Assembly (NCBI RefSeq): GCF_016859125.1
Contig: NZ_CP069338.1
Coordinates: forward strand, 11,101,501-11,165,500
Length of the DNA: 64,000 bases
Direction: 5' to 3'
From: Archangium violaceum
GTDB taxonomy: Bacteria; Myxococcota; Myxococcia; Myxococcales; Myxococcaceae
Below are positions 1 to 64,000 of the stretch, one piece after another. Positions within the stretch are counted from its first letter, which is position 1; every line of letters starts with the position of its first letter. Both the position numbers and the translations under genes were made by a program. The notes beneath the pieces were generated by a model, which was given only the letters and a program-made list of their open reading frames with translations, did no database searches and was not told the origin of the DNA.

Positions 1-499
1 CCGCATCGAGCTCGAAGGTAGCTTCACCATCGAAGCCTGCCCGAACCTGAAGTTCACCCCCTTCCCGCTGCGCAGCGCCGCGCCGCCCTATTCGCCGCAC
101 CGTTTCGACCCGCACCCGGGCGACAACCTGGGCCTGGTGGTCGAGGACCTGCGCACTGGCGGCAAGCTGTTCTATGCGCCTGGCCTGTACCAGGTCGACA
201 ACGCGCTCGAGCAGCACATGGCCGACGCCGACTGCCTGCTGGTCGACGGCACGCTGTGGTCGGATGACGAGATGCAGCGCCGCGGCGTCGGTACCCGTAC
301 CGGCCGCGAGATGGGCCACCTGTGCCAGAACGGTCCCGGCGGCATGCTGGAACTGCTCGACGGATTCGAGAAGCCGCGCAAGGTGCTGATCCACATCAAC
401 AACACCAACCCCATCCTCGACGAAGACTCGCCCGAGCGTGCCGAGCTCGAGCGCCGGGGCGTGGAAGTCGCCTTCGACGGCATGAGCATCGAGCTGTAG
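1..499 (+). CDS. pqqB: PqqB, C-terminal part (cut by window edge)
   Basis: The reading frame is open from base 2 and ends at TAG 497-499, giving about 165 C-terminal residues of a roughly 300-residue protein. Motifs such as [15 protein letters not shown] and GREMGHLC match PqqB, a metallo-beta-lactamase-fold protein of pyrroloquinoline quinone biosynthesis implicated in hydroxylating the PqqA-derived tyrosine. It lies 8 bp upstream of pqqC on the same strand, and its last codons supply the pqqC ribosome-binding site (AGGAG at 498-502). The family call is from recognised sequence plus operon position. The style is Pseudomonas-like, unlike the myxobacterial genes further right. Confidence 0.93.
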
Positions 500-507
500 G
501 AGCAACC

Positions 508-1263
508 ATGAGCGACAAGACACCGCTGACCCGCGCCGAATTCGAACAGGCCCTGCGCGCCAAGGGCGCCTACTACCACATCCACCACCCCTATCACGTG
601 GCGATGTACGAAGGCTGCGCGACCCGCGAGCAGATCCAGGGCTGGGTCGCCAACCGCTTCTACTACCAGGTCAACATCCCGATGAAGGATGCCGCGATCC
701 TGGCCAACTGCCCGGACCGCGAGATCCGCCGCGAGTGGATCCAGCGCCTGCTCGACCACGACGGCGCCCCTGGCCAGGACGGCGGCATCGAGGCGTGGCT
801 CCGCCTCGGCCAGGCCGTGGGCCTGGAGCCCGACCAGCTGCGCTCCCAGGAACTGGTGCTGCCCGGCGTGCGCTTCGCGGTCGACGCCTACGTCAACTTC
901 GCCCGCCGCGCCAGCTGGCAGGAAGCGGCCAGCAGCTCGCTGACCGAGCTGTTCGCCCCGCAGATCCACCAGTCGCGCCTGGACACCTGGCCGCGGCACT
1001 ACCCATGGATCGATCCGGCCGGCTACGAGTACTTCCGCACCCGCCTGGGCCAGGCCCGGCGCGACGTCGAGCACGGCCTGGCGATCACCCTCGCCCACTA
1101 CACCACCTACGAGGGCCAGCAGCGCATGCTGGAGATCCTGCAGTTCAAGCTGGATATCCTCTGGACCATGCTCGATGCCATGAGCATGGCCTACGAGCTG
1201 AACCGCCCGCCCTACCACACCGTCACCGACCAGCGCGCCTGGCACAAGGGGATCGCCCTATGA
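508..1263 (+). CDS. pqqC: Pyrroloquinoline-quinone synthase PqqC
   Basis: This 251-residue protein has the full family length. PqqC is a cofactor-free oxidase that performs the last ring closure and eight-electron oxidation giving PQQ in the cytoplasm. The all-helical TenA/heme-oxygenase-like sequence is recognisable from YYHIHHPYH near the N-terminus, NRFYYQ, LDHDG, and the C-terminal [19 protein letters not shown]. The start follows an AGGAG at good spacing. The stop overlaps the pqqD start (ATGA at 1260-1263), so the two are translationally coupled. Intact. Confidence 0.96.
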
Positions 1264-1535
1264 GTTTCGATCGCAACCTGACGCCCCGCTGGCGTCTCGG
1301 CTATCGGTTCCAGTACGAGCCGGCCCAGAAAGGTCACGTCCTGCTCTATCCTGAAGGAATGATCAAGCTCAACGAGAGCGCCGCCGCCATCGGCGGTCTG
1401 ATCAACGGCGCCCGCTCCGTGCAGGCGATCATCGACGAGCTGGACCAGCGGTACCCCGGCGTCCCCGAGCTCGGTGAAGACGTCGAGCAATTCATGGAGG
1501 TCGCCCGTGCAAAGCACTGGATCGAACTTGGCTGA
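1260..1535 (+). CDS. pqqD: PqqD, PqqA-binding RiPP recognition element
   Basis: This 91-residue protein of normal length is the peptide chaperone that binds the precursor peptide PqqA and presents it to the radical SAM enzyme PqqE. The sequence starts [20 protein letters not shown] and contains the typical [15 protein letters not shown] strand region followed by the winged-helix part. Its ATG overlaps the pqqC stop. The downstream pqqE start lies inside its last 29 bases, so the three genes are tightly coupled. No pqqA is visible because the window begins inside pqqB. Confidence 0.95.
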
Positions 1536-2670
1536 AGTCCCGCCGAAGCCCGCCGTCGGCCTGCCACTCTGGCTGCTCGCCGAGCTCACCTACCGCTGCC
1601 CACTGCAGTGCCCCTACTGCTCCAACCCCCTGGACTTCGCCGCCCAGGGCAAGGAGCTGACCACCGCAGAGTGGTTTTCCGTGCTGCGCCAGGGCCGCGA
1701 GATGGGCGCGGCGCAGCTGGGCTTCTCCGGTGGCGAACCCCTGGTACGCCAGGACCTGGCCGAACTGATCGGCGAGGCCCGGCGCCTGGGTTACTACACC
1801 AACCTGATCACCTCCGGCATCGGCCTGACCGAACAGAAGATCCGCGCCTTCAAGGACGCGGGGCTGGACCACATCCAGATTTCCTTCCAGGCCAGCGACG
1901 AGCAGGTCAACAACATGCTCGCCGGGTCGAAGAAAGCCTTCGCCCAGAAGCTCGAGATGGCGCGCATGGTCAAGGCCCATGGCTACCCCATGGTGCTGAA
2001 CTTCGTCACCCACCGGCACAACATCGATCACATCGATCGCATCATCGAGTTGTGCGTGGCGCTGGAGGCGGATTTCGTCGAGCTGGCCACCTGTCAGTTC
2101 TACGGCTGGGCCCAGCTCAACCGCGTCGGCCTGCTGCCGACCCGCGAACAGCTCGAGCGCGCCGAACGCATCACCAACGAATATCGCGCCAGGCTCGCCG
2201 CCGAGGGCAACCCGGTCAAGCTGATCTTCGTCACTCCCGACTATTACGAAGAGCGGCCCAAGGCCTGCATGAAAGGCTGGGGCAGCATGTTCCTGACCGT
2301 CACCCCGGACGGCACCGCGCTGCCGTGCCATGGCGCGCGCCAGCTGCCGGTGGCGTTCCCCAATGTGCGCGATCACAGCCTGCACCACATCTGGTACGAC
2401 TCCTTCGGCTTCAATCGCTTCCGCGGCTACGAGTGGATGCCCGAGCCGTGCCGTTCCTGTGACGAAAAGGAAAAAGACTTCGGCGGCTGCCGTTGCCAGG
2501 CCTTCATGCTGACGGGCGATGCCAGCAACACCGATCCGGTGTGCGGCAAGTCTCCACGCCACGACATCATTCTCAAGGCCCGCGAAGAAGCCGGAACCGC
2601 CACTGCGGGCATAGGACAACTGACATTTCGTAATGAACGAAACTCGCGCCTCATCACCAAGAAGGGCTGA
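1507..2670 (+). CDS. pqqE: PqqA peptide cyclase PqqE (radical SAM/SPASM)
   Basis: The protein is 387 residues from a GTG at 1507, chosen because GGAGG at 1496-1500 precedes it and the product then starts like Pseudomonas PqqE; an upstream ATG at 1474 lies inside pqqD. PqqE links Glu and Tyr side chains of PqqA by a C-C bond. The radical SAM cluster motif CPLQCPYC gives Cys31, Cys35 and Cys38. The SPASM part supplies further cysteines ([29 protein letters not shown]). It ends in the family-typical TFRNERNSR. Intact. Confidence 0.96.
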
Positions 2671-2868
2671 ATCCTTCAGCGCCGCCCAGGCCGTTGGCGC
2701 CGTCACCCTGAACCCTCCCCTCATTTCGACGAAGCCCAATGATTTCAAGGGGTTATAAACCAGGCGGATTGTAAAAGACCCCAGTAATTTCGGGCACTTG
2801 CGAAAATGAGGGGAGGGTTCAGGCCGTCACCGACTTCGCCGAACCGTGGGTCGGCCCCGGAGGGCTTA
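2633..2868 (+). pseudogene. N-terminal stub of a pqqH-like S9 peptidase gene, split by a miniature element
   Basis: An ATG at 2633 overlaps the pqqE end by 38 bases and reads [20 protein letters not shown]. Removing the 115-bp element at 2708-2822 together with one copy of its 9-bp duplication continues the frame into DFAEPWVGPGGL. As recalled from Pseudomonas, pqqE can be followed by a prolyl-oligopeptidase-like gene whose product begins with a similar FSA..AV.A..DFAE pattern. Similarity stops near 2868, where unrelated sequence begins. The gene is therefore doubly broken and cannot make an enzyme. The S9 assignment is from memory of the family. Confidence 0.55.
2708..2822. mobile_element. 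115-bp miniature transposable element with IS10-like ends
   Basis: The element starts CTGAACCCTCCCCTCATTT and ends with its complement, giving terminal inverted repeats of 19 bases that are identical before a one-base gap. The 9-bp sequence GCCGTCACC occurs immediately outside both ends (2699-2707 and 2823-2831), a target-site duplication. Ends beginning CTGA with CCCCTCAT and a 9-bp duplication resemble IS10-type members of the IS4 family. It has no room for a transposase, so it is a non-autonomous derivative. It is AT-richer than its surroundings. Confidence 0.85.
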
Positions 2869-2977
2869 CTACAGCTGGGCCGGGTTTTGCGAGACGTTCG
2901 CCCGTCACGGTGGGGTGCGATCTCTCGTGGACAATTGAACGCCCACCGGCCAGAGACAAGCTCAGCCTTCGCCTTGA

Positions 2978-3364
2978 CTACCAAAGAGAGGGGTTGGCGG
3001 GAGGCGCGTCCTCCAAGAAAGGCGTCACCATCGATTCGAGTACCTTCGCCTCCCCCGAGATCCCAATAGGAGAGGTCGCGGGGAGGATCACCAACCGCGC
3101 CGCAGGAACCTTCGTGAGAATCCCAGTCGCGGCCGCCTCCTCATCGCCTCCGCCCCGCAGCTTGAACATCGCCACCGCGTGTTCCAGCTTCACGCCATCC
3201 GCATCACCCACGATGACCATCGTCTTGGCTGAAATGGCGCGCATCTGAGCGTCGGTGATGTTCTGGTCGTTGATGTTCAACACCTTCCCGGAGCCGGAGG
3301 AGGAGAGCCCGTCCTCTGCCGCGAAGGTGGAGGAGCCGAAATAGAAGCCCTCCTCCTGGAACAT
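2978..3364 (-). pseudogene. C-terminal remnant of an alpha/beta-fold hydrolase
   Basis: The minus-strand frame ends at the stop complementary to 2978-2980. It contains AQMRAISAKTMVIVGDADGV, EHAVAMFKLRGGG and a PAARLVILPATSP stretch. These are the strand carrying the catalytic acid (GDAD), the usual EHAVEMF helix and the region that normally carries the catalytic histidine. Here the expected HT or HI after the PG/PAT turn is not obvious. The nucleophile elbow half is missing, so this is about 100 residues of a 250-300-residue protein. No start with a ribosome-binding site was found. Substrate unknown. Confidence 0.6.
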
Positions 3365-3487
3365 CCTCAGCGGCTAGCCCATCCCCGCCCAAAGGAGGGG
3401 AAGGTATGGCTGGAGTAGCCGGTTCCGTGGACACCCGAGATGTGATGGGAGGATCTCTCAGGAGCACTGCCCGGGCTCCAACATGTA

Positions 3488-3531
3488 CTTGACCGTCCGT
3501 ACAAAAATCATTACTTAAACGGCCGTTCAAG
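3488..3531. promoter_or_regulatory. Candidate TetR operator pair upstream of the regulator gene
   Basis: CTTAAACGGCCGTTCAAG at 3514-3531 is an 18-bp palindrome with one mismatched pair. About 26 bp upstream TTGACCGTCCGTACAA at 3490-3505 is an imperfect palindrome with a related ACCGTCCGT/ACGGCCGT core. Both lie 20-65 bp before the TetR-family gene at 3554. This is the usual place for TetR self-repression, so autoregulation of the TetR-DoxX operon is the natural inference. Confidence 0.6.
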
Positions 3532-3553
3532 AATCAGGGCCGCGGGAGGCTCC

Positions 3554-4156
3554 ATGGGAAGACCCAAGACCTTCGAGGAAGACGAGGTCCTCGAGCGTGC
3601 GATGAAGCAGTTCTGGGAGACGGGCTACCACGCGCTCTCGGTGCGGGACCTGGAGGAGGGCACGGGCCTGCTCCGGGGAAGTCTGTACGCGGCCTTCGGG
3701 GACAAGCGGGCGCTGTTCCTCGCGGCGCTCGAGCGCTATGCGGACCTGAGCGCCCGGGATCTGGAGGAACTGCTCGCGGAGGGCCCCACCCCACGGGCGG
3801 GCATCGAGCGCTACCTGCGCAAGCGCATGAAGGACTGCACGGGCGCGAGCCACCATCGCGGCTGTCTCCTGGCCAATACGGCCGCGGAGGTGGCGCCCCA
3901 GGACCCCGAGGTGCGCGCCCTGGTGGGCCGCCGCTACGCGAAGATGGCGGCCATTCTCGAGGCCACCGTCAGGGCTGCCCAGGAGCACGGGGAGATCGAC
4001 CCGGCCCGGGACGCGAAGGCGCTCGCCCAGCACCTCATCGTCCTGGTGCAGGGCATGAGCGTGGTGGGGAAGACGGAACCCGAGGCCGGGCTGGTCCGCT
4101 CGGCCATGCGCATGGCGTTGGCCATGCTCGATAGCAAGGACCCGGAGGACACATGA
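3554..4156 (+). CDS. TetR/AcrR-family transcriptional regulator
   Basis: The protein is 200 residues, typical of the family. Residues about 10-55 form the helix-turn-helix (EDEVLERAMKQFWETGYHAL, then SVRDLEEGTGLLRGSLYAAF ending in GDKRALF). The rest is the helical ligand-binding domain, with CLLANTAAEVAPQDPEV as in C-terminal TetR_C subfamilies. The start MGRPKTF is standard. The TGA overlaps the ATG of the DoxX gene, so the two are co-transcribed. Palindromes just upstream suggest autorepression. The ligand is unknown, but regulators of this kind often sense electrophiles or thiol-reactive compounds. Confidence 0.9.
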   Translation: MGRPKTFEEDEVLERAMKQFWETGYHALSVRDLEEGTGLLRGSLYAAFGDKRALFLAALERYADLSARDLEELLAEGPTPRAGIERYLRKRMKDCTGASHHRGCLLANTAAEVAPQDPEVRALVGRRYAKMAAILEATVRAAQEHGEIDPARDAKALAQHLIVLVQGMSVVGKTEPEAGLVRSAMRMALAMLDSKDPEDT

Positions 4157-4731
4157 CGTCTCGCAACGTTTCGCAGCTTCTCCTCGGCCGTCACACCGTG
4201 GACGGCCCCACATCCACGGGCCTGCTCGTGTTGAGGTTGCTGGCCGGCGGCGCCATGACCCTTCACGGCGCTCCCAAGATGCTCACCGCGACCAGCTGGA
4301 TGGGACCGGACAGCCCGGTGCCCGGCGTGCTCCAGTTGCTCGCAGCGGTGGCGGAGTTCGGGGGGGGTATCGCCTGGATGCTGGGTCTCGTCACCCCACT
4401 GGCCACGCTGGGCGTGGTGGTGACCATGCTCGTCGGAATCGTCATCGGCCACCTCGCCGTCGGCGACCCCTTCATCCGGCTCAGTGTGGGCGGGGTTCCT
4501 CCAGGGCTCGGCATTCCCTTCGCGGGCCTGCCCACCTGGCTCGTGCGCGCGGGAGGTCGCAGCGCGGCGGCCGTGGGCTCCGGTTCCTCCGAGCTGGCAA
4601 CGCTCTTCACGGCCATCTCCGTGCTGCTGCTGCTTACGGGGCCGGGACGCTTCTCCCTCGACGCCGTGCTGTCGCGCGCACTCGCCCGGCGCCCCGAGAA
4701 GGTGTCCGAGAAGGTGTCAGGCAACCTGTAA
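4153..4731 (+). CDS. DoxX-family membrane protein
   Basis: The protein is 192 residues with about four hydrophobic segments: LLVLRLLAGGAMTLHGAPKM, VLQLLAAVAEFGGGIAWMLG, a LGVVVTMLVGIVIGHL helix, and ATLFTAISVLLLLTG. The R-x-x-x-G-x-x-x-x-H-G start of helix one and the AEFGGG motif fit DoxX/DUF417-like small membrane proteins. It overlaps the TetR gene by 4 bases. The C-terminal tail contains a duplicated EKVSEKVS. The underlying DNA includes GGTGTCAG (4713-4720), a motif that recurs at breakpoints in this window, so the last residues may be a replacement of the original end. Function in detail unknown. Confidence 0.85.
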   Translation: MTSRNVSQLLLGRHTVDGPTSTGLLVLRLLAGGAMTLHGAPKMLTATSWMGPDSPVPGVLQLLAAVAEFGGGIAWMLGLVTPLATLGVVVTMLVGIVIGHLAVGDPFIRLSVGGVPPGLGIPFAGLPTWLVRAGGRSAAAVGSGSSELATLFTAISVLLLLTGPGRFSLDAVLSRALARRPEKVSEKVSGNL

Positions 4732-4860
4732 GCATCGCCTCGTGGGCAAGCCCAGGTGCTCCACAATCGCCTGCACCCCTGGTGCTCCCTTCACCAGGGA
4801 CGCCACACGCCGTAAAAGTTCCAGCCCGGTGAAGAGCAGGTGCGTCGTGCCGTCCGGCAG
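4717..4860 (-). mobile_element. IS91-type transposase remnant with internal deletion
   Basis: On the minus strand the frame reads DGTTHLLFTGLELLRRVASL and continues directly into KGAPGVQAIVEHLGLPT. In IS91-like (Y2) transposases as remembered, the first stretch sits before the PPP-RYHGVFAP block and the second near the very C-terminus, so about 50 residues between them have been deleted. No catalytic tyrosines remain. The 457-bp gap from 4732 to 5188 holds this remnant and otherwise no gene I can support. Confidence 0.5.
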
Positions 4861-5188
4861 CGGGCGCTGCCGCTGACGCAGCTCCTCGCCGAGCGTGTCC
4901 AGGGCCGCTCCGAGTGGTTCGACTCCAATGCGTGCCGCAGCGGTCCCCAGGCTTCCTCCTCCAGCTCGCCGAGCGCACGGAGGGCACCCGAACGGACCCA
5001 GTCCACGAAGTGCTTCGAGAATCCTGTCCATGGACGCGGTGAGCGCCAGGTTCCGCCGCGAGCACCTTTTTTCGTCGTGGCTACCCCCCGCACATTTTTT
5101 TTCGGCTCCGCGTGGGACAGGCGCCTCGTTTTCTCGTCTTTTAGGAGAACCCACGCTGGCGCTGAGTTCCGGCGTTCACCCCGCGGAG

Positions 5189-6484
5189 ATGATCGTGACC
5201 AAGAAACTGACGCGTTCCTGGGTCGTTCCATTCGCCCTCCTGGGCCTGGCTGGATGTGCCAAGCCCGGTTCCGACGAAGCGCCCGCTCCCGCTTCCGAGG
5301 ACGCTCACGCGACGGCGTGGGTGCCCGGGACGCCGGTGCCCGCCCAGGCGCACGCCGAGGGAACGGAGCACACGATGGAGATGGACTGGATCCGCCGGGA
5401 CGGTTCGATCGATGACCTGACCGACCACTCGGCGTTGATCGTCAGCGGCCGGGTGGAGTCCACGCGCTACGACGTCGTCCGCGCCTGGGCGCAGTCCAAG
5501 GTGGAGGGGCAGCCCACCGGACCGGAGAGCGGCATCTACTCCGACCTTCCGGTGACCATCGCGACCGTGCGGATCGGCGACATCGCGCGCTCCTCGCAGG
5601 AGCTCAAGACCGCCTCGGGCGGCACGGTGGCGCAGGGCTCCACCGTGGAGATCATGTTCCCGGGCGGTCTGCTCTCCGACGGATGCACGATCGCGCCGCA
5701 GGACAGCTCGCTGCCGGCGGTGGGCGCGCAGGCGGTCTTCTTCCTCGTCCCGCAGGGGGGCACCGCGCCCCTGGCCACGCGCTCCATGGAGGGCATCTAC
5801 TCCGTGACCGGCGGCCCGCTGGGCCAGTTCCAGGTGAAGGACGGCCTCATCCAGGACGCGGGCTCGCAGCGTCACGCCGCCGCGACCGAGGGATACGCCG
5901 GCAAGCCGGTCAGCGCGCTGCTCGAGCGGGTCGCGTCCCGCGCGAAGGCCGTCCAGTACCTGGGTCCCGACCTGCCCAAGCTGGCCATGTTGGATGAGCG
6001 CCCCTCGCAGGGGCCGTCCGCCCAGAGCTGGTGCGGGGTTCCGTACTTCGCCCACAAGTGGTGCCGCAAGCCCACGAACATCACCTTCACGGACTACTCC
6101 AGCTCGAAGTGGCCCGTCGGCGACGGCATGAACGAGTGGATGTACAACAACTACAACAACAGCCTGTATCTCTACTGGCGCTCCAGCGGCACGTCCGACG
6201 TCATGGTGTACGAGGCCAATTACGGCGCCAACGGTTGGTACGGGTACGCGACCTACAACGCCGCCAGCTCTACCTGCATTGCGAACGCCACCATCAAGTT
6301 GAACACCTACTACTACTCGGGCTGGCACTACGGGAAGACGGTCTCGACCCACGAGATCGGGCACGTCCTCGGTCTCAATCACCACAAGGATTGCAACTCG
6401 ATCATGTATTACAACCCCACCGCGTGTGCGGCCAACATCACGACCTGCGACATGCAGGCGGTGGCGGAGCGCTATCCGTACTGA
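5189..6484 (+). CDS. Exported metzincin-type zinc metalloprotease (lipoprotein)
   Basis: The protein is 431 residues from ATG 5189; the upstream extension to 4895 runs through the transposase remnant and is rejected. Residues 1-23 are a lipoprotein signal ending LLGLAGC with lipobox Cys23, predicting an anchored or surface-exposed product. [12 protein letters not shown] at about 388-399 is the metzincin zinc site (three His, catalytic Glu), followed by SIMYYN as the Met-turn, so the C-terminal half is matrixin-like. The N-terminal half is a myxobacterial-style prodomain of unknown fold. Intact, probably a predatory or nutritional protease. Confidence 0.85.
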
Positions 6485-6578
6485 GCGCGGTCTGATGACA
6501 AGCTGAACCAAGCGCGCCTCCCGGCTCCTGGCCGCGGAGGCGCGTGTACGTTCTGCGGGGTGGACGTGTCCGCGAGGG

Positions 6579-6803
6579 GGTGTCAAAGAACTTTCCTCCT
6601 GCCCCAATCCCTCCCAGCACGGCAGGGGCTCTCTTTCCAACTCCACCGGCTCGGCCCATTCCTCGGCGAATCTCCCCTCCCCCGCCTCCATTTCCTCTCT
6701 TCCCCGCTTGCTCCAGCGCTTCGTCCAGTTGAACCACCGGAACAGCCGCCGTGCTGGCCCCAGCAACTGCGGCAGGCTCCCTCGTTTCGACTCCTTTGAC
6801 ACC
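6579..6803. mobile_element. 225-bp segment with GGTGTCAAAG terminal inverted repeats
   Basis: GGTGTCAAAG begins at 6579 and its exact complement CTTTGACACC ends at 6803. The segment abuts the point where the subtilase pseudogene on the minus strand loses homology, so it looks like a non-autonomous insertion or the decayed body of an IS. No target duplication was found. The same GGTGTCA terminus appears at 27703-27753, 53364-53380, 59321-59345 and 60618-60628. It accounts for most of the gap between 6485 and 6806. Confidence 0.5.
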
Positions 6804-6806
6804 TTC

Positions 6807-7197
6807 TCGGGGGTTCCCTCGCCCTCGCAGTTGAGGACGCGCACGGGGTGGAGCAGCACGTCCTTGGCGACACCCACGGTGCTGCCGCCCACCGTGCCGG
6901 CCACGTGGGTTCCATGCCCGCGGCAGTCCTCCGTGCCGAGCCCATCCCCGATGGCGTCGAAGCCAGGGCGGATCCGGCCCGTGAACTCGACGTGGGTGGA
7001 GAGAATACCGGTGTCGATGATGTACGCGAGCACCCCGGCGCCCGTGTGTAGCGGTCCTGGACGGCCCGGGCCGGTTGCGCGAGCCGCAGCTTCTGGGAGG
7101 AGGTGCCCTCCGAGGGGGCCATCTCCGGGTGTTGCTCACATCCCGCGATGAACCACGAGGCGGCGAGAGGGACGATGGTGCACAGCCGGCTGCGCAT
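6807..7197 (-). pseudogene. Broken subtilisin-like (S8) lipoprotein protease gene
   Basis: The minus-strand ATG at 7197 starts a lipoprotein signal (MRSRLCTIVPLAASWFIAGC). After the VQDRYT propeptide end, the frame shifts near 7045. The next frame reads [15 protein letters not shown], with catalytic Asp in DTG, and then [12 protein letters not shown], with catalytic His. It stops at LNCEGEG, where the GGTGTCA-ended segment begins. The whole serine-bearing half is missing. A remnant of a proteinase-K-like secreted protease. Confidence 0.8.
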
Positions 7198-7392
7198 GGG
7201 AACCCCCTGTGGGTCGTTCGATGGTCCGTCGGCGAATCATCTCAGGTTCAGTGCTCGCCGGACCAGACCCCCGGGCCCGAATGTCGGGAGATTGCTGCTA
7301 TTCCCGCCCTCCTTCCGGATCACCTTCCCTCCCGGCTAGGGTTGCGGACCATCTCATTGCAACCCCGGATGATCTCCAGGGAAGGAGACTGC

Positions 7393-8325
7393 ATGCGTTC
7401 ACGTTTGCTGGCGGTAGTGGCGATGTCCGGGCTGTGGGTGGGATGTGGCGGCACGGCGGCCGAAGCGCTCAACAAGTACAAGGCGGCCTCCCTCTCCTCC
7501 GAGGCCGATGTGAAGTTGTGGGCGCAGAGGGCCAGCGCGCCCAACATCTACGCCAGTGCCAACGTCGCGGTGGCGCTCGTGGGCCTGCTGGGTGGTTCGA
7601 ACGGACAGGATCCCAACTGCCCGGTCGTGGCGAAGGACGGCAACACCACGCGCTTCACCGGAGGCTGCACCGACACGAACGGGGTGGAGTGGTTCGGCTC
7701 GATGGAGCAGGTGGGCGAGGGCGAGGACACCGGGACCGCCCTCATCACCTATGACGGTTTCGGCTATCAGAAGGCGATCACCGCCTGTGAAGCCTCGGGC
7801 GGCAAGACCAAGCTCATCTTCCACGGCACCAGCAAGATGACCGGCAGCAAGTCGAAGAGGGACTTCGAGATCGACATCCGCCTGGAGGCCTCCGGGCAGT
7901 CGGAGAGTTCCTGCACGCCCATCTCCGCCACCTCGGCCTGGGAGTACAAGGGGAACGTCGACGGGGCGGACACCTCCTTCGGCGATGGAAGGCAGACCTG
8001 GAACGGCTCGGGCCGCATCGGCGACAGCCAGTCCGGTGTGATCGAGGTGGAGACGAAGGCGGAGGTGGTGGATGGCTCGGTGTGCGACTCCGAGGCGGCC
8101 TCGGGCAGCACCACCGTCAAATCGGGCGGTCACACCGCCGTCATCCAGTACGATGGCGCGACGGACTGCGAGGACTCCAGCACCGTGCAGTGGAGCCTCG
8201 ATGGGAAGGCCTCGGCGGAGATGGAAGGCGTCCGCTGCTCGGCCGCCAGTGGCCCCGCCTTCTCGGCGTGGAGCCTGGCCCTGCTCGGCGCGCTGGGGTT
8301 GATGCGCCGCCGCGCCCGGCGCTGA
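7393..8325 (+). CDS. Exported protein with lipobox and MYXO-CTERM-like C-terminal sorting signal
   Basis: The protein is 310 residues with AAGGAG at 7382. It starts MRSRLLAVVAMSGLWVGCGG, a signal peptide with a lipobox-like cysteine. It ends in a hydrophobic helix and arginine cluster (FSAWSLALLGALGLMRRRAR) preceded by a Cys (VRCSAASG), the layout of MYXO-CTERM sorting tails that are processed at the myxobacterial surface. The middle has six or more paired cysteines and no family I recognise. Bases 7765-8325 are repeated almost exactly at 25050-25610. Confidence 0.8.
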   Translation: MRSRLLAVVAMSGLWVGCGGTAAEALNKYKAASLSSEADVKLWAQRASAPNIYASANVAVALVGLLGGSNGQDPNCPVVAKDGNTTRFTGGCTDTNGVEWFGSMEQVGEGEDTGTALITYDGFGYQKAITACEASGGKTKLIFHGTSKMTGSKSKRDFEIDIRLEASGQSESSCTPISATSAWEYKGNVDGADTSFGDGRQTWNGSGRIGDSQSGVIEVETKAEVVDGSVCDSEAASGSTTVKSGGHTAVIQYDGATDCEDSSTVQWSLDGKASAEMEGVRCSAASGPAFSAWSLALLGALGLMRRRARR

Positions 8326-8769
8326 GCCCCGCCGCTTCCCGGCTCACGCCTCCGGAGTGGGTCCCTTCGCCGCCGGGACCCCCGGATAATCCAGCGCGGG
8401 ACTCTCGATGGTCTGGTTCATTCAGGGGACCAGCTCTCCCGCGAGCAGGGGCGGAGCCGGGGCTGGAGGAGGAGAGCCCAGCCATTGCCGCGACGGAGGA
8501 GGAGCCGAGGAAGGAGCGCACACCCCGTTTGGACCAGGCCGGGCTGCTGCGCCGCGTGGTGTTGAGGCTCGAGCCACCCCAGCCAAGAGAGCCAGGTCCC
8601 TGCCGCGCACCTCCTGGGAGCGCGGCCAGGGCCGGCGTGTACCCCAACGGGCTGCGCGGCCTGTCCACCGGCCGGGCTCACTGCTCGGGCGGCCCCGTCA
8701 GCGGCCCTGCTCGGCTCCTCCGCTCCAGTCCACCACCTCTCAACAGGCCTTCAATCCTTCCTATGCTCT
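7765..8769 (+). repeat. 1,005-bp direct repeat, left copy
   Basis: Bases 7765-8769 match 25050-26054 at a constant offset of 17,285. The only difference I noticed is C7782 versus T25067. The repeat covers the last 60 percent of the exported-protein gene plus 444 bp downstream. It ends exactly at the CTATGCTCT that closes the dispersed GC-rich repeat. Near identity means a recent duplication or strong gene conversion. The 437-bp gap from 8326 to 8762 lies entirely inside it. Confidence 0.95.
8632..8769. repeat. Dispersed GC-rich repeat, copy 1
   Basis: The sequence beginning GGCGTGTACCCCAACGGGCT and ending near CAATCCTTCCTATGC recurs, diverged, at 57605-57741 and, as a shorter piece, at 45278-45385; 25917-26054 is an exact copy inside the large repeat. 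It could be the tail of a decayed transposase or a non-coding interspersed repeat. Its right edge is the exact right edge of the 1,005-bp duplication. Confidence 0.6.
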
Positions 8770-9065
8770 CCGCCTTCGAGTTGACGGGCAGCATTCGGGA
8801 GGTGGGGCGACTCGGTATGCAGTACTCCAACAGCGACACCGTCGCACACAGCGACATGGCTGGAGGCGGCTCGGTGACTTTCCGCAACCGCCTTCCCGCG
8901 ACGCCCTCCTCCATTACGTTTTCGCCCTCGGCCAACAGCGGCAGCTTCGTCGGAAACCCCACCCTCTTCCTTCCGGACAGGGACGGCTTCGCCTTCTACA
9001 GCTTCCAGACTGTGCCAGCCCTCGGCGCCGCTTACTGGTTCGGCACCTACACCGCCGTTGTGTGA
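8763..9065 (+). CDS. Small phage-tail-like protein, probably 5'-truncated
   Basis: The protein is 100 residues from ATG 8763, which lies in the last bases of the 1,005-bp repeat. The true N-terminus may therefore have been replaced. The sequence (SDMAGGGSVTFRNRLPATPS, ITFSPS, FAFYSFQTVPALGAAYWFG) is rich in short beta-strand patterns like the C-terminal domains of phage tail-associated proteins. That is an impression, not a family match. It is followed 8 bp later by the next small gene, suggesting one transcription unit. Confidence 0.4.
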   Translation: MLSAFELTGSIREVGRLGMQYSNSDTVAHSDMAGGGSVTFRNRLPATPSSITFSPSANSGSFVGNPTLFLPDRDGFAFYSFQTVPALGAAYWFGTYTAVV

Positions 9066-9072
9066 GAACACC

Positions 9073-9507
9073 ATGGCCATTCACGAAGTCACCCAGGAAG
9101 AAGCCCTCCAGCGCTGCGCCCGGTGCGGTAGCGACAACCGCCTCTCGCTGAAGTCGTTGGAGGTTGGCGTCGCCCGTGACGGGCACGTCGACGCGGACAT
9201 TCTCCCGCTGCCGCCATGCACCCAGTGCCGCTCCACCGAATTCCTCATTCGCTCCGGCGAAGAAGAGGGGGCGCACCTGGCGCCGGGCAGCTTCGGCCAC
9301 CTGCACCGCCTCCTCGTCAACCACCTCCATGCTGAGTTGGTGCAGCGGGGCCGCGTCATTCCGGCCCCGCGGGCCAAGGCCCTCGCTGGCACCGTCCTCC
9401 CGCGCCCCGTCCCCCGGGGCGTCCTGGCGCGCTGGTTTCCGAAAGGACTGCGAATAGAGGCACCCCATGTAGAGAAAACCCCCAACCCAGGCGCACCCTC
9501 CGAATAG
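9073..9507 (+). CDS. Hypothetical zinc-ribbon-like protein
   Basis: The protein is 144 residues. Two CxxC pairs, CARC at residues 15-18 and CTQC at about 49-52, frame 30 residues as in a zinc ribbon. The rest is proline- and arginine-rich with no recognised domain. It lies 8 bp after the preceding small gene on the same strand. It is part of the accessory cluster of short genes at 8763-15370. Function unknown. Confidence 0.55.
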   Translation: MAIHEVTQEEALQRCARCGSDNRLSLKSLEVGVARDGHVDADILPLPPCTQCRSTEFLIRSGEEEGAHLAPGSFGHLHRLLVNHLHAELVQRGRVIPAPRAKALAGTVLPRPVPRGVLARWFPKGLRIEAPHVEKTPNPGAPSE

Positions 9508-9546
9508 CCGGGCGCGACTTCGAGGCGCAATTCGCACTCCGCCGAG

Positions 9547-9576
9547 TTGCTATTGCGGCCGAGGAGAGCGTGTATG
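9547..9576 (+). promoter_or_regulatory. Conserved promoter-like cassette, copy A
   Basis: TTGC starts at 9547 and AGAGCGTGTATG ends at 9576, exactly 30 bases, the same geometry as copies B, C and D. It stands 39 bp before the ATG at 9616. The leader that follows contains CCTTGC...GCAAGG, a potential 6-bp hairpin. TTGC could be a -35 element and TGTATG a -10 element at 18-bp spacing. Confidence 0.6.
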
Positions 9577-9615
9577 TCCTTGCACGCAGCGCCACCCCAG
9601 CAAGGAGACGCACTC

Positions 9616-9909
9616 ATGGTTATTGGCACCATTACCACCTACCTCGGCGACGAAATTCCCGGCCTCCAGGGCGCGAAAGTCTGCATTTTCGCGGTGCTTC
9701 GCGGCGCAGTCCGGCCAGACGTCGACGTCGACGCGGAGGACTTCTACGTGAATGAGGACGCCACGCTGGCGCGACTGGGCGGCGTCACCGCCGAGGACTG
9801 CGTTGACGTCGCGCCCCTTCGCGCGGACGGCAGCACCAGCTTCGTCCACGTCGCCCCGCGCGCCGTCGACTTGGAGTGCTTCACGGGTTTGAAGACAGGC
9901 GCGCAATGA
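9616..9909 (+). CDS. Small hypothetical accessory protein
   Basis: The protein is 97 residues, ATG 9616 preceded by AAGGAGA. It is acidic, starting MVIGTITTYLGDEIPGLQGA and ending with an LECFTGLKTGAQ tail. No signal peptide, membrane segment or known motif. It is expressed from cassette A. The stop is followed within a few bases by cassette B for the next gene, so these short genes appear to have individual promoters. Function unknown. Confidence 0.6.
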   Translation: MVIGTITTYLGDEIPGLQGAKVCIFAVLRGAVRPDVDVDAEDFYVNEDATLARLGGVTAEDCVDVAPLRADGSTSFVHVAPRAVDLECFTGLKTGAQ

Positions 9910-9910
9910 C

Positions 9911-9940
9911 TTGCCATGCGCCCGAAGTAGAGCGTGTATG
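9911..9940 (+). promoter_or_regulatory. Conserved promoter-like cassette, copy B
   Basis: TTGCCATG at 9911 to AGAGCGTGTATG at 9940, 30 bases. It is 42 bp before the ATG at 9983. Its leader holds GCGCGCC...GGCGCGC, another potential hairpin. It directly abuts the stop of the preceding gene. Confidence 0.6.
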
Positions 9941-9982
9941 CCCCTCGCGCGCCTCACCCCGGAAGGCGCGCGGACGGAAGCC

Positions 9983-10225
9983 ATGACGAAACACCCCATG
10001 CGCCACACGCCAGCCCAGGGCAGCGGCAAACGCCCTGTCGCCCCTGAAGTCCTTGAAGCCACCGTTGAGCGCATTGGGCGCGAAGTGCTGCACCTCGAGA
10101 CATTGAAGACGCGCCGCGCGGACAGCCTCGACTTCCATGAGCTTGCGGTGTGGAGGGTGAGAGACGCCCTCGAAGAGGCCTTCCGCGCCGGCATGCGCGC
10201 CGCCACGGATTCACGCGGCAAGTAG
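9983..10225 (+). CDS. DUF6900-like small protein
   Basis: The protein is 80 residues. The C-terminal half (TLKTRRADSLDFHELAVWRV followed by RDALEEAFRAG) resembles the DUF6900 pattern, a single small helical domain found in accessory regions and on phages or plasmids. The N-terminal 20 residues are basic and low-complexity. The start at 9983 is the first ATG after cassette B. Role unknown; the setting is a cluster of similarly sized accessory genes. Confidence 0.6.
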   Translation: MTKHPMRHTPAQGSGKRPVAPEVLEATVERIGREVLHLETLKTRRADSLDFHELAVWRVRDALEEAFRAGMRAATDSRGK

Positions 10226-10347
10226 GCGCCCCACTGGAGTGACAGCCCCTGCCCCGCGCGGGGCGCAACCCGACATGGGGGCTTCCGGGCCGCCCTCGTG
10301 GACGGGAGACGTGTACCCAAGGCCCGACACGGAAAGAAGCCACAGCC

Positions 10348-10881
10348 ATGCCCCGTACCACCCGAGTGAAGCAGAAGAAGCAGCAGGCCGCCGCCACCCG
10401 GAAACGCTCGCCTTCGAGGAAGGCCGCCAGCGCCAGCCGCGCTCCGGCCACGCCTCCCGCCGCGCGGCGCGAGGCCAACGCCGCGCCTGCGGAGAGCGCC
10501 ACCGCCGAGACGACACCGCCCACGAAGCGCGGGCGCTTCGCGGGCATGAGTGTTGCCGAGTTGCAGGCGAAGTACCGCGAAGTCGTCGGCCGCCCGACTG
10601 GAAGCACCCACCCCGCCTACCTTCAGTGGAAGATTCGGGAGGCGGAGGCTGGCCGGATTCCGGTGGGCCCGCGCCCGCAGCGCGAGGTGAAGCCCAGCGC
10701 CACCGGCAAGCGCGTCATTCCCCTCTCCTTCGACGAGAAGGCCCTGGAGGCCCTGGACAAGGCCTGGCGCAACGCGGGCATGCCCAGCCGGACGCACTTC
10801 TTCCGGCGCGCGGTGCGCCACTACCTCACCGAAATGGGCGCCACCGAGGCCGCCGCCTTCTTCGCCTCGGACGCGGAGTGA
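10348..10881 (+). CDS. Basic protein with C-terminal ribbon-helix-helix-like domain
   Basis: The protein is 177 residues. The first 70 are a lysine/alanine/arginine-rich tail (KQKKQQAAATRKRSPSRKAA) that would bind DNA or RNA nonspecifically. A central block has GMSVAELQAKYREVVGRPTG, reminiscent of DUF2924-type mobile-element proteins. Residues about 128-168 (RVIPLSFDEKALEALDKAWR, then AGMPSRTHFFRRAVRHYL) look like a ribbon-helix-helix DNA-binding fold. Possibly a regulator or partition-type protein of the element. Intact. Confidence 0.6.
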   Translation: MPRTTRVKQKKQQAAATRKRSPSRKAASASRAPATPPAARREANAAPAESATAETTPPTKRGRFAGMSVAELQAKYREVVGRPTGSTHPAYLQWKIREAEAGRIPVGPRPQREVKPSATGKRVIPLSFDEKALEALDKAWRNAGMPSRTHFFRRAVRHYLTEMGATEAAAFFASDAE

Positions 10882-10891
10882 GGGGGCGGCC

Positions 10892-11076
10892 ATGACGACA
10901 CGGCAATCTGGCCCGGAAGCACCGGTGGCTGAGGCCCTCCGCAAGGCGCTCGCAGGTGCGCGGGTGGACGTGAAGCTGGCGCTTTCCAGCTGTGGCACCG
11001 AGCTGCAGCCCGAAGCCGAAGTCTTCTTCCCCAGGGGCACCCACGTGCGGCAGCGGAATGCGGCCCTCCTTCTGCT
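10892..11076 (+). pseudogene. 5' half of a small accessory gene split by an IS21-family element
   Basis: ATG 10892 opens a frame (MTTRQSGPEAPVAEALRKAL, ending RQRNAALLLL) interrupted after 11076 by the IS. Joining base 11076 to 14270, which removes the IS and one TTCTGCT copy, restores an uninterrupted frame ending at 14447. The rebuilt protein of about 121 residues is a paralogue of the next gene at 14551-14904: both share an L.L.L start, a P-rich strand, [39 protein letters not shown] and GRVYL/GRLYL. Confidence 0.85.
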
Positions 11077-11332
11077 TGTCGATGATCACCGAGAAGCGCG
11101 GGAATTTGGACGAGCCGAGCGTGGCGGCCTGAAACTGGCGGGCAGAGGTAGGAGGAGGTAGCGCAGAGAGCCGGGACGAGGGCGCCAAAAAGAAGAGGGC
11201 CCGGAGCTGGTACCTCCGGACCCTCAGGCCGAATCACGGGGACGCGATGCGGGAGGAGCACGCTCGCACGAGGCCGTGAGGCGGTCCAGTTTCCAGGCGT
11301 CTCGAGCCTGGGGACGCGTGGATTCACTGCGG

Positions 11333-11869
11333 ATGGCGCAGTGCGCGCTCGGCACCTGCCGGGCACTCTTCTACCTGTGCCGTCGGCACGACCGGGGCCA
11401 GCGCTACTGCTCGCGTGAGTGTAGTGCGCAGGCGCGCCGCCAGAGCCAGAGGGAGTCGGGGCGACGCTACGCTCGCGGCTTCGCGGGCCGGTGGGCCGCG
11501 GCCAGGCGCCAGGCCCGGAGCCGTGAGCGGCGAGCACGGAAAGTCACGCATCAGGGTAGCCCGCCGCTGGAGGGCGCGGGCACCTTGGCGCCGCCGACGC
11601 CAGAGGTCGCCCTGGAGGCCACCACTTTTCGCGTCGGCCAGGAGCCGACTGATGCGGACAGAGGGAAGAGAAGGACACCGGGCGAGTGCCCGGTGCCGAG
11701 GCGGACGAGGGACGGGCTGGCGAGGGCGCTGTGGCGAGCGTGCGAGCCCCTGCCAGTGCCGGGAGCGGTGCACGCTGCGCGGTGTGCGGATGCCGTGCGG
11801 ACTTCGTCCGTCATGGGCCCTGGGAGCCACGCCCCGGGCCCCGGGCCAGGAGGGCGCCATGGTGACTGA
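11333..11869 (+). CDS. IS21-associated accessory protein with cysteine-rich N-terminus
   Basis: The protein is 178 residues from ATG 11333. The N-terminal 80 residues (MAQCALGTCRALFYLCRRHD, then RGQRYCSRECSAQARR) carry five or more cysteines in CxxxxC/CxxxC spacing. A long basic helix with repeated R..YAR..AGR and KVTHQG follows. I recognise this type as a short gene often preceding istA in some IS elements. The C-terminal part is low-complexity and may be a run-on. It overlaps istA by 11 bases, so it is co-expressed. Possibly a regulatory or targeting factor; role not established here. Confidence 0.55.
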   Translation: MAQCALGTCRALFYLCRRHDRGQRYCSRECSAQARRQSQRESGRRYARGFAGRWAAARRQARSRERRARKVTHQGSPPLEGAGTLAPPTPEVALEATTFRVGQEPTDADRGKRRTPGECPVPRRTRDGLARALWRACEPLPVPGAVHAARCADAVRTSSVMGPGSHAPGPGPGGRHGD

Positions 11870-13350
11870 CGAGCAGCGCGCCCGCATCCGCCGCCTCTAC
11901 TTCGCCGAGCACTGGAAGGTGGGCACCATCGCCGCCGAGCTGGGCGTGCACCACGACACCGTGAGGGGAGCCCTGGAGGTGGAGCGCTTCGTGCGCACCA
12001 CCGCCCGGGTGAGGCCCACCATGCTTGACCCCTACCGGGATTTGATTGCCCAGACACTGGCGCAGCACCCCAAGCTGCGCGCCACGCGCTTGTACGAGAT
12101 GCTCCGTGCTCGCGGCTACCAGGGCAGCGCCCTCCAGGTGCGGCGCTACGTGGCCCGGCACCGGCCGGTGTCCTCGGCCGAGGCCTACTTGCGGCTGTCC
12201 ACGCTGCCGGGTGAGCAGGCCCAGGTGGACTGGGCCCACTTCGGCCGGCTGCGCATTGGCGGGGCCGAGCGCCCCCTGTGCGCCTTCGTCCTGGTGCTCT
12301 CCAGGACGAATCGCCCTCTACGCGCGCTTCGTCCTGGAGCAGTCCCTGGAGAGCTTCCTGCGCTGCCACACCCTGGCCTTCCAGGCGCTGGGCGGGGTGC
12401 CGCGCTCCCTGTTGTATGACAATTTGAAGAGCGTGGTGTTGGAGCGCGTGGGCGACCACATCCGCTTCCACCCCAAGCTGCTGGAATTCGCCGGCCACTA
12501 CCACTTCGCTCCCAAGCCCTGCGCCCCCTACCGCGGCAACGAGAAGGGCAAGGTGGAGCGCTCCATCCACTACCTGCGCCACTCCTTCTTCGCCGCACGT
12601 ACCTACTCCTCGCTGGATGACCTCAACTCCCAGCTGTCGCGCTGGATTGAGGACACCGCCCACGCACGCCCCCTCCCACAGGACACCTCGCGCCGCGTGC
12701 ACCAGGCCCTGGAGGAGGAGCGGCCCCGACTGCTTCCCCTGCCAGGGAATGCCTTCGGCTGCGACGTGGTGCGCACCCTCCACAGCGGCAAGACGCCCTA
12801 CGTCCGCTTCGACGGCAACGACTACTCCATTCCCCACACCCTGGTGACAAAACCTCTCACCCTGGTGGCCAGCGACTCGCTGGTGCGCCTGCTGGATGGC
12901 ACCCGGGAGGTGGCCCGCCACACGCGCTGCTGGGACAAGGGCAAGACTCTCGAATGCGAGGAGCACCTGGCCGCCCTCGCCGCCCACAAGCGCCACGCCC
13001 ACGAGCTGCGCGGACGCGACAGGCTGCGCCAGTCCTGCCCCAGCGCCGACGCCTTCATCGCCGTGCTCGCCTCGCGTAACGCCCACCTCGCAGGCCATAC
13101 CTCGCGCCTGCTCAAGCTGCTCGACGCCCATGGCCCCGAGGCCCTCGAGTCCGCCCTGTCCACCGCGCTCTCTCGCGGTGCCATCGGCGCCGAGTCCGTC
13201 GCCCACCTCCTGGAGCACTCCCGCCGCCAGCAGCACCTGCCTCCCGTCCTCTCAGTCTCCCTCCCCGACGACCCCCGCGTGCGCTCTGCCCGCGTCCAGC
13301 CCCACTCCCTCTCCGACTACGACGCCCTCTTGCGAAAGGACTCCCCGTGA
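11859..13350 (+). pseudogene. istA: IS21 transposase IstA, frameshifted
   Basis: ATG 11859 begins an IstA helix-turn-helix (MVTDEQRARIRRLYFAEHWK, then GTIAAELGVHHDTVR). The frame runs to QVDWAHFG, with the first catalytic Asp, and AFVLVLS. Near 12300-12312 the reading frame changes by +1 and continues RIALYARFVLEQSLESF. The rest has LLYDNLKSVV (second Asp) and GNEKGKVERS (catalytic Glu). All DDE residues are present but no single frame joins them, so the protein is inactive unless ribosomes shift. It overlaps istB by 4 bases. Confidence 0.9.
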
Positions 13351-14111
13351 CTTCCTCCCTGGCTCATTCCCTCTCCGGGCTCGGCCTGCACCGCACCAGC
13401 GCCGAGCTCGATGACCTCGTCGCTCGCGCCACCAAGGCCCGCCTCTCTCCCACCCAGCTGCTGGAGCAGATTGTCCAACTGGAGTCCGACGAGCGCGCCC
13501 GCCGCTCCCTGGAGCGCCGCACCCTGCGCAGCCGCCTGGGCCGCTTCAAGCCCATGGCCGACTTCGACTGGAGCTGGCCCAAGTCCATAGACAGGCCCCT
13601 GGTGGAGAGCCTGCTGCGTCTGGACTTCCTCCAGGACGCTCGCAACGTCGTGCTGCTCGCCGCCCAGGGCCTGGGCAAGACGATGATTGCCCAGAACCTC
13701 GCTCACGAGGCCCTGCGCTCCGGCCACTCCGTCCTCTTCACCACCGCCTCCCAGCTGCTACTCGACCTCGGCTCGCGCGACTCTTCCCGCGCCTTGGAGT
13801 CCCGCCTGCGCCACTACGCTCGCGTGGGCCTGCTCATCATCGACGAGCTGGGCTACCTCTCCTACGACGCGCGCAACGCCGACCTCCTCTTCCAACTCGT
13901 CAACTTGCGCTATGAGAAACGCAGCCTCGTCCTCACCACCAATCAGGCCTTCAGCGACTGGCCTACCATCTTCCCCAACGCCAGCTGCGCCACCGCCCTC
14001 ATCGACCGCGTCATCCACCACTGCGACATCGTCTCCATAGAGGGCGACAGCTACCGCCGCCGCGAAGCCGAAGCCTCTCTGGAGTCTCGCCGCTCCCGCC
14101 GCTCCGGCTGA
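13347..14111 (+). CDS. istB: IS21 helper ATPase IstB
   Basis: The protein is 254 residues from GTG 13347, which overlaps the istA TGA. IstB is an AAA+ ATPase that selects target DNA and activates the transposase. Walker A is AAQGLGKT at residues 105-112, lacking the usual first glycine (G..G.GKT). Walker B is LLIIDELGY, and sensor I is LVLTTNQAFSDW. Full length and intact, so it could serve other IS21 copies in trans. Confidence 0.93.
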   Translation: MTSSLAHSLSGLGLHRTSAELDDLVARATKARLSPTQLLEQIVQLESDERARRSLERRTLRSRLGRFKPMADFDWSWPKSIDRPLVESLLRLDFLQDARNVVLLAAQGLGKTMIAQNLAHEALRSGHSVLFTTASQLLLDLGSRDSSRALESRLRHYARVGLLIIDELGYLSYDARNADLLFQLVNLRYEKRSLVLTTNQAFSDWPTIFPNASCATALIDRVIHHCDIVSIEGDSYRRREAEASLESRRSRRSG

Positions 14112-14115
14112 CGCC

Positions 14116-14183
14116 CTGGGGGACTACATCCCCCAGTCCCCCTGTGGCTCCGCTCCGGCCCGCACCCAACTGCGGTGCGGGCC
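14116..14183 (+). terminator. Tandem hairpins after istB
   Basis: CTGGGGG (14116-14122) pairs with CCCCCAG (14130-14136). A second, 10-bp perfect stem GGCCCGCACC (14157-14166) pairs with GGTGCGGGCC (14174-14183). Both lie between the istB stop and the IS right end. There is no U-tract, but they could end IS transcription or block read-in from outside. Confidence 0.5.
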
Positions 14184-14269
14184 TCCTCGGAGCGCGAGCC
14201 CGCCGCTCCTCGCCCCCAAACCGGCTGGTTCATTTTCCCGCGCTTCTTCATGTTCAGCGACATTCTGCT

Positions 14270-14447
14270 CGCCTCCCGTGTGGAGTTACTCACGCCGGTG
14301 CAGGACCATTGGCTCGTCGAAACGGAAGTCTTGGACGACGGCAACAGCGGCCGCGTCTACCTCGTATTGCTCGGCGTGGGCGGCCCTCGGCCTATTCGCG
14401 ACGAGGCTGAGCGCGGGTTGAAGGTGCTCCGCGACGCCCTCGGCTGA
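14270..14447 (+). pseudogene. 3' half of the accessory gene split by the IS21-family element
   Basis: After the right-hand TTCTGCT copy the frame reads ASRVELLTPVQDHWLVETEV and ends at TGA 14445-14447. It is the continuation of the fragment at 10892-11076. Without the IS the gene would be about 366 bp. The alignment of this half with residues about 75-117 of the protein at 14551 is clear (WLV..E.LD....GR.YL.L..G). Confidence 0.85.
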
Positions 14448-14470
14448 CGCAGCAAGGTCTTCTATTCGAC

Positions 14471-14500
14471 TTGCCATGCCTTCAAAGCAGAGCGCGTATG
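14471..14500 (+). promoter_or_regulatory. Conserved promoter-like cassette, copy C
   Basis: TTGCCATG at 14471 to AGAGCGCGTATG at 14500, again 30 bases. The 34-base leader that follows (CCTTTCGCGACGGGC, then AAGCCCCGCGCAAAC) is nearly identical to that of copy D and can form GGGC-N6-GCCC. The ATG of the next gene is at 14551. Confidence 0.65.
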
Positions 14501-14550
14501 CCTTTCGCGACGGGCACCAAAGCCCCGCGCAAACCCACGAGAAATCAGAC

Positions 14551-14904
14551 ATGGACGACACCAACAACCCACCCCTCGCCTGGTCCCGAAACGTTGCTGG
14601 AATGACGCTGATTGAGCTTCGAGAGGCCACTCTGTCGCTCACCCTCTCTCAGAGCCGACATGGCGTCCCGCAGCCACAACTGGAGGTCATCCTCCCAGCC
14701 AGCGCCGTGCACCGGCAGCTGCGTGCGGCGCTCCACGCCTTTTCCGCAAGCCTCGAGCTCGCCACTCCCGCCAGTGAGCGTTGGCTGGTGCAGATGGAAA
14801 TCCTCGATGCACCAAGGCGAGGCCGCCTCTATCTCGAATTGGCCGAGGGGAGCCACCCCGAGGCGATGCGCGGGCTGATGCTTCTCCACACCCTCATGGG
14901 CTGA
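14551..14904 (+). CDS. Small accessory protein, paralogue of the IS-split gene
   Basis: The protein is 117 residues from ATG 14551; an upstream in-frame ATG at 14476 lies inside the promoter-like cassette and is rejected. No known domain. It is an alpha/beta-looking protein with repeated leucine strands ([35 protein letters not shown]). The paralogy with the gene interrupted at 11077 shows an in-situ duplication in this accessory cluster. It is followed by a strong hairpin at 14914. Confidence 0.65.
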
Positions 14905-14913
14905 CTGGAGGCA

Positions 14914-14956
14914 GGGCGAATGCCGCCCGCAGCCCGCGCGCGGCCGGCATTCGCCC
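14914..14956 (+). terminator. Strong stem-loop after the small accessory gene
   Basis: GGGCGAATGCCG (14914-14925) pairs perfectly over 12 bp with CGGCATTCGCCC (14945-14956), with a 19-base loop, ten bases after the stop at 14904. It is a probable transcription terminator separating this unit from cassette D. Confidence 0.6.
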
Positions 14957-15106
14957 GCCCATGGGGCTCCACCTGGGCGGGTTTCGGCCAACGTGCCGAC
15001 AATTCTCCCGCGCAGCCGCCGCCCGAGCCCTGCGCCCTGTGAAACCCCGCGGATTCTCGGGCCTATTTTTGACACGAAATCCACCCATTGGCTTACCAGT
15101 CAGGAC

Positions 15107-15136
15107 TTGCTTCACCCGCGCACCAGAGCGTGTATG
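15107..15136 (+). promoter_or_regulatory. Conserved promoter-like cassette, copy D
   Basis: TTGCTTCA at 15107 to AGAGCGTGTATG at 15136, 30 bases. The leader matches that of copy C for about 34 bases with three or four changes. The next ATG is at 15185. Confidence 0.65.
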
Positions 15137-15184
15137 CCTTTCGCGACGGGCGCTGAAGCCCCGCGCAAACGCGAGAGGCGAAAT

Positions 15185-15370
15185 ATGAAGACGCTCCGGT
15201 TTGGAATCGAAATCGAAACGGTGGGCATTTCCCGGGAGAAGCTGGCGCGCGCCATTCACGGCGTGGTGGACGGGCAGGTGCAGGCGGACTACCGAGGTGC
15301 CCAGGTAACGGACACCCAGGGCCGCGTTTGGAGGGTGGTGCCGGACGCCTCCCTCAGCGGGCAGGATTGA
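15185..15370 (+). pseudogene. N-terminal stub of an amidoligase-type gene, cut by an ISAs1-family element
   Basis: ATG 15185 opens [20 protein letters not shown], with [20 protein letters not shown] further on, the typical N-terminus of amidoligase_2 (glutamine-synthetase-fold, ATP-grasp-associated) proteins of phages and accessory islands. The natural frame ends at DASLSG, where the IS starts (15362); only two more codons follow. About 60 of 250-300 residues survive. Expression would come from cassette D. Confidence 0.7.
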
Positions 15371-17043
15371 TCCAAAGTCCGTAGGAGAGGTTTTGAAGAG
15401 GCGGAGAGCAAGTCCAGACATTCACAGGCAAAGAGGGAGCATCCCTCCGGACGGCGCCTGAAAGAGGGGCGCCGTGGAAGGACAGGAGTGAAGGTACACA
15501 GGCCGAACAGCCAGGGGAGAAGAGGCGCGGGAAGGCCGGAGCGGGAGCAGCTGGCGGGCGCTCAGGCAAGTGTGGCCAGACTCTCGGGCAGCACGGCCAG
15601 ACCCAACAGGCCCTGGTAGAGCACCTCCATGGTGCGTGCGAAGCTTTGGGGCCGTTTGTCGCGAGTCGGCAGGTGCGTGCGCACCAGGGCCAGCAGGTTG
15701 TAGGCCAGCAAACGCAGCCAGCTGAGTACCAGGGGTGCATTGCCTCGCAGGCTGGGCGAGGCGCTGTCCTCCTCCAGCACCACGTCCGCTGTCCAGTTGG
15801 GCCCGTTCTCAATCCCCCAGTGCCGGCGTACCAACGTCAGCATCCGCTCCGGGGACAGTTGCCCTGTGGGAATGGAGGTGAGGAACAGCCGCGTCTCCAC
15901 CTTCGGCAGCTCGCCGTCTCTGGTTCGCGTCTGCCTCACCCATACCCATTGCTGGGCGCCGGGAAAGTCCTCCTCTGGCGGCTTGTCCACCACCCTCAAC
16001 TCCCTCTCCACCCACTCCCCGCTCGTCCGCTCGCGCGTGCGCACCTTCACTGGCGCCACCGCCAGCGCCACCCACGCCTTGTCATGTAGCCGGTGGAAGT
16101 TCTCCTTGAGCGCCATCAGGTAGTGCTTGCCCGCCTCCCTCACCACCCGCGCATTGGCCGCGCTCGTCATTCCCGCGTCCACTGTCACGTACTCGAAATG
16201 CCGCCCGAACTTCTCCACCACCCGTTTGAACAACTCCGGGAACGCCGTCGCCTCTCCCTGCTTGCCTTCCAGCAACTTCTGGTCGAGCACCGGCTGGGCC
16301 GCGCTGCTGGTGAGACTGGCGCGCAGCGCGTACGGGTACCAGTACTCCCGCCCCTGCTCATCCTTCGTCGTGTGGCTCGGCTCGCACGGCGGCTGCCCCG
16401 GCGTGCTCTCCCCTGCCTTCCCGTCAATGCTGACGACGCCCCGGGCGAAGAGCTCATGGCGTATCAGCCCCACTTCCAGGCCTCGGTGCACCATCTGGTG
16501 CACCTCCTGCTCCAACCCCTCTGGCTCCAACTTCCCCAGCAGCCTATCCAACGTCGTGTCGGACACCGGCCGCTTCAGCCCCTCGGGCGCCGTGCCTTCG
16601 CGCAGCATGTCCTCCCCCAGCGCCTCGGCATGCCTCAACACCCGCCGCCCCACCGCCAGCGCCTGCACCAGCAGCATCAACATCGCCGCCAGCGGGTGCC
16701 TCTGTCCCCGGCGGGCCCGGGGGTCCTTTACCTCCTTGAATGTCAGCCCCAGGCTCGCCATCATCCTCTGCACGCGGGAGGGGGTTTCCTGCTCGTCCTT
16801 CTTCCCCTTCCCGTTTCCCGCTTGGGGGGTGGAGGGCCCGCCAGTCCTCCCGCCCCGGTTTTTCTTCCCACTCATCCTTCTTCTCCCCGGACCTGTCCGG
16901 CCCGTCTCCGGCTCTGTGCTGGCGCTCCCCCTCGCGATCTGCCCGCGGCTGCTCGCCTCCGGTGGGCGCCTGTAGGCGGGACTATACTTCAGCCGTAGGC
17001 CCGGGTGGGATGACCTCTCCCGTGGGACTTTGAATCAAGCCTG
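15362..17043 (-). mobile_element. ISAs1-family insertion sequence (1,682 bp) without target duplication
   Basis: The left end reads CAGGATTGATCCAAAGTCCG, and the right end, read inward, CAGGCTTGATTCAAAGTCCC. GGAGAGGT lies further in on both sides. These are the terminal inverted repeats around an intact transposase gene. The flanks (CCTCAGCGGG on the left, GGACTTTCAG on the right) do not match, so the two sides were not originally adjacent. An adjacent deletion or recombination between copies is the likely cause. Confidence 0.88.
15562..16875 (-). CDS. ISAs1-family transposase
   Basis: The protein is 437 residues, intact. The N-terminus is basic and glycine-rich, followed by the family block DPRARRGQRHPLAAML. 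The DDE residues are visible as D151 (VVSIDGKAGE), D233 (YVTVDAGMTS) and E356 (RRHWGIENG). The C-terminal WTADVVLEEDSASP and NAPLVLSWLR helices are family-typical. It fills the IS at 15362-17043, and no other gene lies in it. Probably still active. Confidence 0.93.
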   Translation of the reverse strand: MSGKKNRGGRTGGPSTPQAGNGKGKKDEQETPSRVQRMMASLGLTFKEVKDPRARRGQRHPLAAMLMLLVQALAVGRRVLRHAEALGEDMLREGTAPEGLKRPVSDTTLDRLLGKLEPEGLEQEVHQMVHRGLEVGLIRHELFARGVVSIDGKAGESTPGQPPCEPSHTTKDEQGREYWYPYALRASLTSSAAQPVLDQKLLEGKQGEATAFPELFKRVVEKFGRHFEYVTVDAGMTSAANARVVREAGKHYLMALKENFHRLHDKAWVALAVAPVKVRTRERTSGEWVERELRVVDKPPEEDFPGAQQWVWVRQTRTRDGELPKVETRLFLTSIPTGQLSPERMLTLVRRHWGIENGPNWTADVVLEEDSASPSLRGNAPLVLSWLRLLAYNLLALVRTHLPTRDKRPQSFARTMEVLYQGLLGLAVLPESLATLA

Positions 17044-17268
17044 GGACTTTCAGCTCGGTTGCACTTTTGGTGTGGCCCTTCAGTCTGAGCACGCCTCCTG
17101 CATCGCGAGTCAGCCCGGGCCGGTAGGGTTGCCAGGTAGAAGCAGGAGAAGCGGTTTGAATCGATGCGCGCCATGGGGTAGTTCAGCCTCCGCGAGGGCC
17201 GGAGGCCGTACCCATTCACGTTCTCCATCCAGCGCCCTGCCGTTACGTTTCGAAGAGGGGGAGTCTCC
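17044..17268. other. Spacer with an antisense coherent peptide, no supported gene
   Basis: Between the ISAs1 end and the DUF6484 gene the minus strand reads NGYGLRPSRRLNYPMARIDS over about 17100-17230. It is a coherent-looking stretch without start or end that may be a gene remnant. I cannot name it. The plus strand has GAGGGGGAG at 17256-17264 as ribosome-binding site for the next gene. Confidence 0.3.
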
Positions 17269-17754
17269 ATGAGTCACCGGTTACCTGTGCATGTCACCTC
17301 CCCTGGGGTGGCATTGGAGCCTCTTTGGGAGAGCCGCTTGGGGCGCATCATCGGGACTGACGGCGAAGGCCGGCCCGTGGTGGACTTCGAGGGCAATCCG
17401 GTAGGCCCGCGCGTGGCACGCAAGGCCGTGCGGTTGGACGCGGAGGGACTTCAGGCTGCCGTCGAAGCGCAGCAATCGGTGGAGTTGCGGTTCGAGGATG
17501 GAGACCCGCGGCTTCCCATCATCATGGCCCTACTACCCGTCGTTCAGCGGCGCACCCCATCGGATGCAATTCCGCGTGCGCGGGTCGGGGCCGCCGAGTC
17601 GCCCACTCACGTCATCCAGGGCCGGGACGGACTCGTGCTGCGCTGCGGGGACGCTGCCGTCACCCTGCTGCGCAACGGGAAGGTCTCCCTGGAGGGGACG
17701 TCCGTCGAGACTTCGGCGGAGGGCACCGTGCGCATCAAGGGCATGGCGGTTTAA
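17269..17754 (+). CDS. DUF6484 protein, type VI secretion accessory
   Basis: The protein is 161 residues. Residues about 20-95 carry the DUF6484 pattern: LGRIIGTDGEGRPVVDFEGN, followed by R.A.....D....V...F.DGDP..PIIM. The C-terminal 45 residues (VIQGRDGLVLRCGDAAVTLL, then RNGKVSLEG) form a small beta-strand module. DUF6484 proteins are encoded next to VgrG/DUF2169 cargo genes and are thought to help load effectors on the spike. The start is preceded by GAGGGGGAG. It is the first gene of a cargo operon reaching about 22616. Confidence 0.85.
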   Translation: MSHRLPVHVTSPGVALEPLWESRLGRIIGTDGEGRPVVDFEGNPVGPRVARKAVRLDAEGLQAAVEAQQSVELRFEDGDPRLPIIMALLPVVQRRTPSDAIPRARVGAAESPTHVIQGRDGLVLRCGDAAVTLLRNGKVSLEGTSVETSAEGTVRIKGMAV

Positions 17755-17817
17755 GTCCACACGTCGGGTGCGCAGGGCGCCCAAGGGGGCCAGGCGGAAG
17801 CAGACGTCCAGCCCGCG

Positions 17818-18009
17818 GTGGGCCAACGTCCGGGCGACGAAGCGGCGGACATCCAGGTCATCCAAGGCAAGGAGAGCCTCGTCCTGCGGTGCGGAAGAGC
17901 CCGTCTGACGCTGCTGCGCAACGGGCGAATCCTGCTGGAGGGGGCTTACGTCGAGGCATGCGCGGAGGGCGTCGTCCGGCTCCAGGGCGGCTCCATCCGA
18001 ATCAATTAG
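17818..18009 (+). CDS. Partial copy of the DUF6484 C-terminal module
   Basis: The product is 63 residues from GTG 17818. VIQGKESLVLRCGRARLTLL plus RNGRILLEGAYVEACAEG parallels the last 45 residues of the preceding protein position by position. It is in the same reading frame, separated only by the TAA at 17752 and a readable linker. It is therefore either a duplicated module detached by a stop, or a small protein made independently. No good ribosome-binding site is seen. Confidence 0.5.
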   Translation: MGQRPGDEAADIQVIQGKESLVLRCGRARLTLLRNGRILLEGAYVEACAEGVVRLQGGSIRIN

Positions 18010-18020
18010 GGGGAAGGCAC

Positions 18021-19316
18021 ATGGTGTTGGAGGACGTGCTGGAAGAGCACCTGGACGAGGCAGCTTTCCGGTGGCTGCAATGGGAGCGAGCCCTGGAGGC
18101 TCCGGACTTCACCCTCTCCGACGTGGCGAGACAGGAGGAGCAGTTGGCGGCGCACCTGCATGGGCTGGTGCTGGGCGGCGCGGAGGCCGCCGACGCCTTG
18201 CTCTGGCCCGCATTGGACTCCGGAGAAGCACCGCGAATCACCGCCGCCGCCTATGTCCTGCTGGCCCAGGGGCACGTCGAGGCCCTCCTCAACTTCATGC
18301 AAGGTGACGCGCTCGAGGCGAGAGCGGCTGTCCGACGCGCGGTGGAGTTGAGTGCGGCCCCCAGCCTGGGTAAGCATCTGCTTCCACTGCTGAAGCGGGA
18401 TGACGTCGCCCTTCAGGCCCAGCTGCTGGAGGCGCTGGCCTTCCGGCAGGAAGCGCCTGCTGAAGTGCTTGCGGAGTCTTTCCTCCACGAGGAGCCGCAG
18501 GCGAGGATGGCGGCGCTACGCGCCAGCCCGCCCCTTCCCGAGGCCACCACGCGCCGGCTCCTCCCCCGACTCCTGGAGTCCGGGCACCCGGGGATTCGTG
18601 CCGCGGCCATGGAGGCCGGCCTGGCCTCGGGCGCGCGAGTGGCCTGGGAGGCCTGCCGTCAGGCGGTGCGCGCGTGCAATGCCCACTCACCCCAGGCCAT
18701 GGTGCTGCTCGCCCTTTTCGGCACCGACGCCGACACGGCCCTGCTGGTGGACATGTTGGGGACTCAGGAGATGCGCCCGCATGCCCTCTGGGCCCTGGGC
18801 TTCAGTGGGCGCCTCGGGGCCATGGAGGCCTGCCTCGCGCTGCTGGAGGACCCCCTGGCGGCACGGCTGGCGGGGGAAGCCTTCTCGGCCATGACGGGCC
18901 TCCAGTTGGAGGGCCTCTATGCCCTCCCTCCCGGGGAGCAACCCGAAGGGGCGCCGCTTCCGCCCGAGCAGCAGGAGGACCTGGATGCGGACCTGGTGCC
19001 CAAACCCGAGGATGACCTGCCCTGGCCGTGCATTGGTGCGGTGAGGTACTGGTGGAAGGAGGCCCGCCCTCGCTTCCATGCGGAGCGGCGCTACCTGAAC
19101 GGCCAGCCCCTTGAGGGGCCCGCACTGCTGGAGGCCCTCACGCACGGCCCCATGCGGCGCCGGCACGTGCTGGCACGCGAGTTGGACATTCGCAGCAAGG
19201 GCCGGTACCGCATTCCCACCCGGGCCTTCACCCACCGCCAATGGGCGGCGCTGGCCCAGGCCCGGGCGGGCTGCGCACACCTGAGCCTTCTGCCCCTGGA
19301 GCGCACGCTGCGCTGA
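18021..19316 (+). CDS. TIGR02270-like HEAT-repeat protein of type VI cargo clusters
   Basis: The protein is 431 residues with GGGGGAAGG before ATG 18021. The sequence is a run of alpha-helical, alanine/leucine-rich repeats (EARAAVRRAVELSAAPSLGK, HPGIRAAAMEAGLASGARVA), as in HEAT-like TIGR02270 proteins that travel with DUF2169 and DUF4150 genes. The conserved C-terminal part has GAVRYWWKEARPRF and RRRHVLARELDIRSKG. It probably acts as a cytoplasmic scaffold or effector adaptor. Intact. Confidence 0.82.
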   Translation: MVLEDVLEEHLDEAAFRWLQWERALEAPDFTLSDVARQEEQLAAHLHGLVLGGAEAADALLWPALDSGEAPRITAAAYVLLAQGHVEALLNFMQGDALEARAAVRRAVELSAAPSLGKHLLPLLKRDDVALQAQLLEALAFRQEAPAEVLAESFLHEEPQARMAALRASPPLPEATTRRLLPRLLESGHPGIRAAAMEAGLASGARVAWEACRQAVRACNAHSPQAMVLLALFGTDADTALLVDMLGTQEMRPHALWALGFSGRLGAMEACLALLEDPLAARLAGEAFSAMTGLQLEGLYALPPGEQPEGAPLPPEQQEDLDADLVPKPEDDLPWPCIGAVRYWWKEARPRFHAERRYLNGQPLEGPALLEALTHGPMRRRHVLARELDIRSKGRYRIPTRAFTHRQWAALAQARAGCAHLSLLPLERTLR

Positions 19317-19330
19317 CGCGAGGAGATGCC

Positions 19331-20455
19331 ATGCAACTCAGCGAGAACACCACGGGCATGTCCGCGGGCCTCACCGTGGCGACGGACGCCCAGGCCCGAG
19401 AGCACTGCGTCGTCGCCGTCAAAGGCACCTTCCGCATGGACGGCCGCGGCGAGCCCCAACTGGCGGACGTGCAACGTCCGGTGGCCTACACGGACGAGCA
19501 CCACGGGGCCCCCGAAATGACGAGCCTCCTCCGGGAGAATGACTTCGCATTGACGAAGCCCCTGGTGGACCTCCTCGTGCAGGGCCACGCCGTCGCACCC
19601 CACGGGCGCGCGACGGAGGCGATGCTGGTGCGCGTGGAGATGCCGGGCCGGCAGAAGGACCTCCGCGTCACGGGGGACCGCTACTGGGACAAGGGGCTGA
19701 TGGGCATGAAGGCCACGCCTCCCAAGCCCTTCGTCCGCATGCCCCTGCGCTACGAGTTCGCCTTCGGTGGAGTGGACACCTCCCACCCCGAGCCGAAGCA
19801 CCACGGCGCGGAGCTGCGCAACCCAGTGGGCAGAGGCTTCCGGCAGAACCCGCGCGCCGCGGATGCGGTGGGGACACCGTTGCCCAACCTGGAGCACCCC
19901 CGGCACTTCCTGGACAGGTGGGATGGGAAGACGGTGCCGGTGGGATTGGGCCCGGTGGGCCGTGGCTGGCAGCCTCGCCTCGCCCACGCCGGCACCTACG
20001 ACGAGCGCTGGCTCGCGGAGGACTACCCCTTCCTTCCTCGGGACTTCAACCCGCGCTACTTCCAGTGCGCGCCCGAGGACCAGCAACTGCCGGCCCTGCG
20101 CGGCGGCGAGGTGTTCCGGTGCCTGGGCCTCACCGAGTCCGGCCCCTGGACGGTGACGCTGCCGCGCCTCCAGGTGCCGGTGGCCTTTCGCTTCCGCGAG
20201 TCCGACGTCAGCGCCGAGGCACGCATGGACACGGTGCTGCTCGACGCGGACGCGCGCGAGGTGGTGGTGACGTGGCGGGCCACCGTGCCGCTGGGCAAGA
20301 AGCTCTCCCACCTTCGCGAGGTGCAGGTGGGCCTGCCCCGCCCGAGCGCGAAGGAAGGGCCGGTGCGGTACCTGCGCGGCAAGCCCTACTTCCGGGGGCT
20401 GGGCGCACTCGTTTCCTGGAGGCGTCGCGCGCCGCGAGCGGGAGGACAGCCATGA
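19331..20455 (+). CDS. DUF2169 type VI secretion adaptor
   Basis: The protein is 374 residues, ATG 19331 after AGGAG. Landmarks of DUF2169 are KGTFRMDG, a GDRYWDKG block, the PLRYEFAFGG segment, NPVGRGF, HPRHFLD..D, and the C-terminal PR....F.F. DUF2169 proteins act as chaperone/adaptors for loading DUF4150-type effectors onto the VgrG spike in the cytoplasm. It overlaps the next gene by 4 bases. Full length. Confidence 0.88.
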   Translation: MQLSENTTGMSAGLTVATDAQAREHCVVAVKGTFRMDGRGEPQLADVQRPVAYTDEHHGAPEMTSLLRENDFALTKPLVDLLVQGHAVAPHGRATEAMLVRVEMPGRQKDLRVTGDRYWDKGLMGMKATPPKPFVRMPLRYEFAFGGVDTSHPEPKHHGAELRNPVGRGFRQNPRAADAVGTPLPNLEHPRHFLDRWDGKTVPVGLGPVGRGWQPRLAHAGTYDERWLAEDYPFLPRDFNPRYFQCAPEDQQLPALRGGEVFRCLGLTESGPWTVTLPRLQVPVAFRFRESDVSAEARMDTVLLDADAREVVVTWRATVPLGKKLSHLREVQVGLPRPSAKEGPVRYLRGKPYFRGLGALVSWRRRAPRAGGQP

Positions 20456-21516
20456 GCGCCACGCCTCTGTACGTCGCCGCCGCGGGCATGGCCTGCCCAC
20501 TGGGCCTGAGCGCCGAGTCGGCCGGTGCCGCCCTGCGTGCGCGGATGAATCGCTTCAAGCGGAGCCGCTACCACGACGACGACGGGGCTCCCATGGTCCT
20601 CTCGGAGTTGTCGATGCTCGAATCCGAGTTGGGGCGTGAGGAGCGCGTCTTGGGACTGCTGGGCATGGCGGTGGCAGGCGCTGTGCGGGGCCTGGAGGAA
20701 GCCGAGCTTGCCCACCTGCCCCTATTGGTGGGCACGTCAACCCCGGAGCGCCCGGGCGGTGTCCCGGAGGTGCTTCCCCGGGCATTCGAGCACCTTGGGC
20801 AGGTCCACGGGCTTCGGCTGGAAGGCACCTTGTCTCGAAGTCTGGCCCTGGGGAATACGGCGGGACTCCGGGCCTTGGCCGAAGCCCGGCTCCTGCTGGC
20901 CCGTCACCCGCAGCTTCCCGGCTGCCTGGTAGCCGCGGTGGACAGCTTCATCAACGCCTCGAGTCTCAATGGACTGCTGCGGCAGGGGCGGCTGCTGCGC
21001 CCGGACAACTCGGACGGAGTCATTCCTGGAGAGGCCGCCGCGTGCCTCCTGGTGACGCCCAGGCCGCGTCGTGACGACGCATGCCTCTTGCGGCTGGCGG
21101 GCCTCGGCTTCGGCCAGGAACGGGCCACCCTCCAGTCGGACGAGCCGCTGCGAGGGCTGGGGCTGGCGCAGGCGTACCGAGAAGCCCTGGCCGAAGGCGG
21201 TATCGACGTGGCCGAGGTGGACTTCCGTGCCGCTGACGCCTCCGGCGAGGGCTATGGCTTCAAGGAGCTCTCCCTGGCCCTCTCTCGGCTGCTGCACAAG
21301 CGCAGGGAGTCCACGCCGCTGTGGCTCCCGGCGGAGTCCCTGGGGGAGACAGGGGCGGCCTCGGGCCTGGTGGCCCTGGCGTGGGCCTCGGTGGCCATGC
21401 GCCACGGGTATGCGCCCGGCCCCCGGGCCCTCATCTCCACGTCCGACTCGGCCGGGGGGAGAGCAGCGGTACTCTTGCGCGGTCCTGACACGTACACTCC
21501 ACGAGGGATGCCCTGA
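20452..21516 (+). CDS. Beta-ketoacyl-synthase-fold protein of the type VI cargo operon
   Basis: The protein is 354 residues and starts ATG in overlap with the DUF2169 stop. It has thiolase-fold features (LYVAAAGMACPLGLSAESAG, VAAVDSFINASSLNGLLRQG, DGVIPGEAAACLLV). The catalytic cysteine region is not canonical (LALGNTAGLRALAEA), so it is unlikely to be an active condensing enzyme. Such KS-like proteins recur in DUF2169/DUF4150 operons, where their role is unknown. The stop TGA shares its A with the next ATG. Confidence 0.75.
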   Translation: MSATPLYVAAAGMACPLGLSAESAGAALRARMNRFKRSRYHDDDGAPMVLSELSMLESELGREERVLGLLGMAVAGAVRGLEEAELAHLPLLVGTSTPERPGGVPEVLPRAFEHLGQVHGLRLEGTLSRSLALGNTAGLRALAEARLLLARHPQLPGCLVAAVDSFINASSLNGLLRQGRLLRPDNSDGVIPGEAAACLLVTPRPRRDDACLLRLAGLGFGQERATLQSDEPLRGLGLAQAYREALAEGGIDVAEVDFRAADASGEGYGFKELSLALSRLLHKRRESTPLWLPAESLGETGAASGLVALAWASVAMRHGYAPGPRALISTSDSAGGRAAVLLRGPDTYTPRGMP

Positions 21517-22616
21517 TGAAGGTCTATGCCAATGGCAATGAGGTGGCCTGCGCCGACGGGGACGGGAAGGTGGTGGCGGCCTTCCCGGACGTGTGCATGA
21601 GCCCTCCCCCACCACCAGCGGGGCCGGTACCGGTGCCCTACCCGAACACCTCCTTCTCCCGGGACATGAAGCAGGGCAGCAAGCGCGTCACCATCAACGG
21701 CAAGCCCGTCATGTTGAGGGACCAGTCGTATTACGCGACGTCTCCTCTGGGGAACGAGGCCGCTACCCGCAACTTCGGAGCGGGCATCATCTCCCATCAG
21801 ATTACGGGGAAGACGCACTTCATCTCCTGGTCGATGGATGTCCATGTCGAGGGCCTGAATGTCCCGAGGCATATCGACCTTACGACTTCCAACCACGGCA
21901 GCAACGCGAACAACGCCGTCCCCACCCCCAACCTCGCGAAGAGCGCCACGAGCAGTCCAGGCCAGGTCACCTTCAATGCCTGCCCGTGTTGCAACGGCGC
22001 CCTACACGAGAATCAGAGGGACCCGGACACGGGGCAACCCTTCGAGACCATTCCAGAGATGGAGTTCTACGGGCGTATCGCGCAATACCGGATGGACCGG
22101 CGCGCGGAGATGCAGGGCATTCTCCAGAAGGTTGCGGAGGGCAAGATGCCGATGCCTTCCTGGGCGAACAATTTCGACAAGAAATTGGGCATCCCCGTCA
22201 AGGACAACATCATCCGTATGGGGGACGAGTGCGAGCGCGACTTCAAAAAGCTCCAGGAACTCCGACAGAAGCACCCCAACTGCCCTAACGTGCACGAGCC
22301 TCGGGATCAGGGATGCGGTGTCCATTTCAAAGTCCTGGAGCCCGGATTGGCGGGCGAAGTCAAGAGCGGCGGCGCTTGGAGAGCGGCACGCCAGAAATCA
22401 ATCAAAGAATGGCGGAAGAAGGGGTACTCGATCGACGACGAGGACCAAGTCAATCATATGACCCCAGCCGATGCCGGTGGGTGCCCGTACTCACTGTCGA
22501 ACCTTGTGCCCGACTCGGTTCTCAGCGGAGACTGTCGGGAAATCGAGAACATTCAGACCCGCATTCAGAACATGAACCCTCCCAAGCGTGCAGATCGCAA
22601 AATTCTGTTCCAATGA
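21516..22616 (+). CDS. DUF4150 (PAAR-like) effector with C-terminal nuclease-like toxin domain
   Basis: The protein is 366 residues. Residues 1-125 are DUF4150: CMSPPPPPAGPVPVPYPNTS and a KPVMLRDQSYYATSPLGNEA block, the PAAR-like tip that caps VgrG and delivers the attached domain. The middle has CPCCNGALH (156-164) and many charged helices. The C-terminus carries NHMTPADAGGCP from residue 313, then NLVPDSVLSGDC, resembling the His-containing core of HNH/GHH-type nuclease toxins. That reading is inference. It is followed 4 bp later by the candidate immunity gene. Confidence 0.8.
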   Translation: MKVYANGNEVACADGDGKVVAAFPDVCMSPPPPPAGPVPVPYPNTSFSRDMKQGSKRVTINGKPVMLRDQSYYATSPLGNEAATRNFGAGIISHQITGKTHFISWSMDVHVEGLNVPRHIDLTTSNHGSNANNAVPTPNLAKSATSSPGQVTFNACPCCNGALHENQRDPDTGQPFETIPEMEFYGRIAQYRMDRRAEMQGILQKVAEGKMPMPSWANNFDKKLGIPVKDNIIRMGDECERDFKKLQELRQKHPNCPNVHEPRDQGCGVHFKVLEPGLAGEVKSGGAWRAARQKSIKEWRKKGYSIDDEDQVNHMTPADAGGCPYSLSNLVPDSVLSGDCREIENIQTRIQNMNPPKRADRKILFQ

Positions 22617-22620
22617 CCTC

Positions 22621-23520
22621 ATGCGGCCAGCATATTTTGACAACAGCCTAATTGAACTAGGGGACGGCATGCATTTCACTGCCCCTCCTCCCCCCGACGT
22701 GGCAGACCTGCGCCACCTCGCCAGCCGTAACCCATGGCAAGTCATTCCTTGCGTCCTAGCCAATCTCCAGCAAGGAAGATTCGATGTTTCCCGGAGACTT
22801 GTACGGTTGATGCATGAGACTCGGGACGCAGATGTCTGGAACGCCTGCGCTACGCTGCTATCCTACGCCGCGCCCTACTCCGCCCTTCGTGAGTTGGAGG
22901 AAGCGTCTAAGACGCTTCTTGAGCCGAAGCGCAGCCCATATACCCGTCGCTATTTCTGCGAAATCCTTTCATCCTCGGCCGGCGTCTGGGGCGTGCCACA
23001 CCTGATACGCCACTATCAGGAACTCAAGGACCGGAAGGTCGAGGCCGAAGTTGAATATTACATCTCGCAGGTGCTCGAGGCAGAGCCCGGGCCCATCGCG
23101 AACGGCCCCCGAGTATTGTGGGAATCAAACGGGCTGCCCCCGCCCTTCGAAGAGTCCACGCCGGTCTATCTAAAGGAGGAGTACCTCGCACTCCTCGAGA
23201 GTACGTTCCAGCGCATTGTCTCCAGCCAGACGATCCACGAGGGAGAGGCAATCATCGAAGGAGGGCGACTGAACATCCGAGACATCGCTCAACGCCTGTT
23301 GACGCGGGTGCAAACCGGCGAGCGACTGGACCGAATCGCAATGGGAAGGATGCTTCTAGAGGCGACCACTGGACTAAATTGCCGTGCGTTCTTCGACGAT
23401 TCCGGCCGGCTGAAAAACCTCAGTGCTGCGGCTATCGTCGAGGAGTTTTTAGAACGGGGAGATGCCGACAAGTATCAGCCCGGTGTCCGCTACTTCTTTG
23501 GCCATCGAATCCCAGATTGA
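22621..23520 (+). CDS. Candidate immunity protein for the DUF4150 effector
   Basis: The protein is 299 residues, ATG 22621 four bases after the effector stop. No signal peptide, so cytoplasmic. The N-terminal half is helical with HEAT-like spacing (DADVWNACATLLSYAAPYSA). It ends PGVRYFFGHRIPD. GC content is visibly lower than in the upstream genes, as is common for toxin-immunity pairs that spread by transfer. Assignment is by position only; no immunity family could be named with confidence. Confidence 0.55.
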   Translation: MRPAYFDNSLIELGDGMHFTAPPPPDVADLRHLASRNPWQVIPCVLANLQQGRFDVSRRLVRLMHETRDADVWNACATLLSYAAPYSALRELEEASKTLLEPKRSPYTRRYFCEILSSSAGVWGVPHLIRHYQELKDRKVEAEVEYYISQVLEAEPGPIANGPRVLWESNGLPPPFEESTPVYLKEEYLALLESTFQRIVSSQTIHEGEAIIEGGRLNIRDIAQRLLTRVQTGERLDRIAMGRMLLEATTGLNCRAFFDDSGRLKNLSAAAIVEEFLERGDADKYQPGVRYFFGHRIPD

Positions 23521-23529
23521 ATGCGTCCG

Positions 23530-23975
23530 GCCGCAAGCGCCGCACGGTGGGGCTGCCCGAGACGCGCCGGCGCGAGTGGCTCCTCGACATCGACTTCCGG
23601 AAGCGCGAAACCTTCGCGTACGCGTGCGAGGCCTACAGTCGCATCCTCGAGGCTTGCCGCAGCCCCCGAGAGCGCGTGGCCCTCGCCGATGAGTATGCGG
23701 CCTGCGCGGCGCTGTCCGACGAGCGCGTATCGGTGGCCGAGGTGGTAGAGCTCGTCCGAGAGGCCGCGGCGGCGAGGAATGGGTGGAAGCGCATTCTCGC
23801 GCGGTATGCCCCAGCCTTTCGGGCCGCGACTGGAAGCGTCCATGCGCCGCTGCATCATAGAGGAGAGGCGGCGAGCCTTCGTTGCCATGCGACGCAAGTC
23901 GGAGGAGACTGTGCCTTCCCGCCTGTCGTGTCAGGACACGCTTTTCATGGCCCGGTGCGACTTCGAGGTACAGAA
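23530..23975 (+). pseudogene. Fragment of an unknown gene between the two immunity-like genes
   Basis: One frame reads coherently (GLPETRRREWLLDIDFRKRE, CEAYSRILEACRSPRERVAL, VAEVVELVREAAAARNGWKR). It appears to continue in another frame near 23800 with EASMRRCIIEERRRAFVAMR. There is no convincing start codon. It looks like a decayed, perhaps displaced, helical protein gene. No function is proposed. Confidence 0.35.
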
Positions 23976-24794
23976 ATGCGGATGACCTGGTCAGAGCTTC
24001 TTGAGGCCCCCCCTCCCTTGTCGATGCCGGGCTTGCTCGCGTTTATGGAGCGATGGAAGCCCGGTAGCACGCAGGGCTTCGAACCGGCCACGGCCGACCA
24101 GATTGCCGCCCTGGCCAAGCCACATGGAGGGCTCAACGCGCTGCCTCGCGTTTATCGCGAGTTCCTGGAGACGATGGGCGCATCGACTGGCAGCCTGCGG
24201 TTGTCGTTCGGCACAACCTCTATTTCGGCGCTGCTGGAGGACCGCAAAGACCTGCAACGGGAGCGGCCTGATGCTCGCCGGTATCTCAGGTTCACCATGG
24301 GCGAGGAGGATGAGTATAATAGTACCGGGAGGCGCGACACGGACGACTTCTTCGAACTCACCCGCCCGACACCCGACGGACGGGACGCGGCAATCATCCG
24401 AATTCACGAAGAGGACCTAATCCGTGGGATGGGTGAGGTAGAGCAACCTTTCCCGACCTTCTCCGACTGGCTACGAACGATCATCGTATCCAGGGTCGTC
24501 TTTGAAGCTGAACCGAAGGAGCAGACGCGGTACTACAGCCTTGGGGCGAAACCTGAGGCTCCGTCCAAGGCGTATGAGTTCCTTACGCGCCTGGGATTCT
24601 CGCTCACCGAACTCGGGGCTTCGTCGGCGGTGATTCCTCTTGAGCACCCAGGGTACGGCGTGATTGCCCTTGTCGATGCGCCTACCGCATCAATCCCAAG
24701 TACGGGACTGAGATTGCGTGCGCGTGACAAGACCCAACAAGCGCTCCTCAATGAAGTCATCGCGGACCACAAGCAGGCGTTGCGCGGTGGTTGA
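23976..24794 (+). CDS. SMI1/KNR4 (SUKH-type) immunity-like protein
   Basis: The protein is 272 residues from ATG 23976. SUKH features are ATADQIAALAKPHGGLNALP, RVYREFLETMGASTGSL and a second half with FPTFSDWLRTIIVSRVV. SUKH proteins neutralise many secreted nuclease toxins. As the last gene of the cargo cluster, lying one fragment downstream of the DUF4150 effector, it may be a second or orphan immunity gene. Codon use is less GC-biased than in the upstream adaptors. Confidence 0.7.
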   Translation: MRMTWSELLEAPPPLSMPGLLAFMERWKPGSTQGFEPATADQIAALAKPHGGLNALPRVYREFLETMGASTGSLRLSFGTTSISALLEDRKDLQRERPDARRYLRFTMGEEDEYNSTGRRDTDDFFELTRPTPDGRDAAIIRIHEEDLIRGMGEVEQPFPTFSDWLRTIIVSRVVFEAEPKEQTRYYSLGAKPEAPSKAYEFLTRLGFSLTELGASSAVIPLEHPGYGVIALVDAPTASIPSTGLRLRARDKTQQALLNEVIADHKQALRGG

Positions 24795-25049
24795 CAGGGT
24801 CCGCTGCGCCTATAGTCTGACAATGTCGATCAACGCCAAGTCGCTGCGGGGAGACGCTGGCGGCGCCCATGTGACAACGAGAGGCCGCTGCCAGATTCTT
24901 CCTTCCGCCGCGATTGGCAAAGCGTTGACGAGGTCGAGAGCCGAAGCGAAGGTGGCGAACGGCGCCTGACACAGGCCGCCCGAACTGCGGGGCCGGTGGT
25001 GGAGGAGGCCGGCCGCAGCCCCAGTTGCGCCAGGCCCCCGCCAAGGAGT

Positions 25050-25610
25050 TATCAGAAGGCGATCACTGCCTGTGAAGCCTCGGGCGGCAAGACCAAGCTC
25101 ATCTTCCACGGCACCAGCAAGATGACCGGCAGCAAGTCGAAGAGGGACTTCGAGATCGACATCCGCCTGGAGGCCTCCGGGCAGTCGGAGAGTTCCTGCA
25201 CGCCCATCTCCGCCACCTCGGCCTGGGAGTACAAGGGGAACGTCGACGGGGCGGACACCTCCTTCGGCGATGGAAGGCAGACCTGGAACGGCTCGGGCCG
25301 CATCGGCGACAGCCAGTCCGGTGTGATCGAGGTGGAGACGAAGGCGGAGGTGGTGGATGGCTCGGTGTGCGACTCCGAGGCGGCCTCGGGCAGCACCACC
25401 GTCAAATCGGGCGGTCACACCGCCGTCATCCAGTACGATGGCGCGACGGACTGCGAGGACTCCAGCACCGTGCAGTGGAGCCTCGATGGGAAGGCCTCGG
25501 CGGAGATGGAAGGCGTCCGCTGCTCGGCCGCCAGTGGCCCCGCCTTCTCGGCGTGGAGCCTGGCCCTGCTCGGCGCGCTGGGGTTGATGCGCCGCCGCGC
25601 CCGGCGCTGA
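25050..25610 (+). pseudogene. 5'-truncated duplicate of the MYXO-CTERM-like protein gene
   Basis: The frame YQKAITACEASGGKTKLIFH onward equals residues about 125-310 of the protein at 7393, including the C-terminal sorting tail, but the signal peptide and first 124 residues are missing. An in-frame upstream start (near 24996) would give a cytosolic 204-residue product with no secretion signal, so it is most likely non-functional. Confidence 0.85.
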
Positions 25611-26054
25611 GCCCCGCCGCTTCCCGGCTCACGCCTCCGGAGTGGGTCCCTTCGCCGCCGGGACCCCCGGATAATCCAGCGCGGGACTCTCGATGGTCTG
25701 GTTCATTCAGGGGACCAGCTCTCCCGCGAGCAGGGGCGGAGCCGGGGCTGGAGGAGGAGAGCCCAGCCATTGCCGCGACGGAGGAGGAGCCGAGGAAGGA
25801 GCGCACACCCCGTTTGGACCAGGCCGGGCTGCTGCGCCGCGTGGTGTTGAGGCTCGAGCCACCCCAGCCAAGAGAGCCAGGTCCCTGCCGCGCACCTCCT
25901 GGGAGCGCGGCCAGGGCCGGCGTGTACCCCAACGGGCTGCGCGGCCTGTCCACCGGCCGGGCTCACTGCTCGGGCGGCCCCGTCAGCGGCCCTGCTCGGC
26001 TCCTCCGCTCCAGTCCACCACCTCTCAACAGGCCTTCAATCCTTCCTATGCTCT
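25050..26054 (+). repeat. 1,005-bp direct repeat, right copy
   Basis: This is the second copy of 7765-8769 with one difference noticed. It carries the 3' part of the exported-protein gene and its downstream 444 bp, and ends at the same CTATGCTCT. Homologous recombination with the left copy would excise 17,285 bp. The sequence from 25611 to 26208 contains this repeat and no intact gene. The 255 bp before it (24795-25049) hold nothing I can identify. Confidence 0.95.
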
Positions 26055-26208
26055 TTGGCGAGTGATTCCCCGAGGCCGTCACGACATCGCGAAGCAGGGC
26101 AAGCACCCGCTGAGTGTCCTGGGGCAGACGCCCCCCCGGGTTGGCCGTGGCCAAAGGGGTACAGTCGAGGGTTGACCGGGCGGGGCGACGAGGTGATACG
26201 CGGCGATC

Positions 26209-26505
26209 ATGTTCCGCGCACAGCTGGTGTGGCTCGTCTTCGCCTTCGGGATGGGCACCCTCCTGCCTGTCCAGACAGGGATGAACGTTCGGCTCCGGGA
26301 GGTGGTCGGCAGTCCGTACCGGGCCTCCCTGGTCAGCTTCTTCGTCGGCACCGTGGCGCTGCTGGTGCTCGTGCTGCTCACGCGCGCGGAGCCGTCCGAG
26401 AGAAGTCCCCCCGCATCCACCGCGCCGCCGCCTCTCGAAATGCCGCGAAAGTGCCCAGACACAGGGGATGGAAGAGGGACTCGAGGCAGGCGACGGATGC
26501 AGTAG
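26209..26505 (+). pseudogene. N-terminal remnant of a DMT-family (YdcZ/DUF606) transporter
   Basis: ATG 26209 begins MFRAQLVWLVFAFGMGTLLP, then VQTGMNVRLREVVGSPYRAS and LVSFFVGTVALLVLVLLTRA. These are the first two membrane helices of YdcZ-type small transporters, with Q-G-N-LR/GSP motifs. After about residue 65 the frame becomes non-membrane, low-complexity sequence. Roughly half of the usual 140-150 residues, including later helices, is lost. Confidence 0.7.
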
Positions 26506-26515
26506 GCTGCGGGTC

Positions 26516-27667
26516 ATGAAAGCCCACGTCATCATGCTGATGCTGGCCGGTGCGGAGCCGGCAACGGAACCCGCGCCGGAGCCGCTGTACGTCCAGGCCT
26601 CCACCGTGAACGTCCGCGAGAAGCCTGCTCCCTCGGGCACGCTCGTGGGAACACCGCGCATCGGAACCATGTGCACCCGCGTCTCCACGCAAGAGGACTG
26701 GACGGAGGTGGATTGCGCGGGTGTCCGGGGGTGGGTGAAGTCGGAGTTCCTGGCTGCGCGCAGGCCAGATCCGGCCCCGCTCCTCGCCACGTTCCAGGAC
26801 GAGGCCCTGCCCCTCAAGGAGCGGCTCACCGCGGCCAACCGGCTCCTCGCGCTGGGAGGCCCCGAGGCCCGCTCCATCACCTCACGCGTGAAGGATGTCT
26901 TCGTACGCAACGACCTCGCGAACCTGCGGGAGGTGCGCGGCACGAAGCGCTTCAAGACGAAGCCGGTGAAGCTCCAGTGCACCCCGGCCAACGCCTCGGC
27001 GCAGGAGGTGGGAAAGGCCCTGGGGGCCGCGCTCTTCGAGGAGAGCAAGGGGTGGCACCACGTCGAATACGACGCGGGGACGGGAGACTTCCTCGGCATC
27101 GCGGCGGTCCCCGGTGGCGAGCTGCGCGTGGCGGGAGGCCGCGTGAAACCGGCCGCGCCGAAGTGCTCGGCGGTTGTCGAGATGGACTACCGCGCCCGTG
27201 TCGACGCCTCGCTGGAGGTGGCCCTCCTCGGCCAGGAGGTGCCCCCGCCCGAGAAGCGGCCCGCCCGGACCCCGGAGCACAAGCTGGTTGCGAAGCTGGT
27301 GGGCGAGTACCGCCGCGTCGACCGGGTGCGCAGCCAGTACATGCGCACCTGCCCCATGCCGAGAGGCGTCCACATCTCCCAGCAGGGCTTCGAACTCGGC
27401 AACATCTACCTCGACCAGATCATGGACGGCACCGATCACAAGATCCTCGGGGCGGAGGAGTTGGCGGATGGCACGATCGTCCTGACGTACAAGGGCTTTG
27501 ATGGCTCCGAGCGGCACCTGTCCATGAAGTACCCCGCGCTCCAGGATGAGGGATACACCTTCGGCTACGCCGGCATCGAAGGTTCGGAGAAGGAGCTGGT
27601 CATGCGTTCGAGGGCGGCCCAGCGGCTCCCGGAAGACGAGGAGAGTTGCAACTTCAGCCCCGAGTAG
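26516..27667 (+). CDS. SH3-domain protein of unknown function
   Basis: The protein is 383 residues, ATG 26516. After a short hydrophobic start (MKAHVIMLMLAGAEP) and a proline/glutamate linker, residues about 25-80 form a bacterial SH3 domain (LYVQASTVNVREKPAPSGTL, then DWTEVDCAGVRGWVKSEFL). The remaining 300 residues are unassigned but contain paired cysteines (KLQCTPAN, KCSAV, RTCPMPRG). It is probably exported. No operon partner lies nearby: the preceding stub is broken and the next gene is on the other strand. Confidence 0.7.
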   Translation: MKAHVIMLMLAGAEPATEPAPEPLYVQASTVNVREKPAPSGTLVGTPRIGTMCTRVSTQEDWTEVDCAGVRGWVKSEFLAARRPDPAPLLATFQDEALPLKERLTAANRLLALGGPEARSITSRVKDVFVRNDLANLREVRGTKRFKTKPVKLQCTPANASAQEVGKALGAALFEESKGWHHVEYDAGTGDFLGIAAVPGGELRVAGGRVKPAAPKCSAVVEMDYRARVDASLEVALLGQEVPPPEKRPARTPEHKLVAKLVGEYRRVDRVRSQYMRTCPMPRGVHISQQGFELGNIYLDQIMDGTDHKILGAEELADGTIVLTYKGFDGSERHLSMKYPALQDEGYTFGYAGIEGSEKELVMRSRAAQRLPEDEESCNFSPE

Positions 27668-27702
27668 TTTCGGGCCCCGACTCGTCTCGAGACCTCGGAG
27701 AG

Positions 27703-27753
27703 GGTGTCAAGCAACTCGTCCGACAGCGCGCCCCCCACGAGTCGTCTGACACC
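27703..27753. repeat. Inverted GGTGTCA ends (hairpin)
   Basis: GGTGTCAAGCAACTCGT (27703-27719) and ACGAGTCGTCTGACACC (27737-27753) are inverted copies matching at 13 of 17 positions around a 17-base loop. The same terminus occurs at 53364-53380. It sits between two convergent genes, so it may also serve as a bidirectional terminator, but its resemblance to other GGTGTCA sites argues for a collapsed mobile element. Confidence 0.5.
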
Positions 27754-27866
27754 TGGAGCAGGTACTTCTGTCAGGAATCGGGACTCGCGGCGACGTGCAA
27801 CCCATCGTGGCATTGGCGGTGGAGCTGCGGGAGCGCGGTCAAGCGCCAGCAGGTTTCGGCCTGCCC

Positions 27867-29225
27867 CTACTCCGCCTCCTCCTCGCGCGCCAGGCCGTAC
27901 TTCCTCAACTTGTCGTGCAGGGTGGCGCGGCCGATGTCCAGCAGCCGTGCCGCCTCGCTGCGGTTGCCGTGCGCCTCCTCCAGCGCGGCGACGATGAGGG
28001 CCCGCTCGTACGCCTCCACCTTCTCCTTGAGACCCGCTCGCGGACTACCCTCGTGGTGCTCCTGCCCCGGCCCTCCCGGCAGCAGCGACAGGTCCAGCGT
28101 CCCGTCCGGGCTCATCGCCACCGCGCTCTCCAGCGCATTCTCCAGCTCGCGCACGTTGCCCGGCCACTTCCACGCCGTCAGCCGCGCCATCAGCTCCGGC
28201 GTCACCTGCACCGCCGGCACGTGGAAGCGCTCGGCGAAACGCGTGAGGAAGTGCTTCGCCAGCGCGGCGAGATCCTCCGGCCGCTCCCGCAGCGGCGGCA
28301 CGTGCAGGTTCACAACCTTCAGCCGGTAGAAGAGATCCTCCCGGAAGCGCCCCTCCTTCACCCGCTGCGCGAGGTCTCGGTGGGTGGCCGCCAGGATGCG
28401 CACGTCCACCGGACAGGCCCGGTCCTCCCCCACCGGCCGCACCTCGCCCTCCTGCAGCACGCGCAGCAGTTTGGCCTGGGTGGCCGGGTCCAACTCGCCC
28501 ACTTCGTCGAGCAGCAGCGTGCCGCCGTCCGCCTCGCGGAACAGGCCCTGCCGCGCGCGCACCGCTCCGGTGAAGGCCCCCCGGGTGTGGCCGAACAGCT
28601 CCGCCTCGGCGAGCTCGGGGGTGAGGGCCGCGCAGTTGAAGCGCACGAAGGGCCGGTCCGCCCGGGCGGAGGCGCGAACCAGCGCCTCGGCGATGCGCTC
28701 CTTGCCCGTGCCGCTCTCGCCGGTGATGAGGACCGTCACGTCGCGCGGCCCCACCCGCTTCACCAGCAGCGCCAGCCGGCTCATCGCCGGCGAGACGAAG
28801 ACGAGCGAGCGCAGCAGGTTCACCTCACCCGCAAGCCGCTCGTTCTCCGCCTCCAGCCGAAGGGTGCCCAGCGCCCGGCGCACCACCGCCAGCACGTCAT
28901 CCACCTCGAAGGGCTTGCGGAAATAGTCCAGCGCGCCGAGCTTCATGGCCTCCACCGCGTGCCGCTCGCTGCCGTGCGCGGTGATGAGGATGACGCGCGG
29001 GACGGGCGAGAGCGCGCGCCCCCGACGCAGCAGCTCCATTCCGTCCACCTTCGGCATCCGCAGGTCGCTGATGACCAGGTCCACCGGGGGCTCGGCGGCC
29101 AGCCGTTGCAGCGCGGCCTCGCCGTCCCCCACCTCCTCCACCTCGAACCCGTCATCCTCGAGCAGCCCACGCAGCGTGTAGCGCACGCCCGCGTCGTCGT
29201 CCGCCACCAGCACTCGCGCCTTCAT
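27867..29225 (-). CDS. NtrC-family sigma-54-dependent response regulator
   Basis: The protein is 452 residues. Receiver domain 1-120 has acceptor D54 (LVISDLRMP) and K105 (FRKPF). The AAA+ domain has Walker A GESGTGKE (169-176), the sigma-54 contact loop GAFTGA (216-221) and Walker B GGTLLLDEVG. The C-terminal Fis-type helix-turn-helix is HGNRSEAARLLDIGRATLHD. Its ATG overlaps the histidine kinase stop (ATGA), so both are translated together. It should activate sigma-54 promoters; the divergent transport operon is a plausible target. Confidence 0.93.
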   Translation of the reverse strand: MKARVLVADDDAGVRYTLRGLLEDDGFEVEEVGDGEAALQRLAAEPPVDLVISDLRMPKVDGMELLRRGRALSPVPRVILITAHGSERHAVEAMKLGALDYFRKPFEVDDVLAVVRRALGTLRLEAENERLAGEVNLLRSLVFVSPAMSRLALLVKRVGPRDVTVLITGESGTGKERIAEALVRASARADRPFVRFNCAALTPELAEAELFGHTRGAFTGAVRARQGLFREADGGTLLLDEVGELDPATQAKLLRVLQEGEVRPVGEDRACPVDVRILAATHRDLAQRVKEGRFREDLFYRLKVVNLHVPPLRERPEDLAALAKHFLTRFAERFHVPAVQVTPELMARLTAWKWPGNVRELENALESAVAMSPDGTLDLSLLPGGPGQEHHEGSPRAGLKEKVEAYERALIVAALEEAHGNRSEAARLLDIGRATLHDKLRKYGLAREEEAE

Positions 29226-30604
29226 GCCATCGCCTCCGTCCTCGACTGCTGAGGCGGCAGCTCCGCGGGCAGCACCAGTTCGGCCACGCAGCCGCCGCCC
29301 TCGCGCGGGTGGAGCTCCAGTTCGCCGCCGTGCTGCCGCGCCAGCGCTCGCGCCAGGGCCAGCCCCAGCCCGTTGCCCTGGGATTTCGTGGTGACGCCCG
29401 GCTCGAAGACACGCCCTCGCACCTCGGGCGCGATCCCCGGCCCCTGGTCGCGCACCTCCACCCGTCCGCCGCCCTCGGGTACAGACAGCACCACCAGCTC
29501 CACCGTGCTCCCGCGAGGGGTGGCCTCCAGTGCGTTCTGCACCAGGTTGATGAGCACCTGCGTCACCTTGCGCGGATCGCACCAGACGGCCACCGGCCGC
29601 TCGGCGAAGAGGCGCAGACCCACGCCCCGCTCGCCCGCCATGCCCTCGTGCAGCTCCACCACCTGCCGGCACAACCCCTCCAGCGAGGTGCGCTGCTCGT
29701 GGAGCGGGAGCAGGGGCCGGGAGAAGTTGAGGAAGCCCTCCAGAATCTCCTGCATCCGGTCCACCTCGCGCCGCAGCACCGCCAGGCGCTCGGCCGGCTT
29801 GCCCTCCACGTCCCGCGCTACCATGGCGGCCAGGCCCTTCACGCTGGCCAGCGGATTCTTCAGCTCGTGGGCAATCTCCCCGCTGAGCCGGGTGAGCGTG
29901 TCGATGGCCTCGGTGTGGATGCGCAGCGTCTCGTCGCGCGCGGCCAGCGCGTCCTTCACCATGCCCTGGAAGATGCCCCGCAGGATGGAGCCACCGCCGG
30001 CGGAATACGCCACCAGCACGCTCAGCACCGTCACGTGGGACAGCAGCAGGGCGTTATTGTGCCCGGCCCGTGCACCGCCCCCGTAGAGCTGCGGCAGCAG
30101 GTCCGGCACCACCCCGGTGAAGGAGACCGCGGCCAGCCCCCACAGCGTCGCCACATGCAAGAGCGCGAGAACCCACGCACCTCGAGTGGTGGTGAAGAGG
30201 GAGATGAAGAAGCTCACCATGAGCAGCACCGGCGTGAGCGGCCCCTCGAGCCCGCCCGTCACCAGGAGCATGCCCCAATGAATCGGGAGGCCGACGCCGA
30301 TGACGTAGGTGAACAGGAGTTTCTGGCGCGGCGTGCGGCGCAGGTAGTGGTGAATCTCGATGCCCTCGACCACCACGTAGAGTCCCAGCATCCCCCCGAG
30401 CAGCCACTTGCGCCAGACAGCCGGCTCTTGCACGAGGAAATAGAGGAGGATGATGAGGGTCGGCGGCGCCATGTAGATGCGGATGCGCGCCATGCGCATG
30501 AATTGGCGGGCGATGGCCTCGCGCTGCACCTGCTCGAGGACGCTCGGTGGCGGGGAGGCGGGGGAGGGGTTCACGGCGTCTCCTCGGTGGGCGGACTCCT
30601 TCAT
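29222..30604 (-). CDS. Membrane-bound sensor histidine kinase
   Basis: The protein is 460 residues from ATG 30604. Five or six hydrophobic segments occupy residues about 42-205 (PPTLIILLYFLV, WLLGGMLGLYVVVE, LLFTYVIGVG, VLLMVSFFISLF, VLALLHVATLWGLAAVSF, LLLSHVTVLSVLVAYS). H-box LSGEIAHELKNPLASVKG has phospho-acceptor H246. Then come N-box NLVQNALEA, G1 DQGPGIAP and G2 GNGLGLALARA. No periplasmic sensor domain, so it may sense through the membrane bundle. It is the cognate partner of the NtrC-type regulator just downstream. Confidence 0.92.
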   Translation of the reverse strand: MKESAHRGDAVNPSPASPPPSVLEQVQREAIARQFMRMARIRIYMAPPTLIILLYFLVQEPAVWRKWLLGGMLGLYVVVEGIEIHHYLRRTPRQKLLFTYVIGVGLPIHWGMLLVTGGLEGPLTPVLLMVSFFISLFTTTRGAWVLALLHVATLWGLAAVSFTGVVPDLLPQLYGGGARAGHNNALLLSHVTVLSVLVAYSAGGGSILRGIFQGMVKDALAARDETLRIHTEAIDTLTRLSGEIAHELKNPLASVKGLAAMVARDVEGKPAERLAVLRREVDRMQEILEGFLNFSRPLLPLHEQRTSLEGLCRQVVELHEGMAGERGVGLRLFAERPVAVWCDPRKVTQVLINLVQNALEATPRGSTVELVVLSVPEGGGRVEVRDQGPGIAPEVRGRVFEPGVTTKSQGNGLGLALARALARQHGGELELHPREGGGCVAELVLPAELPPQQSRTEAMA

Positions 30605-30853
30605 CCTACGTCCGAGCTGCAAGCCGGATGCACGCCCTTCGTGCTCCCTCGCCCAGATGGGCCCGCCTGCCCCCACGGGGGCGCTGTTCGGAAACCCGGC
30701 ACCCCGCCCCCCTGGGAGTGACGGAGGTCCGGACAGCCAGCCCCCTCACCCCGCCTCTTTTCAGGAGGGAGAGGGGCATTGGCATGGGAGGTGCTCATGG
30801 GGTCGCCCAGGTCGCCGGCGATGGTGCGCTGGCCAGCCCTCCTGGAGCACTCG

Positions 30854-32065
30854 ATGTGGCCCCTCTTCCGCATTGCCCTTCGCAACGTTGCCCGTAACCG
30901 CCGCCGTACCCTCATCACCCTCGCGGCCCTCCTGGTGGGCGTCGGGGCGGCCGTGCTCACCCGCGCCATGATGAACGGGCTGCAGCGGGCCATGGTGACG
31001 AACATCACCACCAGCGCCACCGGAGCCCTGCAGGTGCACCGGGCGGGATACCTGGACAACGTCCTCTCCACCCCGCTGACGATGGACTTCGCCATCGACG
31101 AGGCCTTCCTCGCACGGGTGCGCGCCGTCGAGGGCGTCAAGGCGGTGTCCCCGCGCATCCAGTTCGCCGGCTCCCTCGGCGCCAACGACGAGAGCCTCTT
31201 CCTCGCCGCCACCGCCATGGACCCCACCGCCGAGAGCGCGGTATGCCCCAATCGCGCGAGCACCTTCACACCGGGCTCTCGCTTCGACTCCCCCGACGGC
31301 ATCCTGCTCGCCGAGACGGTCGCCAACGCGCTCGGCACACAACAGGGCGGCGAGGCGGTGTTCCTCGCCCCGGATCGCGACGGCACCCTCAACGGCGAGC
31401 TGGTGCACGTCACCGGCGCCACCCGCTCGGTCATGCCCGACGAGCCGAAGACGGCCGTGGTTCCGCTGGCGCTCGCCCAGCGTCTGCTGCGCATGGAGGG
31501 GCGCGCCACCGAGCTCGCCGTGGCGGTGCACCGGCTGGAGGAGGCGCCCCAGGTGGCCGCCCGCCTGCGCGAGGCGCTCGGCCCCGACTACGAGGTCCAC
31601 ACCTGGGACGACATCCTCGTCCAGGTGAAGGAGAACAAGGCGCGCGATGACGCCTCCATGGGCCTCATCGCCGCCGTCTTCCTGGTCCTGATGCTGCTCG
31701 GTGTGGCCAACACCCTGTTGATGAGCGCGATCGAGCGCACGCGCGAGATCGGCACCATGATGGCGGTGGGCCTCCGGCGCGGGAAGGTGATGGGCCTCTT
31801 CCTCGCGGAGGCGGTGGTCCTGGGCGCGACGGGGAGCACGCTGGGCGCGTTGCTCGGCGCCGGCCTCAGCGCGTGGCTGAACCACCGCGGCATCCTCTTC
31901 ACCGCCCCCACGATCAGCGTCCCCTTCGACATCCGCCCCTACGTGGACGTGGGCTACCTGGTGCGCATCGTCCTGCTCGCCACCGCCGGCGCGGCCGTCT
32001 TCTCCCTCTATCCCGCCTGGCGCGCCAGCCGCCTGCGCCCCGTCGAGGCGCTCGCCGGCCGCTGA
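30854..32065 (+). CDS. FtsX-type ABC transporter permease (LolC/E- or MacB-like), first copy
   Basis: The protein is 403 residues from ATG 30854 (GGAG at 30843); the longer frame from 30779 lacks such a site. It has one N-terminal membrane helix (LITLAALLVGVGAAVL), a large periplasmic domain, then three C-terminal helices with the FtsX motif ERTREIGTMMAVGLRRGKVM. It belongs to mechanotransmission ABC systems that extract lipoproteins or export lipids. It pairs with the second permease 24 bp downstream and shares several blocks with it. Confidence 0.9.
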   Translation: MWPLFRIALRNVARNRRRTLITLAALLVGVGAAVLTRAMMNGLQRAMVTNITTSATGALQVHRAGYLDNVLSTPLTMDFAIDEAFLARVRAVEGVKAVSPRIQFAGSLGANDESLFLAATAMDPTAESAVCPNRASTFTPGSRFDSPDGILLAETVANALGTQQGGEAVFLAPDRDGTLNGELVHVTGATRSVMPDEPKTAVVPLALAQRLLRMEGRATELAVAVHRLEEAPQVAARLREALGPDYEVHTWDDILVQVKENKARDDASMGLIAAVFLVLMLLGVANTLLMSAIERTREIGTMMAVGLRRGKVMGLFLAEAVVLGATGSTLGALLGAGLSAWLNHRGILFTAPTISVPFDIRPYVDVGYLVRIVLLATAGAAVFSLYPAWRASRLRPVEALAGR

Positions 32066-32089
32066 CCCACCCCTATCCCTGGAGACCCC

Positions 32090-33307
32090 ATGACTCCGCT
32101 CCTGATGCTCGCCGTGCGCAACGTGGCCCGCAGCAAGGCCCGAAGCGCCCTCACCACCGGCGCCGTGACCTTCGGCATCCTGATGACGCTGCTGATCGGC
32201 GCCTTCATCCACGGCACGCAGCGCTACCTCATCGATGAAACGGTGAAGTCCTCCGTGGGCGCCCTGCAGGTGCACCACAAGGGCTACTTCGAGCAGCGCG
32301 ACCGCCAGCCGCTCAAGCTGGATCTCGAGGAGGGGGGCGCCCTGGAGGACGCCATGCGCCGCGTCCCCGGCGTGGCCGCCGTCACCCCGCGGCTCGTCTT
32401 CTCCGGCCTGGTGAGCAACGGCAGCTCCGCCACCCTCTTCATGGCCCAGGGCATCGACCCGGAGCGCGAGAAGCAGGTGCTGCCGTGGGCCACCCAGCAG
32501 GTGCGCGGCACCCGCCTCTCCGCCGATACCCCCCGCAGCGCCCTGATGGGCGGCGAACTGGCCACGGCCCTCGGCGCCGAGCCGGGCGCCACCCTCACCC
32601 TGCAGGCCACCACGAAGGGGGGAAAGGAGAACGTCCTGGACGTGGACGTGGCCGGCACGCTGTCGGGCAGCGTGCTCGCCCTGAGCAAGCGCGTCCTCTA
32701 CGTGCCCCTTCCTTTCGCGCAGGAGCTGCTGCGCATGCGGGGCCGCGCCACCGAGTACGTGGTGGCCGTGGAGGAGGGCGCGGACGTGGACCAGGTGGCC
32801 GTTGGCCTGCGTGCGGCGCTCGGTGCGGACTACGAGGTGCGCACCTGGCGCGAGCTGCAGCCCGCCGTGGGCGAGGCCATCCGCATCCAGCGCACCATCC
32901 TGCTGTTCATCGGCGCGCTCTTCCTCCTCATCGCCATCTTCGGCGTGGCCAACACGCTGCTGATGAGCGTGCTGGAGCGCACCCGCGAGATTGGAACCAT
33001 GATGGCGGTGGGCGTGCGGCGCGGGAGGATTGCCCTCCTCTTCGTCCTGGAGGCCGTGGTGCAGGCGCTGTTCGGCGCCGCGCTCGGCGTGGGGGGGGCC
33101 TATGGACTGGTGGCCCTCGCGGTGACGAGGGGCGGATTCACCATACCCACCGACAAGACGCAGGCCTTCACGCTGATCCCCGAGGTGGCCGGCTACCAGG
33201 TGGCCATCGCGGTGGCGGCCGCCACCGTGGGCGCCTGCCTCGCCGCCGTCTCGCCCGCCCTGCGCGCCGCGCGCCTGCGCCCCGTGGAGGCGCTGCGCGG
33301 AGCGTGA
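32090..33307 (+). CDS. FtsX-type ABC transporter permease, second copy
   Basis: The protein is 405 residues and a paralogue of the preceding permease: the same SSVGALQVHHKGYFE start of the periplasmic domain, FSGLVSNGSSATLF, and LERTREIGTMMAVGVRRGRI before the last helices. Two different permeases plus one ATPase suggest a LolCDE-like heterodimer. Intact. The following gene (LolA-like) starts 35 bp later, consistent with one operon 30854-36327. Confidence 0.9.
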   Translation: MTPLLMLAVRNVARSKARSALTTGAVTFGILMTLLIGAFIHGTQRYLIDETVKSSVGALQVHHKGYFEQRDRQPLKLDLEEGGALEDAMRRVPGVAAVTPRLVFSGLVSNGSSATLFMAQGIDPEREKQVLPWATQQVRGTRLSADTPRSALMGGELATALGAEPGATLTLQATTKGGKENVLDVDVAGTLSGSVLALSKRVLYVPLPFAQELLRMRGRATEYVVAVEEGADVDQVAVGLRAALGADYEVRTWRELQPAVGEAIRIQRTILLFIGALFLLIAIFGVANTLLMSVLERTREIGTMMAVGVRRGRIALLFVLEAVVQALFGAALGVGGAYGLVALAVTRGGFTIPTDKTQAFTLIPEVAGYQVAIAVAAATVGACLAAVSPALRAARLRPVEALRGA

Positions 33308-33342
33308 CGTTTCCCCACCCCGATTTCCCGAGGAACAAAACC

Positions 33343-34071
33343 ATGAAGACCTGTTTGAAACTGCTGTCCCTGCTCGTCCTGCTGCCCCTGGCCGCCAGCG
33401 CGGCCACTCCGAGCGCCGAGGAGCTCCTCCAGAAGTACGACGCCATCATGGCGCCCCTCAACTTCGAGGCCACCCTGACGATGGTGGCCCACCGCGATGA
33501 CGGCTCCACTCGCGCCTACAAGATGCGGATGCTCAAGGCCGGCGACGACAAGGCCCGCGTCTGGTTCCTGGAGCCGGCCGCCGCGCGTGGGCAGGAGATT
33601 CTGAGCCAGGGCGACAACGCCTGGCTGTACATGCCCAACCTCAAGCGCTCGGTGCGCATGGCCAGCCGCGACTCCTTCCAGGGCGGTGACTTCAACAACG
33701 CCGACGTCCTGCGCACCAACTACGCCCGCGACTACTCCGCCCAGGTGGTGGAGGACCCGTCCATGCCGGAGGCGTACCTGCTCGAGCTCAAGGCGAAGAC
33801 GGAGGACGCCGGCTACGACCGCATCAAGCTGTGGGTGGCGAAGAAGGACACCCTGCCTCTCAAGGGCGAGTTCTACACCGCGAGCGGCAAGATGCTGCGC
33901 GCCGCCGAGTTCCTCGAGGTGAAGAGCTTCGACGGATTCAGGCGCCCCTCGCGCGTGGTGATGAAGAACATGATCGCCATCAAGCGTTTCAGCGAGCTGA
34001 CCGTCGACTCCTTCGACGCGCGCGTGCAGCCCGCCGCCGGCCGCTTCGTCCTCGACGATCTCGGCCGCTGA
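33343..34071 (+). CDS. Outer-membrane lipoprotein-sorting (LolA-like) protein
   Basis: The protein is 242 residues. The signal peptide MKTCLKLLSLLVLLPLAASA is probably cleaved after ASA. The mature protein carries the LolA/LolB-like fold motifs of COG2834 proteins: RVWFLEPAAARGQEILSQGD, NAWLYMPNLKRSVRMASRDS and FQGGDFNNADV. It is predicted to shuttle or hold a lipid or lipoprotein in the periplasm for the adjacent permeases. Start follows GAGGAAC at 33330. Confidence 0.9.
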   Translation: MKTCLKLLSLLVLLPLAASAATPSAEELLQKYDAIMAPLNFEATLTMVAHRDDGSTRAYKMRMLKAGDDKARVWFLEPAAARGQEILSQGDNAWLYMPNLKRSVRMASRDSFQGGDFNNADVLRTNYARDYSAQVVEDPSMPEAYLLELKAKTEDAGYDRIKLWVAKKDTLPLKGEFYTASGKMLRAAEFLEVKSFDGFRRPSRVVMKNMIAIKRFSELTVDSFDARVQPAAGRFVLDDLGR

Positions 34072-34103
34072 CCCCTCCGCTCTCGCTCTCCCGGAGTCCC
34101 ACC

Positions 34104-35585
34104 ATGAACACCCTGCTCACCTTGCTGCTGCTGGCCGCCGTTCCCCAGGAGCCGGAGGCGAAGCTCGAAGCCACCACCACGGGCTATCTGGACACGCGCT
34201 TCACCGGGTCGCACGTATCCCCCGCGGGCCTGGTGCCCGCCACCGGAGAGCCCGCGCTGACCCACCTCAGCGAGGGCAACATGCAGGTGAAGCTGCGCTA
34301 CGGCCCGCGGCTGTCGGCTGGCGCGGACCTGTCCCTCTTCTGGCAGTGGGCGGGCCTCTTCCGCGGCGTGGACACGCAGGGCGAGGAGGTGGCGCTGGCC
34401 AAGCAGGACGTGCCGCTCTACCGGCCCTCCGCCGTGGTGAGCGAGCTGTTCGCCGCCTGGGAGGCCGCGCCCCACCTGAACCTCACCCTGGGCAAGAAGC
34501 GCGTGGTGTGGGGCAGCGGCATGGCCTTCAACCCCACGGACCTGCTCAACCCGCCCAAGGACCCCACCGACCCGGCCGGGCAGCGCGCGGGCGCGTGGCT
34601 CGCGCGGGTGGAGCTGCCCTTCGAGCACTTCAGCGTGTCCCTGGTGGGCGCGGCGAAGGTGCTGCGCCAGTACGCGGGCCTGCCCACCTCGGTGCTCGTC
34701 TACCCGGACTACCCCACCGCCGAGGCGGTTCGGAACCCGGCGCTGGACGACCGCGACAAGGAGGCCCACTGGGCCGCGGCCGCGCGCCTCTACGCCCTGG
34801 TGGCGGACACGGACGTCACGCTCACCTACCACTTCACCCACCTCTACAACGATGCCTTCCGGGAGAAGAGCCGGGTGGGACTCTCCCTCTCGCGCGTCTT
34901 CGACGCCACCGAGGTGCACCTGGAGGCGCTGGTGCAGGCGGGCTCCTCCCAGATGTACGCGGACCCTGCCTGCACGCCGAGCCCCGAGGCGCTCCTCGGG
35001 TGCACGCTGTCCGGCACCTCGCCCCTGTCCCGCACACACCTGGACGATCGCGGCGTGCGCGCCAAGGTGCTGGTGGGGGCCCGCTATCTGTTCGAGGACA
35101 ACGCCACGCTGTCGGCCGAGTACTACTTCAACGGCGAGGGCTACAGCGCCCGCGAGTTCGCCGACTACGTGGGGCTGCTGGGCCAGGGACGGCGGCTGCT
35201 GGCGCAGCTCACGCCCGAGCAGGCCGAGGCGCTCACCGCCCGCCTCGGCCCCACCGGCGCCGCCACGGACCCCGGCGCGCCGCAGAAGTTCACCTTCGAG
35301 CCGCTGCGCCGCCACTACCTCTTCCTGCAGTACAGCAAGCCCCAGGTGGCGGACGACTTCGTCCTCGGCGCCTCGGCGGTGGTGAACCTCGGAGACCTCT
35401 CCGGCCAGCTCATCCCGCAGGTGTCCTGGAGCGCGCGCGAGTGGCTCACCCTCTCCGGCTCCGTCTTCATCCCCCTGCCCGGCGTGAAGTCCCTGGCCGC
35501 CGAGGTGGCCGGCGAGCGCATCACCGAAGGAAGCCTCTCCGCCTCCGACTGGCGCGCCCTGCTGAGTGCGCGCCTCTTCTTCTGA
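34104..35585 (+). CDS. Outer-membrane beta-barrel protein of the export operon
   Basis: The protein is 493 residues. A short signal (MNTLLTLLLLAAVPQ) precedes long runs of alternating strands (LEATTTGYLDTRFTGSHV, LNLTLGKKRVVWGSGMAFNP). The protein ends in LLSARLFF, a C-terminal phenylalanine typical of barrels inserted by the BAM machinery. The GKKRVVWGSGMAFNPTDLLN block resembles DUF1302-like/porin-type proteins found with LolA-like and FtsX genes. Probable outer-membrane receptor or channel. Intact. Confidence 0.78.
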   Translation: MNTLLTLLLLAAVPQEPEAKLEATTTGYLDTRFTGSHVSPAGLVPATGEPALTHLSEGNMQVKLRYGPRLSAGADLSLFWQWAGLFRGVDTQGEEVALAKQDVPLYRPSAVVSELFAAWEAAPHLNLTLGKKRVVWGSGMAFNPTDLLNPPKDPTDPAGQRAGAWLARVELPFEHFSVSLVGAAKVLRQYAGLPTSVLVYPDYPTAEAVRNPALDDRDKEAHWAAAARLYALVADTDVTLTYHFTHLYNDAFREKSRVGLSLSRVFDATEVHLEALVQAGSSQMYADPACTPSPEALLGCTLSGTSPLSRTHLDDRGVRAKVLVGARYLFEDNATLSAEYYFNGEGYSAREFADYVGLLGQGRRLLAQLTPEQAEALTARLGPTGAATDPGAPQKFTFEPLRRHYLFLQYSKPQVADDFVLGASAVVNLGDLSGQLIPQVSWSAREWLTLSGSVFIPLPGVKSLAAEVAGERITEGSLSASDWRALLSARLFF

Positions 35586-35610
35586 CCCGCATTCCCCCAA
35601 GGAACCAACC

Positions 35611-36327
35611 ATGGCCCTCATTCAACTGAAGAACATCCACAAGGCATACAACCTGGGCAAGACCACCGTCACCGCGCTGCGCGGCGTGGACCTCGAGGTG
35701 CAGAGCGGCGAGTTCACCGTGGTAATGGGTCCCTCCGGCTCCGGCAAGACGACGCTGCTCAACATCATCGGACTGCTCGACCGTGCCTCCTCCGGCTCCT
35801 ACCGGCTGGAGGGCGAGGAGGTGGGGGACCGCGACTTCAACGACCTGGCCGAGCTGCGCAACCGGAAGATCGGCTTCATCTTCCAGGCCTTCAACCTCAT
35901 CCCCGTGCTGAACGTGCTGGAGAACATCGAGTTCCCCTGCCTCATCGGAGGCGAGTCGAGGCGGACACTGCGCGAGCGCGCCGAGCGCGTGGCCGCGGAC
36001 GTGGGGTTGTCGCAGTTCCTGCACCACCGCCCGGACGAGCTGTCCGGCGGCCAGAGGCAGCGCGTGGCCATCGCACGGGCACTCGTCACCCAGCCGCAAC
36101 TGGTGCTCGCCGACGAGCCCACCGCGAACCTGGACTCCGCCACCAGCGAGCAGATTCTGGACCTGATGGAGGAGCTCAACCGCACCCGCCGCGTCACCTT
36201 CCTCTTCTCCACGCATGACCCACGGGTGATGCGCCGCGCCCGCCGGGTGGTGCGGATTGCCGATGGGGTGCTGGTGGACGGCACCGCCGAGGCACGGCAC
36301 GAAACACGGGCGCTGGAGATGGCCTGA
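35611..36327 (+). CDS. LolD/MacB-type ABC transporter ATPase
   Basis: The protein is 238 residues. Walker A GPSGSGKT is at 40-47, Q-loop IFQAFNLIPV, signature LSGGQ at 144-148, Walker B LVLADEP at 164-170, and the H-loop His is in FLFSTHDPRV. It closes the operon after two permeases, the LolA-like and barrel proteins. It would energise the two FtsX permeases at the inner membrane. Not fused to a permease, thus LolD-like rather than full MacB. Confidence 0.95.
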   Translation: MALIQLKNIHKAYNLGKTTVTALRGVDLEVQSGEFTVVMGPSGSGKTTLLNIIGLLDRASSGSYRLEGEEVGDRDFNDLAELRNRKIGFIFQAFNLIPVLNVLENIEFPCLIGGESRRTLRERAERVAADVGLSQFLHHRPDELSGGQRQRVAIARALVTQPQLVLADEPTANLDSATSEQILDLMEELNRTRRVTFLFSTHDPRVMRRARRVVRIADGVLVDGTAEARHETRALEMA

Positions 36328-36344
36328 CCGGGCGAAGCGCAGGC

Positions 36345-36472
36345 AGGTAGGTGCTCACCTCATCGATGCCGTGCAATTCGCCGCCCCGCGGCGATCGCAC
36401 CACCACATTCTCGGTGTAGACACAGTTCGGCGATCTCGACGCGGTCGGCTGTCTGGGTGTCAATGGACATGG
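36345..36472 (-). pseudogene. Remnant of a SnoaL/NTF2-like protein gene
   Basis: On the minus strand CVYTENVVVRSPRGGELHGI followed by DEVSTYL is the strand-loop-helix typical of SnoaL-like domains. A second frame upstream gives an ADRVEIAEL helix. About 40 residues remain. The 451-bp gap 36328-36778 otherwise contains a degraded copy (36555-36640) of sequence also found near 8450, and then the promoter region of the glycosidase gene. Confidence 0.45.
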
Positions 36473-36778
36473 CATCCTTCCTTATGAACTCTCCAAGCCT
36501 TGGAAAGCCAAACAGACACTGCACTCCCACGTCCTACTGCCGGCGAAGGGAGGGCGATTGACGGAGCCGGGGCTGGAGGAGGAGAAGGAGCGCACGCCTC
36601 GATTGGACTCTCGCAGGGCTGCTGCGCCGGACGGCAGGACGGAAAGACTCCACTCTGGATGGAGAAGCTCGCTGAGGTATCCGTCTTCGAATAATCGGAT
36701 AGTCGGATTTTGATAGTCTGTCCTGGTTTTCATGTTAATTCCCGATACGGTCCCTGTGACTGCATCGGAGAACGACAC

Positions 36779-38221
36779 ATGAGGAAATCCCCCCGTTTCC
36801 TGTCCCTGGCCTTCGCGAGCGCGCTGCTCGCGTCCGGCTGCGGTGGCGAGAGCCCCGACACGCAGCTGGCCGCCGACGAGTTCGCGGCCGGCACCACCAC
36901 CGACGCGCTGGCGTGCAGCACGCGCATCACCTACGGCGACCGGTGGATTCGCCCCTCGAACCACCCGGCCCAGTACGACATCGCGGCGGACCTGGTGACG
37001 TGGGACGGCACCTGCATCAACGAGGGCCCCAACTCGTACGCGGTGCTGTCCAACGGCTGGCGGCCGTACTTCACCGGCAACAACGCCTGTGTCATCGCGC
37101 TCGACACGGACTGCGCGGCCCAGTCGTGCGGCACGCGCATCACCTACGGCGCGTCGTGGATACATCCGGCGAACCACCCGGCGCAGCACGACGACGCCGG
37201 CGGGCGCGTGTTCTGGGACCGGGGCTGCACGAACCAGTCCCCCAACTCGTACACGGTGCTGTCGAACGAGTGGGCGCCGTACTTCAACGGCTCCAACGCG
37301 TGTGCCCTGTCGTTCCGGTACACGGGCTGCGGCGGGCTGTACGTGAATCCGGTGGTGCCCGTGGACTGCGCGGACCCGGGCGTCATCCATGACGGGACGC
37401 AGTACGTGGCGGCGTGCACGTCGGGCGGCGCGGCGGATGCGTTCCCCCTGCGCACCTCGCGCGACCTGGTGAACTGGACGTACGCGGGCGTCATCTTCCC
37501 GTCCGCGCGCAAGCCCACGTGGGCGACGGGCGACTACTGGGCGCCGGAGATTCACAAGGTGGGGACGCGCTACATCGCGTACTACACGGCGCGGCACACG
37601 AACGGGAAGCTGTCCATCGGCGCGGCCACGTCGACGAGCGCGCTCGGGCCCTTCACGGACCTCGGCCGGCCGCTGGTGCACGACACGGGGATGGGGATGA
37701 TTGACGCCACCTTCTTCCGGGACACGGCGGGCACGCCGTACCTCGTGTGGAAGGCGGACGGCAACGCGGTGGGGCAGCCGACCCCCATCTACGGGCAGCA
37801 GCTCTCGGAGGACGGGCTGTCGCTCGTCGGCACGCGCCGGACGCTCATCACCAACAACCTGGGCTGGGAGGGCGGCGTCGTCGAGGCGCCGTGGGTCGTC
37901 GCGCGCGGCGGCTACTACTACCTCTTCTACAGCGGTAACGCGTACTACAACAGCACGTACGCCGTGGGCGTCGCCCGCGCCACCAGCCCGCTGGGGCCGT
38001 ACACGAAGCTGAGCGCGCCCATCCTCAGGACGGGTGGCGGCTGGACGGGCCCCGGCCACAACTCCGTCGTCACCGGGCCGGGCGGCGACACGTACATGGT
38101 CTACCACGCGTGGAACAGCGCCCACACCGCGCGCGTGATGCTCGTGGACGCCATCACCTGGCCCAACGGCTGGCCCGCCGTTCCCGAAGGGCCGTCGAAC
38201 GGCTCGCGGCCCATGCCGTAG
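36779..38221 (+). CDS. Exported GH43-family glycosidase with duplicated N-terminal module
   Basis: The protein is 480 residues. Signal peptide with lipobox ALLASGC (Cys21). Residues about 46-111 and 116-184 are two tandem copies of a cysteine-containing module (CSTRITYGDRWIRPSNHPAQ versus CGTRITYGASWIHPANHPAQ), likely carbohydrate binding. The GH43 five-bladed propeller follows, with the catalytic base D199 (DCADPGV), pKa-modulating D309 (GMIDATF) and acid E369 (GGVVEAPWV) all present. Likely an arabinanase or xylosidase acting outside the cell. Followed by a hairpin terminator. Confidence 0.87.
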   Translation: MRKSPRFLSLAFASALLASGCGGESPDTQLAADEFAAGTTTDALACSTRITYGDRWIRPSNHPAQYDIAADLVTWDGTCINEGPNSYAVLSNGWRPYFTGNNACVIALDTDCAAQSCGTRITYGASWIHPANHPAQHDDAGGRVFWDRGCTNQSPNSYTVLSNEWAPYFNGSNACALSFRYTGCGGLYVNPVVPVDCADPGVIHDGTQYVAACTSGGAADAFPLRTSRDLVNWTYAGVIFPSARKPTWATGDYWAPEIHKVGTRYIAYYTARHTNGKLSIGAATSTSALGPFTDLGRPLVHDTGMGMIDATFFRDTAGTPYLVWKADGNAVGQPTPIYGQQLSEDGLSLVGTRRTLITNNLGWEGGVVEAPWVVARGGYYYLFYSGNAYYNSTYAVGVARATSPLGPYTKLSAPILRTGGGWTGPGHNSVVTGPGGDTYMVYHAWNSAHTARVMLVDAITWPNGWPAVPEGPSNGSRPMP

Positions 38222-38234
38222 TGAGTTGGGAGGA

Positions 38235-38263
38235 GGGCCACCGGGATGGCTCCGGTGGCCCTT
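38235..38263 (+). terminator. Terminator hairpin after the GH43 gene
   Basis: GGGCCACCGG (38235-38244) pairs perfectly with CCGGTGGCCC (38252-38261) around a 7-base loop, 14 bases after the stop, and is followed by a short TTC. On the opposite strand the few codons that follow (38265-38310: NDRAVFGLGGYF) look like the very C-terminus of a barrel protein whose body is missing. Confidence 0.7.
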
Positions 38264-38345
38264 CAGAAGTAGCCGCCCAGGCCGAACACGGCGCGGTCGT
38301 TGACGAACCCCAAGATCCTCCGGCACCCCATCGCACGCCGACCCT

Positions 38346-38552
38346 TCATTCCCCGTCGAGCACGAGCGCGCCCAGGTCCAGGTCCACCTCCTCCCGGACG
38401 GCCACGGAGCGGCGCAGCCGACGGGGGCCGCCGCGCACGTCGACGTCGTCCGCGGCGATCAGCTCGAATGTGCTCCGCGCATTGGGACGCCTGACGTCCC
38501 AACGAGCATTGATCGCCGCATGACCGGCGAGCAAACTTCCGCGCTTCGTCAT
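38346..38552 (-). CDS. Small hypothetical protein
   Basis: The product is 68 residues (MTKRGSLLAGHAAINARWDV, then RRPNARSTFELIAADDVDVR). It ends in an acidic LDLGALVLDGE. Composition and frame are plausible but there is no recognised family and no clear ribosome-binding site. It diverges from the GNAT gene. It could be the C-terminal remnant of a larger protein. Confidence 0.35.
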   Translation of the reverse strand: MTKRGSLLAGHAAINARWDVRRPNARSTFELIAADDVDVRGGPRRLRRSVAVREEVDLDLGALVLDGE

Positions 38553-38630
38553 GCCCGAACAAGATAGAACCCTTCCGCCATTCGCCTCGCGACCTCCCTC
38601 GGGGCGCAGACTGGACGGAGCCTTTTCAGA

Positions 38631-39083
38631 ATGATCCTCCGCAACGTCACGGATGAGGACCTTCCCATCTTCTTCGAACACCAGCGCGACCCAGAAGCGC
38701 TGCGCATGGCCGCATTTCCATCGCGGGAGCGCGACGCGTTCATGACCCACTGGCGCACAAAGGTTCTCCGCCCTGAAAACGTCACCCGCACCATCGTTAT
38801 GGGCCGCGTGGTCGTTGGGTACATCGGCAGTTGGGAACAGGATGCCAAGCGCCTCGTCGGCTATTGGATTGGTCGCGAGCATTGGGGCAAAGGCATCGCC
38901 ACTCGGGCCCTCTCTGGGTTTCTCGTGCTCGAGCCCGCCCGGCCGCTTCATGCGTGGGTCGCTCTCCACAACCTCGCGTCGATCCGCGTCCTCGAGAAGT
39001 GTGGCTTCCAGACCATGATCAACGAGAACCCGCATCACCCGGGTGGAGTTGCCGAAGTCCTCATGAGGCTTGGTTCGACGTAG
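38631..39083 (+). CDS. GNAT-family N-acetyltransferase (RimJ/RimL-like)
   Basis: The protein is 150 residues. MILRNVTDEDLPIFFEHQRD starts the fold. The acetyl-CoA loop region is VGYWIGREHWGKGIATRALS (R/Q-x-x-G-x-G/A variant: WGKGIA). The C-terminal strand-helix LHNLASIRVLEKCGF is the hallmark of the RimJ/RimL subgroup that acetylates N-terminal or small-molecule amines. Moderate GC compared with its neighbours suggests acquisition. Substrate unknown. Confidence 0.88.
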   Translation: MILRNVTDEDLPIFFEHQRDPEALRMAAFPSRERDAFMTHWRTKVLRPENVTRTIVMGRVVVGYIGSWEQDAKRLVGYWIGREHWGKGIATRALSGFLVLEPARPLHAWVALHNLASIRVLEKCGFQTMINENPHHPGGVAEVLMRLGST

Positions 39084-39234
39084 TGAGTGTGGCTCGCGCT
39101 ACGCCCATCCGGGCCGCCGAGGGCGATGCACACCGGGTACTCCGTGCCCTCCGGGAGCACGACTTCCGAGGCGAACTTGAACCCGTGCTCGAATTGACTT
39201 CGTCAGTCACGTCGTCTTCGGGGACGAGCCGAGG

Positions 39235-40107
39235 TCAGGTCCGCTCGGCAAGACGGTTCAAGGTGTCCATGTCCCCAGCGCTCAGGGTGAGCGCGGCACT
39301 TGCGAGGTTCTCCCTGAGGTGTGTGACCGACGACGTGCCTGGGATGAGAAGCACATTGGGGGACCGGTGCAGGAGCCAGGCCAGCGCAACCTGCATGGGT
39401 GTCGCGCCCAGCCGCGTGGCCACGTCGTTCAGCGCGCTCGACTGCAGCGGCGTGAACCCGCCCAGCGGGAAGTACGGCACGTAGGCCGTACCCCTGGCCG
39501 CGAGCTCGTCGATCAGGGCGTCGTCACGCCGGTGCGTCAGATTGTAGTGGTTCTGCACGCAGACGATCTCGGCGATCTTACGACCCTCGGCGACCTGCGC
39601 CGGCGTGACGTTGCTCAATCCGATGTGGCGGATGAGGCCGCGCTGCTGAAGCTCCGCGAGCGCGGTGAGCGGCGCCTCGATCGAGCCTTCAGCCGGGCCC
39701 TCGACGCTGAACATCGCACGGAAGTTCACGACATCGAGCACATCGAGCCCGAGATTGCGCAGGTTGTCGTGGACAGCGCGCTCGATGTCAGCGGCCGAGA
39801 ACGCAGGCTCCCACGAACCGTTGGGACCGCGCACCGCGCCAACCTTTGTGGCGATCAGCAGACCGTCGCGATACGGGTGCAGCGCCTCACGGATGATCTG
39901 GTTGGTCACGTGGGGGCCGTAGATGTCACTGGTGTCGAGATGGTCGACGCCCTGGGCGATGGCCTCTTGCAGCACGGCGATCGCTGCCTTGCGGTCCTTG
40001 GGCGGGCCGAAGACGCCGGGGCCGGCGAGCTGCATTGCGCCGTAACCCACGCGGCGAACGGTGTGTGTGCCGATGCGATAGGTGCCTGAGATGTGACTGT
40101 TGGTCAC
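39235..40107 (-). CDS. Aldo/keto reductase family oxidoreductase
   Basis: The protein is 290 residues from GTG 40107 (AAGGAT upstream on that strand); the longer frame is rejected because it crosses the divergent promoter region. AKR features: GYGAMQLAGPGVFG, HLDTSDIYGPH with the catalytic Asp and Tyr, LLIATKVG with the catalytic Lys, and LSNVTPAQ plus IPGTSSVTHLRENL for NADPH binding. The usual catalytic His position reads VVNFRAM, an odd substitution. Divergent from a LysR regulator that probably controls it. Confidence 0.88.
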   Translation of the reverse strand: MTNSHISGTYRIGTHTVRRVGYGAMQLAGPGVFGPPKDRKAAIAVLQEAIAQGVDHLDTSDIYGPHVTNQIIREALHPYRDGLLIATKVGAVRGPNGSWEPAFSAADIERAVHDNLRNLGLDVLDVVNFRAMFSVEGPAEGSIEAPLTALAELQQRGLIRHIGLSNVTPAQVAEGRKIAEIVCVQNHYNLTHRRDDALIDELAARGTAYVPYFPLGGFTPLQSSALNDVATRLGATPMQVALAWLLHRSPNVLLIPGTSSVTHLRENLASAALTLSAGDMDTLNRLAERT

Positions 40108-40179
40108 GGTGAAGATCCTTTGTTGATCGAGGGTTGCCCATCTCTTTACGGAAGGAAGCACTGCACGACAATTGGTGGC

Positions 40180-40211
40180 AATCCGCACAGGTCGTGCGAA
40201 AATCCGCACAG
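40180..40211. promoter_or_regulatory. Direct repeat operator between aldo-keto reductase and LysR genes
   Basis: AATCCGCACAG occurs at 40180-40190 and again at 40201-40211, a 21-bp period (two helical turns) in the 106-bp divergent intergenic region, overlapping the LysR start. It is a candidate binding site for the LysR protein. Confidence 0.5.
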
Positions 40212-40213
40212 TG

Positions 40214-41116
40214 ATGGATGAGCTCGCTGATCTCACGGCATTCTTGACGGTCGCTCGCGAGGGCGGATTCCGCAGCGCTGCTCGCGTGGCGGGCAGCAGC
40301 GCTTCGGGCATGGGAGACGCTGTCCGTCGGCTGGAAGCCCGGCTTGGCGTTCGGTTACTCCATCGAACCACGCGCAGCGTGACGCTGACGGACGCAGGGG
40401 CTCGGCTGCTCGAGCGGCTCGCGCCTGCGCTCAGCGAGGTGCGCTCGGCGTTGGACGTGGTCAACGACTTCCGCGACCGACCCGCGGGACGCCTGCGGCT
40501 CAACGTACCGATCGCGGCAGCGCGGCTTGTGCTGCCGCGCATCGTGCCGCCGTTCCTCGCGAAGTACCCCGACATTTGTCTGGAGGTGATCGCCGAGGAG
40601 CGCCTCGTCGACGTGGTGGCCGAGGGCTATGACGCGGGCATCCGCTACGAAGAGCGGCTCGCGCAGGACATGGTGGCAGTTCCGATCGGTCCTCGCGTCC
40701 AGCGATTCGCGACAGCCGCCTCGCCCGCCTACCTCGCTCGTCGTGGGCGCCCCAAACATCCGCGCGAGCTACTGGACCATGATTGCCTGGGGGGGCGGTT
40801 TGCGAGTGGCGGCCCGCTGCATGCGTGGGAGTTCGAATGCGATGGAGTGCGCCTCAGCGTCGATCCGAAGGGACCGCTGATTGTCGGCCTTGGCACGACC
40901 ACCGACCTTGCAGTGGCTGCTGCCGTGGCTGGCACCGGGCTCATCTACGACTTCGAGGATTGGCTTCGTCCCTTCATCGACCGAGGCGAGCTTGAACCCG
41001 TGCTCGAATCATGGTGGCCGAGCTTCTCTGGGCCGTTTCTTTACTACCCCGGCCGTCACCACCTCCCGACGCCGCTGCGTGCGTTCATTGACTTCGTCAG
41101 ATCGATGCAGCCCTGA
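40214..41116 (+). CDS. LysR-family transcriptional regulator
   Basis: The protein is 300 residues from ATG 40214. Helix-turn-helix is at about 5-60 (LADLTAFLTVAREGGFRSAA, then VAGSSASGMGDAVRRLEARL), with the signature LLHRTTRSVTLTDAG. The substrate domain follows (LRLNVPIAAARLVLPRIVPP, GLIYDFEDWLRPFIDRGELE). It is divergent from the aldo-keto reductase. A truncated second copy of its C-terminal coding sequence lies at about 39165-39210, with an 81-base internal deletion. Confidence 0.9.
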   Translation: MDELADLTAFLTVAREGGFRSAARVAGSSASGMGDAVRRLEARLGVRLLHRTTRSVTLTDAGARLLERLAPALSEVRSALDVVNDFRDRPAGRLRLNVPIAAARLVLPRIVPPFLAKYPDICLEVIAEERLVDVVAEGYDAGIRYEERLAQDMVAVPIGPRVQRFATAASPAYLARRGRPKHPRELLDHDCLGGRFASGGPLHAWEFECDGVRLSVDPKGPLIVGLGTTTDLAVAAAVAGTGLIYDFEDWLRPFIDRGELEPVLESWWPSFSGPFLYYPGRHHLPTPLRAFIDFVRSMQP

Positions 41117-41139
41117 GGGCGGCGTGGGCGTGGCCGTAC

Positions 41140-41226
41140 TCCAGCCGATGCCTGGCCCTCGGGGGAGAACAGCTTCGCGTCCATCGTTCCGTCGGCGGTC
41201 TGGATGTCAATCGATTGCACGGGCAT
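41140..41226 (-). pseudogene. N-terminal stub of a dienelactone hydrolase-type gene
   Basis: The minus-strand ATG at 41226 reads MPVQSIDIQTADGTMDAKLF followed by SPEGQ, the usual beginning of dienelactone hydrolase family proteins (IQT.DGTMDA.LF.PEG). Homology ends after about 28 residues near the LysR stop. It occupies part of the 294-bp gap before the sugar dehydrogenase gene. Confidence 0.55.
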
Positions 41227-41410
41227 GGAATGAAACCTCGGGGTTGAACAAGAGGGGGCGGGTGTCAGGAAGAAACAGGGCGCCGCTCGAGGCCCCGTGT
41301 GTTGTCTGTTCAACCGTGTGTTGCCTCGATGGGCGATTGGCGTTGTTGTCACCTACGGAGAGTGCGGGTCCGTTATAACTTGGCTCTCCACATTTTACGG
41401 GAGTTCCAAC

Positions 41411-42568
41411 ATGCCATCGCTTCGTTCATCATTGCTCTCCCTCGCCTTCCTCGCCGCCTGCAGCGACGGGACGGGCCCCGACAATCTCGACCTGGATTCC
41501 GACAGCCCGGAGAGCCTCTCCGAGGCGATCGCCGCGGGCTTCTCCATCACCGAGGTCGCGGATTTCAATTCGCCCTGGGCGATGACCTTCCTGCCAGACG
41601 GCCGGATGCTGGTGACCGAGAAGGCGGGAACGCTCCACCTCGTCTCGGCGGACGGAACGCAGCGCAAGACCGTCACCGGCACGCTCCCCGTGTCCAGCGC
41701 GGGTCAGGGCGGACTGCTGGACGTGGTGCTCCATCCCCAGTTCGCGCAGAACCGGCTCGTCTACTTCAGCTACTCCGAGTCGCGCTCGAGCGGCAAGGGC
41801 GTGGCGCTCGCGCGGGGCACCTTCACCGACGGCACCTCGCCCTCGCTGACCAACGTGCGGGTCATCTTCCGGGCCACGCCGTATGTGAGCGGAGATGGCC
41901 ACTTCTCCGGCCGCATCGCCTTCTCTCCCGACGGCAAACTGTTCTTCACCAACGGAGATCGGCAGAAGTTCGATCCCGCCCAGGACCCCACCGGCACGCT
42001 CGGCAAGGTGCTGCGCCTCAATGACGATGGCACCCCCGCCGCGGGCAACCCGCTGGCCGCCCGGGGCTTCCACCCGGCCGTCTGGTCCTATGGCCACCGC
42101 AACCTGCTCGGCCTCGCCTTCGACGCGAGCGGCAACCTGTGGGAGCATGAGATGGGTCCCCAGGGCGGCGACGAGGTGAACCTCATCCGGCCCAGCCTCA
42201 ACTACGGCTGGCCCAACGCCTCCAACGGCAGCCACTACGACGGCCGTGACATCCCCGACCACCGCACGGGTGACGGCTACGAGCCTCCCAAGGTGTGGTG
42301 GAACCCCTCCATCTCGCCCGGCGGCTTGATGGTCTACTCGGGCAAGCTCTGGCCGGAGTGGAAGGGAGACCTGTTCATCGGCGGCCTGTCCAGCCAGTCG
42401 CTGGTGCGCGTCGACGTGAACGGCACCTCGGCGTCCAAGGGCGACCAGTGGAACATGAACAGCCGCATCCGCGAGGTCGAGGAGGGTCCGGACGGCAGCA
42501 TCTGGCTGCTCCAGGACGGCCAGAGCGGCTCCCAGGGCAAGCTCCTGCGGCTGCGTCCCGCCTCCTGA
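41411..42568 (+). CDS. PQQ-dependent sugar dehydrogenase-like (GDH-B/sorbosone family) lipoprotein
   Basis: The protein is 385 residues. Signal with lipobox (SLLSLAFLAAC). A six-bladed propeller of the soluble aldose dehydrogenase family follows: SPWAMTFLPDGRMLVTEKAG, GQGGLLDVVLHPQF (with the usual active-site His region), FSGRIAFSPDGKLFFTNGDR, WSYGHRNLLGLAF and EHEMGPQGGDEVNLIRP. These proteins oxidise sugars using PQQ and calcium in the periplasm. It has a possible link to the pqq genes 39 kb to the left. No neighbours in an operon. Confidence 0.88.
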   Translation: MPSLRSSLLSLAFLAACSDGTGPDNLDLDSDSPESLSEAIAAGFSITEVADFNSPWAMTFLPDGRMLVTEKAGTLHLVSADGTQRKTVTGTLPVSSAGQGGLLDVVLHPQFAQNRLVYFSYSESRSSGKGVALARGTFTDGTSPSLTNVRVIFRATPYVSGDGHFSGRIAFSPDGKLFFTNGDRQKFDPAQDPTGTLGKVLRLNDDGTPAAGNPLAARGFHPAVWSYGHRNLLGLAFDASGNLWEHEMGPQGGDEVNLIRPSLNYGWPNASNGSHYDGRDIPDHRTGDGYEPPKVWWNPSISPGGLMVYSGKLWPEWKGDLFIGGLSSQSLVRVDVNGTSASKGDQWNMNSRIREVEEGPDGSIWLLQDGQSGSQGKLLRLRPAS

Positions 42569-42693
42569 CCCACCCGCGCTCCGCGACGGAGGGGGTGGCT
42601 CGACTCGCACCTGGGTGATGGCCTCACCTGGGTGCGGAGTTCGGGAATGCACCCTCCTGTCTCGTGGATCCGTGCCGCCCTCCTGAGCGGCGG

Positions 42694-44061
42694 CTAGCGC
42701 CCTGGGGCGAGGAAGGGCAGGAGGAAGGCCCCGGCGCTCGTGTTCATCACCCGCGTCCCACGCTGATGAGGGTCCACGGCGTGGGCGCGCACGATGGTCG
42801 GGCCGGGGACCCGCCCGTCCACGTGGAAGGGACAGAAGTCCACCTCCACCTGCCGCTCCAGCAGTGCTCCGGCCTCCGAGATCTCCAGGAGTGCGACGAC
42901 GGGGTAGCTCACGCGCCGCTGGAAGAGGAACCCGTCCTGGCTCCGCGCCTCCACCAGGCGCTCCCACTCCCCTCGCGACAGCCGGGCGCCGAACACCACG
43001 CCCTCTCCAAAGGAGGAGTCCGTGGGCTTGGACACCCAGCCGTCCCGCTCCTCCAGCACCTCCTGGCGCCGCTCGGGCGCATGCGCCAGGCTCACCGTGT
43101 CCGGGAGCGTCTGACGCAGCAGCTCCGCGTCCTCGCGCGACAGGCCGAGCGTGGCGACCACCGCCGCGTCGCCGAGCAGCGCGAACGCATCCTTCGTCGC
43201 CGTGAGGAAGGCGCCGGTGGAGTTGACGATCAGGTGCTCCTCCGGGTGTGAGCACACTGCCTCGTAGTCGCTCACATCCACGTCGCCCTCGCGGTAGGCG
43301 TCCAGGTAGACGGAGTAGCGCCAGATCATGTCCACCTGCTCGCCCCCCACGGTGGGCCGCCCCCGGACGAGCCGGACCTCCGGAGGAAAGCAGTGCATGA
43401 GGTGGACGTCCTCTCCATACCGCGCTCGCGCGATCCGCTGGTACTCCCTCGCCACGTGCGGCAGCTCCCGCTTGCCGGAGTAGCCGTGCTCGGAGACCAG
43501 GGCGATCCGCCGGGGCGTGCGGCCCGGGTAGCGGGCACGAAATTCCCCGAACAACCAGTCCACGACGCAGGCCGCCAGCAGCCGGGGCTCATACGCGCGC
43601 CCCAGCGCGCCCAGCAGGTGCGCGGCCATCCGCTGATCCACGTCGTGATAGTGCAGCCCCAGGGGCGCCACCTGGTTCACCTCGATGGCCGTGCAGCGGC
43701 CCGTGGCCGGCTCCAGGAAGGCGTCCACGCGGCGCAGCCGGCGCTCGAGGGAGGCGGGGGACTCGAAGGTGCATTGACGCACGAGCCGCTCGCTGCCCGG
43801 CTCCAGGGAGCGCAGCAGGCGGCGCAGGAGGGGCGCACCCGCCGGACCGAGGGCGTGCGTCTCCAGCCGGACGAGCGCTCGAACCAGACACTCCACCTGG
43901 GCGAAGGCGCGCTTCACCCGCGCGGCGTCGAGCTCCAGGGGCACGAGGAAGGGCCGGCCCGCGAGGGGGTACTCCGCGGCGCGGGCCAGCTCCAGACACT
44001 CGCGCACGACCTGGGCCCGCCGTGCGGGAGAGAGCCGCTCGAACCGCTCCCTCAAATCCAT
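42694..44061 (-). CDS. ATP-grasp-like (circularly permuted type) protein of unknown substrate
   Basis: The protein is 455 residues from ATG 44061, favoured by GGAG about nine bases upstream; GTG 44076 is an alternative. Blocks such as CTAIEVNQVAPLGLHYHD, RRIALVSEHGYSGKRELPHV, YEAVCSHPEEHLIVNSTGAF, DGWVSKPTDSSFGEGVVFG and GFLFQRRV recall glutathionylspermidine-synthase/DUF407-like amide ligases. It overlaps the upstream SbnB-like gene by about 10 bases, so the two act together, perhaps joining an amino acid to another metabolite. Specific product unknown. Confidence 0.65.
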   Translation of the reverse strand: MDLRERFERLSPARRAQVVRECLELARAAEYPLAGRPFLVPLELDAARVKRAFAQVECLVRALVRLETHALGPAGAPLLRRLLRSLEPGSERLVRQCTFESPASLERRLRRVDAFLEPATGRCTAIEVNQVAPLGLHYHDVDQRMAAHLLGALGRAYEPRLLAACVVDWLFGEFRARYPGRTPRRIALVSEHGYSGKRELPHVAREYQRIARARYGEDVHLMHCFPPEVRLVRGRPTVGGEQVDMIWRYSVYLDAYREGDVDVSDYEAVCSHPEEHLIVNSTGAFLTATKDAFALLGDAAVVATLGLSREDAELLRQTLPDTVSLAHAPERRQEVLEERDGWVSKPTDSSFGEGVVFGARLSRGEWERLVEARSQDGFLFQRRVSYPVVALLEISEAGALLERQVEVDFCPFHVDGRVPGPTIVRAHAVDPHQRGTRVMNTSAGAFLLPFLAPGR

Positions 44062-45092
44062 TTCGAGGAGCTCCACAGCTGCACCCGCTGCCCCACCCCG
44101 CGCTGGAGGGCTTCGCGGAAGACCCGGTCGGCGACGAGGATGTCCTCGAAGGCGAGCCCCACGGGGGAGAAGAAGATGCTCTCGTGCCGCGACGTCCGGC
44201 CGGCGCGCTCACCCGCGAGGATGGGCCCCAGGTCCTCCACCCGGCTCTCCGGGAGCAGTCCCCCGGCCACCGCGAAGGCGTGGGTCTGCACGTTGCGGCT
44301 CTTCACGTCCACCCAGCGATCCGCGATGACCCGGTCCATCCGCGTGAGCAGCGACGCCTCCACCTCGAAGCCCCCGATAGAGAACACCGTCACCCCGCTC
44401 TGGCCAATCCACCGCTCGCGCACAACGGGCTGGTCATCGCGCGACACGCAGGTGACCACGAAGGAGCAGTCGCGGACCGCCTCCTCGGCGCTCGCCACCG
44501 GCCGGATGTCGAGCTGGGTGCGCCGCGACATCTCCTCGGCGAAGCAGTCCTTGGACGCGCCCTCGGAGTAGACGCGCGCGCGACGCAGGCCCGGCACGGC
44601 CTGCTGCAGGCCCAGCAGCTGGGTGCGCATGTTCACGCCCGCCCCGATGAGGCCCACCTCCTGGGTGTCCGGGGGCACGAGCTTCTGGGCCGCCAGCAGC
44701 GACACGGCCCCCGTGCGCGTCGCGCTGATCACCTGCGCGTCCATGATGCAGCGCGGCAGCTTGGTGTGCGCATCGAACAGGGTGATGAGGCCCGTGGCGC
44801 GGGGCAGCCCCAGTGCCACGTTCGCCGGCATGGCGCCCATCGACTTGCAGCCGAGAATCTCCTCCCCGTCCGCCAGCAGCAGCGAGGGCATGAAGTTGAT
44901 GCACCCCACCTCCGGCTCCGGCACGGGCCGCGGGCTCCTCATGGAGGCCTTGGTGGGTTGAACCACCCGTCCTCGCAGCAGCAGCTCGAAGCCGCGCCGC
45001 ACGTCCTCGCTCGCTCGCACCACGTCGGCGCCGCCGCAGGCGACGACATCCTCCAACGACAAACACAGCATCTCCCTGCCGCATCCATCCAT
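44052..45092 (-). CDS. SbnB-like ornithine cyclodeaminase/mu-crystallin family dehydrogenase
   Basis: The protein is 346 residues from ATG 45092; starts at 45110 or 45071 are possible because the conserved family start is MLCLSLEDVV. Rossmann motif GLIGAGVNMRTQLLGL, LVPPDTQEVG, KSMGAMPANVALGLPRATGL, and a substrate part typical of SbnB (N-(2-amino-2-carboxyethyl)-L-glutamate dehydrogenase), which makes 2,3-diaminopropionate precursors. No SbnA partner is visible in the window. Coupled to the ATP-grasp-like gene downstream. Confidence 0.75.
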   Translation of the reverse strand: MDGCGREMLCLSLEDVVACGGADVVRASEDVRRGFELLLRGRVVQPTKASMRSPRPVPEPEVGCINFMPSLLLADGEEILGCKSMGAMPANVALGLPRATGLITLFDAHTKLPRCIMDAQVISATRTGAVSLLAAQKLVPPDTQEVGLIGAGVNMRTQLLGLQQAVPGLRRARVYSEGASKDCFAEEMSRRTQLDIRPVASAEEAVRDCSFVVTCVSRDDQPVVRERWIGQSGVTVFSIGGFEVEASLLTRMDRVIADRWVDVKSRNVQTHAFAVAGGLLPESRVEDLGPILAGERAGRTSRHESIFFSPVGLAFEDILVADRVFREALQRGVGQRVQLWSSSKWI

Positions 45093-45277
45093 ATGACTCG
45101 AGCTCACCATCGCGTGGGGCGGCCGGTGTTGTACCATCCTTCCGGCTGCCCGATGGTGCCATGCCCTCGCTGACTCTCTCGCCCATCGCCTGCCCTCCGC
45201 GGGCTCCCGCGCGCCTGCGGGCCTCCTTCCGCGAGCGCATGCGCCGCACCTCGTGGGCGGCGTACAGGCGGGATAGA

Positions 45278-45385
45278 GGCCATGTGGAGGGTGAGGGCTG
45301 GAGACCTTTCAGCGGCCCTCCTCGACCCCTCCGCACCTGCCCTCACCCCTCCACAGGCCTTCCATCCCTCTTATACGCAGAGCGG
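45278..45385. repeat. Dispersed GC-rich repeat, partial copy, with inverted arms
   Basis: GGCCATGTGGAGGGTGAGGG (45278-45297) and the near-complement ending GCCCTCACCCCTCCACAGGC (45339-45358) form a long imperfect hairpin. The right half followed by CTTCCATCCCTCTTATACG matches the end of the repeats at 8724-8767 and 57690-57741. The 494-bp gap 45093-45586 contains only this element and the divergent promoter side of the SbnB-like gene. Confidence 0.5.
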
Positions 45386-45586
45386 CGGAGCCTTTGAGGA
45401 AACCGCGACGACCGAGCGATGGAGACTTGTGTACGTGCATGGCACCCCCTGCTGGGAGATTCAGCCGGAACGCCAAAAGAGGTCATTGCGGGAATAGCAT
45501 GAAGTCAAGTTAAAGCCGTTTTCCGGCCTGATCGGCGCGGGCGGGCTGCGGAGAGGCTGAGGTCCGCCGCTCCGCAGCGAACGCGG

Positions 45587-46903
45587 CTACTGCTCGTTGC
45601 CGAGCGGGAGGAGGTAGTTCCCGTGGACCCAGTGAGCGATGTACTCACCGAGGGCAGCCCCCTCCACCCCTGAGTCGCGGAAGTGCATGCCCCCCCAGAC
45701 CCGCGCGCCAATCACCTCCTGGACGGCATCGGAGAGGCTGAGGAACGTTCGCGGGCCACAGTACTCACTCGTGACGCGCAGGGGCTTGGGCAGCTGGCCG
45801 GGGAAGAACTTCGCGAGGACATGGATTCCGGAGCCGCTGACCATCGGATGTCCCGCGGGATACTCCTGGTTGGGCGGAGTGGTGAGGAAGGGCGTCCAGT
45901 CCGCGTTGCCTCCCTCGTGAATGGCCGTGATGGGGCGCCAGAAGTTCCACGTGTTCTTGCTGTCGATGTTCGAGATGATCGCGTCGGCCTGGGCGAGCGC
46001 GAGGAGGGCGAAGATGCGGGCGCTGTCGTGCAGGTTGACGCAATAGTCGGTGAGGAGCTGCCGGGCGATCAGTCCTGGGGAGCCGAAGTTGCTGTCCTCG
46101 CACGCGCCCCACCACCGGGCGGCATGGGACTGATCCTCGGTCCGCACCGTGCTCTGCTGGGCACCGTAAGCCCGGGTCTCCGCCACGTCCTCCAGGAACT
46201 GACTGCTCGTGATGTTCGGCGGTGGCTTGGACAGGAACTGCGAGGCCCGGGTGAGCGTCCAGGGTGTCACCGAGTTCCACCAGTAGAAAGGCGGGAGGTG
46301 GTCCGGCGCCCAGGGAGGGACTGGCCGCCAGACGCCTGGAGCCGGCTCAGGGAAGACGAACTGGAGCTGGTTCGGGTTGTCCCAGCCGTCGTTGGCGCGC
46401 GCCATCCAGAGCTGCTCTGCCGCTGCCTCGCCCACCGCGATCCCCGCGTACTTCGAGGGGCCGTCCGGAATGGCCGCCAGGGAGCTGGCGTAGAACGCGT
46501 CGATCTCCAGGAGGAGGTGGGTGTTCTCCGGGTGGACTGTCGCTGTGTACCGGTGCAGGGCCCAGTGCGCGGCGGCAGTGGCCGCGGCCTCGGGGGACGC
46601 CCCCAGAGGTGCCGACACCGGCGGGAGATAGGTGGCGTAGCGGCGCGAGCCTGGGATGGAGTTGAGCGCGTCGTGTATCGAGACGTAGACCAGCGCCGCG
46701 GCGCGCGTGTGCGGCGTGAACCTCGGCATGGGCTCGAGCTTCAGCACCAGCGGGTGCCAGTCGAGGACGGGGTTGGCAGCGCTCACCGCCGCCGGCCAGC
46801 TGACGACAAGCGCCGCGAGCAGCACGGTGGCCAGCGCACCGTGATGGCGACTCGAATGGTTCCGGTCAGGACCACGTGCTGCTTTATGCAGAACAGACGT
46901 CAT
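45587..46903 (-). CDS. Vanadium-dependent haloperoxidase/PAP2-superfamily protein
   Basis: The protein is 438 residues. Signal peptide MTSVLHKAARG... with hydrophobic VLLAALVVSWPAAVSA. The three PAP2/haloperoxidase motifs are present: KNTWNFWRP (K-x6-RP), EYPAGHPMVSG (P-x-GH, nucleophile region) and ARVWGGMHFRDSG (R-x5-H-x2-D, with the catalytic His). It is exported. Whether it is a haloperoxidase or acid phosphatase cannot be told from these motifs. No operon partners. Confidence 0.82.
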   Translation of the reverse strand: MTSVLHKAARGPDRNHSSRHHGALATVLLAALVVSWPAAVSAANPVLDWHPLVLKLEPMPRFTPHTRAAALVYVSIHDALNSIPGSRRYATYLPPVSAPLGASPEAAATAAAHWALHRYTATVHPENTHLLLEIDAFYASSLAAIPDGPSKYAGIAVGEAAAEQLWMARANDGWDNPNQLQFVFPEPAPGVWRPVPPWAPDHLPPFYWWNSVTPWTLTRASQFLSKPPPNITSSQFLEDVAETRAYGAQQSTVRTEDQSHAARWWGACEDSNFGSPGLIARQLLTDYCVNLHDSARIFALLALAQADAIISNIDSKNTWNFWRPITAIHEGGNADWTPFLTTPPNQEYPAGHPMVSGSGIHVLAKFFPGQLPKPLRVTSEYCGPRTFLSLSDAVQEVIGARVWGGMHFRDSGVEGAALGEYIAHWVHGNYLLPLGNEQ

Positions 46904-47249
46904 TGATGCCCTCCCACGAGATGTTGAACAAGGCGGATGTTGCGGCGAGCGCCCGTGGGACTGGCGAGGAGCATCGAGGTGGGCTCCTGCACCAGCCCTT
47001 CCCCCCTGACTCGTGTGTCATCATGACAGTTTTACAATCTATCAACAACCCGCCAGTCATGGCGGCAGGGCTCGCCATGTTGGCAAGCGGACGGCGCAGC
47101 CCTGCACTTCAAGCAGCAGTGGAGAGCTCTATGACGGAGAGTCCGACACGCTCGCGCTTCACCCCATGGCGGGCTCAAGAGTGAGGGCACAGCAGTGCCA
47201 ACCGCACGCTCCCCCAAGCGGGGGTCTGCGCAGATGGCGCGGTGTTGAG

Positions 47250-47560
47250 CACCAGGCCTCAGTTGCCCACATGCCCAAGCTCCACCAACTGGCGTAGGTA
47301 GTGCGGGCACGTCCAGCCCTCCTGCCCGACACGCCTGGCCAGCTCCAGCCTGTCGTCGTACACGCGCACCCGCAGTCCGTCTGCATCGCCTCCCCGGGCC
47401 GATGCTCCTGGGCGAAGAACACCTGCTTCTCCGGGCCCTGCTGCGCTCTCCACTGGCGCACTCGCTGCACCTGCGCTTTCCGAAGCAGTGAAACACCGCC
47501 CCGGGGGCCCCAGGACCCTCGCTGCCCCCATGGCCACGCGGGCCCTCTCCCGCCATGGGC
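47250..47560 (-). mobile_element. Degraded IS21-type transposase remnant
   Basis: On the minus strand VRQWRAQQGPEKQVFFAQEH followed by RPGEA is an IstA segment (the block before the first catalytic Asp). A second frame gives VRVYDDRLELARRVGQ and HYLRQLVELG, from near the transposase C-terminus. Stops and frame changes separate them, so it is an internally deleted remnant. The region 46904-47620 holds this and no intact gene. Confidence 0.55.
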
Positions 47561-47620
47561 ACCGTGGGCCCGGAAGGCGGCGAGCCTCCGTGCCAGCACG
47601 GAGCCGCGGTCGCCCGGGAA

Positions 47621-48487
47621 CTACGCCGTCGCGGTGCGAATCTCGGCCTCGAGCGCATCGAGCACGAGCCGGACGCGCTTCACGTTGCGCAGCTCGCGAT
47701 GGAACGCGAGGAACATCGGCACCGGCGGGAACTCGAAATCCGTCTCGAGCCGCACGAGTGGCGAGGAGCCCACCTGCGGCACGCTCATCAGCGCGATGCC
47801 CTGCCCCTGCTCGACGGCCTCCTGCAGCGCGAAGTTGGAATTGCTCGTGAACACGAACCGCTTCGCGCCCTGCGCGGCCAACCACTGCAGCGTCTTGTCG
47901 AGGCCCAGGAAGTCATGCCGGGCCATGTCCTCCCGCTCGAGCCGGCCATCACGAAGGCGCCGCTCGACGTACGACCGCGCGGCGTAGAGTCCCAACTGAA
48001 TCCGGCCGACCTCGCGTTGAATGAGGACCGGAGACGTCGAGCGTGCCACGCGGATGCCGATGTCCGCCTCGCGCCGCGCGAGGTCGGCCATGCGCGTCTC
48101 GGAAATCAGCTCGAAGTGCAGGGCCGGATGCGTTCGCCGCAGCGCCGAGAGCACCCGCGTCACCGGCCGGACGAAGCCATCGGACAGCGACAGCCGCACG
48201 GTGCCGGTCATCGCCGCGTCGCCCTCATCCCGCTTCACGGCCTGCAGCCCGAGTTCGAGCTGCTCGGCGAGGCTGACCAGCTCGAGCGCATCCGGCTCGA
48301 CGGAGGTGCCCGCGCTCGAGCGATGCACCAATGACCGGCCAAGTGCCTTCTCCAGCGCCTCGATTCTCCGGGCGGCGGTCGAGGTCGACACACCGAGCGC
48401 GCGGCCCGCGGCGAGAAAGCTCCGGTGGCGATGCAGCGCGAGGAGCACCCGCAGGTCATCCCATGACGGCTGGAACGAGGTTTCCAT
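47621..48487 (-). CDS. LysR-family transcriptional regulator
   Basis: The protein is 288 residues. The helix-turn-helix (FQPSWDDLRVLLALHRHRSF, then ALGVSTSTAARRIEALEKAL) is followed by a substrate-binding domain with GTVRLSLSDGFVRPV and HPALHFELISETRMADLARR. It is of the subgroup that starts with a tryptophan-Asp-Asp-Leu helix. Divergent from an SDR gene 65 bp away, with TGGAAA-type repeats between. The downstream side is the IS21 remnant. Confidence 0.9.
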   Translation of the reverse strand: METSFQPSWDDLRVLLALHRHRSFLAAGRALGVSTSTAARRIEALEKALGRSLVHRSSAGTSVEPDALELVSLAEQLELGLQAVKRDEGDAAMTGTVRLSLSDGFVRPVTRVLSALRRTHPALHFELISETRMADLARREADIGIRVARSTSPVLIQREVGRIQLGLYAARSYVERRLRDGRLEREDMARHDFLGLDKTLQWLAAQGAKRFVFTSNSNFALQEAVEQGQGIALMSVPQVGSSPLVRLETDFEFPPVPMFLAFHRELRNVKRVRLVLDALEAEIRTATA

Positions 48488-48523
48488 GGATGGAAATCAG
48501 CTTACCAACCATGTCCATTTCCA
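48481..48523. promoter_or_regulatory. TGGAAA repeats in the LysR-SDR divergent promoter
   Basis: TTTCCA at 48481-48486, TGGAAAT at 48491-48497 and ATTTCCA at 48517-48523 form inverted pairs in the 65-bp region between the LysR start and the SDR gene. Probable LysR operator. Confidence 0.45.
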
Positions 48524-48552
48524 GAAAATCCCCCGTCACGCATGTTGGGCGC

Positions 48553-49350
48553 ATGAACGACTTCGATTTCGCGGGAAAGACGGTGGTGGTGACGGGCGGC
48601 TCCATGGGCATCGGAGAGACCTTCGCACGGGAACTCGACGCCCGCGGCGCGAAGCTCGTGCTCGTCGCGCGCAGCAAGGAGAAGCTCGAGGCGCTCGCCG
48701 CACGGCTCGAGCACGCACAGGTCATCGTGGAGGATCTCACGAAGCCGGGCGCCGCGCAGCGCGTGTTCGATGAGGTGACGCGGCGTGGGCTCGACGTCGA
48801 CGTGTTGATCAACAACGCGGGTTTCGGGGCACACGGACCGTTCGCGGACATTCCCCTTGAGACGCAGCGCGGGCAGATCGATCTCAACATCGGAGCGCTC
48901 GTCGAGCTCACGTACGTGTTCCTCCCGATGCTCGAGCGGCGGCGCGGCGGCATCATCCAGGTGGCCTCAGCCGCCGCGTACCAGCCGACGCCGTACATGG
49001 CGGTCTACGGAGCGACCAAGGCCTTCGTGCTCTCGTTCACTGAAGCGCTGTGGGCCGAGTACAAGGACCGCGGCGTGCGGGTGATGGCCCTCTCCCCCGG
49101 CGCGACGGACACGCCGTTCTTCGCGCGCGCGGGCGAGGCCGCGGCCGGAGGCAGCCAGAAAGCGCGCCCTGAAGGAGTCGTGCGGCTCGGGCTCGACGAG
49201 TTCCCGAAGAACCGGCCATCGGTCATCCACGGCCTCGGGAACTACCTGGCCACGTTCGCATCACGGCTCCTCCCACGGGCCTTCGTCGTGAAGCTGATGG
49301 CGCGGATCTCGGCGCCAAAGCAGCCGGCGCTGCAAGCCACCACGCGCTGA
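48553..49350 (+). CDS. Short-chain dehydrogenase/reductase
   Basis: The protein is 265 residues from ATG 48553; earlier ATGs lie in the divergent promoter. Classical SDR: TGGSMGIGETFA cofactor loop, NNAGFGAHGP, catalytic Ser in QVASAAAYQP, YGATKAF with Tyr and Lys. The GGSMGIG and C-terminal RISAPKQP pattern suggests a fatty-acid or ketone reductase type. Divergent LysR at 47621-48487 is its likely regulator. Intact. Confidence 0.9.
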   Translation: MNDFDFAGKTVVVTGGSMGIGETFARELDARGAKLVLVARSKEKLEALAARLEHAQVIVEDLTKPGAAQRVFDEVTRRGLDVDVLINNAGFGAHGPFADIPLETQRGQIDLNIGALVELTYVFLPMLERRRGGIIQVASAAAYQPTPYMAVYGATKAFVLSFTEALWAEYKDRGVRVMALSPGATDTPFFARAGEAAAGGSQKARPEGVVRLGLDEFPKNRPSVIHGLGNYLATFASRLLPRAFVVKLMARISAPKQPALQATTR

Positions 49351-49604
49351 GCTTCCAGCAACCGGCCCACGACGGGGGGAGGTCCCCTGGAGATGAACTT
49401 CCAACGGACCTCCCCTGGCTCCACTCCTGACGAGATGAAGTCCGCCTGGATGTTCGTGTGCCGCCGGCGCATGGGGAGATTCGACAGCGGGGCGCTCTCT
49501 ATACGTCGACCCTGTGCTGCTGACCAAGGCGGAATCCGCGCTCACCCGCGCGTCGAAACCTGTTGGAGAAGCCGCTCACCTTCAGGCGCCAGGCCGTTGA
49601 TTCC

Positions 49605-49934
49605 TCAGCTCAGGCGGCCTCCTTGTCCTCCTCCTGTGCTTGGGGTGGCCGGTATTGCGTCCCATCGCGCATCATGGCGAAGAGGATTCCGGCCAGCCTG
49701 CGTGCCAATGCCACCACCGCAATCTTCTTGCCGCGCCGGGCGGCCATCTCCTCGGCCCATTCTCGCAGGTGGGCCGTTTCGGGCCTCTTCACCCGCGGCA
49801 GGCAGAGGGCTGCTTGTATCAGCAGCCAGCGCACCCGGCTGTTTCCTGTCTTGGTGATGGGGCTTCGGTGTTGCTTTTCTCCCGAGCTCTTCTCTCCCGG
49901 CACCAGCCCCAGGTACGCCTCCACCTGGTAATGC
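49605..49934 (-). mobile_element. IS110-family transposase, C-terminal remnant
   Basis: The minus-strand frame YQVEAYLGLVPGEKSSGEKQ, with HRSPITKTGNSRVRWLLIQA and LARRLAGILFAMMRDGTQYR further on, is the transposase_20 domain of IS110-type enzymes, which contains the conserved serine region (GLVP...S). The N-terminal DEDD half is absent. The right edge at about 49935 joins directly to a hydrolase fragment, so the remnant marks a rearrangement. Nothing else was found in 49351-49604. Confidence 0.8.
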
Positions 49935-49937
49935 CCC

Positions 49938-50400
49938 TGAGCAGGTCCGGGGGGTCATCCTGGAGGATCCGCCCCTCTTCTCGTCGGTCCAGCCGCGCTT
50001 GTGGACGACCGCCGGTTACGACCTCAGCCGCGTCGCCCACGGCTTCCTCGCCAGCGGCGAGACGGACTTCACCACCTGTTACCTGAAGAACTCGTCCATT
50101 CTGGAGCTCTTCAAGGGCCTGAGGCCGAAGATGATCGCCGACGGAGTGAAGTACCGGGCCGAGCACCCGGGCGAGCCGCTGAAGTACTACTACATGCCGC
50201 CCGTGCTGAACGAGCTGTTCCGCTCCCTCGACGACTACGAAGGGCTTCGACCATGCCGCTACGCTCCAACGCATTGACATGCCGGCCGTGCTCATCCACA
50301 CGAACTGGTTCCACGACGCGAACGGCACCCTGATGGGCGCCATGAGTGGCGAGGACGCCGACCGTGCGCGCTCGCTGATCCAGCGCGTGAGGCGCTGGCC
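49938..50400 (+). pseudogene. Truncated, frame-broken alpha/beta-fold hydrolase gene
   Basis: One frame reads GVILEDPPLFSSVQPRLWTT and continues to LKYYYMPPVLNELFRSLDDY. A second picks up at EGFDHAATLQRIDMPAVLIH and runs through TNWFHDANGTLMGAMSGEDA. The second contains the catalytic-acid strand and continues towards the usual histidine. The N-terminal half with the nucleophile elbow is replaced by IS110 sequence. A short deletion with frameshift lies near 50240. Confidence 0.65.
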
Positions 50401-50492
50401 TCAGAGCGGGGCGGGCGTCCGGGCGTGGCGGAGCATGGTCCGCGCTCCCCTCTTCTTCTCCGCTCCAGGAATATAGGGGTGGTGTGGGGCAC

Positions 50493-51119
50493 CTACTTCA
50501 TCGGATGAAACAGGTAGCCGACCGCGAGCTGGTACAGCTCCTTCTCCAGCACTCCGCTCGCGAGAAGGTCCGGGCGCTCCGTAATGGCCTTGTGGGTCAG
50601 GGCCTCCAGCGCCGTCTCGAGCACCACCGCCGCGACCTCGGGGGGCCTGCTCCGAGGCAGGCGGTGCGCATGGGCGCGGAGGAACTGTTCAATCAGCTCA
50701 GTAAGGCGCCGGCTGGTGTCCATCACCTCCGCCATGCGCCCAACACGAGGCACCTGCTCGAAGAGGCTCTTGTGGAGCGCGGGGGAGATCCGGTGGGTAT
50801 CAACGCCAACACGGATGATGGCCTTCAATCCTTCCTCGAGCGACGCGGTCTTCAATCCGGCGAAGGCGGCCTCGGCGACCGCGACCAGCTCTCCGGCATG
50901 TTTTTCGAGGAGTGCCGCGACCAGCGCCTCCTTGTTCGGGAAATACTGGTAGAGCGAGCCCACGCTCACCCCGGAGCGTTCGGCGACGCGCGCGGTCGTC
51001 GCCTTCTCATAACCCCACTCCACCAGAACCTGAGCCGCTGCTTGGAGAATCGCATCCACCGTCGCCCGAGAGCGCCTCTGGCGCGGCAATTTCCGAGGGG
51101 ATGTGTCGACGGATGTCAT
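50493..51119 (-). CDS. TetR-family transcriptional regulator
   Basis: The protein is 208 residues from ATG 51119. Basic N-terminus PRKLPRQRRSRATVDAILQA, helix-turn-helix TTARVAERSGVSVGSLYQYF followed by PNKEALVAALL. The C-terminal domain is of the AefR/TetR_C_33 kind (SPALHKSLFEQVPRVGRMAE). Divergent from the SDR-cupin pair, which it probably represses. Intact. Confidence 0.9.
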   Translation of the reverse strand: MTSVDTSPRKLPRQRRSRATVDAILQAAAQVLVEWGYEKATTARVAERSGVSVGSLYQYFPNKEALVAALLEKHAGELVAVAEAAFAGLKTASLEEGLKAIIRVGVDTHRISPALHKSLFEQVPRVGRMAEVMDTSRRLTELIEQFLRAHAHRLPRSRPPEVAAVVLETALEALTHKAITERPDLLASGVLEKELYQLAVGYLFHPMK

Positions 51120-51201
51120 GTGAATCGCGTGCTCCTGAATGCGAATAGCGGATGTGACGAAACACTCGCATATTGCCTCCGGGTCGACAACGGAGGTCCC
51201 C

Positions 51202-52047
51202 ATGGAAAACGGCAACACAGCGGAAGCTCGAAACGACAAGGTCATATTGGTGACGGGCGCATCATCCGGCCTCGGCCGGGCCACGGCGGCGCTGCTCGTC
51301 CAGTGCGGCTACCGTGTCTATGGCACCAGCCGGCAGCCCGCGGGAGACACGGGCGCGGGCTGGCCCATGCTCCCGCTCGACGTGCGGTCCGATCGTTCGG
51401 TCGAGGCGTGCGTGGGAGCGCTGCTCTCCCGAGAGGGGCGCATCGATGCCTTGATCAACAACGCGGGTTACGCCTTCATCGGCGCGGTGGAGGAAACGAG
51501 CCTCGACGAGGCTCGCGCGCAGCTGGAGACGAACTTCTTCGGCGCTTTGCGGATGATGCTCGCGGTGCTGCCGACCATGCGCTCACGGGGCACGGGCCAT
51601 ATCATCAACATCAGCTCGCTCTCAGGGGCCGTGGCCGGCCCCTTTCTGGGCGCCTATGCCGCGAGCAAGCACGCGCTGGAGGCCATGTCGGAGGCACTCG
51701 CGCACGAGTTGCGCGGCACCCGGCTTCGGGTCACCTTGCTCCAGCCCGACGGCATGCGCACCCGCATCGGTTTCCATCATCCCCAGGCGGAGCACCCGGA
51801 GCACATCGCCAGGCGCAGACGACTGGTGTCCCTGCTCGAGCGCGCGACCCGTGAGGATGGGAATGACCCGGACATGTTGGCCCACGCGGTGGTGCGAACT
51901 CTCGAGGACAGCACGCCACCGCTTCGCATCGCCATCGGAGAAGGCACGAAGAAGCTCATCGAGGCCCGCCGCACACTGCCCGAGGCGGAGTACGGCAAGC
52001 TGCTGGCGTCGCTCCTCCATGTCGACGTTGAGCAGGCCGCGAATTGA
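51202..52047 (+). CDS. Short-chain dehydrogenase/reductase
   Basis: The protein is 281 residues, ATG 51202 after CGGAGGT. TGASSGLGRATA, LPLDVRSD, INNAGYAFIGAVEE, catalytic SSLSGAVAGPFLGAYAASK with Ser-Tyr-Lys. Atypical-looking C-terminus (HHPQAEHPEHIARRRRLVSL), as in oxidoreductases annotated as SDR family with unknown substrate. Followed 12 bp later by a cupin gene and regulated by the divergent TetR. Confidence 0.92.
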   Translation: MENGNTAEARNDKVILVTGASSGLGRATAALLVQCGYRVYGTSRQPAGDTGAGWPMLPLDVRSDRSVEACVGALLSREGRIDALINNAGYAFIGAVEETSLDEARAQLETNFFGALRMMLAVLPTMRSRGTGHIINISSLSGAVAGPFLGAYAASKHALEAMSEALAHELRGTRLRVTLLQPDGMRTRIGFHHPQAEHPEHIARRRRLVSLLERATREDGNDPDMLAHAVVRTLEDSTPPLRIAIGEGTKKLIEARRTLPEAEYGKLLASLLHVDVEQAAN

Positions 52048-52059
52048 GAGGAGACAACG

Positions 52060-52449
52060 ATGGCTGGCCTATCCTTTTCCATTTCCGCGGAGCTCGCCGC
52101 GATTTCCGACCCTCACTTCCCCCGGCTGCTCGGCGACTACACCGTGCACCGCGACGCGATGCTGGGCGTCATCCGGATTGGAACGGAGGGAACGGAAGGG
52201 TTCTGGGAGCGCCACGATGGCGGTGACGAGCTGCTCGTCGTGATCTCGGGGCGCATGACCATGACCTTGCGCCCGGCGAACGGCCCAGACCAGTTGCATG
52301 ACATCGGCCCGGGAGATGCGCTTCTGATCCCCAGGGGTATCGCCCACTCGGCCCGCTTGCATACGCCCGAGATACACCTGCTGTTCGTTACGCCTCGCGA
52401 TGGAAATGAGGCATGGACGGAACATCCCGAAGGTAAGCGGCGACACTAA
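52060..52449 (+). CDS. Small cupin-domain protein
   Basis: The protein is 129 residues. Cupin motif 1 is GFWERHDGGDELLVVISGRM (with H and E ligands), motif 2 PGDALLIPRGIAHSARLHTP (P-x-G-x-x-H). It may bind a metal and act as isomerase, dioxygenase or ligand-binding protein. Same transcription unit as the SDR at 51202; RBS GAGGAG at 52046-52051. Confidence 0.9.
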   Translation: MAGLSFSISAELAAISDPHFPRLLGDYTVHRDAMLGVIRIGTEGTEGFWERHDGGDELLVVISGRMTMTLRPANGPDQLHDIGPGDALLIPRGIAHSARLHTPEIHLLFVTPRDGNEAWTEHPEGKRRH

Positions 52450-52534
52450 GCCTCTTCCTCACCGGTCATCACATTTCCAGGTCACGCACTCTCTCCAGCC
52501 GGTCGCTCGCGAGGGGAGATGTGCCATGCCCTGG

Positions 52535-52600
52535 CGCCCTGACAACCCGGGCCAGGCGGGATTCGAACCCGTCTCCCCTCCCCTGGTGCTCGGAAACGCC
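52535..52600 (-). other. tRNA T-arm-like sequence (not a complete tRNA)
   Basis: On the minus strand GACGGGTTCGAATCCCGCC looks like a T-stem and loop, and CCCGGGC/GCCCGGG flank it as a 7-bp pair. I cannot build D- and anticodon arms around it. It may be a tRNA 3'-end fragment left by an integrated element, or coincidence. Confidence 0.25.
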
Positions 52601-52757
52601 CGGGCTAGGGAGAACCTCCTGTGCGTGCGCCAGAATGTATTGGAAAACCAAAAACGCTGGGTGTGAAGACGAGGAGAGGGACCGTATGTGGCTCGATGAC
52701 GAGATTCGTCAATTGACAGCAGGGATGTGTTTCTCCACCATCCGAGCCATCAAAGAC

Positions 52758-53343
52758 ATGACCGCACGAATCTTTCTCTCATGGGTGTGTTTGTTGGGGG
52801 CTTGTCGCCATGGTGGGTCCGCTGGTTCGGCGGAGCCCCCAAGAACCCCTTGTCAGTCAAGGGAGCGGATTGCAAGGCGGCGCGAGGCATGAGAGTGATT
52901 ACGGACAAGAAGATTCTGAGGAAGCTGATCGATCCCGGTGTGAGGGGCCTGTACAACGGCGCCGTCTCCGAAGTGGCTCGGCTCCAGTCGAGGTCTGCGC
53001 GGGGCGCGCAGCCCGAAAGGTGCATTCCAGAGCGCGTTGCGCTCCTCATCACGTTCTCAGGCCCAATCGAGGACCTGGTGGCGGCCGGCCTGGAGTCCGC
53101 AGACTCTGTCCTCATTGCCGATGGGAGCTTCGTCGGGGAGGGGGGCTAATTGATCCCATGCGTATTGGTGAGCTCGCGGCCATCCCGCCTGTGAGCACCG
53201 TCCGGTTTCAACCCCAAATAGTCTCCACGCTCCACAAGAGTGTGGCGACACCACAAACCAGAGCACTACGCGCTGTGTCTCCGGAACTCGCCGGCCAGGG
53301 CGTGGTGGTTGGCATCATGGATTCCGGGGGGGGCGTTAGGTAT
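52758..53343 (+). pseudogene. Broken subtilisin-like (S8) lipoprotein protease gene, N-terminal part
   Basis: ATG 52758 gives a lipoprotein signal (MTARIFLSWVCLLGAC). A first frameshift near 52885 leads to the propeptide (MRVITDKKILRKLIDPGVRG, ESADSVLIADGSFVGEGG). A second near 53140 leads to PVSTVRFQPQIV and VVVGIMDSG, the strand with the catalytic Asp. Homology ends there, just before a GGTGTCA-type terminus (53364-53380). His and Ser regions are absent. Confidence 0.7.
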
Positions 53344-53363
53344 GCCAGCGCCCCCGGTGCAGT

Positions 53364-53380
53364 ACGAATCGTCTGACACC
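53364..53380. repeat. Single GGTGTCAGACGATTCGT terminus
   Basis: The complement of ACGAATCGTCTGACACC matches the right half of the 27703-27753 hairpin (GGTGTCAGACGACTCGT) at 16 of 17 bases. It lies immediately after the point where the subtilase stub ends. Probably one end of a decayed IS. Confidence 0.5.
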
Positions 53381-53393
53381 GGGTCGGCCTGAA

Positions 53394-54281
53394 TCAGCCG
53401 TGCTTCATCACCCAATCGAGCGCCATGCGCACCCGTGCGGGCAGTTGCCGCCGGGACGGGTACACCGCGAAGAGCTCGCGCGGCTCGACTGTTCGCCCGG
53501 TCAGGGTGAGCTGCACGAGCGACTGGCCCTGTTGCTCGATGGCCTCTTTCGGAGCGCAGACGACACCCAGCCCCTGCACCGCCGCGGCGATGGTCATCCG
53601 CGGATCGTTCACGCGGAGGCGCTCACACGGCCGGAAATCCTCGACGGAACCATCCCGTCGGCGAAGGCGCCAGACGCCGCCGGGCTGACTGAGGATGGCG
53701 GGCACCGAGCCAAGCATCTCGCGATCGAGCTGGGTCCGGCCTCTCAGTGTCTGTTTCACGAATTGGGGTGAGGCGGCGAGCGTGAAGGGGATCGACCAGA
53801 CGCGCCGAGCCACCAGCTCCGCGTCGTGGATGGGCCCCGAGCGGAAGGCCAGATCAAAGCCCTCTTCGACCAGAGGAACGACGGCGTTGGTGAGCTCGAG
53901 CTCCAGGGTCAAGTGAGGGTGCCGGGCCGCGAAGGCGAACAGCGCCGGCGCAATGCGCTGTGAGCCTGTCATCACCGGCGCCGTCACCCGAAGCCGACCC
54001 CTGGGCTCGTCCTCGCGCTCCACGCTCGTGTCGAGCACGGAGGTCAGCCCCTCGAGCAGCGGCCCGGCACGCTCCAGCAGTCGCTCACCCTCATGGGTCA
54101 GGCCGACACTCCGCGAGGTGCGCTGGATCAGGCGGGCACCCAGCGCTTCCTCCAGCTGAGCCACCCTGCGGCTCACCGTGCTGGTGGGAACTCCCGTGCG
54201 CCGCGCCGCCTCCACGAAGCTCGAGTGCCGCGCAACGGCCACGAAGAGCCTCAAGTCGTCCAGAGACATCATCCCATTCAT
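53394..54281 (-). CDS. LysR-family transcriptional regulator
   Basis: The protein is 295 residues from ATG 54281; starts at 54272 and 54269 are also in frame. Helix-turn-helix SLDDLRLFVAVARHSSFVEA then GVPTSTVSRRVAQLEEALGA, LIQRTSRSVGLTHEGERLLE. Substrate domain includes VTAPVMTGSQRIAPALFAFA. Divergent from a truncated SDR gene 61 bp away, so its natural target is probably gone. ATCCCATTCATGGGAT (54271-54286) overlapping the start is a candidate autoregulatory palindrome. Confidence 0.9.
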   Translation of the reverse strand: MNGMMSLDDLRLFVAVARHSSFVEAARRTGVPTSTVSRRVAQLEEALGARLIQRTSRSVGLTHEGERLLERAGPLLEGLTSVLDTSVEREDEPRGRLRVTAPVMTGSQRIAPALFAFAARHPHLTLELELTNAVVPLVEEGFDLAFRSGPIHDAELVARRVWSIPFTLAASPQFVKQTLRGRTQLDREMLGSVPAILSQPGGVWRLRRRDGSVEDFRPCERLRVNDPRMTIAAAVQGLGVVCAPKEAIEQQGQSLVQLTLTGRTVEPRELFAVYPSRRQLPARVRMALDWVMKHG

Positions 54282-54342
54282 GGGATGGAGCTTGCCACAC
54301 CATCCCATGGCTGACAGCGGGGGGATGCGCTACTTCGAAGGC

Positions 54343-54453
54343 ATGAACCTGAAAGACCAGCACGTCATCGTGGCAGGGGGCTCGTCTGGAATTGGTCTTG
54401 GGGTGGCCAAGGCCAGCCTCGAGGCCGGAGCCTCGGTGACCACGGAGTTCGTC
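54343..54453 (+). pseudogene. N-terminal stub of a short-chain dehydrogenase
   Basis: MNLKDQHVIVAGGSSGIGLG followed by VAKASLEAGASV is the Rossmann nucleotide-binding start of an SDR (here AGGSSGIG for TGxxxGIG). About 37 residues remain before unrelated sequence. It sits in the divergent position to a LysR gene exactly as the intact SDR does at 48553. Confidence 0.8.
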
Positions 54454-54498
54454 CCCATGCCCCACCATGTCGGCATCATCCGGAGGCTCTCGCTCTCA

Positions 54499-55473
54499 TC
54501 AGGTCACGCCGCGCTTCGAATGCTCGCGAAAGATGATTGCGGCACCGAGTGCGGCCGTGGCGGGAACGAAGGTGTCTCCTCCAGCGGTGGTCATGACCGG
54601 AAACCCATTCCCGTGCAGCAATGCTCGCGTGGCTTCAAGGTCCCGGACCGCCACGGCGTAAGCAACGAATGCGGGCAAGGCCGGAGCTTGCTCTCCCGGT
54701 AGGGCAGTCGCGAGGCCGGAGTTGGAAAGGATCGACACCCGAGCGTCGTCGAGATCGAAGACGCGTGCTGGGCCGTCGCGCCGCGCGGGGCGAGCGAGGT
54801 AGCGCGAATAGCGACGTTCGAAGTCCTCGACCTCGGTGTCGGCAACGCAGAGAACCGACTCGACGAGATCCAACGCACCGTTGGGATGCTCCAGGTGCCG
54901 CTGGGCGTGCAGGATTTCCGAAGGAGGGTTTTCGGCTATGGCGAGCCGCCCCTCGGGGACTGTCTCATCATCCATTTCCAGCAAGCGGATGGGCACCCTC
55001 TTCGGCCCGTCCTCCGTGTCGAGCTGGCGTTGTACGGTGTTGACGCCGCTGTGGCGAACGCCCTCGGCGCGTAGTTGCTCCCCGGTGGCCTCGGCGTCGG
55101 GAGTTTGAAAGACGAGGATATGCAGGCCCTCGAAACGCGAACGGCATGCGCTGATCGTCGCAACCGTGCGCTTGATCGTCTCCAGAACCCGTGGCCGCAC
55201 CGCGGGCGGAACCTGGAGCGGCACGGGCGTGGCATTACCTGGGATTGGGCGGTCGTCCCCGAGGAGGGCCACGAGCTCGACGAAATTTCGCGGGAACTCG
55301 ATGTGGGTGTTCGCCGCGCCGAACGGCTTGGGCGGCTCGTCCTCCTGGAGGGACATGACTGGATAGGCGGGCGGCTGCAGCCGAAAGCCTAGTCGCTGGT
55401 AGAGTGCTGTGGCCTGATCCAGGTCGTCCACCACGAGACCCACATGATGGAGATGGCCGACTCGTGCGTTCAT
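54499..55473 (-). CDS. VOC-superfamily (glyoxalase-like) protein
   Basis: The protein is 324 residues, ATG 55473. Begins GHLHHVGLVVDDLDQATALY with a metal-ligand His, the usual start of a glyoxalase/bleomycin-resistance beta-alpha-beta-beta-beta unit. THIEFPRNFVELVALLGD supplies a Glu, and a second VOC half starts GLHILVFQTPDAEATGEQL. Such double-domain proteins include dioxygenases and lyases; the reaction cannot be told. Intact, single gene. Confidence 0.85.
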   Translation of the reverse strand: MNARVGHLHHVGLVVDDLDQATALYQRLGFRLQPPAYPVMSLQEDEPPKPFGAANTHIEFPRNFVELVALLGDDRPIPGNATPVPLQVPPAVRPRVLETIKRTVATISACRSRFEGLHILVFQTPDAEATGEQLRAEGVRHSGVNTVQRQLDTEDGPKRVPIRLLEMDDETVPEGRLAIAENPPSEILHAQRHLEHPNGALDLVESVLCVADTEVEDFERRYSRYLARPARRDGPARVFDLDDARVSILSNSGLATALPGEQAPALPAFVAYAVAVRDLEATRALLHGNGFPVMTTAGGDTFVPATAALGAAIIFREHSKRGVT

Positions 55474-55734
55474 CGATGACCTCGTAAGGAATCTATACTC
55501 GAGTGGAGGTCAGGATGACGGCGCTGTCCCGCTCGTGCGAGGAGCCATCGACCCGGGGCGCGCCGTGCAGCCCCGACGCTCGTGCTCTTCTGTACACTGG
55601 AAGACGTCGCATTCCGTGGACGATAACCTCTCCGCGGCTCCGACGTCACTCCCTCGGTGGAGGTGTCTTCTCATGATGAAGGCCTTGTTGGCTTCGGCCC
55701 TATTCACGGACTGTCACTCCTGTCGATCGAGGCT

Positions 55735-56541
55735 TCAGTGCCGCTCCGAGAGGAAGGTCACCACGGCGTCCAGGAAATCCCCCGGCTGTTCGACGTTCGA
55801 CAAGTGCACCGCAGGCAGCACCCGCAGCCGTGCGCCGGGGATGGTGGAGGCAATCTCCTCGCCGTGACGTGCGGAGGTGACGGTGTCGTGCTCGCCCGCG
55901 ATGACCAGCGTCGGGCGCTGGATCAGCGCGATCGTGCGGCGCAGATCCGCATCGCGCACTGCGGCCCAGCTGCCGGCCACGCCCTCGCGTCGCGTGGCGA
56001 GCAGCGTGCGGCGGAATGCCTCGACGACGACATCGTTCGCCTGCAGCATCCGGGCGGGGAACCAGTTGCGCAGGAACATCTCGGCTGTCGTCTGCATGTC
56101 GGGCGCCTTCAGCAGTTCGGCAATCGCGCGGTCCCACTGCCCGGCCGGGCCCAGGTAGGCTGCGGTGTTCGACAGCACCAGGCGGTCGACGCGCTCGGGC
56201 ACATGGATCCCCAGCCACTGCGCGACGAACCCGCCGAGGGACAGGCCCAGCACGTGCACTCGCTCCAAGCCCAGCGCGTCCAGCAGTTCCACCACATCGC
56301 GACCCAGCCGATCCAGCGAATACGGGCCCGAAGGCACGTCCGAGACGCCGTGGCCGCGCGCGTCGTACCGCAGCACCCGGAAGTGCTCGGTGAGTGCCGG
56401 CACCTGAGCGTCCCACATGTGGAGGTTGGTGCCGATGGAGTTGGAGAGCAACAGCACCGGCTTGCCCGGCTCGCCATCGAAGCGGTAGGCGATGCGCACG
56501 CCATCGCCGGTGGTGATGAAAGAGGTGGTGTGAGAGTCCAT
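55735..56541 (-). CDS. pcaD: 3-oxoadipate enol-lactonase-like alpha/beta hydrolase
   Basis: The protein is 268 residues from ATG 56541. Features: SFITTGDGVRIAYRFDGEPG start, oxyanion strand LLLSNSIGTNLHMWD, nucleophile elbow VLGLSLGGFVAQWLG (Ser), acid VIAGEHDTVTS (Asp) and AVHLSNVEQPGDF (His). The overall sequence reads as PcaD of the beta-ketoadipate pathway, hydrolysing the enol-lactone to 3-oxoadipate. No other pca gene is nearby. Divergent LysR next door. Confidence 0.8.
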   Translation of the reverse strand: MDSHTTSFITTGDGVRIAYRFDGEPGKPVLLLSNSIGTNLHMWDAQVPALTEHFRVLRYDARGHGVSDVPSGPYSLDRLGRDVVELLDALGLERVHVLGLSLGGFVAQWLGIHVPERVDRLVLSNTAAYLGPAGQWDRAIAELLKAPDMQTTAEMFLRNWFPARMLQANDVVVEAFRRTLLATRREGVAGSWAAVRDADLRRTIALIQRPTLVIAGEHDTVTSARHGEEIASTIPGARLRVLPAVHLSNVEQPGDFLDAVVTFLSERH

Positions 56542-56605
56542 GGCAGGCTCCAGGAATGTGCTCAGTGATGCCTTCAACCTAGGAGCCGGGTGCGCGGATG
56601 GAAAT

Positions 56606-56629
56606 TACAAAGTCTGGAACGGCTTTGTA
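56606..56629. promoter_or_regulatory. Perfect LysR-type palindrome between pcaD-like and LysR genes
   Basis: TACAAAG (56606-56612) and CTTTGTA (56623-56629) form a perfect 7-bp inverted repeat with 10-bp spacing, midway in the 101-bp divergent intergenic region. Typical dimension of a LysR recognition site. Confidence 0.7.
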
Positions 56630-56642
56630 GAGTGAGTCGACA

Positions 56643-57584
56643 ATGACCAGCTTCACGCTTCACGAGTTGCAATGCTTCGACGCGGTCGTGCGCGGCGGGA
56701 GCTTCCAAGCCGCGGCCAGGCTGCTGCACCGCTCGCATCCTTCGGTGTTCGCGGCGGTGGCCAAGCTCGAGTACCAGCTGGGCCTGAACCTGCTGGACCG
56801 CACGGGCTATCGAGTGCGCCTCACCGAGGCTGGAAGGTCCTTTCACCGCAAGGTCCGGCCGCTGCTGCGCGAGGCCGAAGAACTGAGCACGCATGCGAAG
56901 CAGCTGGCGATGGGCGAAGAGGCCGAGCTGCGCGTGGTGCTGGGAGACCTGTGTCCACTACCGCCGGTGCTGGGCCTGCTGAGCCGCTTCTTCGGGCAAT
57001 GCCCCCAGACCCGCCTGCATCTGCAGTTCGAGGCGGTGACCGGTCCCTGGGAGCGGCTGCTGGAAGACGAGGCCGACCTCATCGTGCACCGCGTTCCCAA
57101 AGGTGACATGCGAATGGAGTGGATCGACCTGGGCCGGGTCGCGATGGTACCGGTGGTGGCGCCGGGCTTCCTGCCCTTCCAGCCGACGACCGCCATCACG
57201 CCGCAGCAGATGCAGGGCTTCACGCAGTGCGTGGTGCGCGACTCGGCGCGGCGCCCTTCGGAGCAGGGCCACTTCCTGGTGGAAGGCGCGCCGCAGTGTT
57301 CGGTTCCGGACCAGTTCATGAAGAAGGAGCTGATCCTGCATGGCATGGCCTGGGGTCACCTGCCGCGGTTCATGGTCGACGCCGAGTTGCGCGACGGACG
57401 TCTGCTGTCCATCGTGGGACGGTATTTTCCCGGCGTGATCGAGGAGCTCGTGGCAGCGCGCCGGCGCGACCGGCCCCACGGGCCCGTGGCCAATCGGCTG
57501 TGGGACTTCTTGGCACGCCACGCCCCCGTCCTCAGGCCGGCACTGGGCCGCATGCCGCGGGCCAAGGGCGCCTCGGGAGATTAG
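56643..57584 (+). CDS. LysR-family transcriptional regulator
   Basis: The protein is 313 residues, ATG 56643. Helix-turn-helix FTLHELQCFDAVVRGGSFQA and LLHRSHPSVFAAVAKLEYQL. The substrate domain has LRVVLGDLCPLPPVLGLLSR and DLIVHRVPKGDMRMEWIDLG. Divergent from the pcaD-like gene and a likely regulator of it. Base composition and style resemble beta/gamma-proteobacterial genes, so the pair was probably acquired as a unit. Confidence 0.92.
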   Translation: MTSFTLHELQCFDAVVRGGSFQAAARLLHRSHPSVFAAVAKLEYQLGLNLLDRTGYRVRLTEAGRSFHRKVRPLLREAEELSTHAKQLAMGEEAELRVVLGDLCPLPPVLGLLSRFFGQCPQTRLHLQFEAVTGPWERLLEDEADLIVHRVPKGDMRMEWIDLGRVAMVPVVAPGFLPFQPTTAITPQQMQGFTQCVVRDSARRPSEQGHFLVEGAPQCSVPDQFMKKELILHGMAWGHLPRFMVDAELRDGRLLSIVGRYFPGVIEELVAARRRDRPHGPVANRLWDFLARHAPVLRPALGRMPRAKGASGD

Positions 57585-57604
57585 GCCTCACCCCGGGCAC
57601 AGGG

Positions 57605-57741
57605 TCGGCGTGTACCCCAAGGGGCTGCGCGGCTTCTCCACCCACCTGGCGCACTGCTCGGGCCGCCCCTGTCCGCGCCCCTCCTCGGCCCCTCCGCTCC
57701 AGCCCTCCCCCTCCACACGGCCTCTCTTCCGCCTATGCGCC
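57605..57741. repeat. Dispersed GC-rich repeat, diverged copy
   Basis: GGCGTGTACCCCAAGGGGCT at 57607 onward aligns along about 130 bp with 8634-8767: shared GCTGCGCGGC, CACTGCTCGGGC, GCTCCAG and a CCTATGC end. The copies are clearly related but far from identical. It lies right after the LysR gene and before a kinase remnant. Confidence 0.55.
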
Positions 57742-57754
57742 GAGCGCGCTGGCG

Positions 57755-57850
57755 GCGCAGGTGATGGGGGGGACGCCTGCTGCTGGAGAGCGACGTCCCG
57801 GCAAGGGCGCCACGGCCACGCTCGAGTTCCCTGTCTCGCAGTCCCGCTGA
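57755..57850 (+). pseudogene. C-terminal tip of a histidine kinase gene
   Basis: The last codons GGTPAAGERRPGKGATATLE then FPVSQ are the final strand of a histidine kinase catalytic domain (GG.....S.PG.GATF.L.FP). Nothing else of the kinase remains: upstream is the dispersed repeat. GGGCGG/CCGCCC at 57852-57869 forms a terminator-like hairpin just after the stop. Confidence 0.55.
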
Positions 57851-57974
57851 CAGGGCGGCCCACCCGCCCAGCCTGGAAAAAAGAACCGGTTTATTAACCC
57901 TCATCAATGCGGGCGAGGGCGCCCCCCCCTACTCTCGCGGCCACAACGTCGCTGGACGTTCTGGAGCCCTCGCG

Positions 57975-58640
57975 ATGAACACCACCCGCCTTCACTCCCG
58001 CTCCCTGGGAATTCTCTTTCTCCTTCCGTTCTTCGCCTACGGCATCGGCACCGCGCTCGTCACCTCCGTCCTGAAGGAGCCGGAGCACCTGGCCGTATTG
58101 GCCAGTCAGAGGACGCCGTTCGTCGGGGGCGCGCTGCTGCTCCTGTTGAACTCCATCACCGTCGTTGGGATTGGCGTGCTGTTCTTTCCGATACTCCGCG
58201 AGCGGAGCCCGAGCATCGCCGTCGCGTACGTCTGCACGCGGGTCATGGAGGCGCTGCTCCTCATCGTCGGAGTGGTGTTCCTTCTGTGCATCCTTCAGCT
58301 CGGAGAATCCGCGCAAGGGCAGACGACGCCGGAGCTGGTGACCCTGTTCAAGCTTCTCTCGAAGGGGAACTTCTGGGCGTACCAGCTCGCGATGATCATC
58401 CTGGGGGCCGGCAGCGTGGCGTTCTGCCTGTCGCTGTACCGCTCCCGGCTTCTTCCATCGTTGCTCCCGCTGGTGGGCGCGGTGGGCTACGGGCTTCTGG
58501 CGCTGGGGGCCGTGCTCGAGCTCTTCGGGCTGCCGTTGGGCATCCTCTTCTCCGGGCCCGGGGGCCTGTTCGAGCTGTTCCTCGGCGGCTGGCTCATCGC
58601 CAAGGGGTTCCGGACGGTCACGCCTTCCGTCGCGGCGTAG
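57975..58640 (+). CDS. DUF4386-family membrane protein
   Basis: The protein is 221 residues with six hydrophobic segments (SLGILFLLPFFAYGIGTALV, GGALLLLLNSITVVGIGVLF, a LLLIVGVVFLLCILQL helix, YQLAMIILGAGSVAFCLSLY, LLPLVGAVGYGLLALGAVLE and a final FELFLGGWLIAKGF). The Y-x-C-T-R-V-M-E motif between helices three and four fits DUF4386 proteins. Function unknown. It is convergent with, and overlaps by 23 bp, the Crp/Fnr gene. Confidence 0.85.
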   Translation: MNTTRLHSRSLGILFLLPFFAYGIGTALVTSVLKEPEHLAVLASQRTPFVGGALLLLLNSITVVGIGVLFFPILRERSPSIAVAYVCTRVMEALLLIVGVVFLLCILQLGESAQGQTTPELVTLFKLLSKGNFWAYQLAMIILGAGSVAFCLSLYRSRLLPSLLPLVGAVGYGLLALGAVLELFGLPLGILFSGPGGLFELFLGGWLIAKGFRTVTPSVAA

Positions 58641-59223
58641 CCGGCTTGCCGCGCGTGGCGATACGCTTTCGGATCCGGCTCAGCGACTCGGGCTTCACGC
58701 CGATGTAGCTGGCCAGCTGGTACTGGGGAATCCGCTGGATGATGTCCGGCCGCGTCTTCGAGAGCTCGAGGTAGCGCTGCTCCGGGGTATCGGTGAGATA
58801 GGAAGCGAACCGCTCCTGCTGTTCCGCCAGGACCTTCTGCATCACCATCCGGGAGATGCTCTCGAAGCGAGGGAAGCGTCGATACAGGTCCCCCTCGCGT
58901 TGCTCGGTGCCCACCACCATCGTGGTGTCTTCCGCGCAGACCAGGAAGTGATCCGCCGGGGTCTGGTTCATCATGCTGTGAATCGAGAGGACCCATTCGT
59001 CCTCGGTGAAGAACCCGTTGCTCCGCTCTTCACCGTCGACGACGTAGTACTGGCGGACGCAGCCCTGGAGGACGAAGTAGGCCTCGGTGCAGACCTGGCC
59101 CGCCATGAGCAAGTGCGTGCCTTTCGGACAGGTCTTCACCACCATACTGTCCAGGATGGCCTGGGCTTCCTCGTCCGACAGAGGAGAGATGCGGCGGAAG
59201 TAGTCGACGAGCTTGTGTTTCAT
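58618..59223 (-). CDS. Crp/Fnr-family transcriptional regulator
   Basis: The protein is 201 residues. The cyclic-nucleotide-type beta-roll lies at residues about 15-115 (VVKTCPKGTHLLMAGQVCTE, AYFVLQGCVRQYYVVDGEER). The C-terminal winged helix is IPQYQLASYIGVKPESLSRI followed by RKRI. This is the short Crp subgroup that lacks canonical cAMP contacts. 3' end overlaps the DUF4386 gene tail to tail, so each may influence the other by antisense transcription. Confidence 0.9.
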   Translation of the reverse strand: MKHKLVDYFRRISPLSDEEAQAILDSMVVKTCPKGTHLLMAGQVCTEAYFVLQGCVRQYYVVDGEERSNGFFTEDEWVLSIHSMMNQTPADHFLVCAEDTTMVVGTEQREGDLYRRFPRFESISRMVMQKVLAEQQERFASYLTDTPEQRYLELSKTRPDIIQRIPQYQLASYIGVKPESLSRIRKRIATRGKPATPRRKA

Positions 59224-59320
59224 GAGAGCACCGCGCGACCGGCGGGAACCCCATCATCCCACCGGGTCGGCGGACGTGGGCCGAAAAGAAGAAGCCCATG
59301 TAGCAATGTAGCCCGGGAAA

Positions 59321-59345
59321 GGTGTCAGAGGAATCCTCTGACACC
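59321..59345. repeat. 25-bp palindrome made of two GGTGTCAGAGGA ends
   Basis: GGTGTCAGAGGA (59321-59332), a single A, then the exact complement TCCTCTGACACC (59334-59345). It could be the end-to-end scar of an excised element of the GGTGTCA family, or a regulatory site about 100 bp upstream of the Crp/Fnr gene. It lies in the 345-bp gap 59224-59568, which otherwise shows no gene. Confidence 0.5.
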
Positions 59346-59568
59346 CTCTGCGGCCTTCTGCGGCAGACACCTTCCGCGGCCTGTTGCAGTCCGCCTCCAT
59401 TTCCGCTATTGACCACAAACGGTCTGCAGTTCACCGAGGCGTTGCCGCCCCTGACGGGGAGCTAAACCTGCAAGTTGTGATCTGGACACGCACTTGTCCC
59501 CGTGCCGAGTCGAAAGACGGCAACCATCGACGATCCCTTTACGGAACGGCGCATGACGAGGATCAGCC

Positions 59569-60114
59569 ATGTCCAGACTCAGCCTTCCCTATGCGGTAGC
59601 CGACATCTCGGCGCTGGCCCGCTCGCTGCGTGACCAGCTCGGAAAACTCGGCCACATGCCGGGGCATGTCGAACTGCTCAACATGCTGGCCCGCTCGGCC
59701 GGCTATGCCAACTACCAGCATCTCCGCGCCCAGTTGGAGGCGCAGTCGCGTCTCGCGGCGCCGCGGGCTCCCACACCGGCGCCCGATCACGAGCGCATCG
59801 AGAAGGTGGCGCGCCACTTCGATGATTCGGGGCGCCTGCTGCGCTGGCCAGCCAGGGCCAATCAGCAGGAGCTCTGCCTCTGGGTATTGTGGTCGCGGAT
59901 CCCAAGCGGCAAGGTGTTCACCGAGCAGCAGATCAACGAGCTCCTGAAGCACTGGCATCTGTTCGGCGATCACGCCCTGCTGCGCCGGTCGCTGTTCGAC
60001 TTCCGGCTGGTGGCCCGCACCACCGACGGCCGGCAGTATCGTCGCATCGAGCAGAAGCCGCCGGCGGAGCTCTCGCCGTTGATTGAGCACCTCAACGCGC
60101 GTACCGCCACCTGA
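59569..60114 (+). CDS. DUF2087-domain protein
   Basis: The protein is 181 residues. The N-terminal half (GHVELLNMLARSAGYANYQH) looks like a small helical module found in proteins that begin S-x-L-P-Y-A. The C-terminal half from ERIEKVARHFDDSGRLLRWP through FTEQQINELLKHWHLFGDHA and LLRRSLFDFRLVARTTDGRQ YRR is DUF2087, a domain seen at the end of ArsR/transcription-factor-like proteins. Likely a small regulator. The style resembles Xanthomonadales or Pseudomonas genes. Confidence 0.85.
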   Translation: MSRLSLPYAVADISALARSLRDQLGKLGHMPGHVELLNMLARSAGYANYQHLRAQLEAQSRLAAPRAPTPAPDHERIEKVARHFDDSGRLLRWPARANQQELCLWVLWSRIPSGKVFTEQQINELLKHWHLFGDHALLRRSLFDFRLVARTTDGRQYRRIEQKPPAELSPLIEHLNARTAT

Positions 60115-60267
60115 ATGGAGCGCCTCACGGGCGCGCGCCATGGCTACGCGGTGGAGGGCAGGGCCGCGTACGACAAGGACGCCTCCGAGAAGCACTGGGA
60201 GCGACTGCTGGATTTGTTCGGCCGGACGCCGCGGGGCTCGAGGACCGCTCCACCCGGAAGCGGGTGA
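60115..60267 (+). pseudogene. C-terminal remnant of a dienelactone hydrolase-type gene
   Basis: Immediately after the previous stop the frame reads GARHGYAVEGRAAYDKDASE then KHWERLLDLFGRT, the family-typical end of dienelactone hydrolases (GFAV.GRP.YD..A....W.R.L.LF.RTL), including the catalytic-His region HGYAV. The rest is missing. Together with the N-terminal stub at 41226 it shows at least one such gene has been shredded here. Confidence 0.6.
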
Positions 60268-60339
60268 AGCGGTCCACCCTGGGCGTCGCGTTGGGCTGCA
60301 CGTCGTAGACGGAGAGGTACACGACACCACTCTGACCGT

Positions 60340-60555
60340 AGCGGCTGTAGAAGCGACAATCTCGTCGAACACGGACGAGCTCACGTTCGTCACGTACACC
60401 TGGTACTCGAAGTCCAGGCCGGCCACCGGGGACGGCGCCAGGCCAGGCCCCGCCGCTTCCTTCAGGGCCGCACGCCGCTCCGTCACCAGACGGCGCGCCT
60501 CCGCCGCCCCTTCGAACTTGTCCTCGAAACATCCAGAATCCCGATTGCTTTGCAT
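60340..60555 (-). pseudogene. Unidentified minus-strand gene remnant
   Basis: ATG 60555 opens a coherent frame (MQSNRDSGCFEDKFEGAAEA, then GLDFEYQVYVTNVSSSVFDE) that loses sense near 60340. An overlapping frame gives RRDCRFYSRYGQSGVVYLSV. The FEYQVYVTN phrase is reminiscent of some IS transposase C-terminal regions, but I cannot name the family. Confidence 0.3.
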
Positions 60556-60655
60556 GACAATTCAATCGTGACAATTCCGCGCGGCGGCTCTGACATTCTG
60601 ACAATGCGAGACCAGGTGGTGTCAGACGGAACAATGACTTGCCATCCCGCGGCGT

Positions 60656-60670
60656 TGGCATCAGGCTTGC
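60656..60670 (+). promoter_or_regulatory. Sigma-54-type -24/-12 promoter
   Basis: TGGCATCAGGCTTGC has GG and GC exactly 12 bases apart, matching the TGGCAC-N5-TTGC consensus. It lies 32 bp before the ATG at 60702. A GGTGTCAGACG terminus is 28 bp further upstream (60618-60628). Activation would need an enhancer-binding protein such as the NtrC-type regulator at 27867. Confidence 0.6.
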
Positions 60671-60701
60671 CTCACTTCGAGGCGCTCACAGGAGGATTCC
60701 A

Positions 60702-61400
60702 ATGACATCAGGACTCAACAGCCTCATTGCCGCAGCGAGCCTGGCGCTGCTGACCGCATCGGCGGCGCTCGCGGACGAGACCCCGCTTACCATCACCGAC
60801 CAGGAGCGGCCCGTGGCGGCGATGTTGCAACGCCTTGGGGCGCGCGAAGGGTGGGCAGTCACCTACGAGGATGACCCGCTCAGCTCCTCCGAGCGGCTGT
60901 CCTTGGAGCTACGCTACTCCCGGGGCAGCGGGAAGGAGGCGGAGCTCGACATCCAGGAGGCGGCCCTGCGCAAGCTGCTCGAGCAGCACGCCACCCACAA
61001 GAAGGGAACCTTCCGGCTGGAGCGCACCGAGGCCCTCTGGCACGTCGTGCCCACGAGCGGCTCTCCCTTCGACGCCGGCATCCAGCTGTCCGGCAAGAAG
61101 CGACCCCTGCGCCAGGTGCTGACGGACTTCTGCGCGGCGGTGGAGAAGGCCAGCGGGAAGCGGGTGGTGCTGGGCCGCGTGGGCTCGCTTCCGCTCGACC
61201 AGGTGGTGACAGTGCCCGAGGGGAAGGCATCCGCCCGGGTGCAACTGGCTCGATTGCTGGCGCCGCTTCCGGGCAAGTCCGTCTGGAGCCTCGTCTACAA
61301 TGAGGACCTGGGCGGCTTCATCCTCACCGCGGGCAAGCTCGTGCGCGTCGTGCCCATGGCGCCTCCCGCCCAGAGCACCTCGGGCGCGACTCCGAACTGA
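60702..61400 (+). CDS. Exported protein of unknown function
   Basis: The protein is 232 residues, ATG 60702 after AGGAGG. Signal peptide MTSGLNSLIAAASLALLTAS ending ALA. The mature part starts TPLTITDQERPVAAMLQRLG and has two similar-looking alpha/beta stretches (AALRKLLEQHATHKKGTFRL; VQLARLLAPLPGKSVWSLVY). These are somewhat like the short N-terminal domains of secretins, but no membrane or catalytic motif is present. Preceded by a sigma-54-like promoter. Periplasmic. Confidence 0.7.
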   Translation: MTSGLNSLIAAASLALLTASAALADETPLTITDQERPVAAMLQRLGAREGWAVTYEDDPLSSSERLSLELRYSRGSGKEAELDIQEAALRKLLEQHATHKKGTFRLERTEALWHVVPTSGSPFDAGIQLSGKKRPLRQVLTDFCAAVEKASGKRVVLGRVGSLPLDQVVTVPEGKASARVQLARLLAPLPGKSVWSLVYNEDLGGFILTAGKLVRVVPMAPPAQSTSGATPN

Positions 61401-61425
61401 GGCCGCGCACCGGGCGAACCGCGAT

Positions 61426-61534
61426 GCCATCTCCGTTGCGTCCGCACCCGCTGCTCCAGCACCACCTCGCCACCCTCGCCCAGGATGCACACCTGACTGT
61501 CCCGCTTGTGCGCGTCGATGCCGATGTACTCCAT
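61426..61534 (-). mobile_element. IS110-family transposase, N-terminal remnant
   Basis: The minus-strand ATG 61534 reads MEYIGIDAHKRDSQVCILGE then GGEVVLEQRV, the beginning of an IS110 DEDD transposase (Y.GID.HK...); the first catalytic Asp is in GIDAH. About 37 residues survive before the sequence degenerates. The upstream 61535-61700 stretch, partly its 5' region, contains no gene. Confidence 0.75.
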
Positions 61535-61711
61535 CGCCCATTCCCCCACTTCGGCGGTCACGTCCGCACCGCCGCAATATAGGGCTCGGTGGGCCTCCAC
61601 CCCCCCATGGCGGCCTGGCCGATTCATCTCCTCCATGCACCGGAGAGCCTTGATATCCTCGTCCCGCCGCGGATTCTCCGGCGGCCTTGCCGCAACACAG
61701 GAGCAGGCAGA

Positions 61712-62191
61712 ATGTCAGTGACGATCCAGGTCAACGGCAAAACCCACAAGGTGAATGCCGATGGCGACACTCCCTTGCTGTGGGTCCTGCGTGATCTGCT
61801 GGACATGAAGGGCACCAAGTTCGGCTGTGGCATGGCCGTCTGCGGGGCTTGCACGGTGCATCTGGATGGCAAGCCGACGCGGGCCTGCGTCACGCCGCTG
61901 TCCGCCGTCGGCAAGGCCAAGATCACCACGATCGAGGCGATCGGACAGACCGCCATCGGCAAGAAGGTCCAGGAGGCGTGGCTCCAGGTCGACGTGCTCC
62001 AGTGCGGCTATTGTCAGGCCGGCCAGATCATGGCGGCGACCGCGCTGTTGCAGTCGGTGCCGAAGCCGACCGACGCCGACATCGATGCGGCGATGTCCGG
62101 CAATCTCTGCCGCTGCGCGACCTATCCGCGAATCCGCGCGGCGATCAAACAGGCAGCCGGGCTGCCGACCACCGACTCGCGGGAGGGCTGA
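61712..62191 (+). CDS. iorA: [2Fe-2S] small subunit of an isoquinoline 1-oxidoreductase-type hydroxylase
   Basis: The protein is 159 residues from ATG 61712 (GGAGCAGG upstream). Plant-type 2Fe-2S site C39, C44, C47, C59 ([17 protein letters not shown] ... RAC) and the second cluster C98, C101, C133, C135 ([17 protein letters not shown]). This is the electron-transfer subunit of two-subunit molybdenum hydroxylases that pass electrons to c-type cytochromes. It ends 2 bp before the large-subunit gene. The ior label is by architecture; the substrate may differ. Confidence 0.88.
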
Positions 62192-62193
62192 AC

Positions 62194-64000
62194 ATGGACG
62201 GTTCGACCCTCACCTCGCGCCGCTCGTTCCTGAAGGCTTCCGCTGCAATGGGCGGCGGACTGCTGCTCAGCGTGTCCCTGCCGCTGCCGGCTGGCGCCAG
62301 GCCGGGAAAGCCGGGCAAGTCGGCCGCGCCCGCGGTGCTGAACACCTATGTGCGCATCGCACCGGACGGCATCGTCACCATCATCTCCAAGTATCCCGAA
62401 ATCGGGCAGGGGATCAAAACCTCGCTGCCGATGCTGATCGCCGAAGAGCTGGACGTCGACTGGAAGGACGTGCGGATCGAGCAGGCGCTCGCCGACGCGA
62501 CCCAATACGGCCGGCAGGTCGCTGGAGGCAGCATGGCGACGACGCTGCATTACGACGAGATGCGCCGCGTCGGAGCCGCCGGCCGGCAGATGCTGGTCGC
62601 AGCAGCCGCCGCCGAGTGGAAGGTTCCCGAAGCCGAGTGCCAGACCCGAAGCGGAGTCGTTCATCACACACCCAGCGGCCGCACGCTGCGCTACGGTGCA
62701 TTGGCGGCCAAGGCCGCTCGGGTGCCGGTGCCCGAGCTGAGGAGCGTCACGCTGAAGGACCCGGCCCGGTTCCAGATCATCGGCAAACCAACGAAGGGCG
62801 TCGACAGCCCGCGCATCGTCGTCGGTCAGCCGATCTTCGGCATCGATGTGAAGGTGCCCGGCATGCTGTACGCGGTGTTTCAGAAGTGCCCGGTGTTTGG
62901 CGGCAAGGTGGTCAGTGCCAATCTGGAAGCGGTGAAGCGCGAACCGGGAGTGCGCAATGCATTCATCGTGCGCGGCACGACGCCGAACGCGCTCTCCGAT
63001 GGTGTCGCGATCGTCGCCGATAGCTGGTGGCAGGCGCAGAAGGCGCGGAAGTCGCTGCGGGTGACGTGGGACGAAGGTCCGGTCGCCGCCGAAAGCAGCG
63101 AGGGCTATGCGCGTCGCGCCGCCGAGCTGGCGAAACTGCCGCCGGCGCGCTGGCTGCGCAAGGATGGTGACGTCGAAGCGGCGCTCGCGGGTTCGGTGAA
63201 GCGGCTGGAGGCCGCGTATTCCTATCCGTTCCTGGCACACGCAACCCTGGAGCCGCAGAACTGCACCGCGTCGTACAAGGACGGCAAGGTCGAGATCTGG
63301 GCGCCGACGCAGAACCCCGAACCGGGGCGCACGCTGGTGGCTCAGGCGGTGGGCGTGAAGGAAAGCGACATCACCATCCACATGGTCCGGGCTGGCGGAG
63401 GCTTCGGACGGCGCCTGCAGAACGACTACATGGTCGAAGCGGCGGCGATCTCGAAACAAGCCGGTGTGCCGATCAAGCTGGTCTGGAGCCGCGAAGACGA
63501 CATCCAGCACGACTTCTACCGCCCCGCCGGCTTTCACTTCTTCCAGGCGGGTGTGGATGCCCACGGCCGCATCACCGGCTTCCGCGACCACTTCGTCAGC
63601 TTTGGGGAGGGTGAGAATTTCGCGCGCAGCGCCGGCATGTCGCCCAACGAGCTCCCGGCGCAGCTCGTGCCGAACGTCGAGCTGGGCGCTTCGGTGATGC
63701 CGCTGGGCGTGCCGACCGGGCCGCTGCGTGCGCCGGGGAGCAACGCGCTGGCCTTTGTCTACCAGTCGTTCCTGGACGAGTTGGCGCACGCCGCCGGCAA
63801 GGATCCGTTGCAGTTCCAGCTCGAGCTGCTGGGCGAGCCGCGTGAGTTGACGGTTCCACCCAATCCGAACGGCCCTCCACCGGCAGCCTTCCACACCGGA
63901 CGCATGCGCGACGTGCTGAAGCTGGTTGCGGAAAAATCCGGTTGGGGCAAGGGCACGCTCCCGCCACGCACCGGCAGAGGCATCGCCTGCTACTTCTCGC
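62194..64000 (+). CDS. iorB: Molybdopterin-binding large subunit, isoquinoline 1-oxidoreductase/aldehyde dehydrogenase type (runs off window)
   Basis: Open from ATG 62194 to the window end, about 602 residues so far of roughly 730-750. Twin-arginine signal SRRSFLKASAAMGGGLLL targets the folded enzyme to the periplasm. Molybdopterin motifs: AGGSMATTLHYDEMRRVGAA, FGIDVKVPGMLYAVFQKCP, AHATLEPQNCTASYKDG, APTQNPEP, RAGGGFGRRLQND and VWSREDDIQHDFYRP, then PTGPLRAPGSN. Single long gene without FAD domain, unlike xanthine dehydrogenase. Pairs with the 2Fe-2S subunit just upstream. Confidence 0.88.
   Translation, partial: MDGSTLTSRRSFLKASAAMGGGLLLSVSLPLPAGARPGKPGKSAAPAVLNTYVRIAPDGIVTIISKYPEIGQGIKTSLPMLIAEELDVDWKDVRIEQALADATQYGRQVAGGSMATTLHYDEMRRVGAAGRQMLVAAAAAEWKVPEAECQTRSGVVHHTPSGRTLRYGALAAKAARVPVPELRSVTLKDPARFQIIGKPTKGVDSPRIVVGQPIFGIDVKVPGMLYAVFQKCPVFGGKVVSANLEAVKREPGVRNAFIVRGTTPNALSDGVAIVADSWWQAQKARKSLRVTWDEGPVAAESSEGYARRAAELAKLPPARWLRKDGDVEAALAGSVKRLEAAYSYPFLAHATLEPQNCTASYKDGKVEIWAPTQNPEPGRTLVAQAVGVKESDITIHMVRAGGGFGRRLQNDYMVEAAAISKQAGVPIKLVWSREDDIQHDFYRPAGFHFFQAGVDAHGRITGFRDHFVSFGEGENFARSAGMSPNELPAQLVPNVELGASVMPLGVPTGPLRAPGSNALAFVYQSFLDELAHAAGKDPLQFQLELLGEPRELTVPPNPNGPPPAAFHTGRMRDVLKLVAEKSGWGKGTLPPRTGRGIACYFS

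What the first reader, a model, noticed from the sequence alone, without database searches (positions are those of the whole stretch)
9547..15136. Four copies of a 30-bp promoter-like cassette in front of small accessory genes
TTGC[CT]-N15-AGAGCG[TC]GTATG occurs at 9547, 9911, 14471 and 15107, always 30 bases long and 38-50 bp before a start codon. Each is followed by a leader able to form a hairpin; leaders C and D are nearly identical over 34 bases. This looks like a dedicated shared control system for an accessory gene set (phage- or ICE-type regulon).
Basis: seen in the sequence. Interest (0 to 1): 0.65.

Follow-up and report, generated by a model that had tools for sequence, protein, structure and literature searches.

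The report
Phage-specific promoter cassette in myxobacteria
A 30-letter control sequence is repeated in front of small accessory genes and a recombinase gene of a family of viruses that live inside myxobacterial chromosomes, and its spelling follows the virus lineage rather than the host, which points to a virus-encoded switch.

Summary
The 12-base core occurs 4 times in the 12.68-Mb genome, all here. The 16-base pattern occurs in 18 of 96 family genomes (reversed control: none) and in 0 of 49 genomes of other families of the order. It belongs to a temperate contractile-tail prophage family with a large serine integrase. It precedes accessory genes (amidoligase, DUF6900, unnamed small families) and a 204-aa tyrosine-recombinase-like gene. 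The window holds a decayed remnant damaged by two insertion sequences. Upstream of 42 recombinase homologues found by protein, 33 have the relaxed pattern within 1 mismatch; other genes: 0 of 292. Sister prophages carry own variants (AGAGCG / GAAGCC / GAAGCG), mostly shared between distant loci of one element or genome; two variants occur in the same host genera. Best reading: an element-specific promoter/operator read by an element-encoded factor, perhaps the recombinase-like protein, as MrpR reads SPBRE in SPbeta. Promoter activity and the factor are inferred. Leader hairpins are not a conserved part.

The parts
9547..9576 (+). cassette A, TTGC-N14-AGAGCGTGTATG, 39 bp before the start of the 97-aa gene
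9911..9940 (+). cassette B, 42 bp before the start of the DUF6900 gene
14471..14500 (+). cassette C, 50 bp before the start of the 117-aa gene
15107..15136 (+). cassette D, 48 bp before the start of the amidoligase gene fragment
8769..9059 (+). C-terminal remnant of the prophage tail-fibre-like protein (residues 539-635 of 636)
   Evidence: tblastn, 73% identity; the tail-fibre label rests on weak Pfam and PHROGs hits of a relative
9073..9507 (+). 144-aa protein with two Cys-x2-Cys pairs, last gene of the late module before the first cassette; no Pfam match of its own
9616..9909 (+). 97-aa gene under cassette A ('VIG' family, my label); in 19 of 96 family genomes
9983..10225 (+). 80-aa gene under cassette B, PF21841 DUF6900
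10348..10881 (+). 177-aa protein with C-terminal ribbon-helix-helix domain (PF01402), no cassette of its own; candidate regulator
10892..11077 (+). 5' half (residues 1-62) of a 120-aa accessory gene, interrupted
12046..14111 (+). IS21-type insertion (Mu-type transposase C domain/rve ORF 12046-13350 and IstB 13347-14111) inside the 120-aa gene; outer ends of the insertion not mapped
14262..14441 (+). 3' half (residues 60-119) of the interrupted 120-aa gene
14551..14904 (+). 117-aa gene under cassette C ('DFSN' paralogue family, my label)
15185..15370 (+). first 61 codons of the amidoligase gene (PF12224, profile positions 1-60 of 245) under cassette D; no further match of the relative's amidoligase in the window
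15562..16875 (-). DDE_Tnp_1 transposase gene of the insertion sequence beside the truncated amidoligase

Best explanation
The cassette is an element-specific promoter/operator of a family of temperate, contractile-tailed prophages of Myxococcaceae. SHOWN: the exact pattern is confined to these elements and their remnants in the genomes searched; it lies in the gene's orientation before gene starts (7-53 bp); it marks two places in lineages A, B and C, a 204-aa tyrosine-recombinase-like gene and an accessory gene set behind the tail genes; its discriminating bases differ between prophage lineages, are shared by the two places in most cases where both were read, and follow the prophage rather than the host genus. 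INFERRED: it starts transcription of the gene behind it (TTGC near -35, GTATG near -10, start about 7 bases on); its specificity is set by an element-encoded DNA-binding protein; that protein is perhaps the recombinase-like protein, whose own gene carries the cassette and which would then regulate itself as MrpR-type repressors do, and otherwise the ribbon-helix-helix protein encoded inside the accessory set. In clade C a single cassette heads the accessory operon; in the lineage of this window many of the accessory genes have their own. The window copy is a decayed remnant.
For: 18 of 96 family genomes carry the exact pattern, reversed-pattern control 0 in all 96; 0 of 49 genomes of other families of the order. 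All 15 genomes with a close copy (>=76%) of the prophage sheath protein carry it. 122 of 136 collected sites precede one of eight gene families (sorted by a crude rule on protein start and length), 6 another ORF, 8 none. Recombinase-like homologues found by protein, 42 of 44 rows read: relaxed pattern with 0 mismatches in 13, <=1 in 33, <=2 in 36, <=3 in 41; 10 of these had been found through the pattern and sat in the 11-row query; of the 31 not in the query, 23, 26 and 30 have it within 1, 2 and 3. Other genes of prophage and host loci: 0 of 292 at <=1 and at <=2, after setting aside 2 true cassette genes that my filter had missed; known cassette families were filtered out beforehand. Lineage variants AGAGCG (A), GAAGCC (B), GAAGCG (C); in both B genomes (G028, G072) and in two of three C genomes with both loci read (in G090 on two contigs), the same bases stand at both loci; A and B both occur in host genera g5 and g19. 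In clade C the divergent terminase and recombinase starts are 50 bp apart with the cassette filling 30 of them (L294: 5460/5511, cassette 5474-5503). Own genome: only 5 sites at <=1 mismatch, all in elements. Spacer bases differ between loci while both ends are constant, which argues against copying of whole cassettes.
Against: No transcription start is mapped. There is no sigma-70-like hexamer pair in 9400-15400, and 18 of 42 recombinase-gene cassettes read GCATG for GTATG, odd for a -10 element. No sigma factor or polymerase was seen among 25 of 53 Pfam families shown; 28 were not shown, so an element sigma factor is not excluded. G088 has discordant bases at its two loci and the second element of the own genome is only partly concordant. 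G076 has 12 sites in the tally but no recombinase homologue at E<=1e-50 in its draft assembly. One recombinase homologue has no cassette-like sequence and five only at 3 mismatches. Relaxed-pattern sites also turned up in four genomes without the element: at one position in three genomes of genus g5, overlapping the start of a lipase-like gene (label recalled), and inside a gene in G032; reversed control in the same search: four genomes with one match each.
Confidence: 0.62

Rival explanations
1. Host-read moron promoter: a promoter for a host sigma factor, kept similar by selection for strong expression, with no element-encoded factor.
For: Position of the accessory genes behind the tail genes is typical of morons (recalled); -35-like TTG and a 24-25 bp distance to GTATG.
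Against: Lineage-specific bases shared by distant loci in most cases, and two variants within the same host genera; no host sites at <=1 mismatch in the own genome and chance-level ones in genomes without the element; no sigma-70-like hits.
Confidence: 0.2
2. RNA-level element: the core and the following leader act in the mRNA, as a stabilising 5' hairpin or a translation-start signal.
For: Three of the four window leaders fold better than most shuffles; mean z (mononucleotide shuffles) -2.4 and -2.0 in two of eight gene families, -1.6 in a third (one of the 23 rows of the first family was a 3-mismatch chance site); own 5'/3' leader halves pair slightly better than swapped ones, 3.8% of permutations reach it.
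Against: Hairpins are weak or absent in the other five families, mean z -1.1 to +0.3; the distance to the start codon ranges from 7 to 53, and in four clade-C genomes only 7 bases separate cassette and ATG, leaving no leader to fold; no Rfam family reached its gathering score.
Confidence: 0.07
3. Recombination site: the cassettes are recognition sites of the 204-aa tyrosine recombinase, so that accessory genes are gained or duplicated as site-plus-gene units, integron-like.
For: The recombinase keeps five catalytic residues in 11 of 11 rows; its own gene carries a site in lineages A, B and C; tandem site-plus-gene units with related genes are seen (L086, L090, L091, L083).
Against: Gene order is conserved in the four loci listed in full, not shuffled; several accessory genes have no site; the core is not palindromic and lies 5', not 3', of genes.
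Confidence: 0.06
4. Start of a short regulatory leader peptide at the ATG that ends the cassette.
For: The core ends in ATG with AGAG five bases upstream.
Against: Stops occur in the cassette frame in 4 of 101 leaders against 7 and 2 in the other frames; the distance to the gene start is not frame-constrained (43/29/29); one site has ATA, and 18 of 42 recombinase sites keep ATG while two end in ATT.
Confidence: 0.02

Closest known systems
SPBRE element and its repressor MrpR, Bacillus subtilis prophage SPbeta (PMC10516654; passages seen, abstract among them)
   Same: Short repeated element in many promoter regions of one prophage; the prophage excises by a serine recombinase; a separate protein of the tyrosine-recombinase fold exists and, in SPbeta, binds the element.
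   Different: MrpR has lost several catalytic residues and has a core-binding domain; the protein here is catalytic-domain sized and keeps R, K, H, R and Y. Binding has not been shown here. Hosts are Myxococcaceae; the two elements' sequences were not compared.
Start-associated sequences (SAS/ESAS) of cluster K mycobacteriophages (PMC3203893; passages seen)
   Same: Asymmetric repeated element before many non-structural phage genes, mostly one orientation, no exact copy in the host genome; the consensus of the ESAS repeats differs between subclusters.
   Different: SAS lies typically 3-7 bp before the start codon and contains the AGGAG core of the Shine-Dalgarno sequence; the cassette lies 7-53 bp away, is 30 bp with two blocks, and points to transcription.
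Prophage moron loci (recalled; start of the abstract of PMC7067206 seen in a search listing)
   Same: Accessory genes inserted beside late genes with their own start signals.
   Different: Here one dedicated cassette is shared by many genes; the only + strand terminator-like sites in 9400-15400 lie inside the insertion sequence.
Promoters of T7-like phages with lineage-specific polymerase (recalled)
   Same: Repeated phage promoters whose bases diverge in step with a trans-acting factor.
   Different: No phage-type RNA polymerase was identified in the part of the family lists shown; the cassette is bipartite.

Membership tests
Sigma-70-type promoter | TTGACA, 16-18 bp, TATAAT-like hexamers | tested here: not met
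   0 sites in window 9400-15400
SPBRE/MrpR-type prophage regulon | Repeated element upstream of several genes of one prophage, absent elsewhere in the genome | tested here: met
SPBRE/MrpR-type prophage regulon | Element bound by a tyrosine-recombinase-fold repressor of the same prophage | not testable with these tools
   Such a protein is encoded and carries the element before its own gene; binding unknown
SPBRE/MrpR-type prophage regulon | That protein has lost catalytic residues | tested here: not met
   R48, K77, H152, R155, Y187 invariant in 11 of 11 rows; only the sixth position is Gln in clade A (residue roles recalled)
Cluster K start-associated sequence | 3-7 bp before the start codon, containing the Shine-Dalgarno core | tested here: not met
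   Distances 28-53 in clade A families, 7 in four clade-C genomes; AGGAG is not in the core
Prophage (element identity) | Integrase, terminase, portal, tail tube, baseplate | tested here: met
   Serine integrase, terminase, portal, gp19 tube, baseplate J in relative G062. The window itself holds only the remnant.
Integrative conjugative element | Conjugation genes | tested here: inconclusive
   None among the 25 of 53 Pfam families shown; virion genes are present
Moron | Own promoter and terminator, expressed in lysogeny | tested here: inconclusive
   Placement fits; no terminator-like site after the genes in the window; expression not testable
Integron | Exchangeable gene-plus-site units with variable order | tested here: not met
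   Order conserved in the four loci listed in full

The most novel reading that the evidence does not exclude
The 30-bp cassette is at once a promoter and the working site of the small tyrosine recombinase, so that this prophage lineage gathers and multiplies accessory genes as ready-to-express promoter-plus-gene units, a promoter-carrying counterpart of integron cassettes, with the recombinase under the same promoter.
Probability: 0.06. Interest if true: 0.85.

Novelty: new variant of a known kind. Interest (0 to 1): 0.5.

Why it matters
It would give an element-specific transcription switch for a group of temperate myxobacterial phages of which no isolate was found in the phage collection searched, with three natural specificity variants that make the factor testable by simple swaps. 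It also suggests a route from one operon promoter towards one promoter per gene, and puts phage amidoligase genes, whose role in phages is open as far as I know, under a defined control element.

Tried and rejected
Reading the core's ATG as a leader-peptide start: no frame signal. Conserved leader hairpin: per-family consensus folds disagree, and one lineage has no leader. Rfam: nothing at gathering score in 9000-15600; one chance-level match at E 0.69. Sigma-54 reading (GG-N10-GC) by eye on three of the four sites (B, C, D): spacing does not fit. Phage isolates: no megablast match of window 8000-16900, no tblastn match of the sheath protein or the 97-aa protein in 50,697 phage records; the amidoligase matches 75 records, all under 60% identity. 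Anti-phage defence models: 0 of 10 element proteins matched. Structure of the Cys-pair protein: mean pLDDT 53, not used. Structure of the 117-aa gene family: pLDDT 82.7, no PDB match at E<=0.001. PDB sequence search of the RHH protein: three weak hits, the relevant one 7by2 CopG at E 0.31. Co-variation of the RHH beta-strand with the lineage variants: the strand differs between clade A and the others but does not sort all variants, so it is not used as evidence. Pattern scans of public collections: of 159 stretches, 127 have no homologue of the ten element proteins used as queries and are taken as chance matches; 9 have one weak amidoligase or recombinase hit (27-52% identity); 23 carry the element. 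Literature: Myxococcus + prophage + amidoligase, 0 papers; Myxococcus + prophage + 'repeated promoter', 0; prophages + Corallococcus + Myxococcus + 'serine recombinase', 0; this covers only the held open-access library.
Full report
OBSERVATION. Against 100 dinucleotide shuffles the number of near matches is far above chance (5 against a mean of 0.26). In the whole 12.68-Mb genome the 12-base core is found four times, all four inside these 5.6 kb. With one mismatch allowed in the 16 fixed bases a fifth copy appears at 12,606,513; it lies in a second copy of the same kind of element. At up to three mismatches there are 129 matches against 93 for the reversed pattern, and several of the listed ones are copies of one unrelated repeat, so I see no host regulon at this stringency.

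WHERE ELSE. The 16-base pattern occurs in 18 of 96 genomes of the family, while the reversed pattern gives none in any of them. In the order search (145 genomes) the same 18 match and none of the 49 genomes of other families does. Named records with the element include Myxococcus xanthus AM003, M. llanfair... AM401, Myxococcus sp. CA023, M. qinghaiensis, M. dinghuensis, Corallococcus praedator, C. carmarthensis and Citreicoccus inhibens. Of 159 stretches from the two collection scans, 23 carry the element, 9 have one weak amidoligase or recombinase hit and 127 neither. In the viral collection, stretches of three predicted proviruses (2894385450_000001, 2898165748_000002, 2833787475_000001) carry the element's genes beside the cassettes.

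WHAT THE ELEMENT IS. In relative G062 the surroundings hold a large serine integrase (PF00239, PF07508), portal, terminase, gp19-type tail tube, minor tail protein, baseplate J and hub proteins, in other words a temperate contractile-tailed prophage. Behind the tail-fibre-like gene and a protein with two Cys pairs comes the accessory set: a 97-98-aa gene, a 74-80-aa gene (DUF6900 in the window), a DUF2924/ribbon-helix-helix gene, a family of related ~100-120-aa genes, an amidoligase (PF12224) and two gamma-glutamyl cyclotransferase-like genes. In the window this set is a remnant. The end of the fibre gene is at 8769-9059; an IS21-type element splits the 120-aa gene (10892-11077 and 14262-14441); the amidoligase is cut after 61 codons, with a transposase gene of another IS beside it. 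No match of the sheath or of the 97-98-aa protein was found among 50,697 phage records.

WHICH GENES CARRY IT. I collected 142 sites from the fetched loci: 95 exact, 36 with one mismatch, 11 with two or three near an exact one. Of the 136 used further (6 with three mismatches dropped), 122 precede a member of eight gene families, sorted by a crude rule on protein start and length, 6 another ORF and 8 none; distances to the start codon are nearly constant within a family and range from 28 to 53 over the families. Sites with two mismatches entered that count only if an ORF followed, so the count leans towards genes; those with none or one mismatch did not need one. Bases outside the search pattern are conserved as well: G, A, C in front of TTGC (83, 83, 96%) and C, T after GTATG (76, 87% at positions 32 and 33). 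The fixed bases themselves are inflated by the search. The spacer differs between loci.

A TEST THROUGH THE PROTEIN. I searched the 96 genomes with the 204-aa recombinase-like family (26 genomes) and read upstream of 42 of the 44 matches: 13 have the relaxed pattern exactly, 33 within one mismatch, 36 within two, 41 within three, 1 none. Ten of these had been found through the pattern and sat in the 11-row query alignment; of the 31 not in the query 23, 26 and 30 have it within one, two and three mismatches, and a few of those had also been seen earlier by pattern. In the 28 clade-A rows the distance is 28 in every case. In the control 294 other genes of prophage and host loci were read (known cassette families filtered out beforehand); two matched within one mismatch and both proved to be true cassette genes that my filter had missed, leaving 0 of 292. 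So the link with this gene is a property of the gene, not of the search.

SPECIFICITY FOLLOWS THE ELEMENT. More distant prophages (sheath 55-60% identical) have their own spelling: GAAGCCTGTATG in G028 and G072, GAAGCGTGTATG in G009 and genus g26, AGAGCCTGTATG in the second element of this genome. At the recombinase gene the discriminating bases are those of AGAGCG in 25 of 28 clade-A rows, of GAAGCC in both B genomes and of GAAGCG in clade C (G009, G089, G090, G092 and one of two rows of G093), the same as in the accessory set where that was read. Exceptions: both G062 recombinase sites have C for the first base, one G064 site has A for the sixth, scattered single changes occur in accessory sites, G088 is discordant, and the second element of this genome agrees at one of three positions. 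The accessory sites of B and C were found with a pattern that allows only R, R and S at the discriminating positions, so their range is restricted by the search; the recombinase sites of B were read without that restriction. In G090 the two loci lie on different contigs. Clades A and B both occur in host genera g5 and g19. A purely host-read promoter has no reason to behave so, and copying of whole cassettes is unlikely because the spacers differ. With the relaxed pattern 31 of 96 genomes match; four of these have no sign of the element (one match each), and the reversed control has one match in each of four genomes.

WHY A PROMOTER/OPERATOR. Two conserved blocks a fixed 14 bases apart (one natural case with 13), the same orientation as the gene, and a variable distance to the start fit a transcription signal. 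In clade C (L294) the recombinase gene and the divergent terminase gene are 50 bp apart and the cassette fills 30 of these, with only 7 bases to the recombinase ATG; a start at that ATG would be leaderless. No sigma-70-like pair is found in the window region, and GCATG replaces GTATG at 18 of 42 recombinase sites, so recognition is probably not by the ordinary host factor alone.

EVOLUTION. In the clade-C loci read (L284, L295), one cassette heads a tight accessory operon and another the recombinase gene; in clade B three and five accessory sites were counted in the two genomes, in clade A up to eight in one contig (G075:C27). That suggests growth from one promoter per operon towards one per gene; the direction is inferred, no tree was made.

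WHICH FACTOR. Candidates encoded by the elements are the recombinase-like protein (self-marked by the cassette; five catalytic residues kept in all 11 rows, the sixth Gln in clade A and His in clade C) and the DUF2924/RHH protein inside the accessory set (28 of 96 genomes). MrpR of SPbeta, a protein of the tyrosine-recombinase fold that binds a repeated element in a serine-integrase prophage, is the nearest precedent (PMC10516654, passages seen). Against the recombinase: G076 has 12 sites and no homologue at E<=1e-50 in a draft assembly. I put about 0.35 on the recombinase-like protein and 0.25 on the RHH protein; both numbers are judgement.

KNOWN OR NEW. The kind (a phage-specific repeated control element) is known; SPBRE and the mycobacteriophage SAS are the nearest, and neither membership test is fully met. 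I found nothing in print on this element in the searches, which cover only the held open-access library.

Noticed in passing
own genome C1:12,540,001-12,610,000 (L334, L335, L272): A second, more complete copy of this prophage type (serine-recombinase-like, terminase-like, capsid- and tail-like genes by resemblance to G062, not searched one by one), with the recombinase-like gene under a variant cassette and an accessory set in which only an eroded gene follows the one cassette found.
   Followed up: partly
window 18021-22616 and L087:4648-9310: A cluster of similar-looking genes (431-aa protein, DUF2169-like, PAAR/DUF4150-like; labels recalled, likeness judged by eye) follows the accessory set both here and in G075, suggesting a shared neighbourhood of prophage and a type VI-related locus.
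   Followed up: no
window 137-2670: Genes that look like pqqB-pqqC-pqqD-pqqE (labels from recall, not searched).
   Followed up: no
L255 (G061:C394) 729-2747: The recombinase-like gene and the accessory set stand about 1 kb apart, divergent, with the late genes missing between them and only the end of the Cys-pair protein left: it looks like a deletion of the virion genes that keeps both cassette loci.
   Followed up: partly
L087:15203-15518 and L089:2057-2372: A 79-aa gene (MKIKS...) with its own cassette lies several kb beyond the accessory set; a homologue with a clade-B cassette is inside the set in L282:6382-6621.
   Followed up: partly
L098:11191-12624: A group II intron-type reverse transcriptase/maturase (PF00078, PF08388) sits near the recombinase-like gene in the G062 prophage.
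   Followed up: no
G043 contigs C57 and C30: Three diverged recombinase-like homologues in one genome, two of them with weakly cassette-like upstream sequence (3 mismatches), one without.
   Followed up: no
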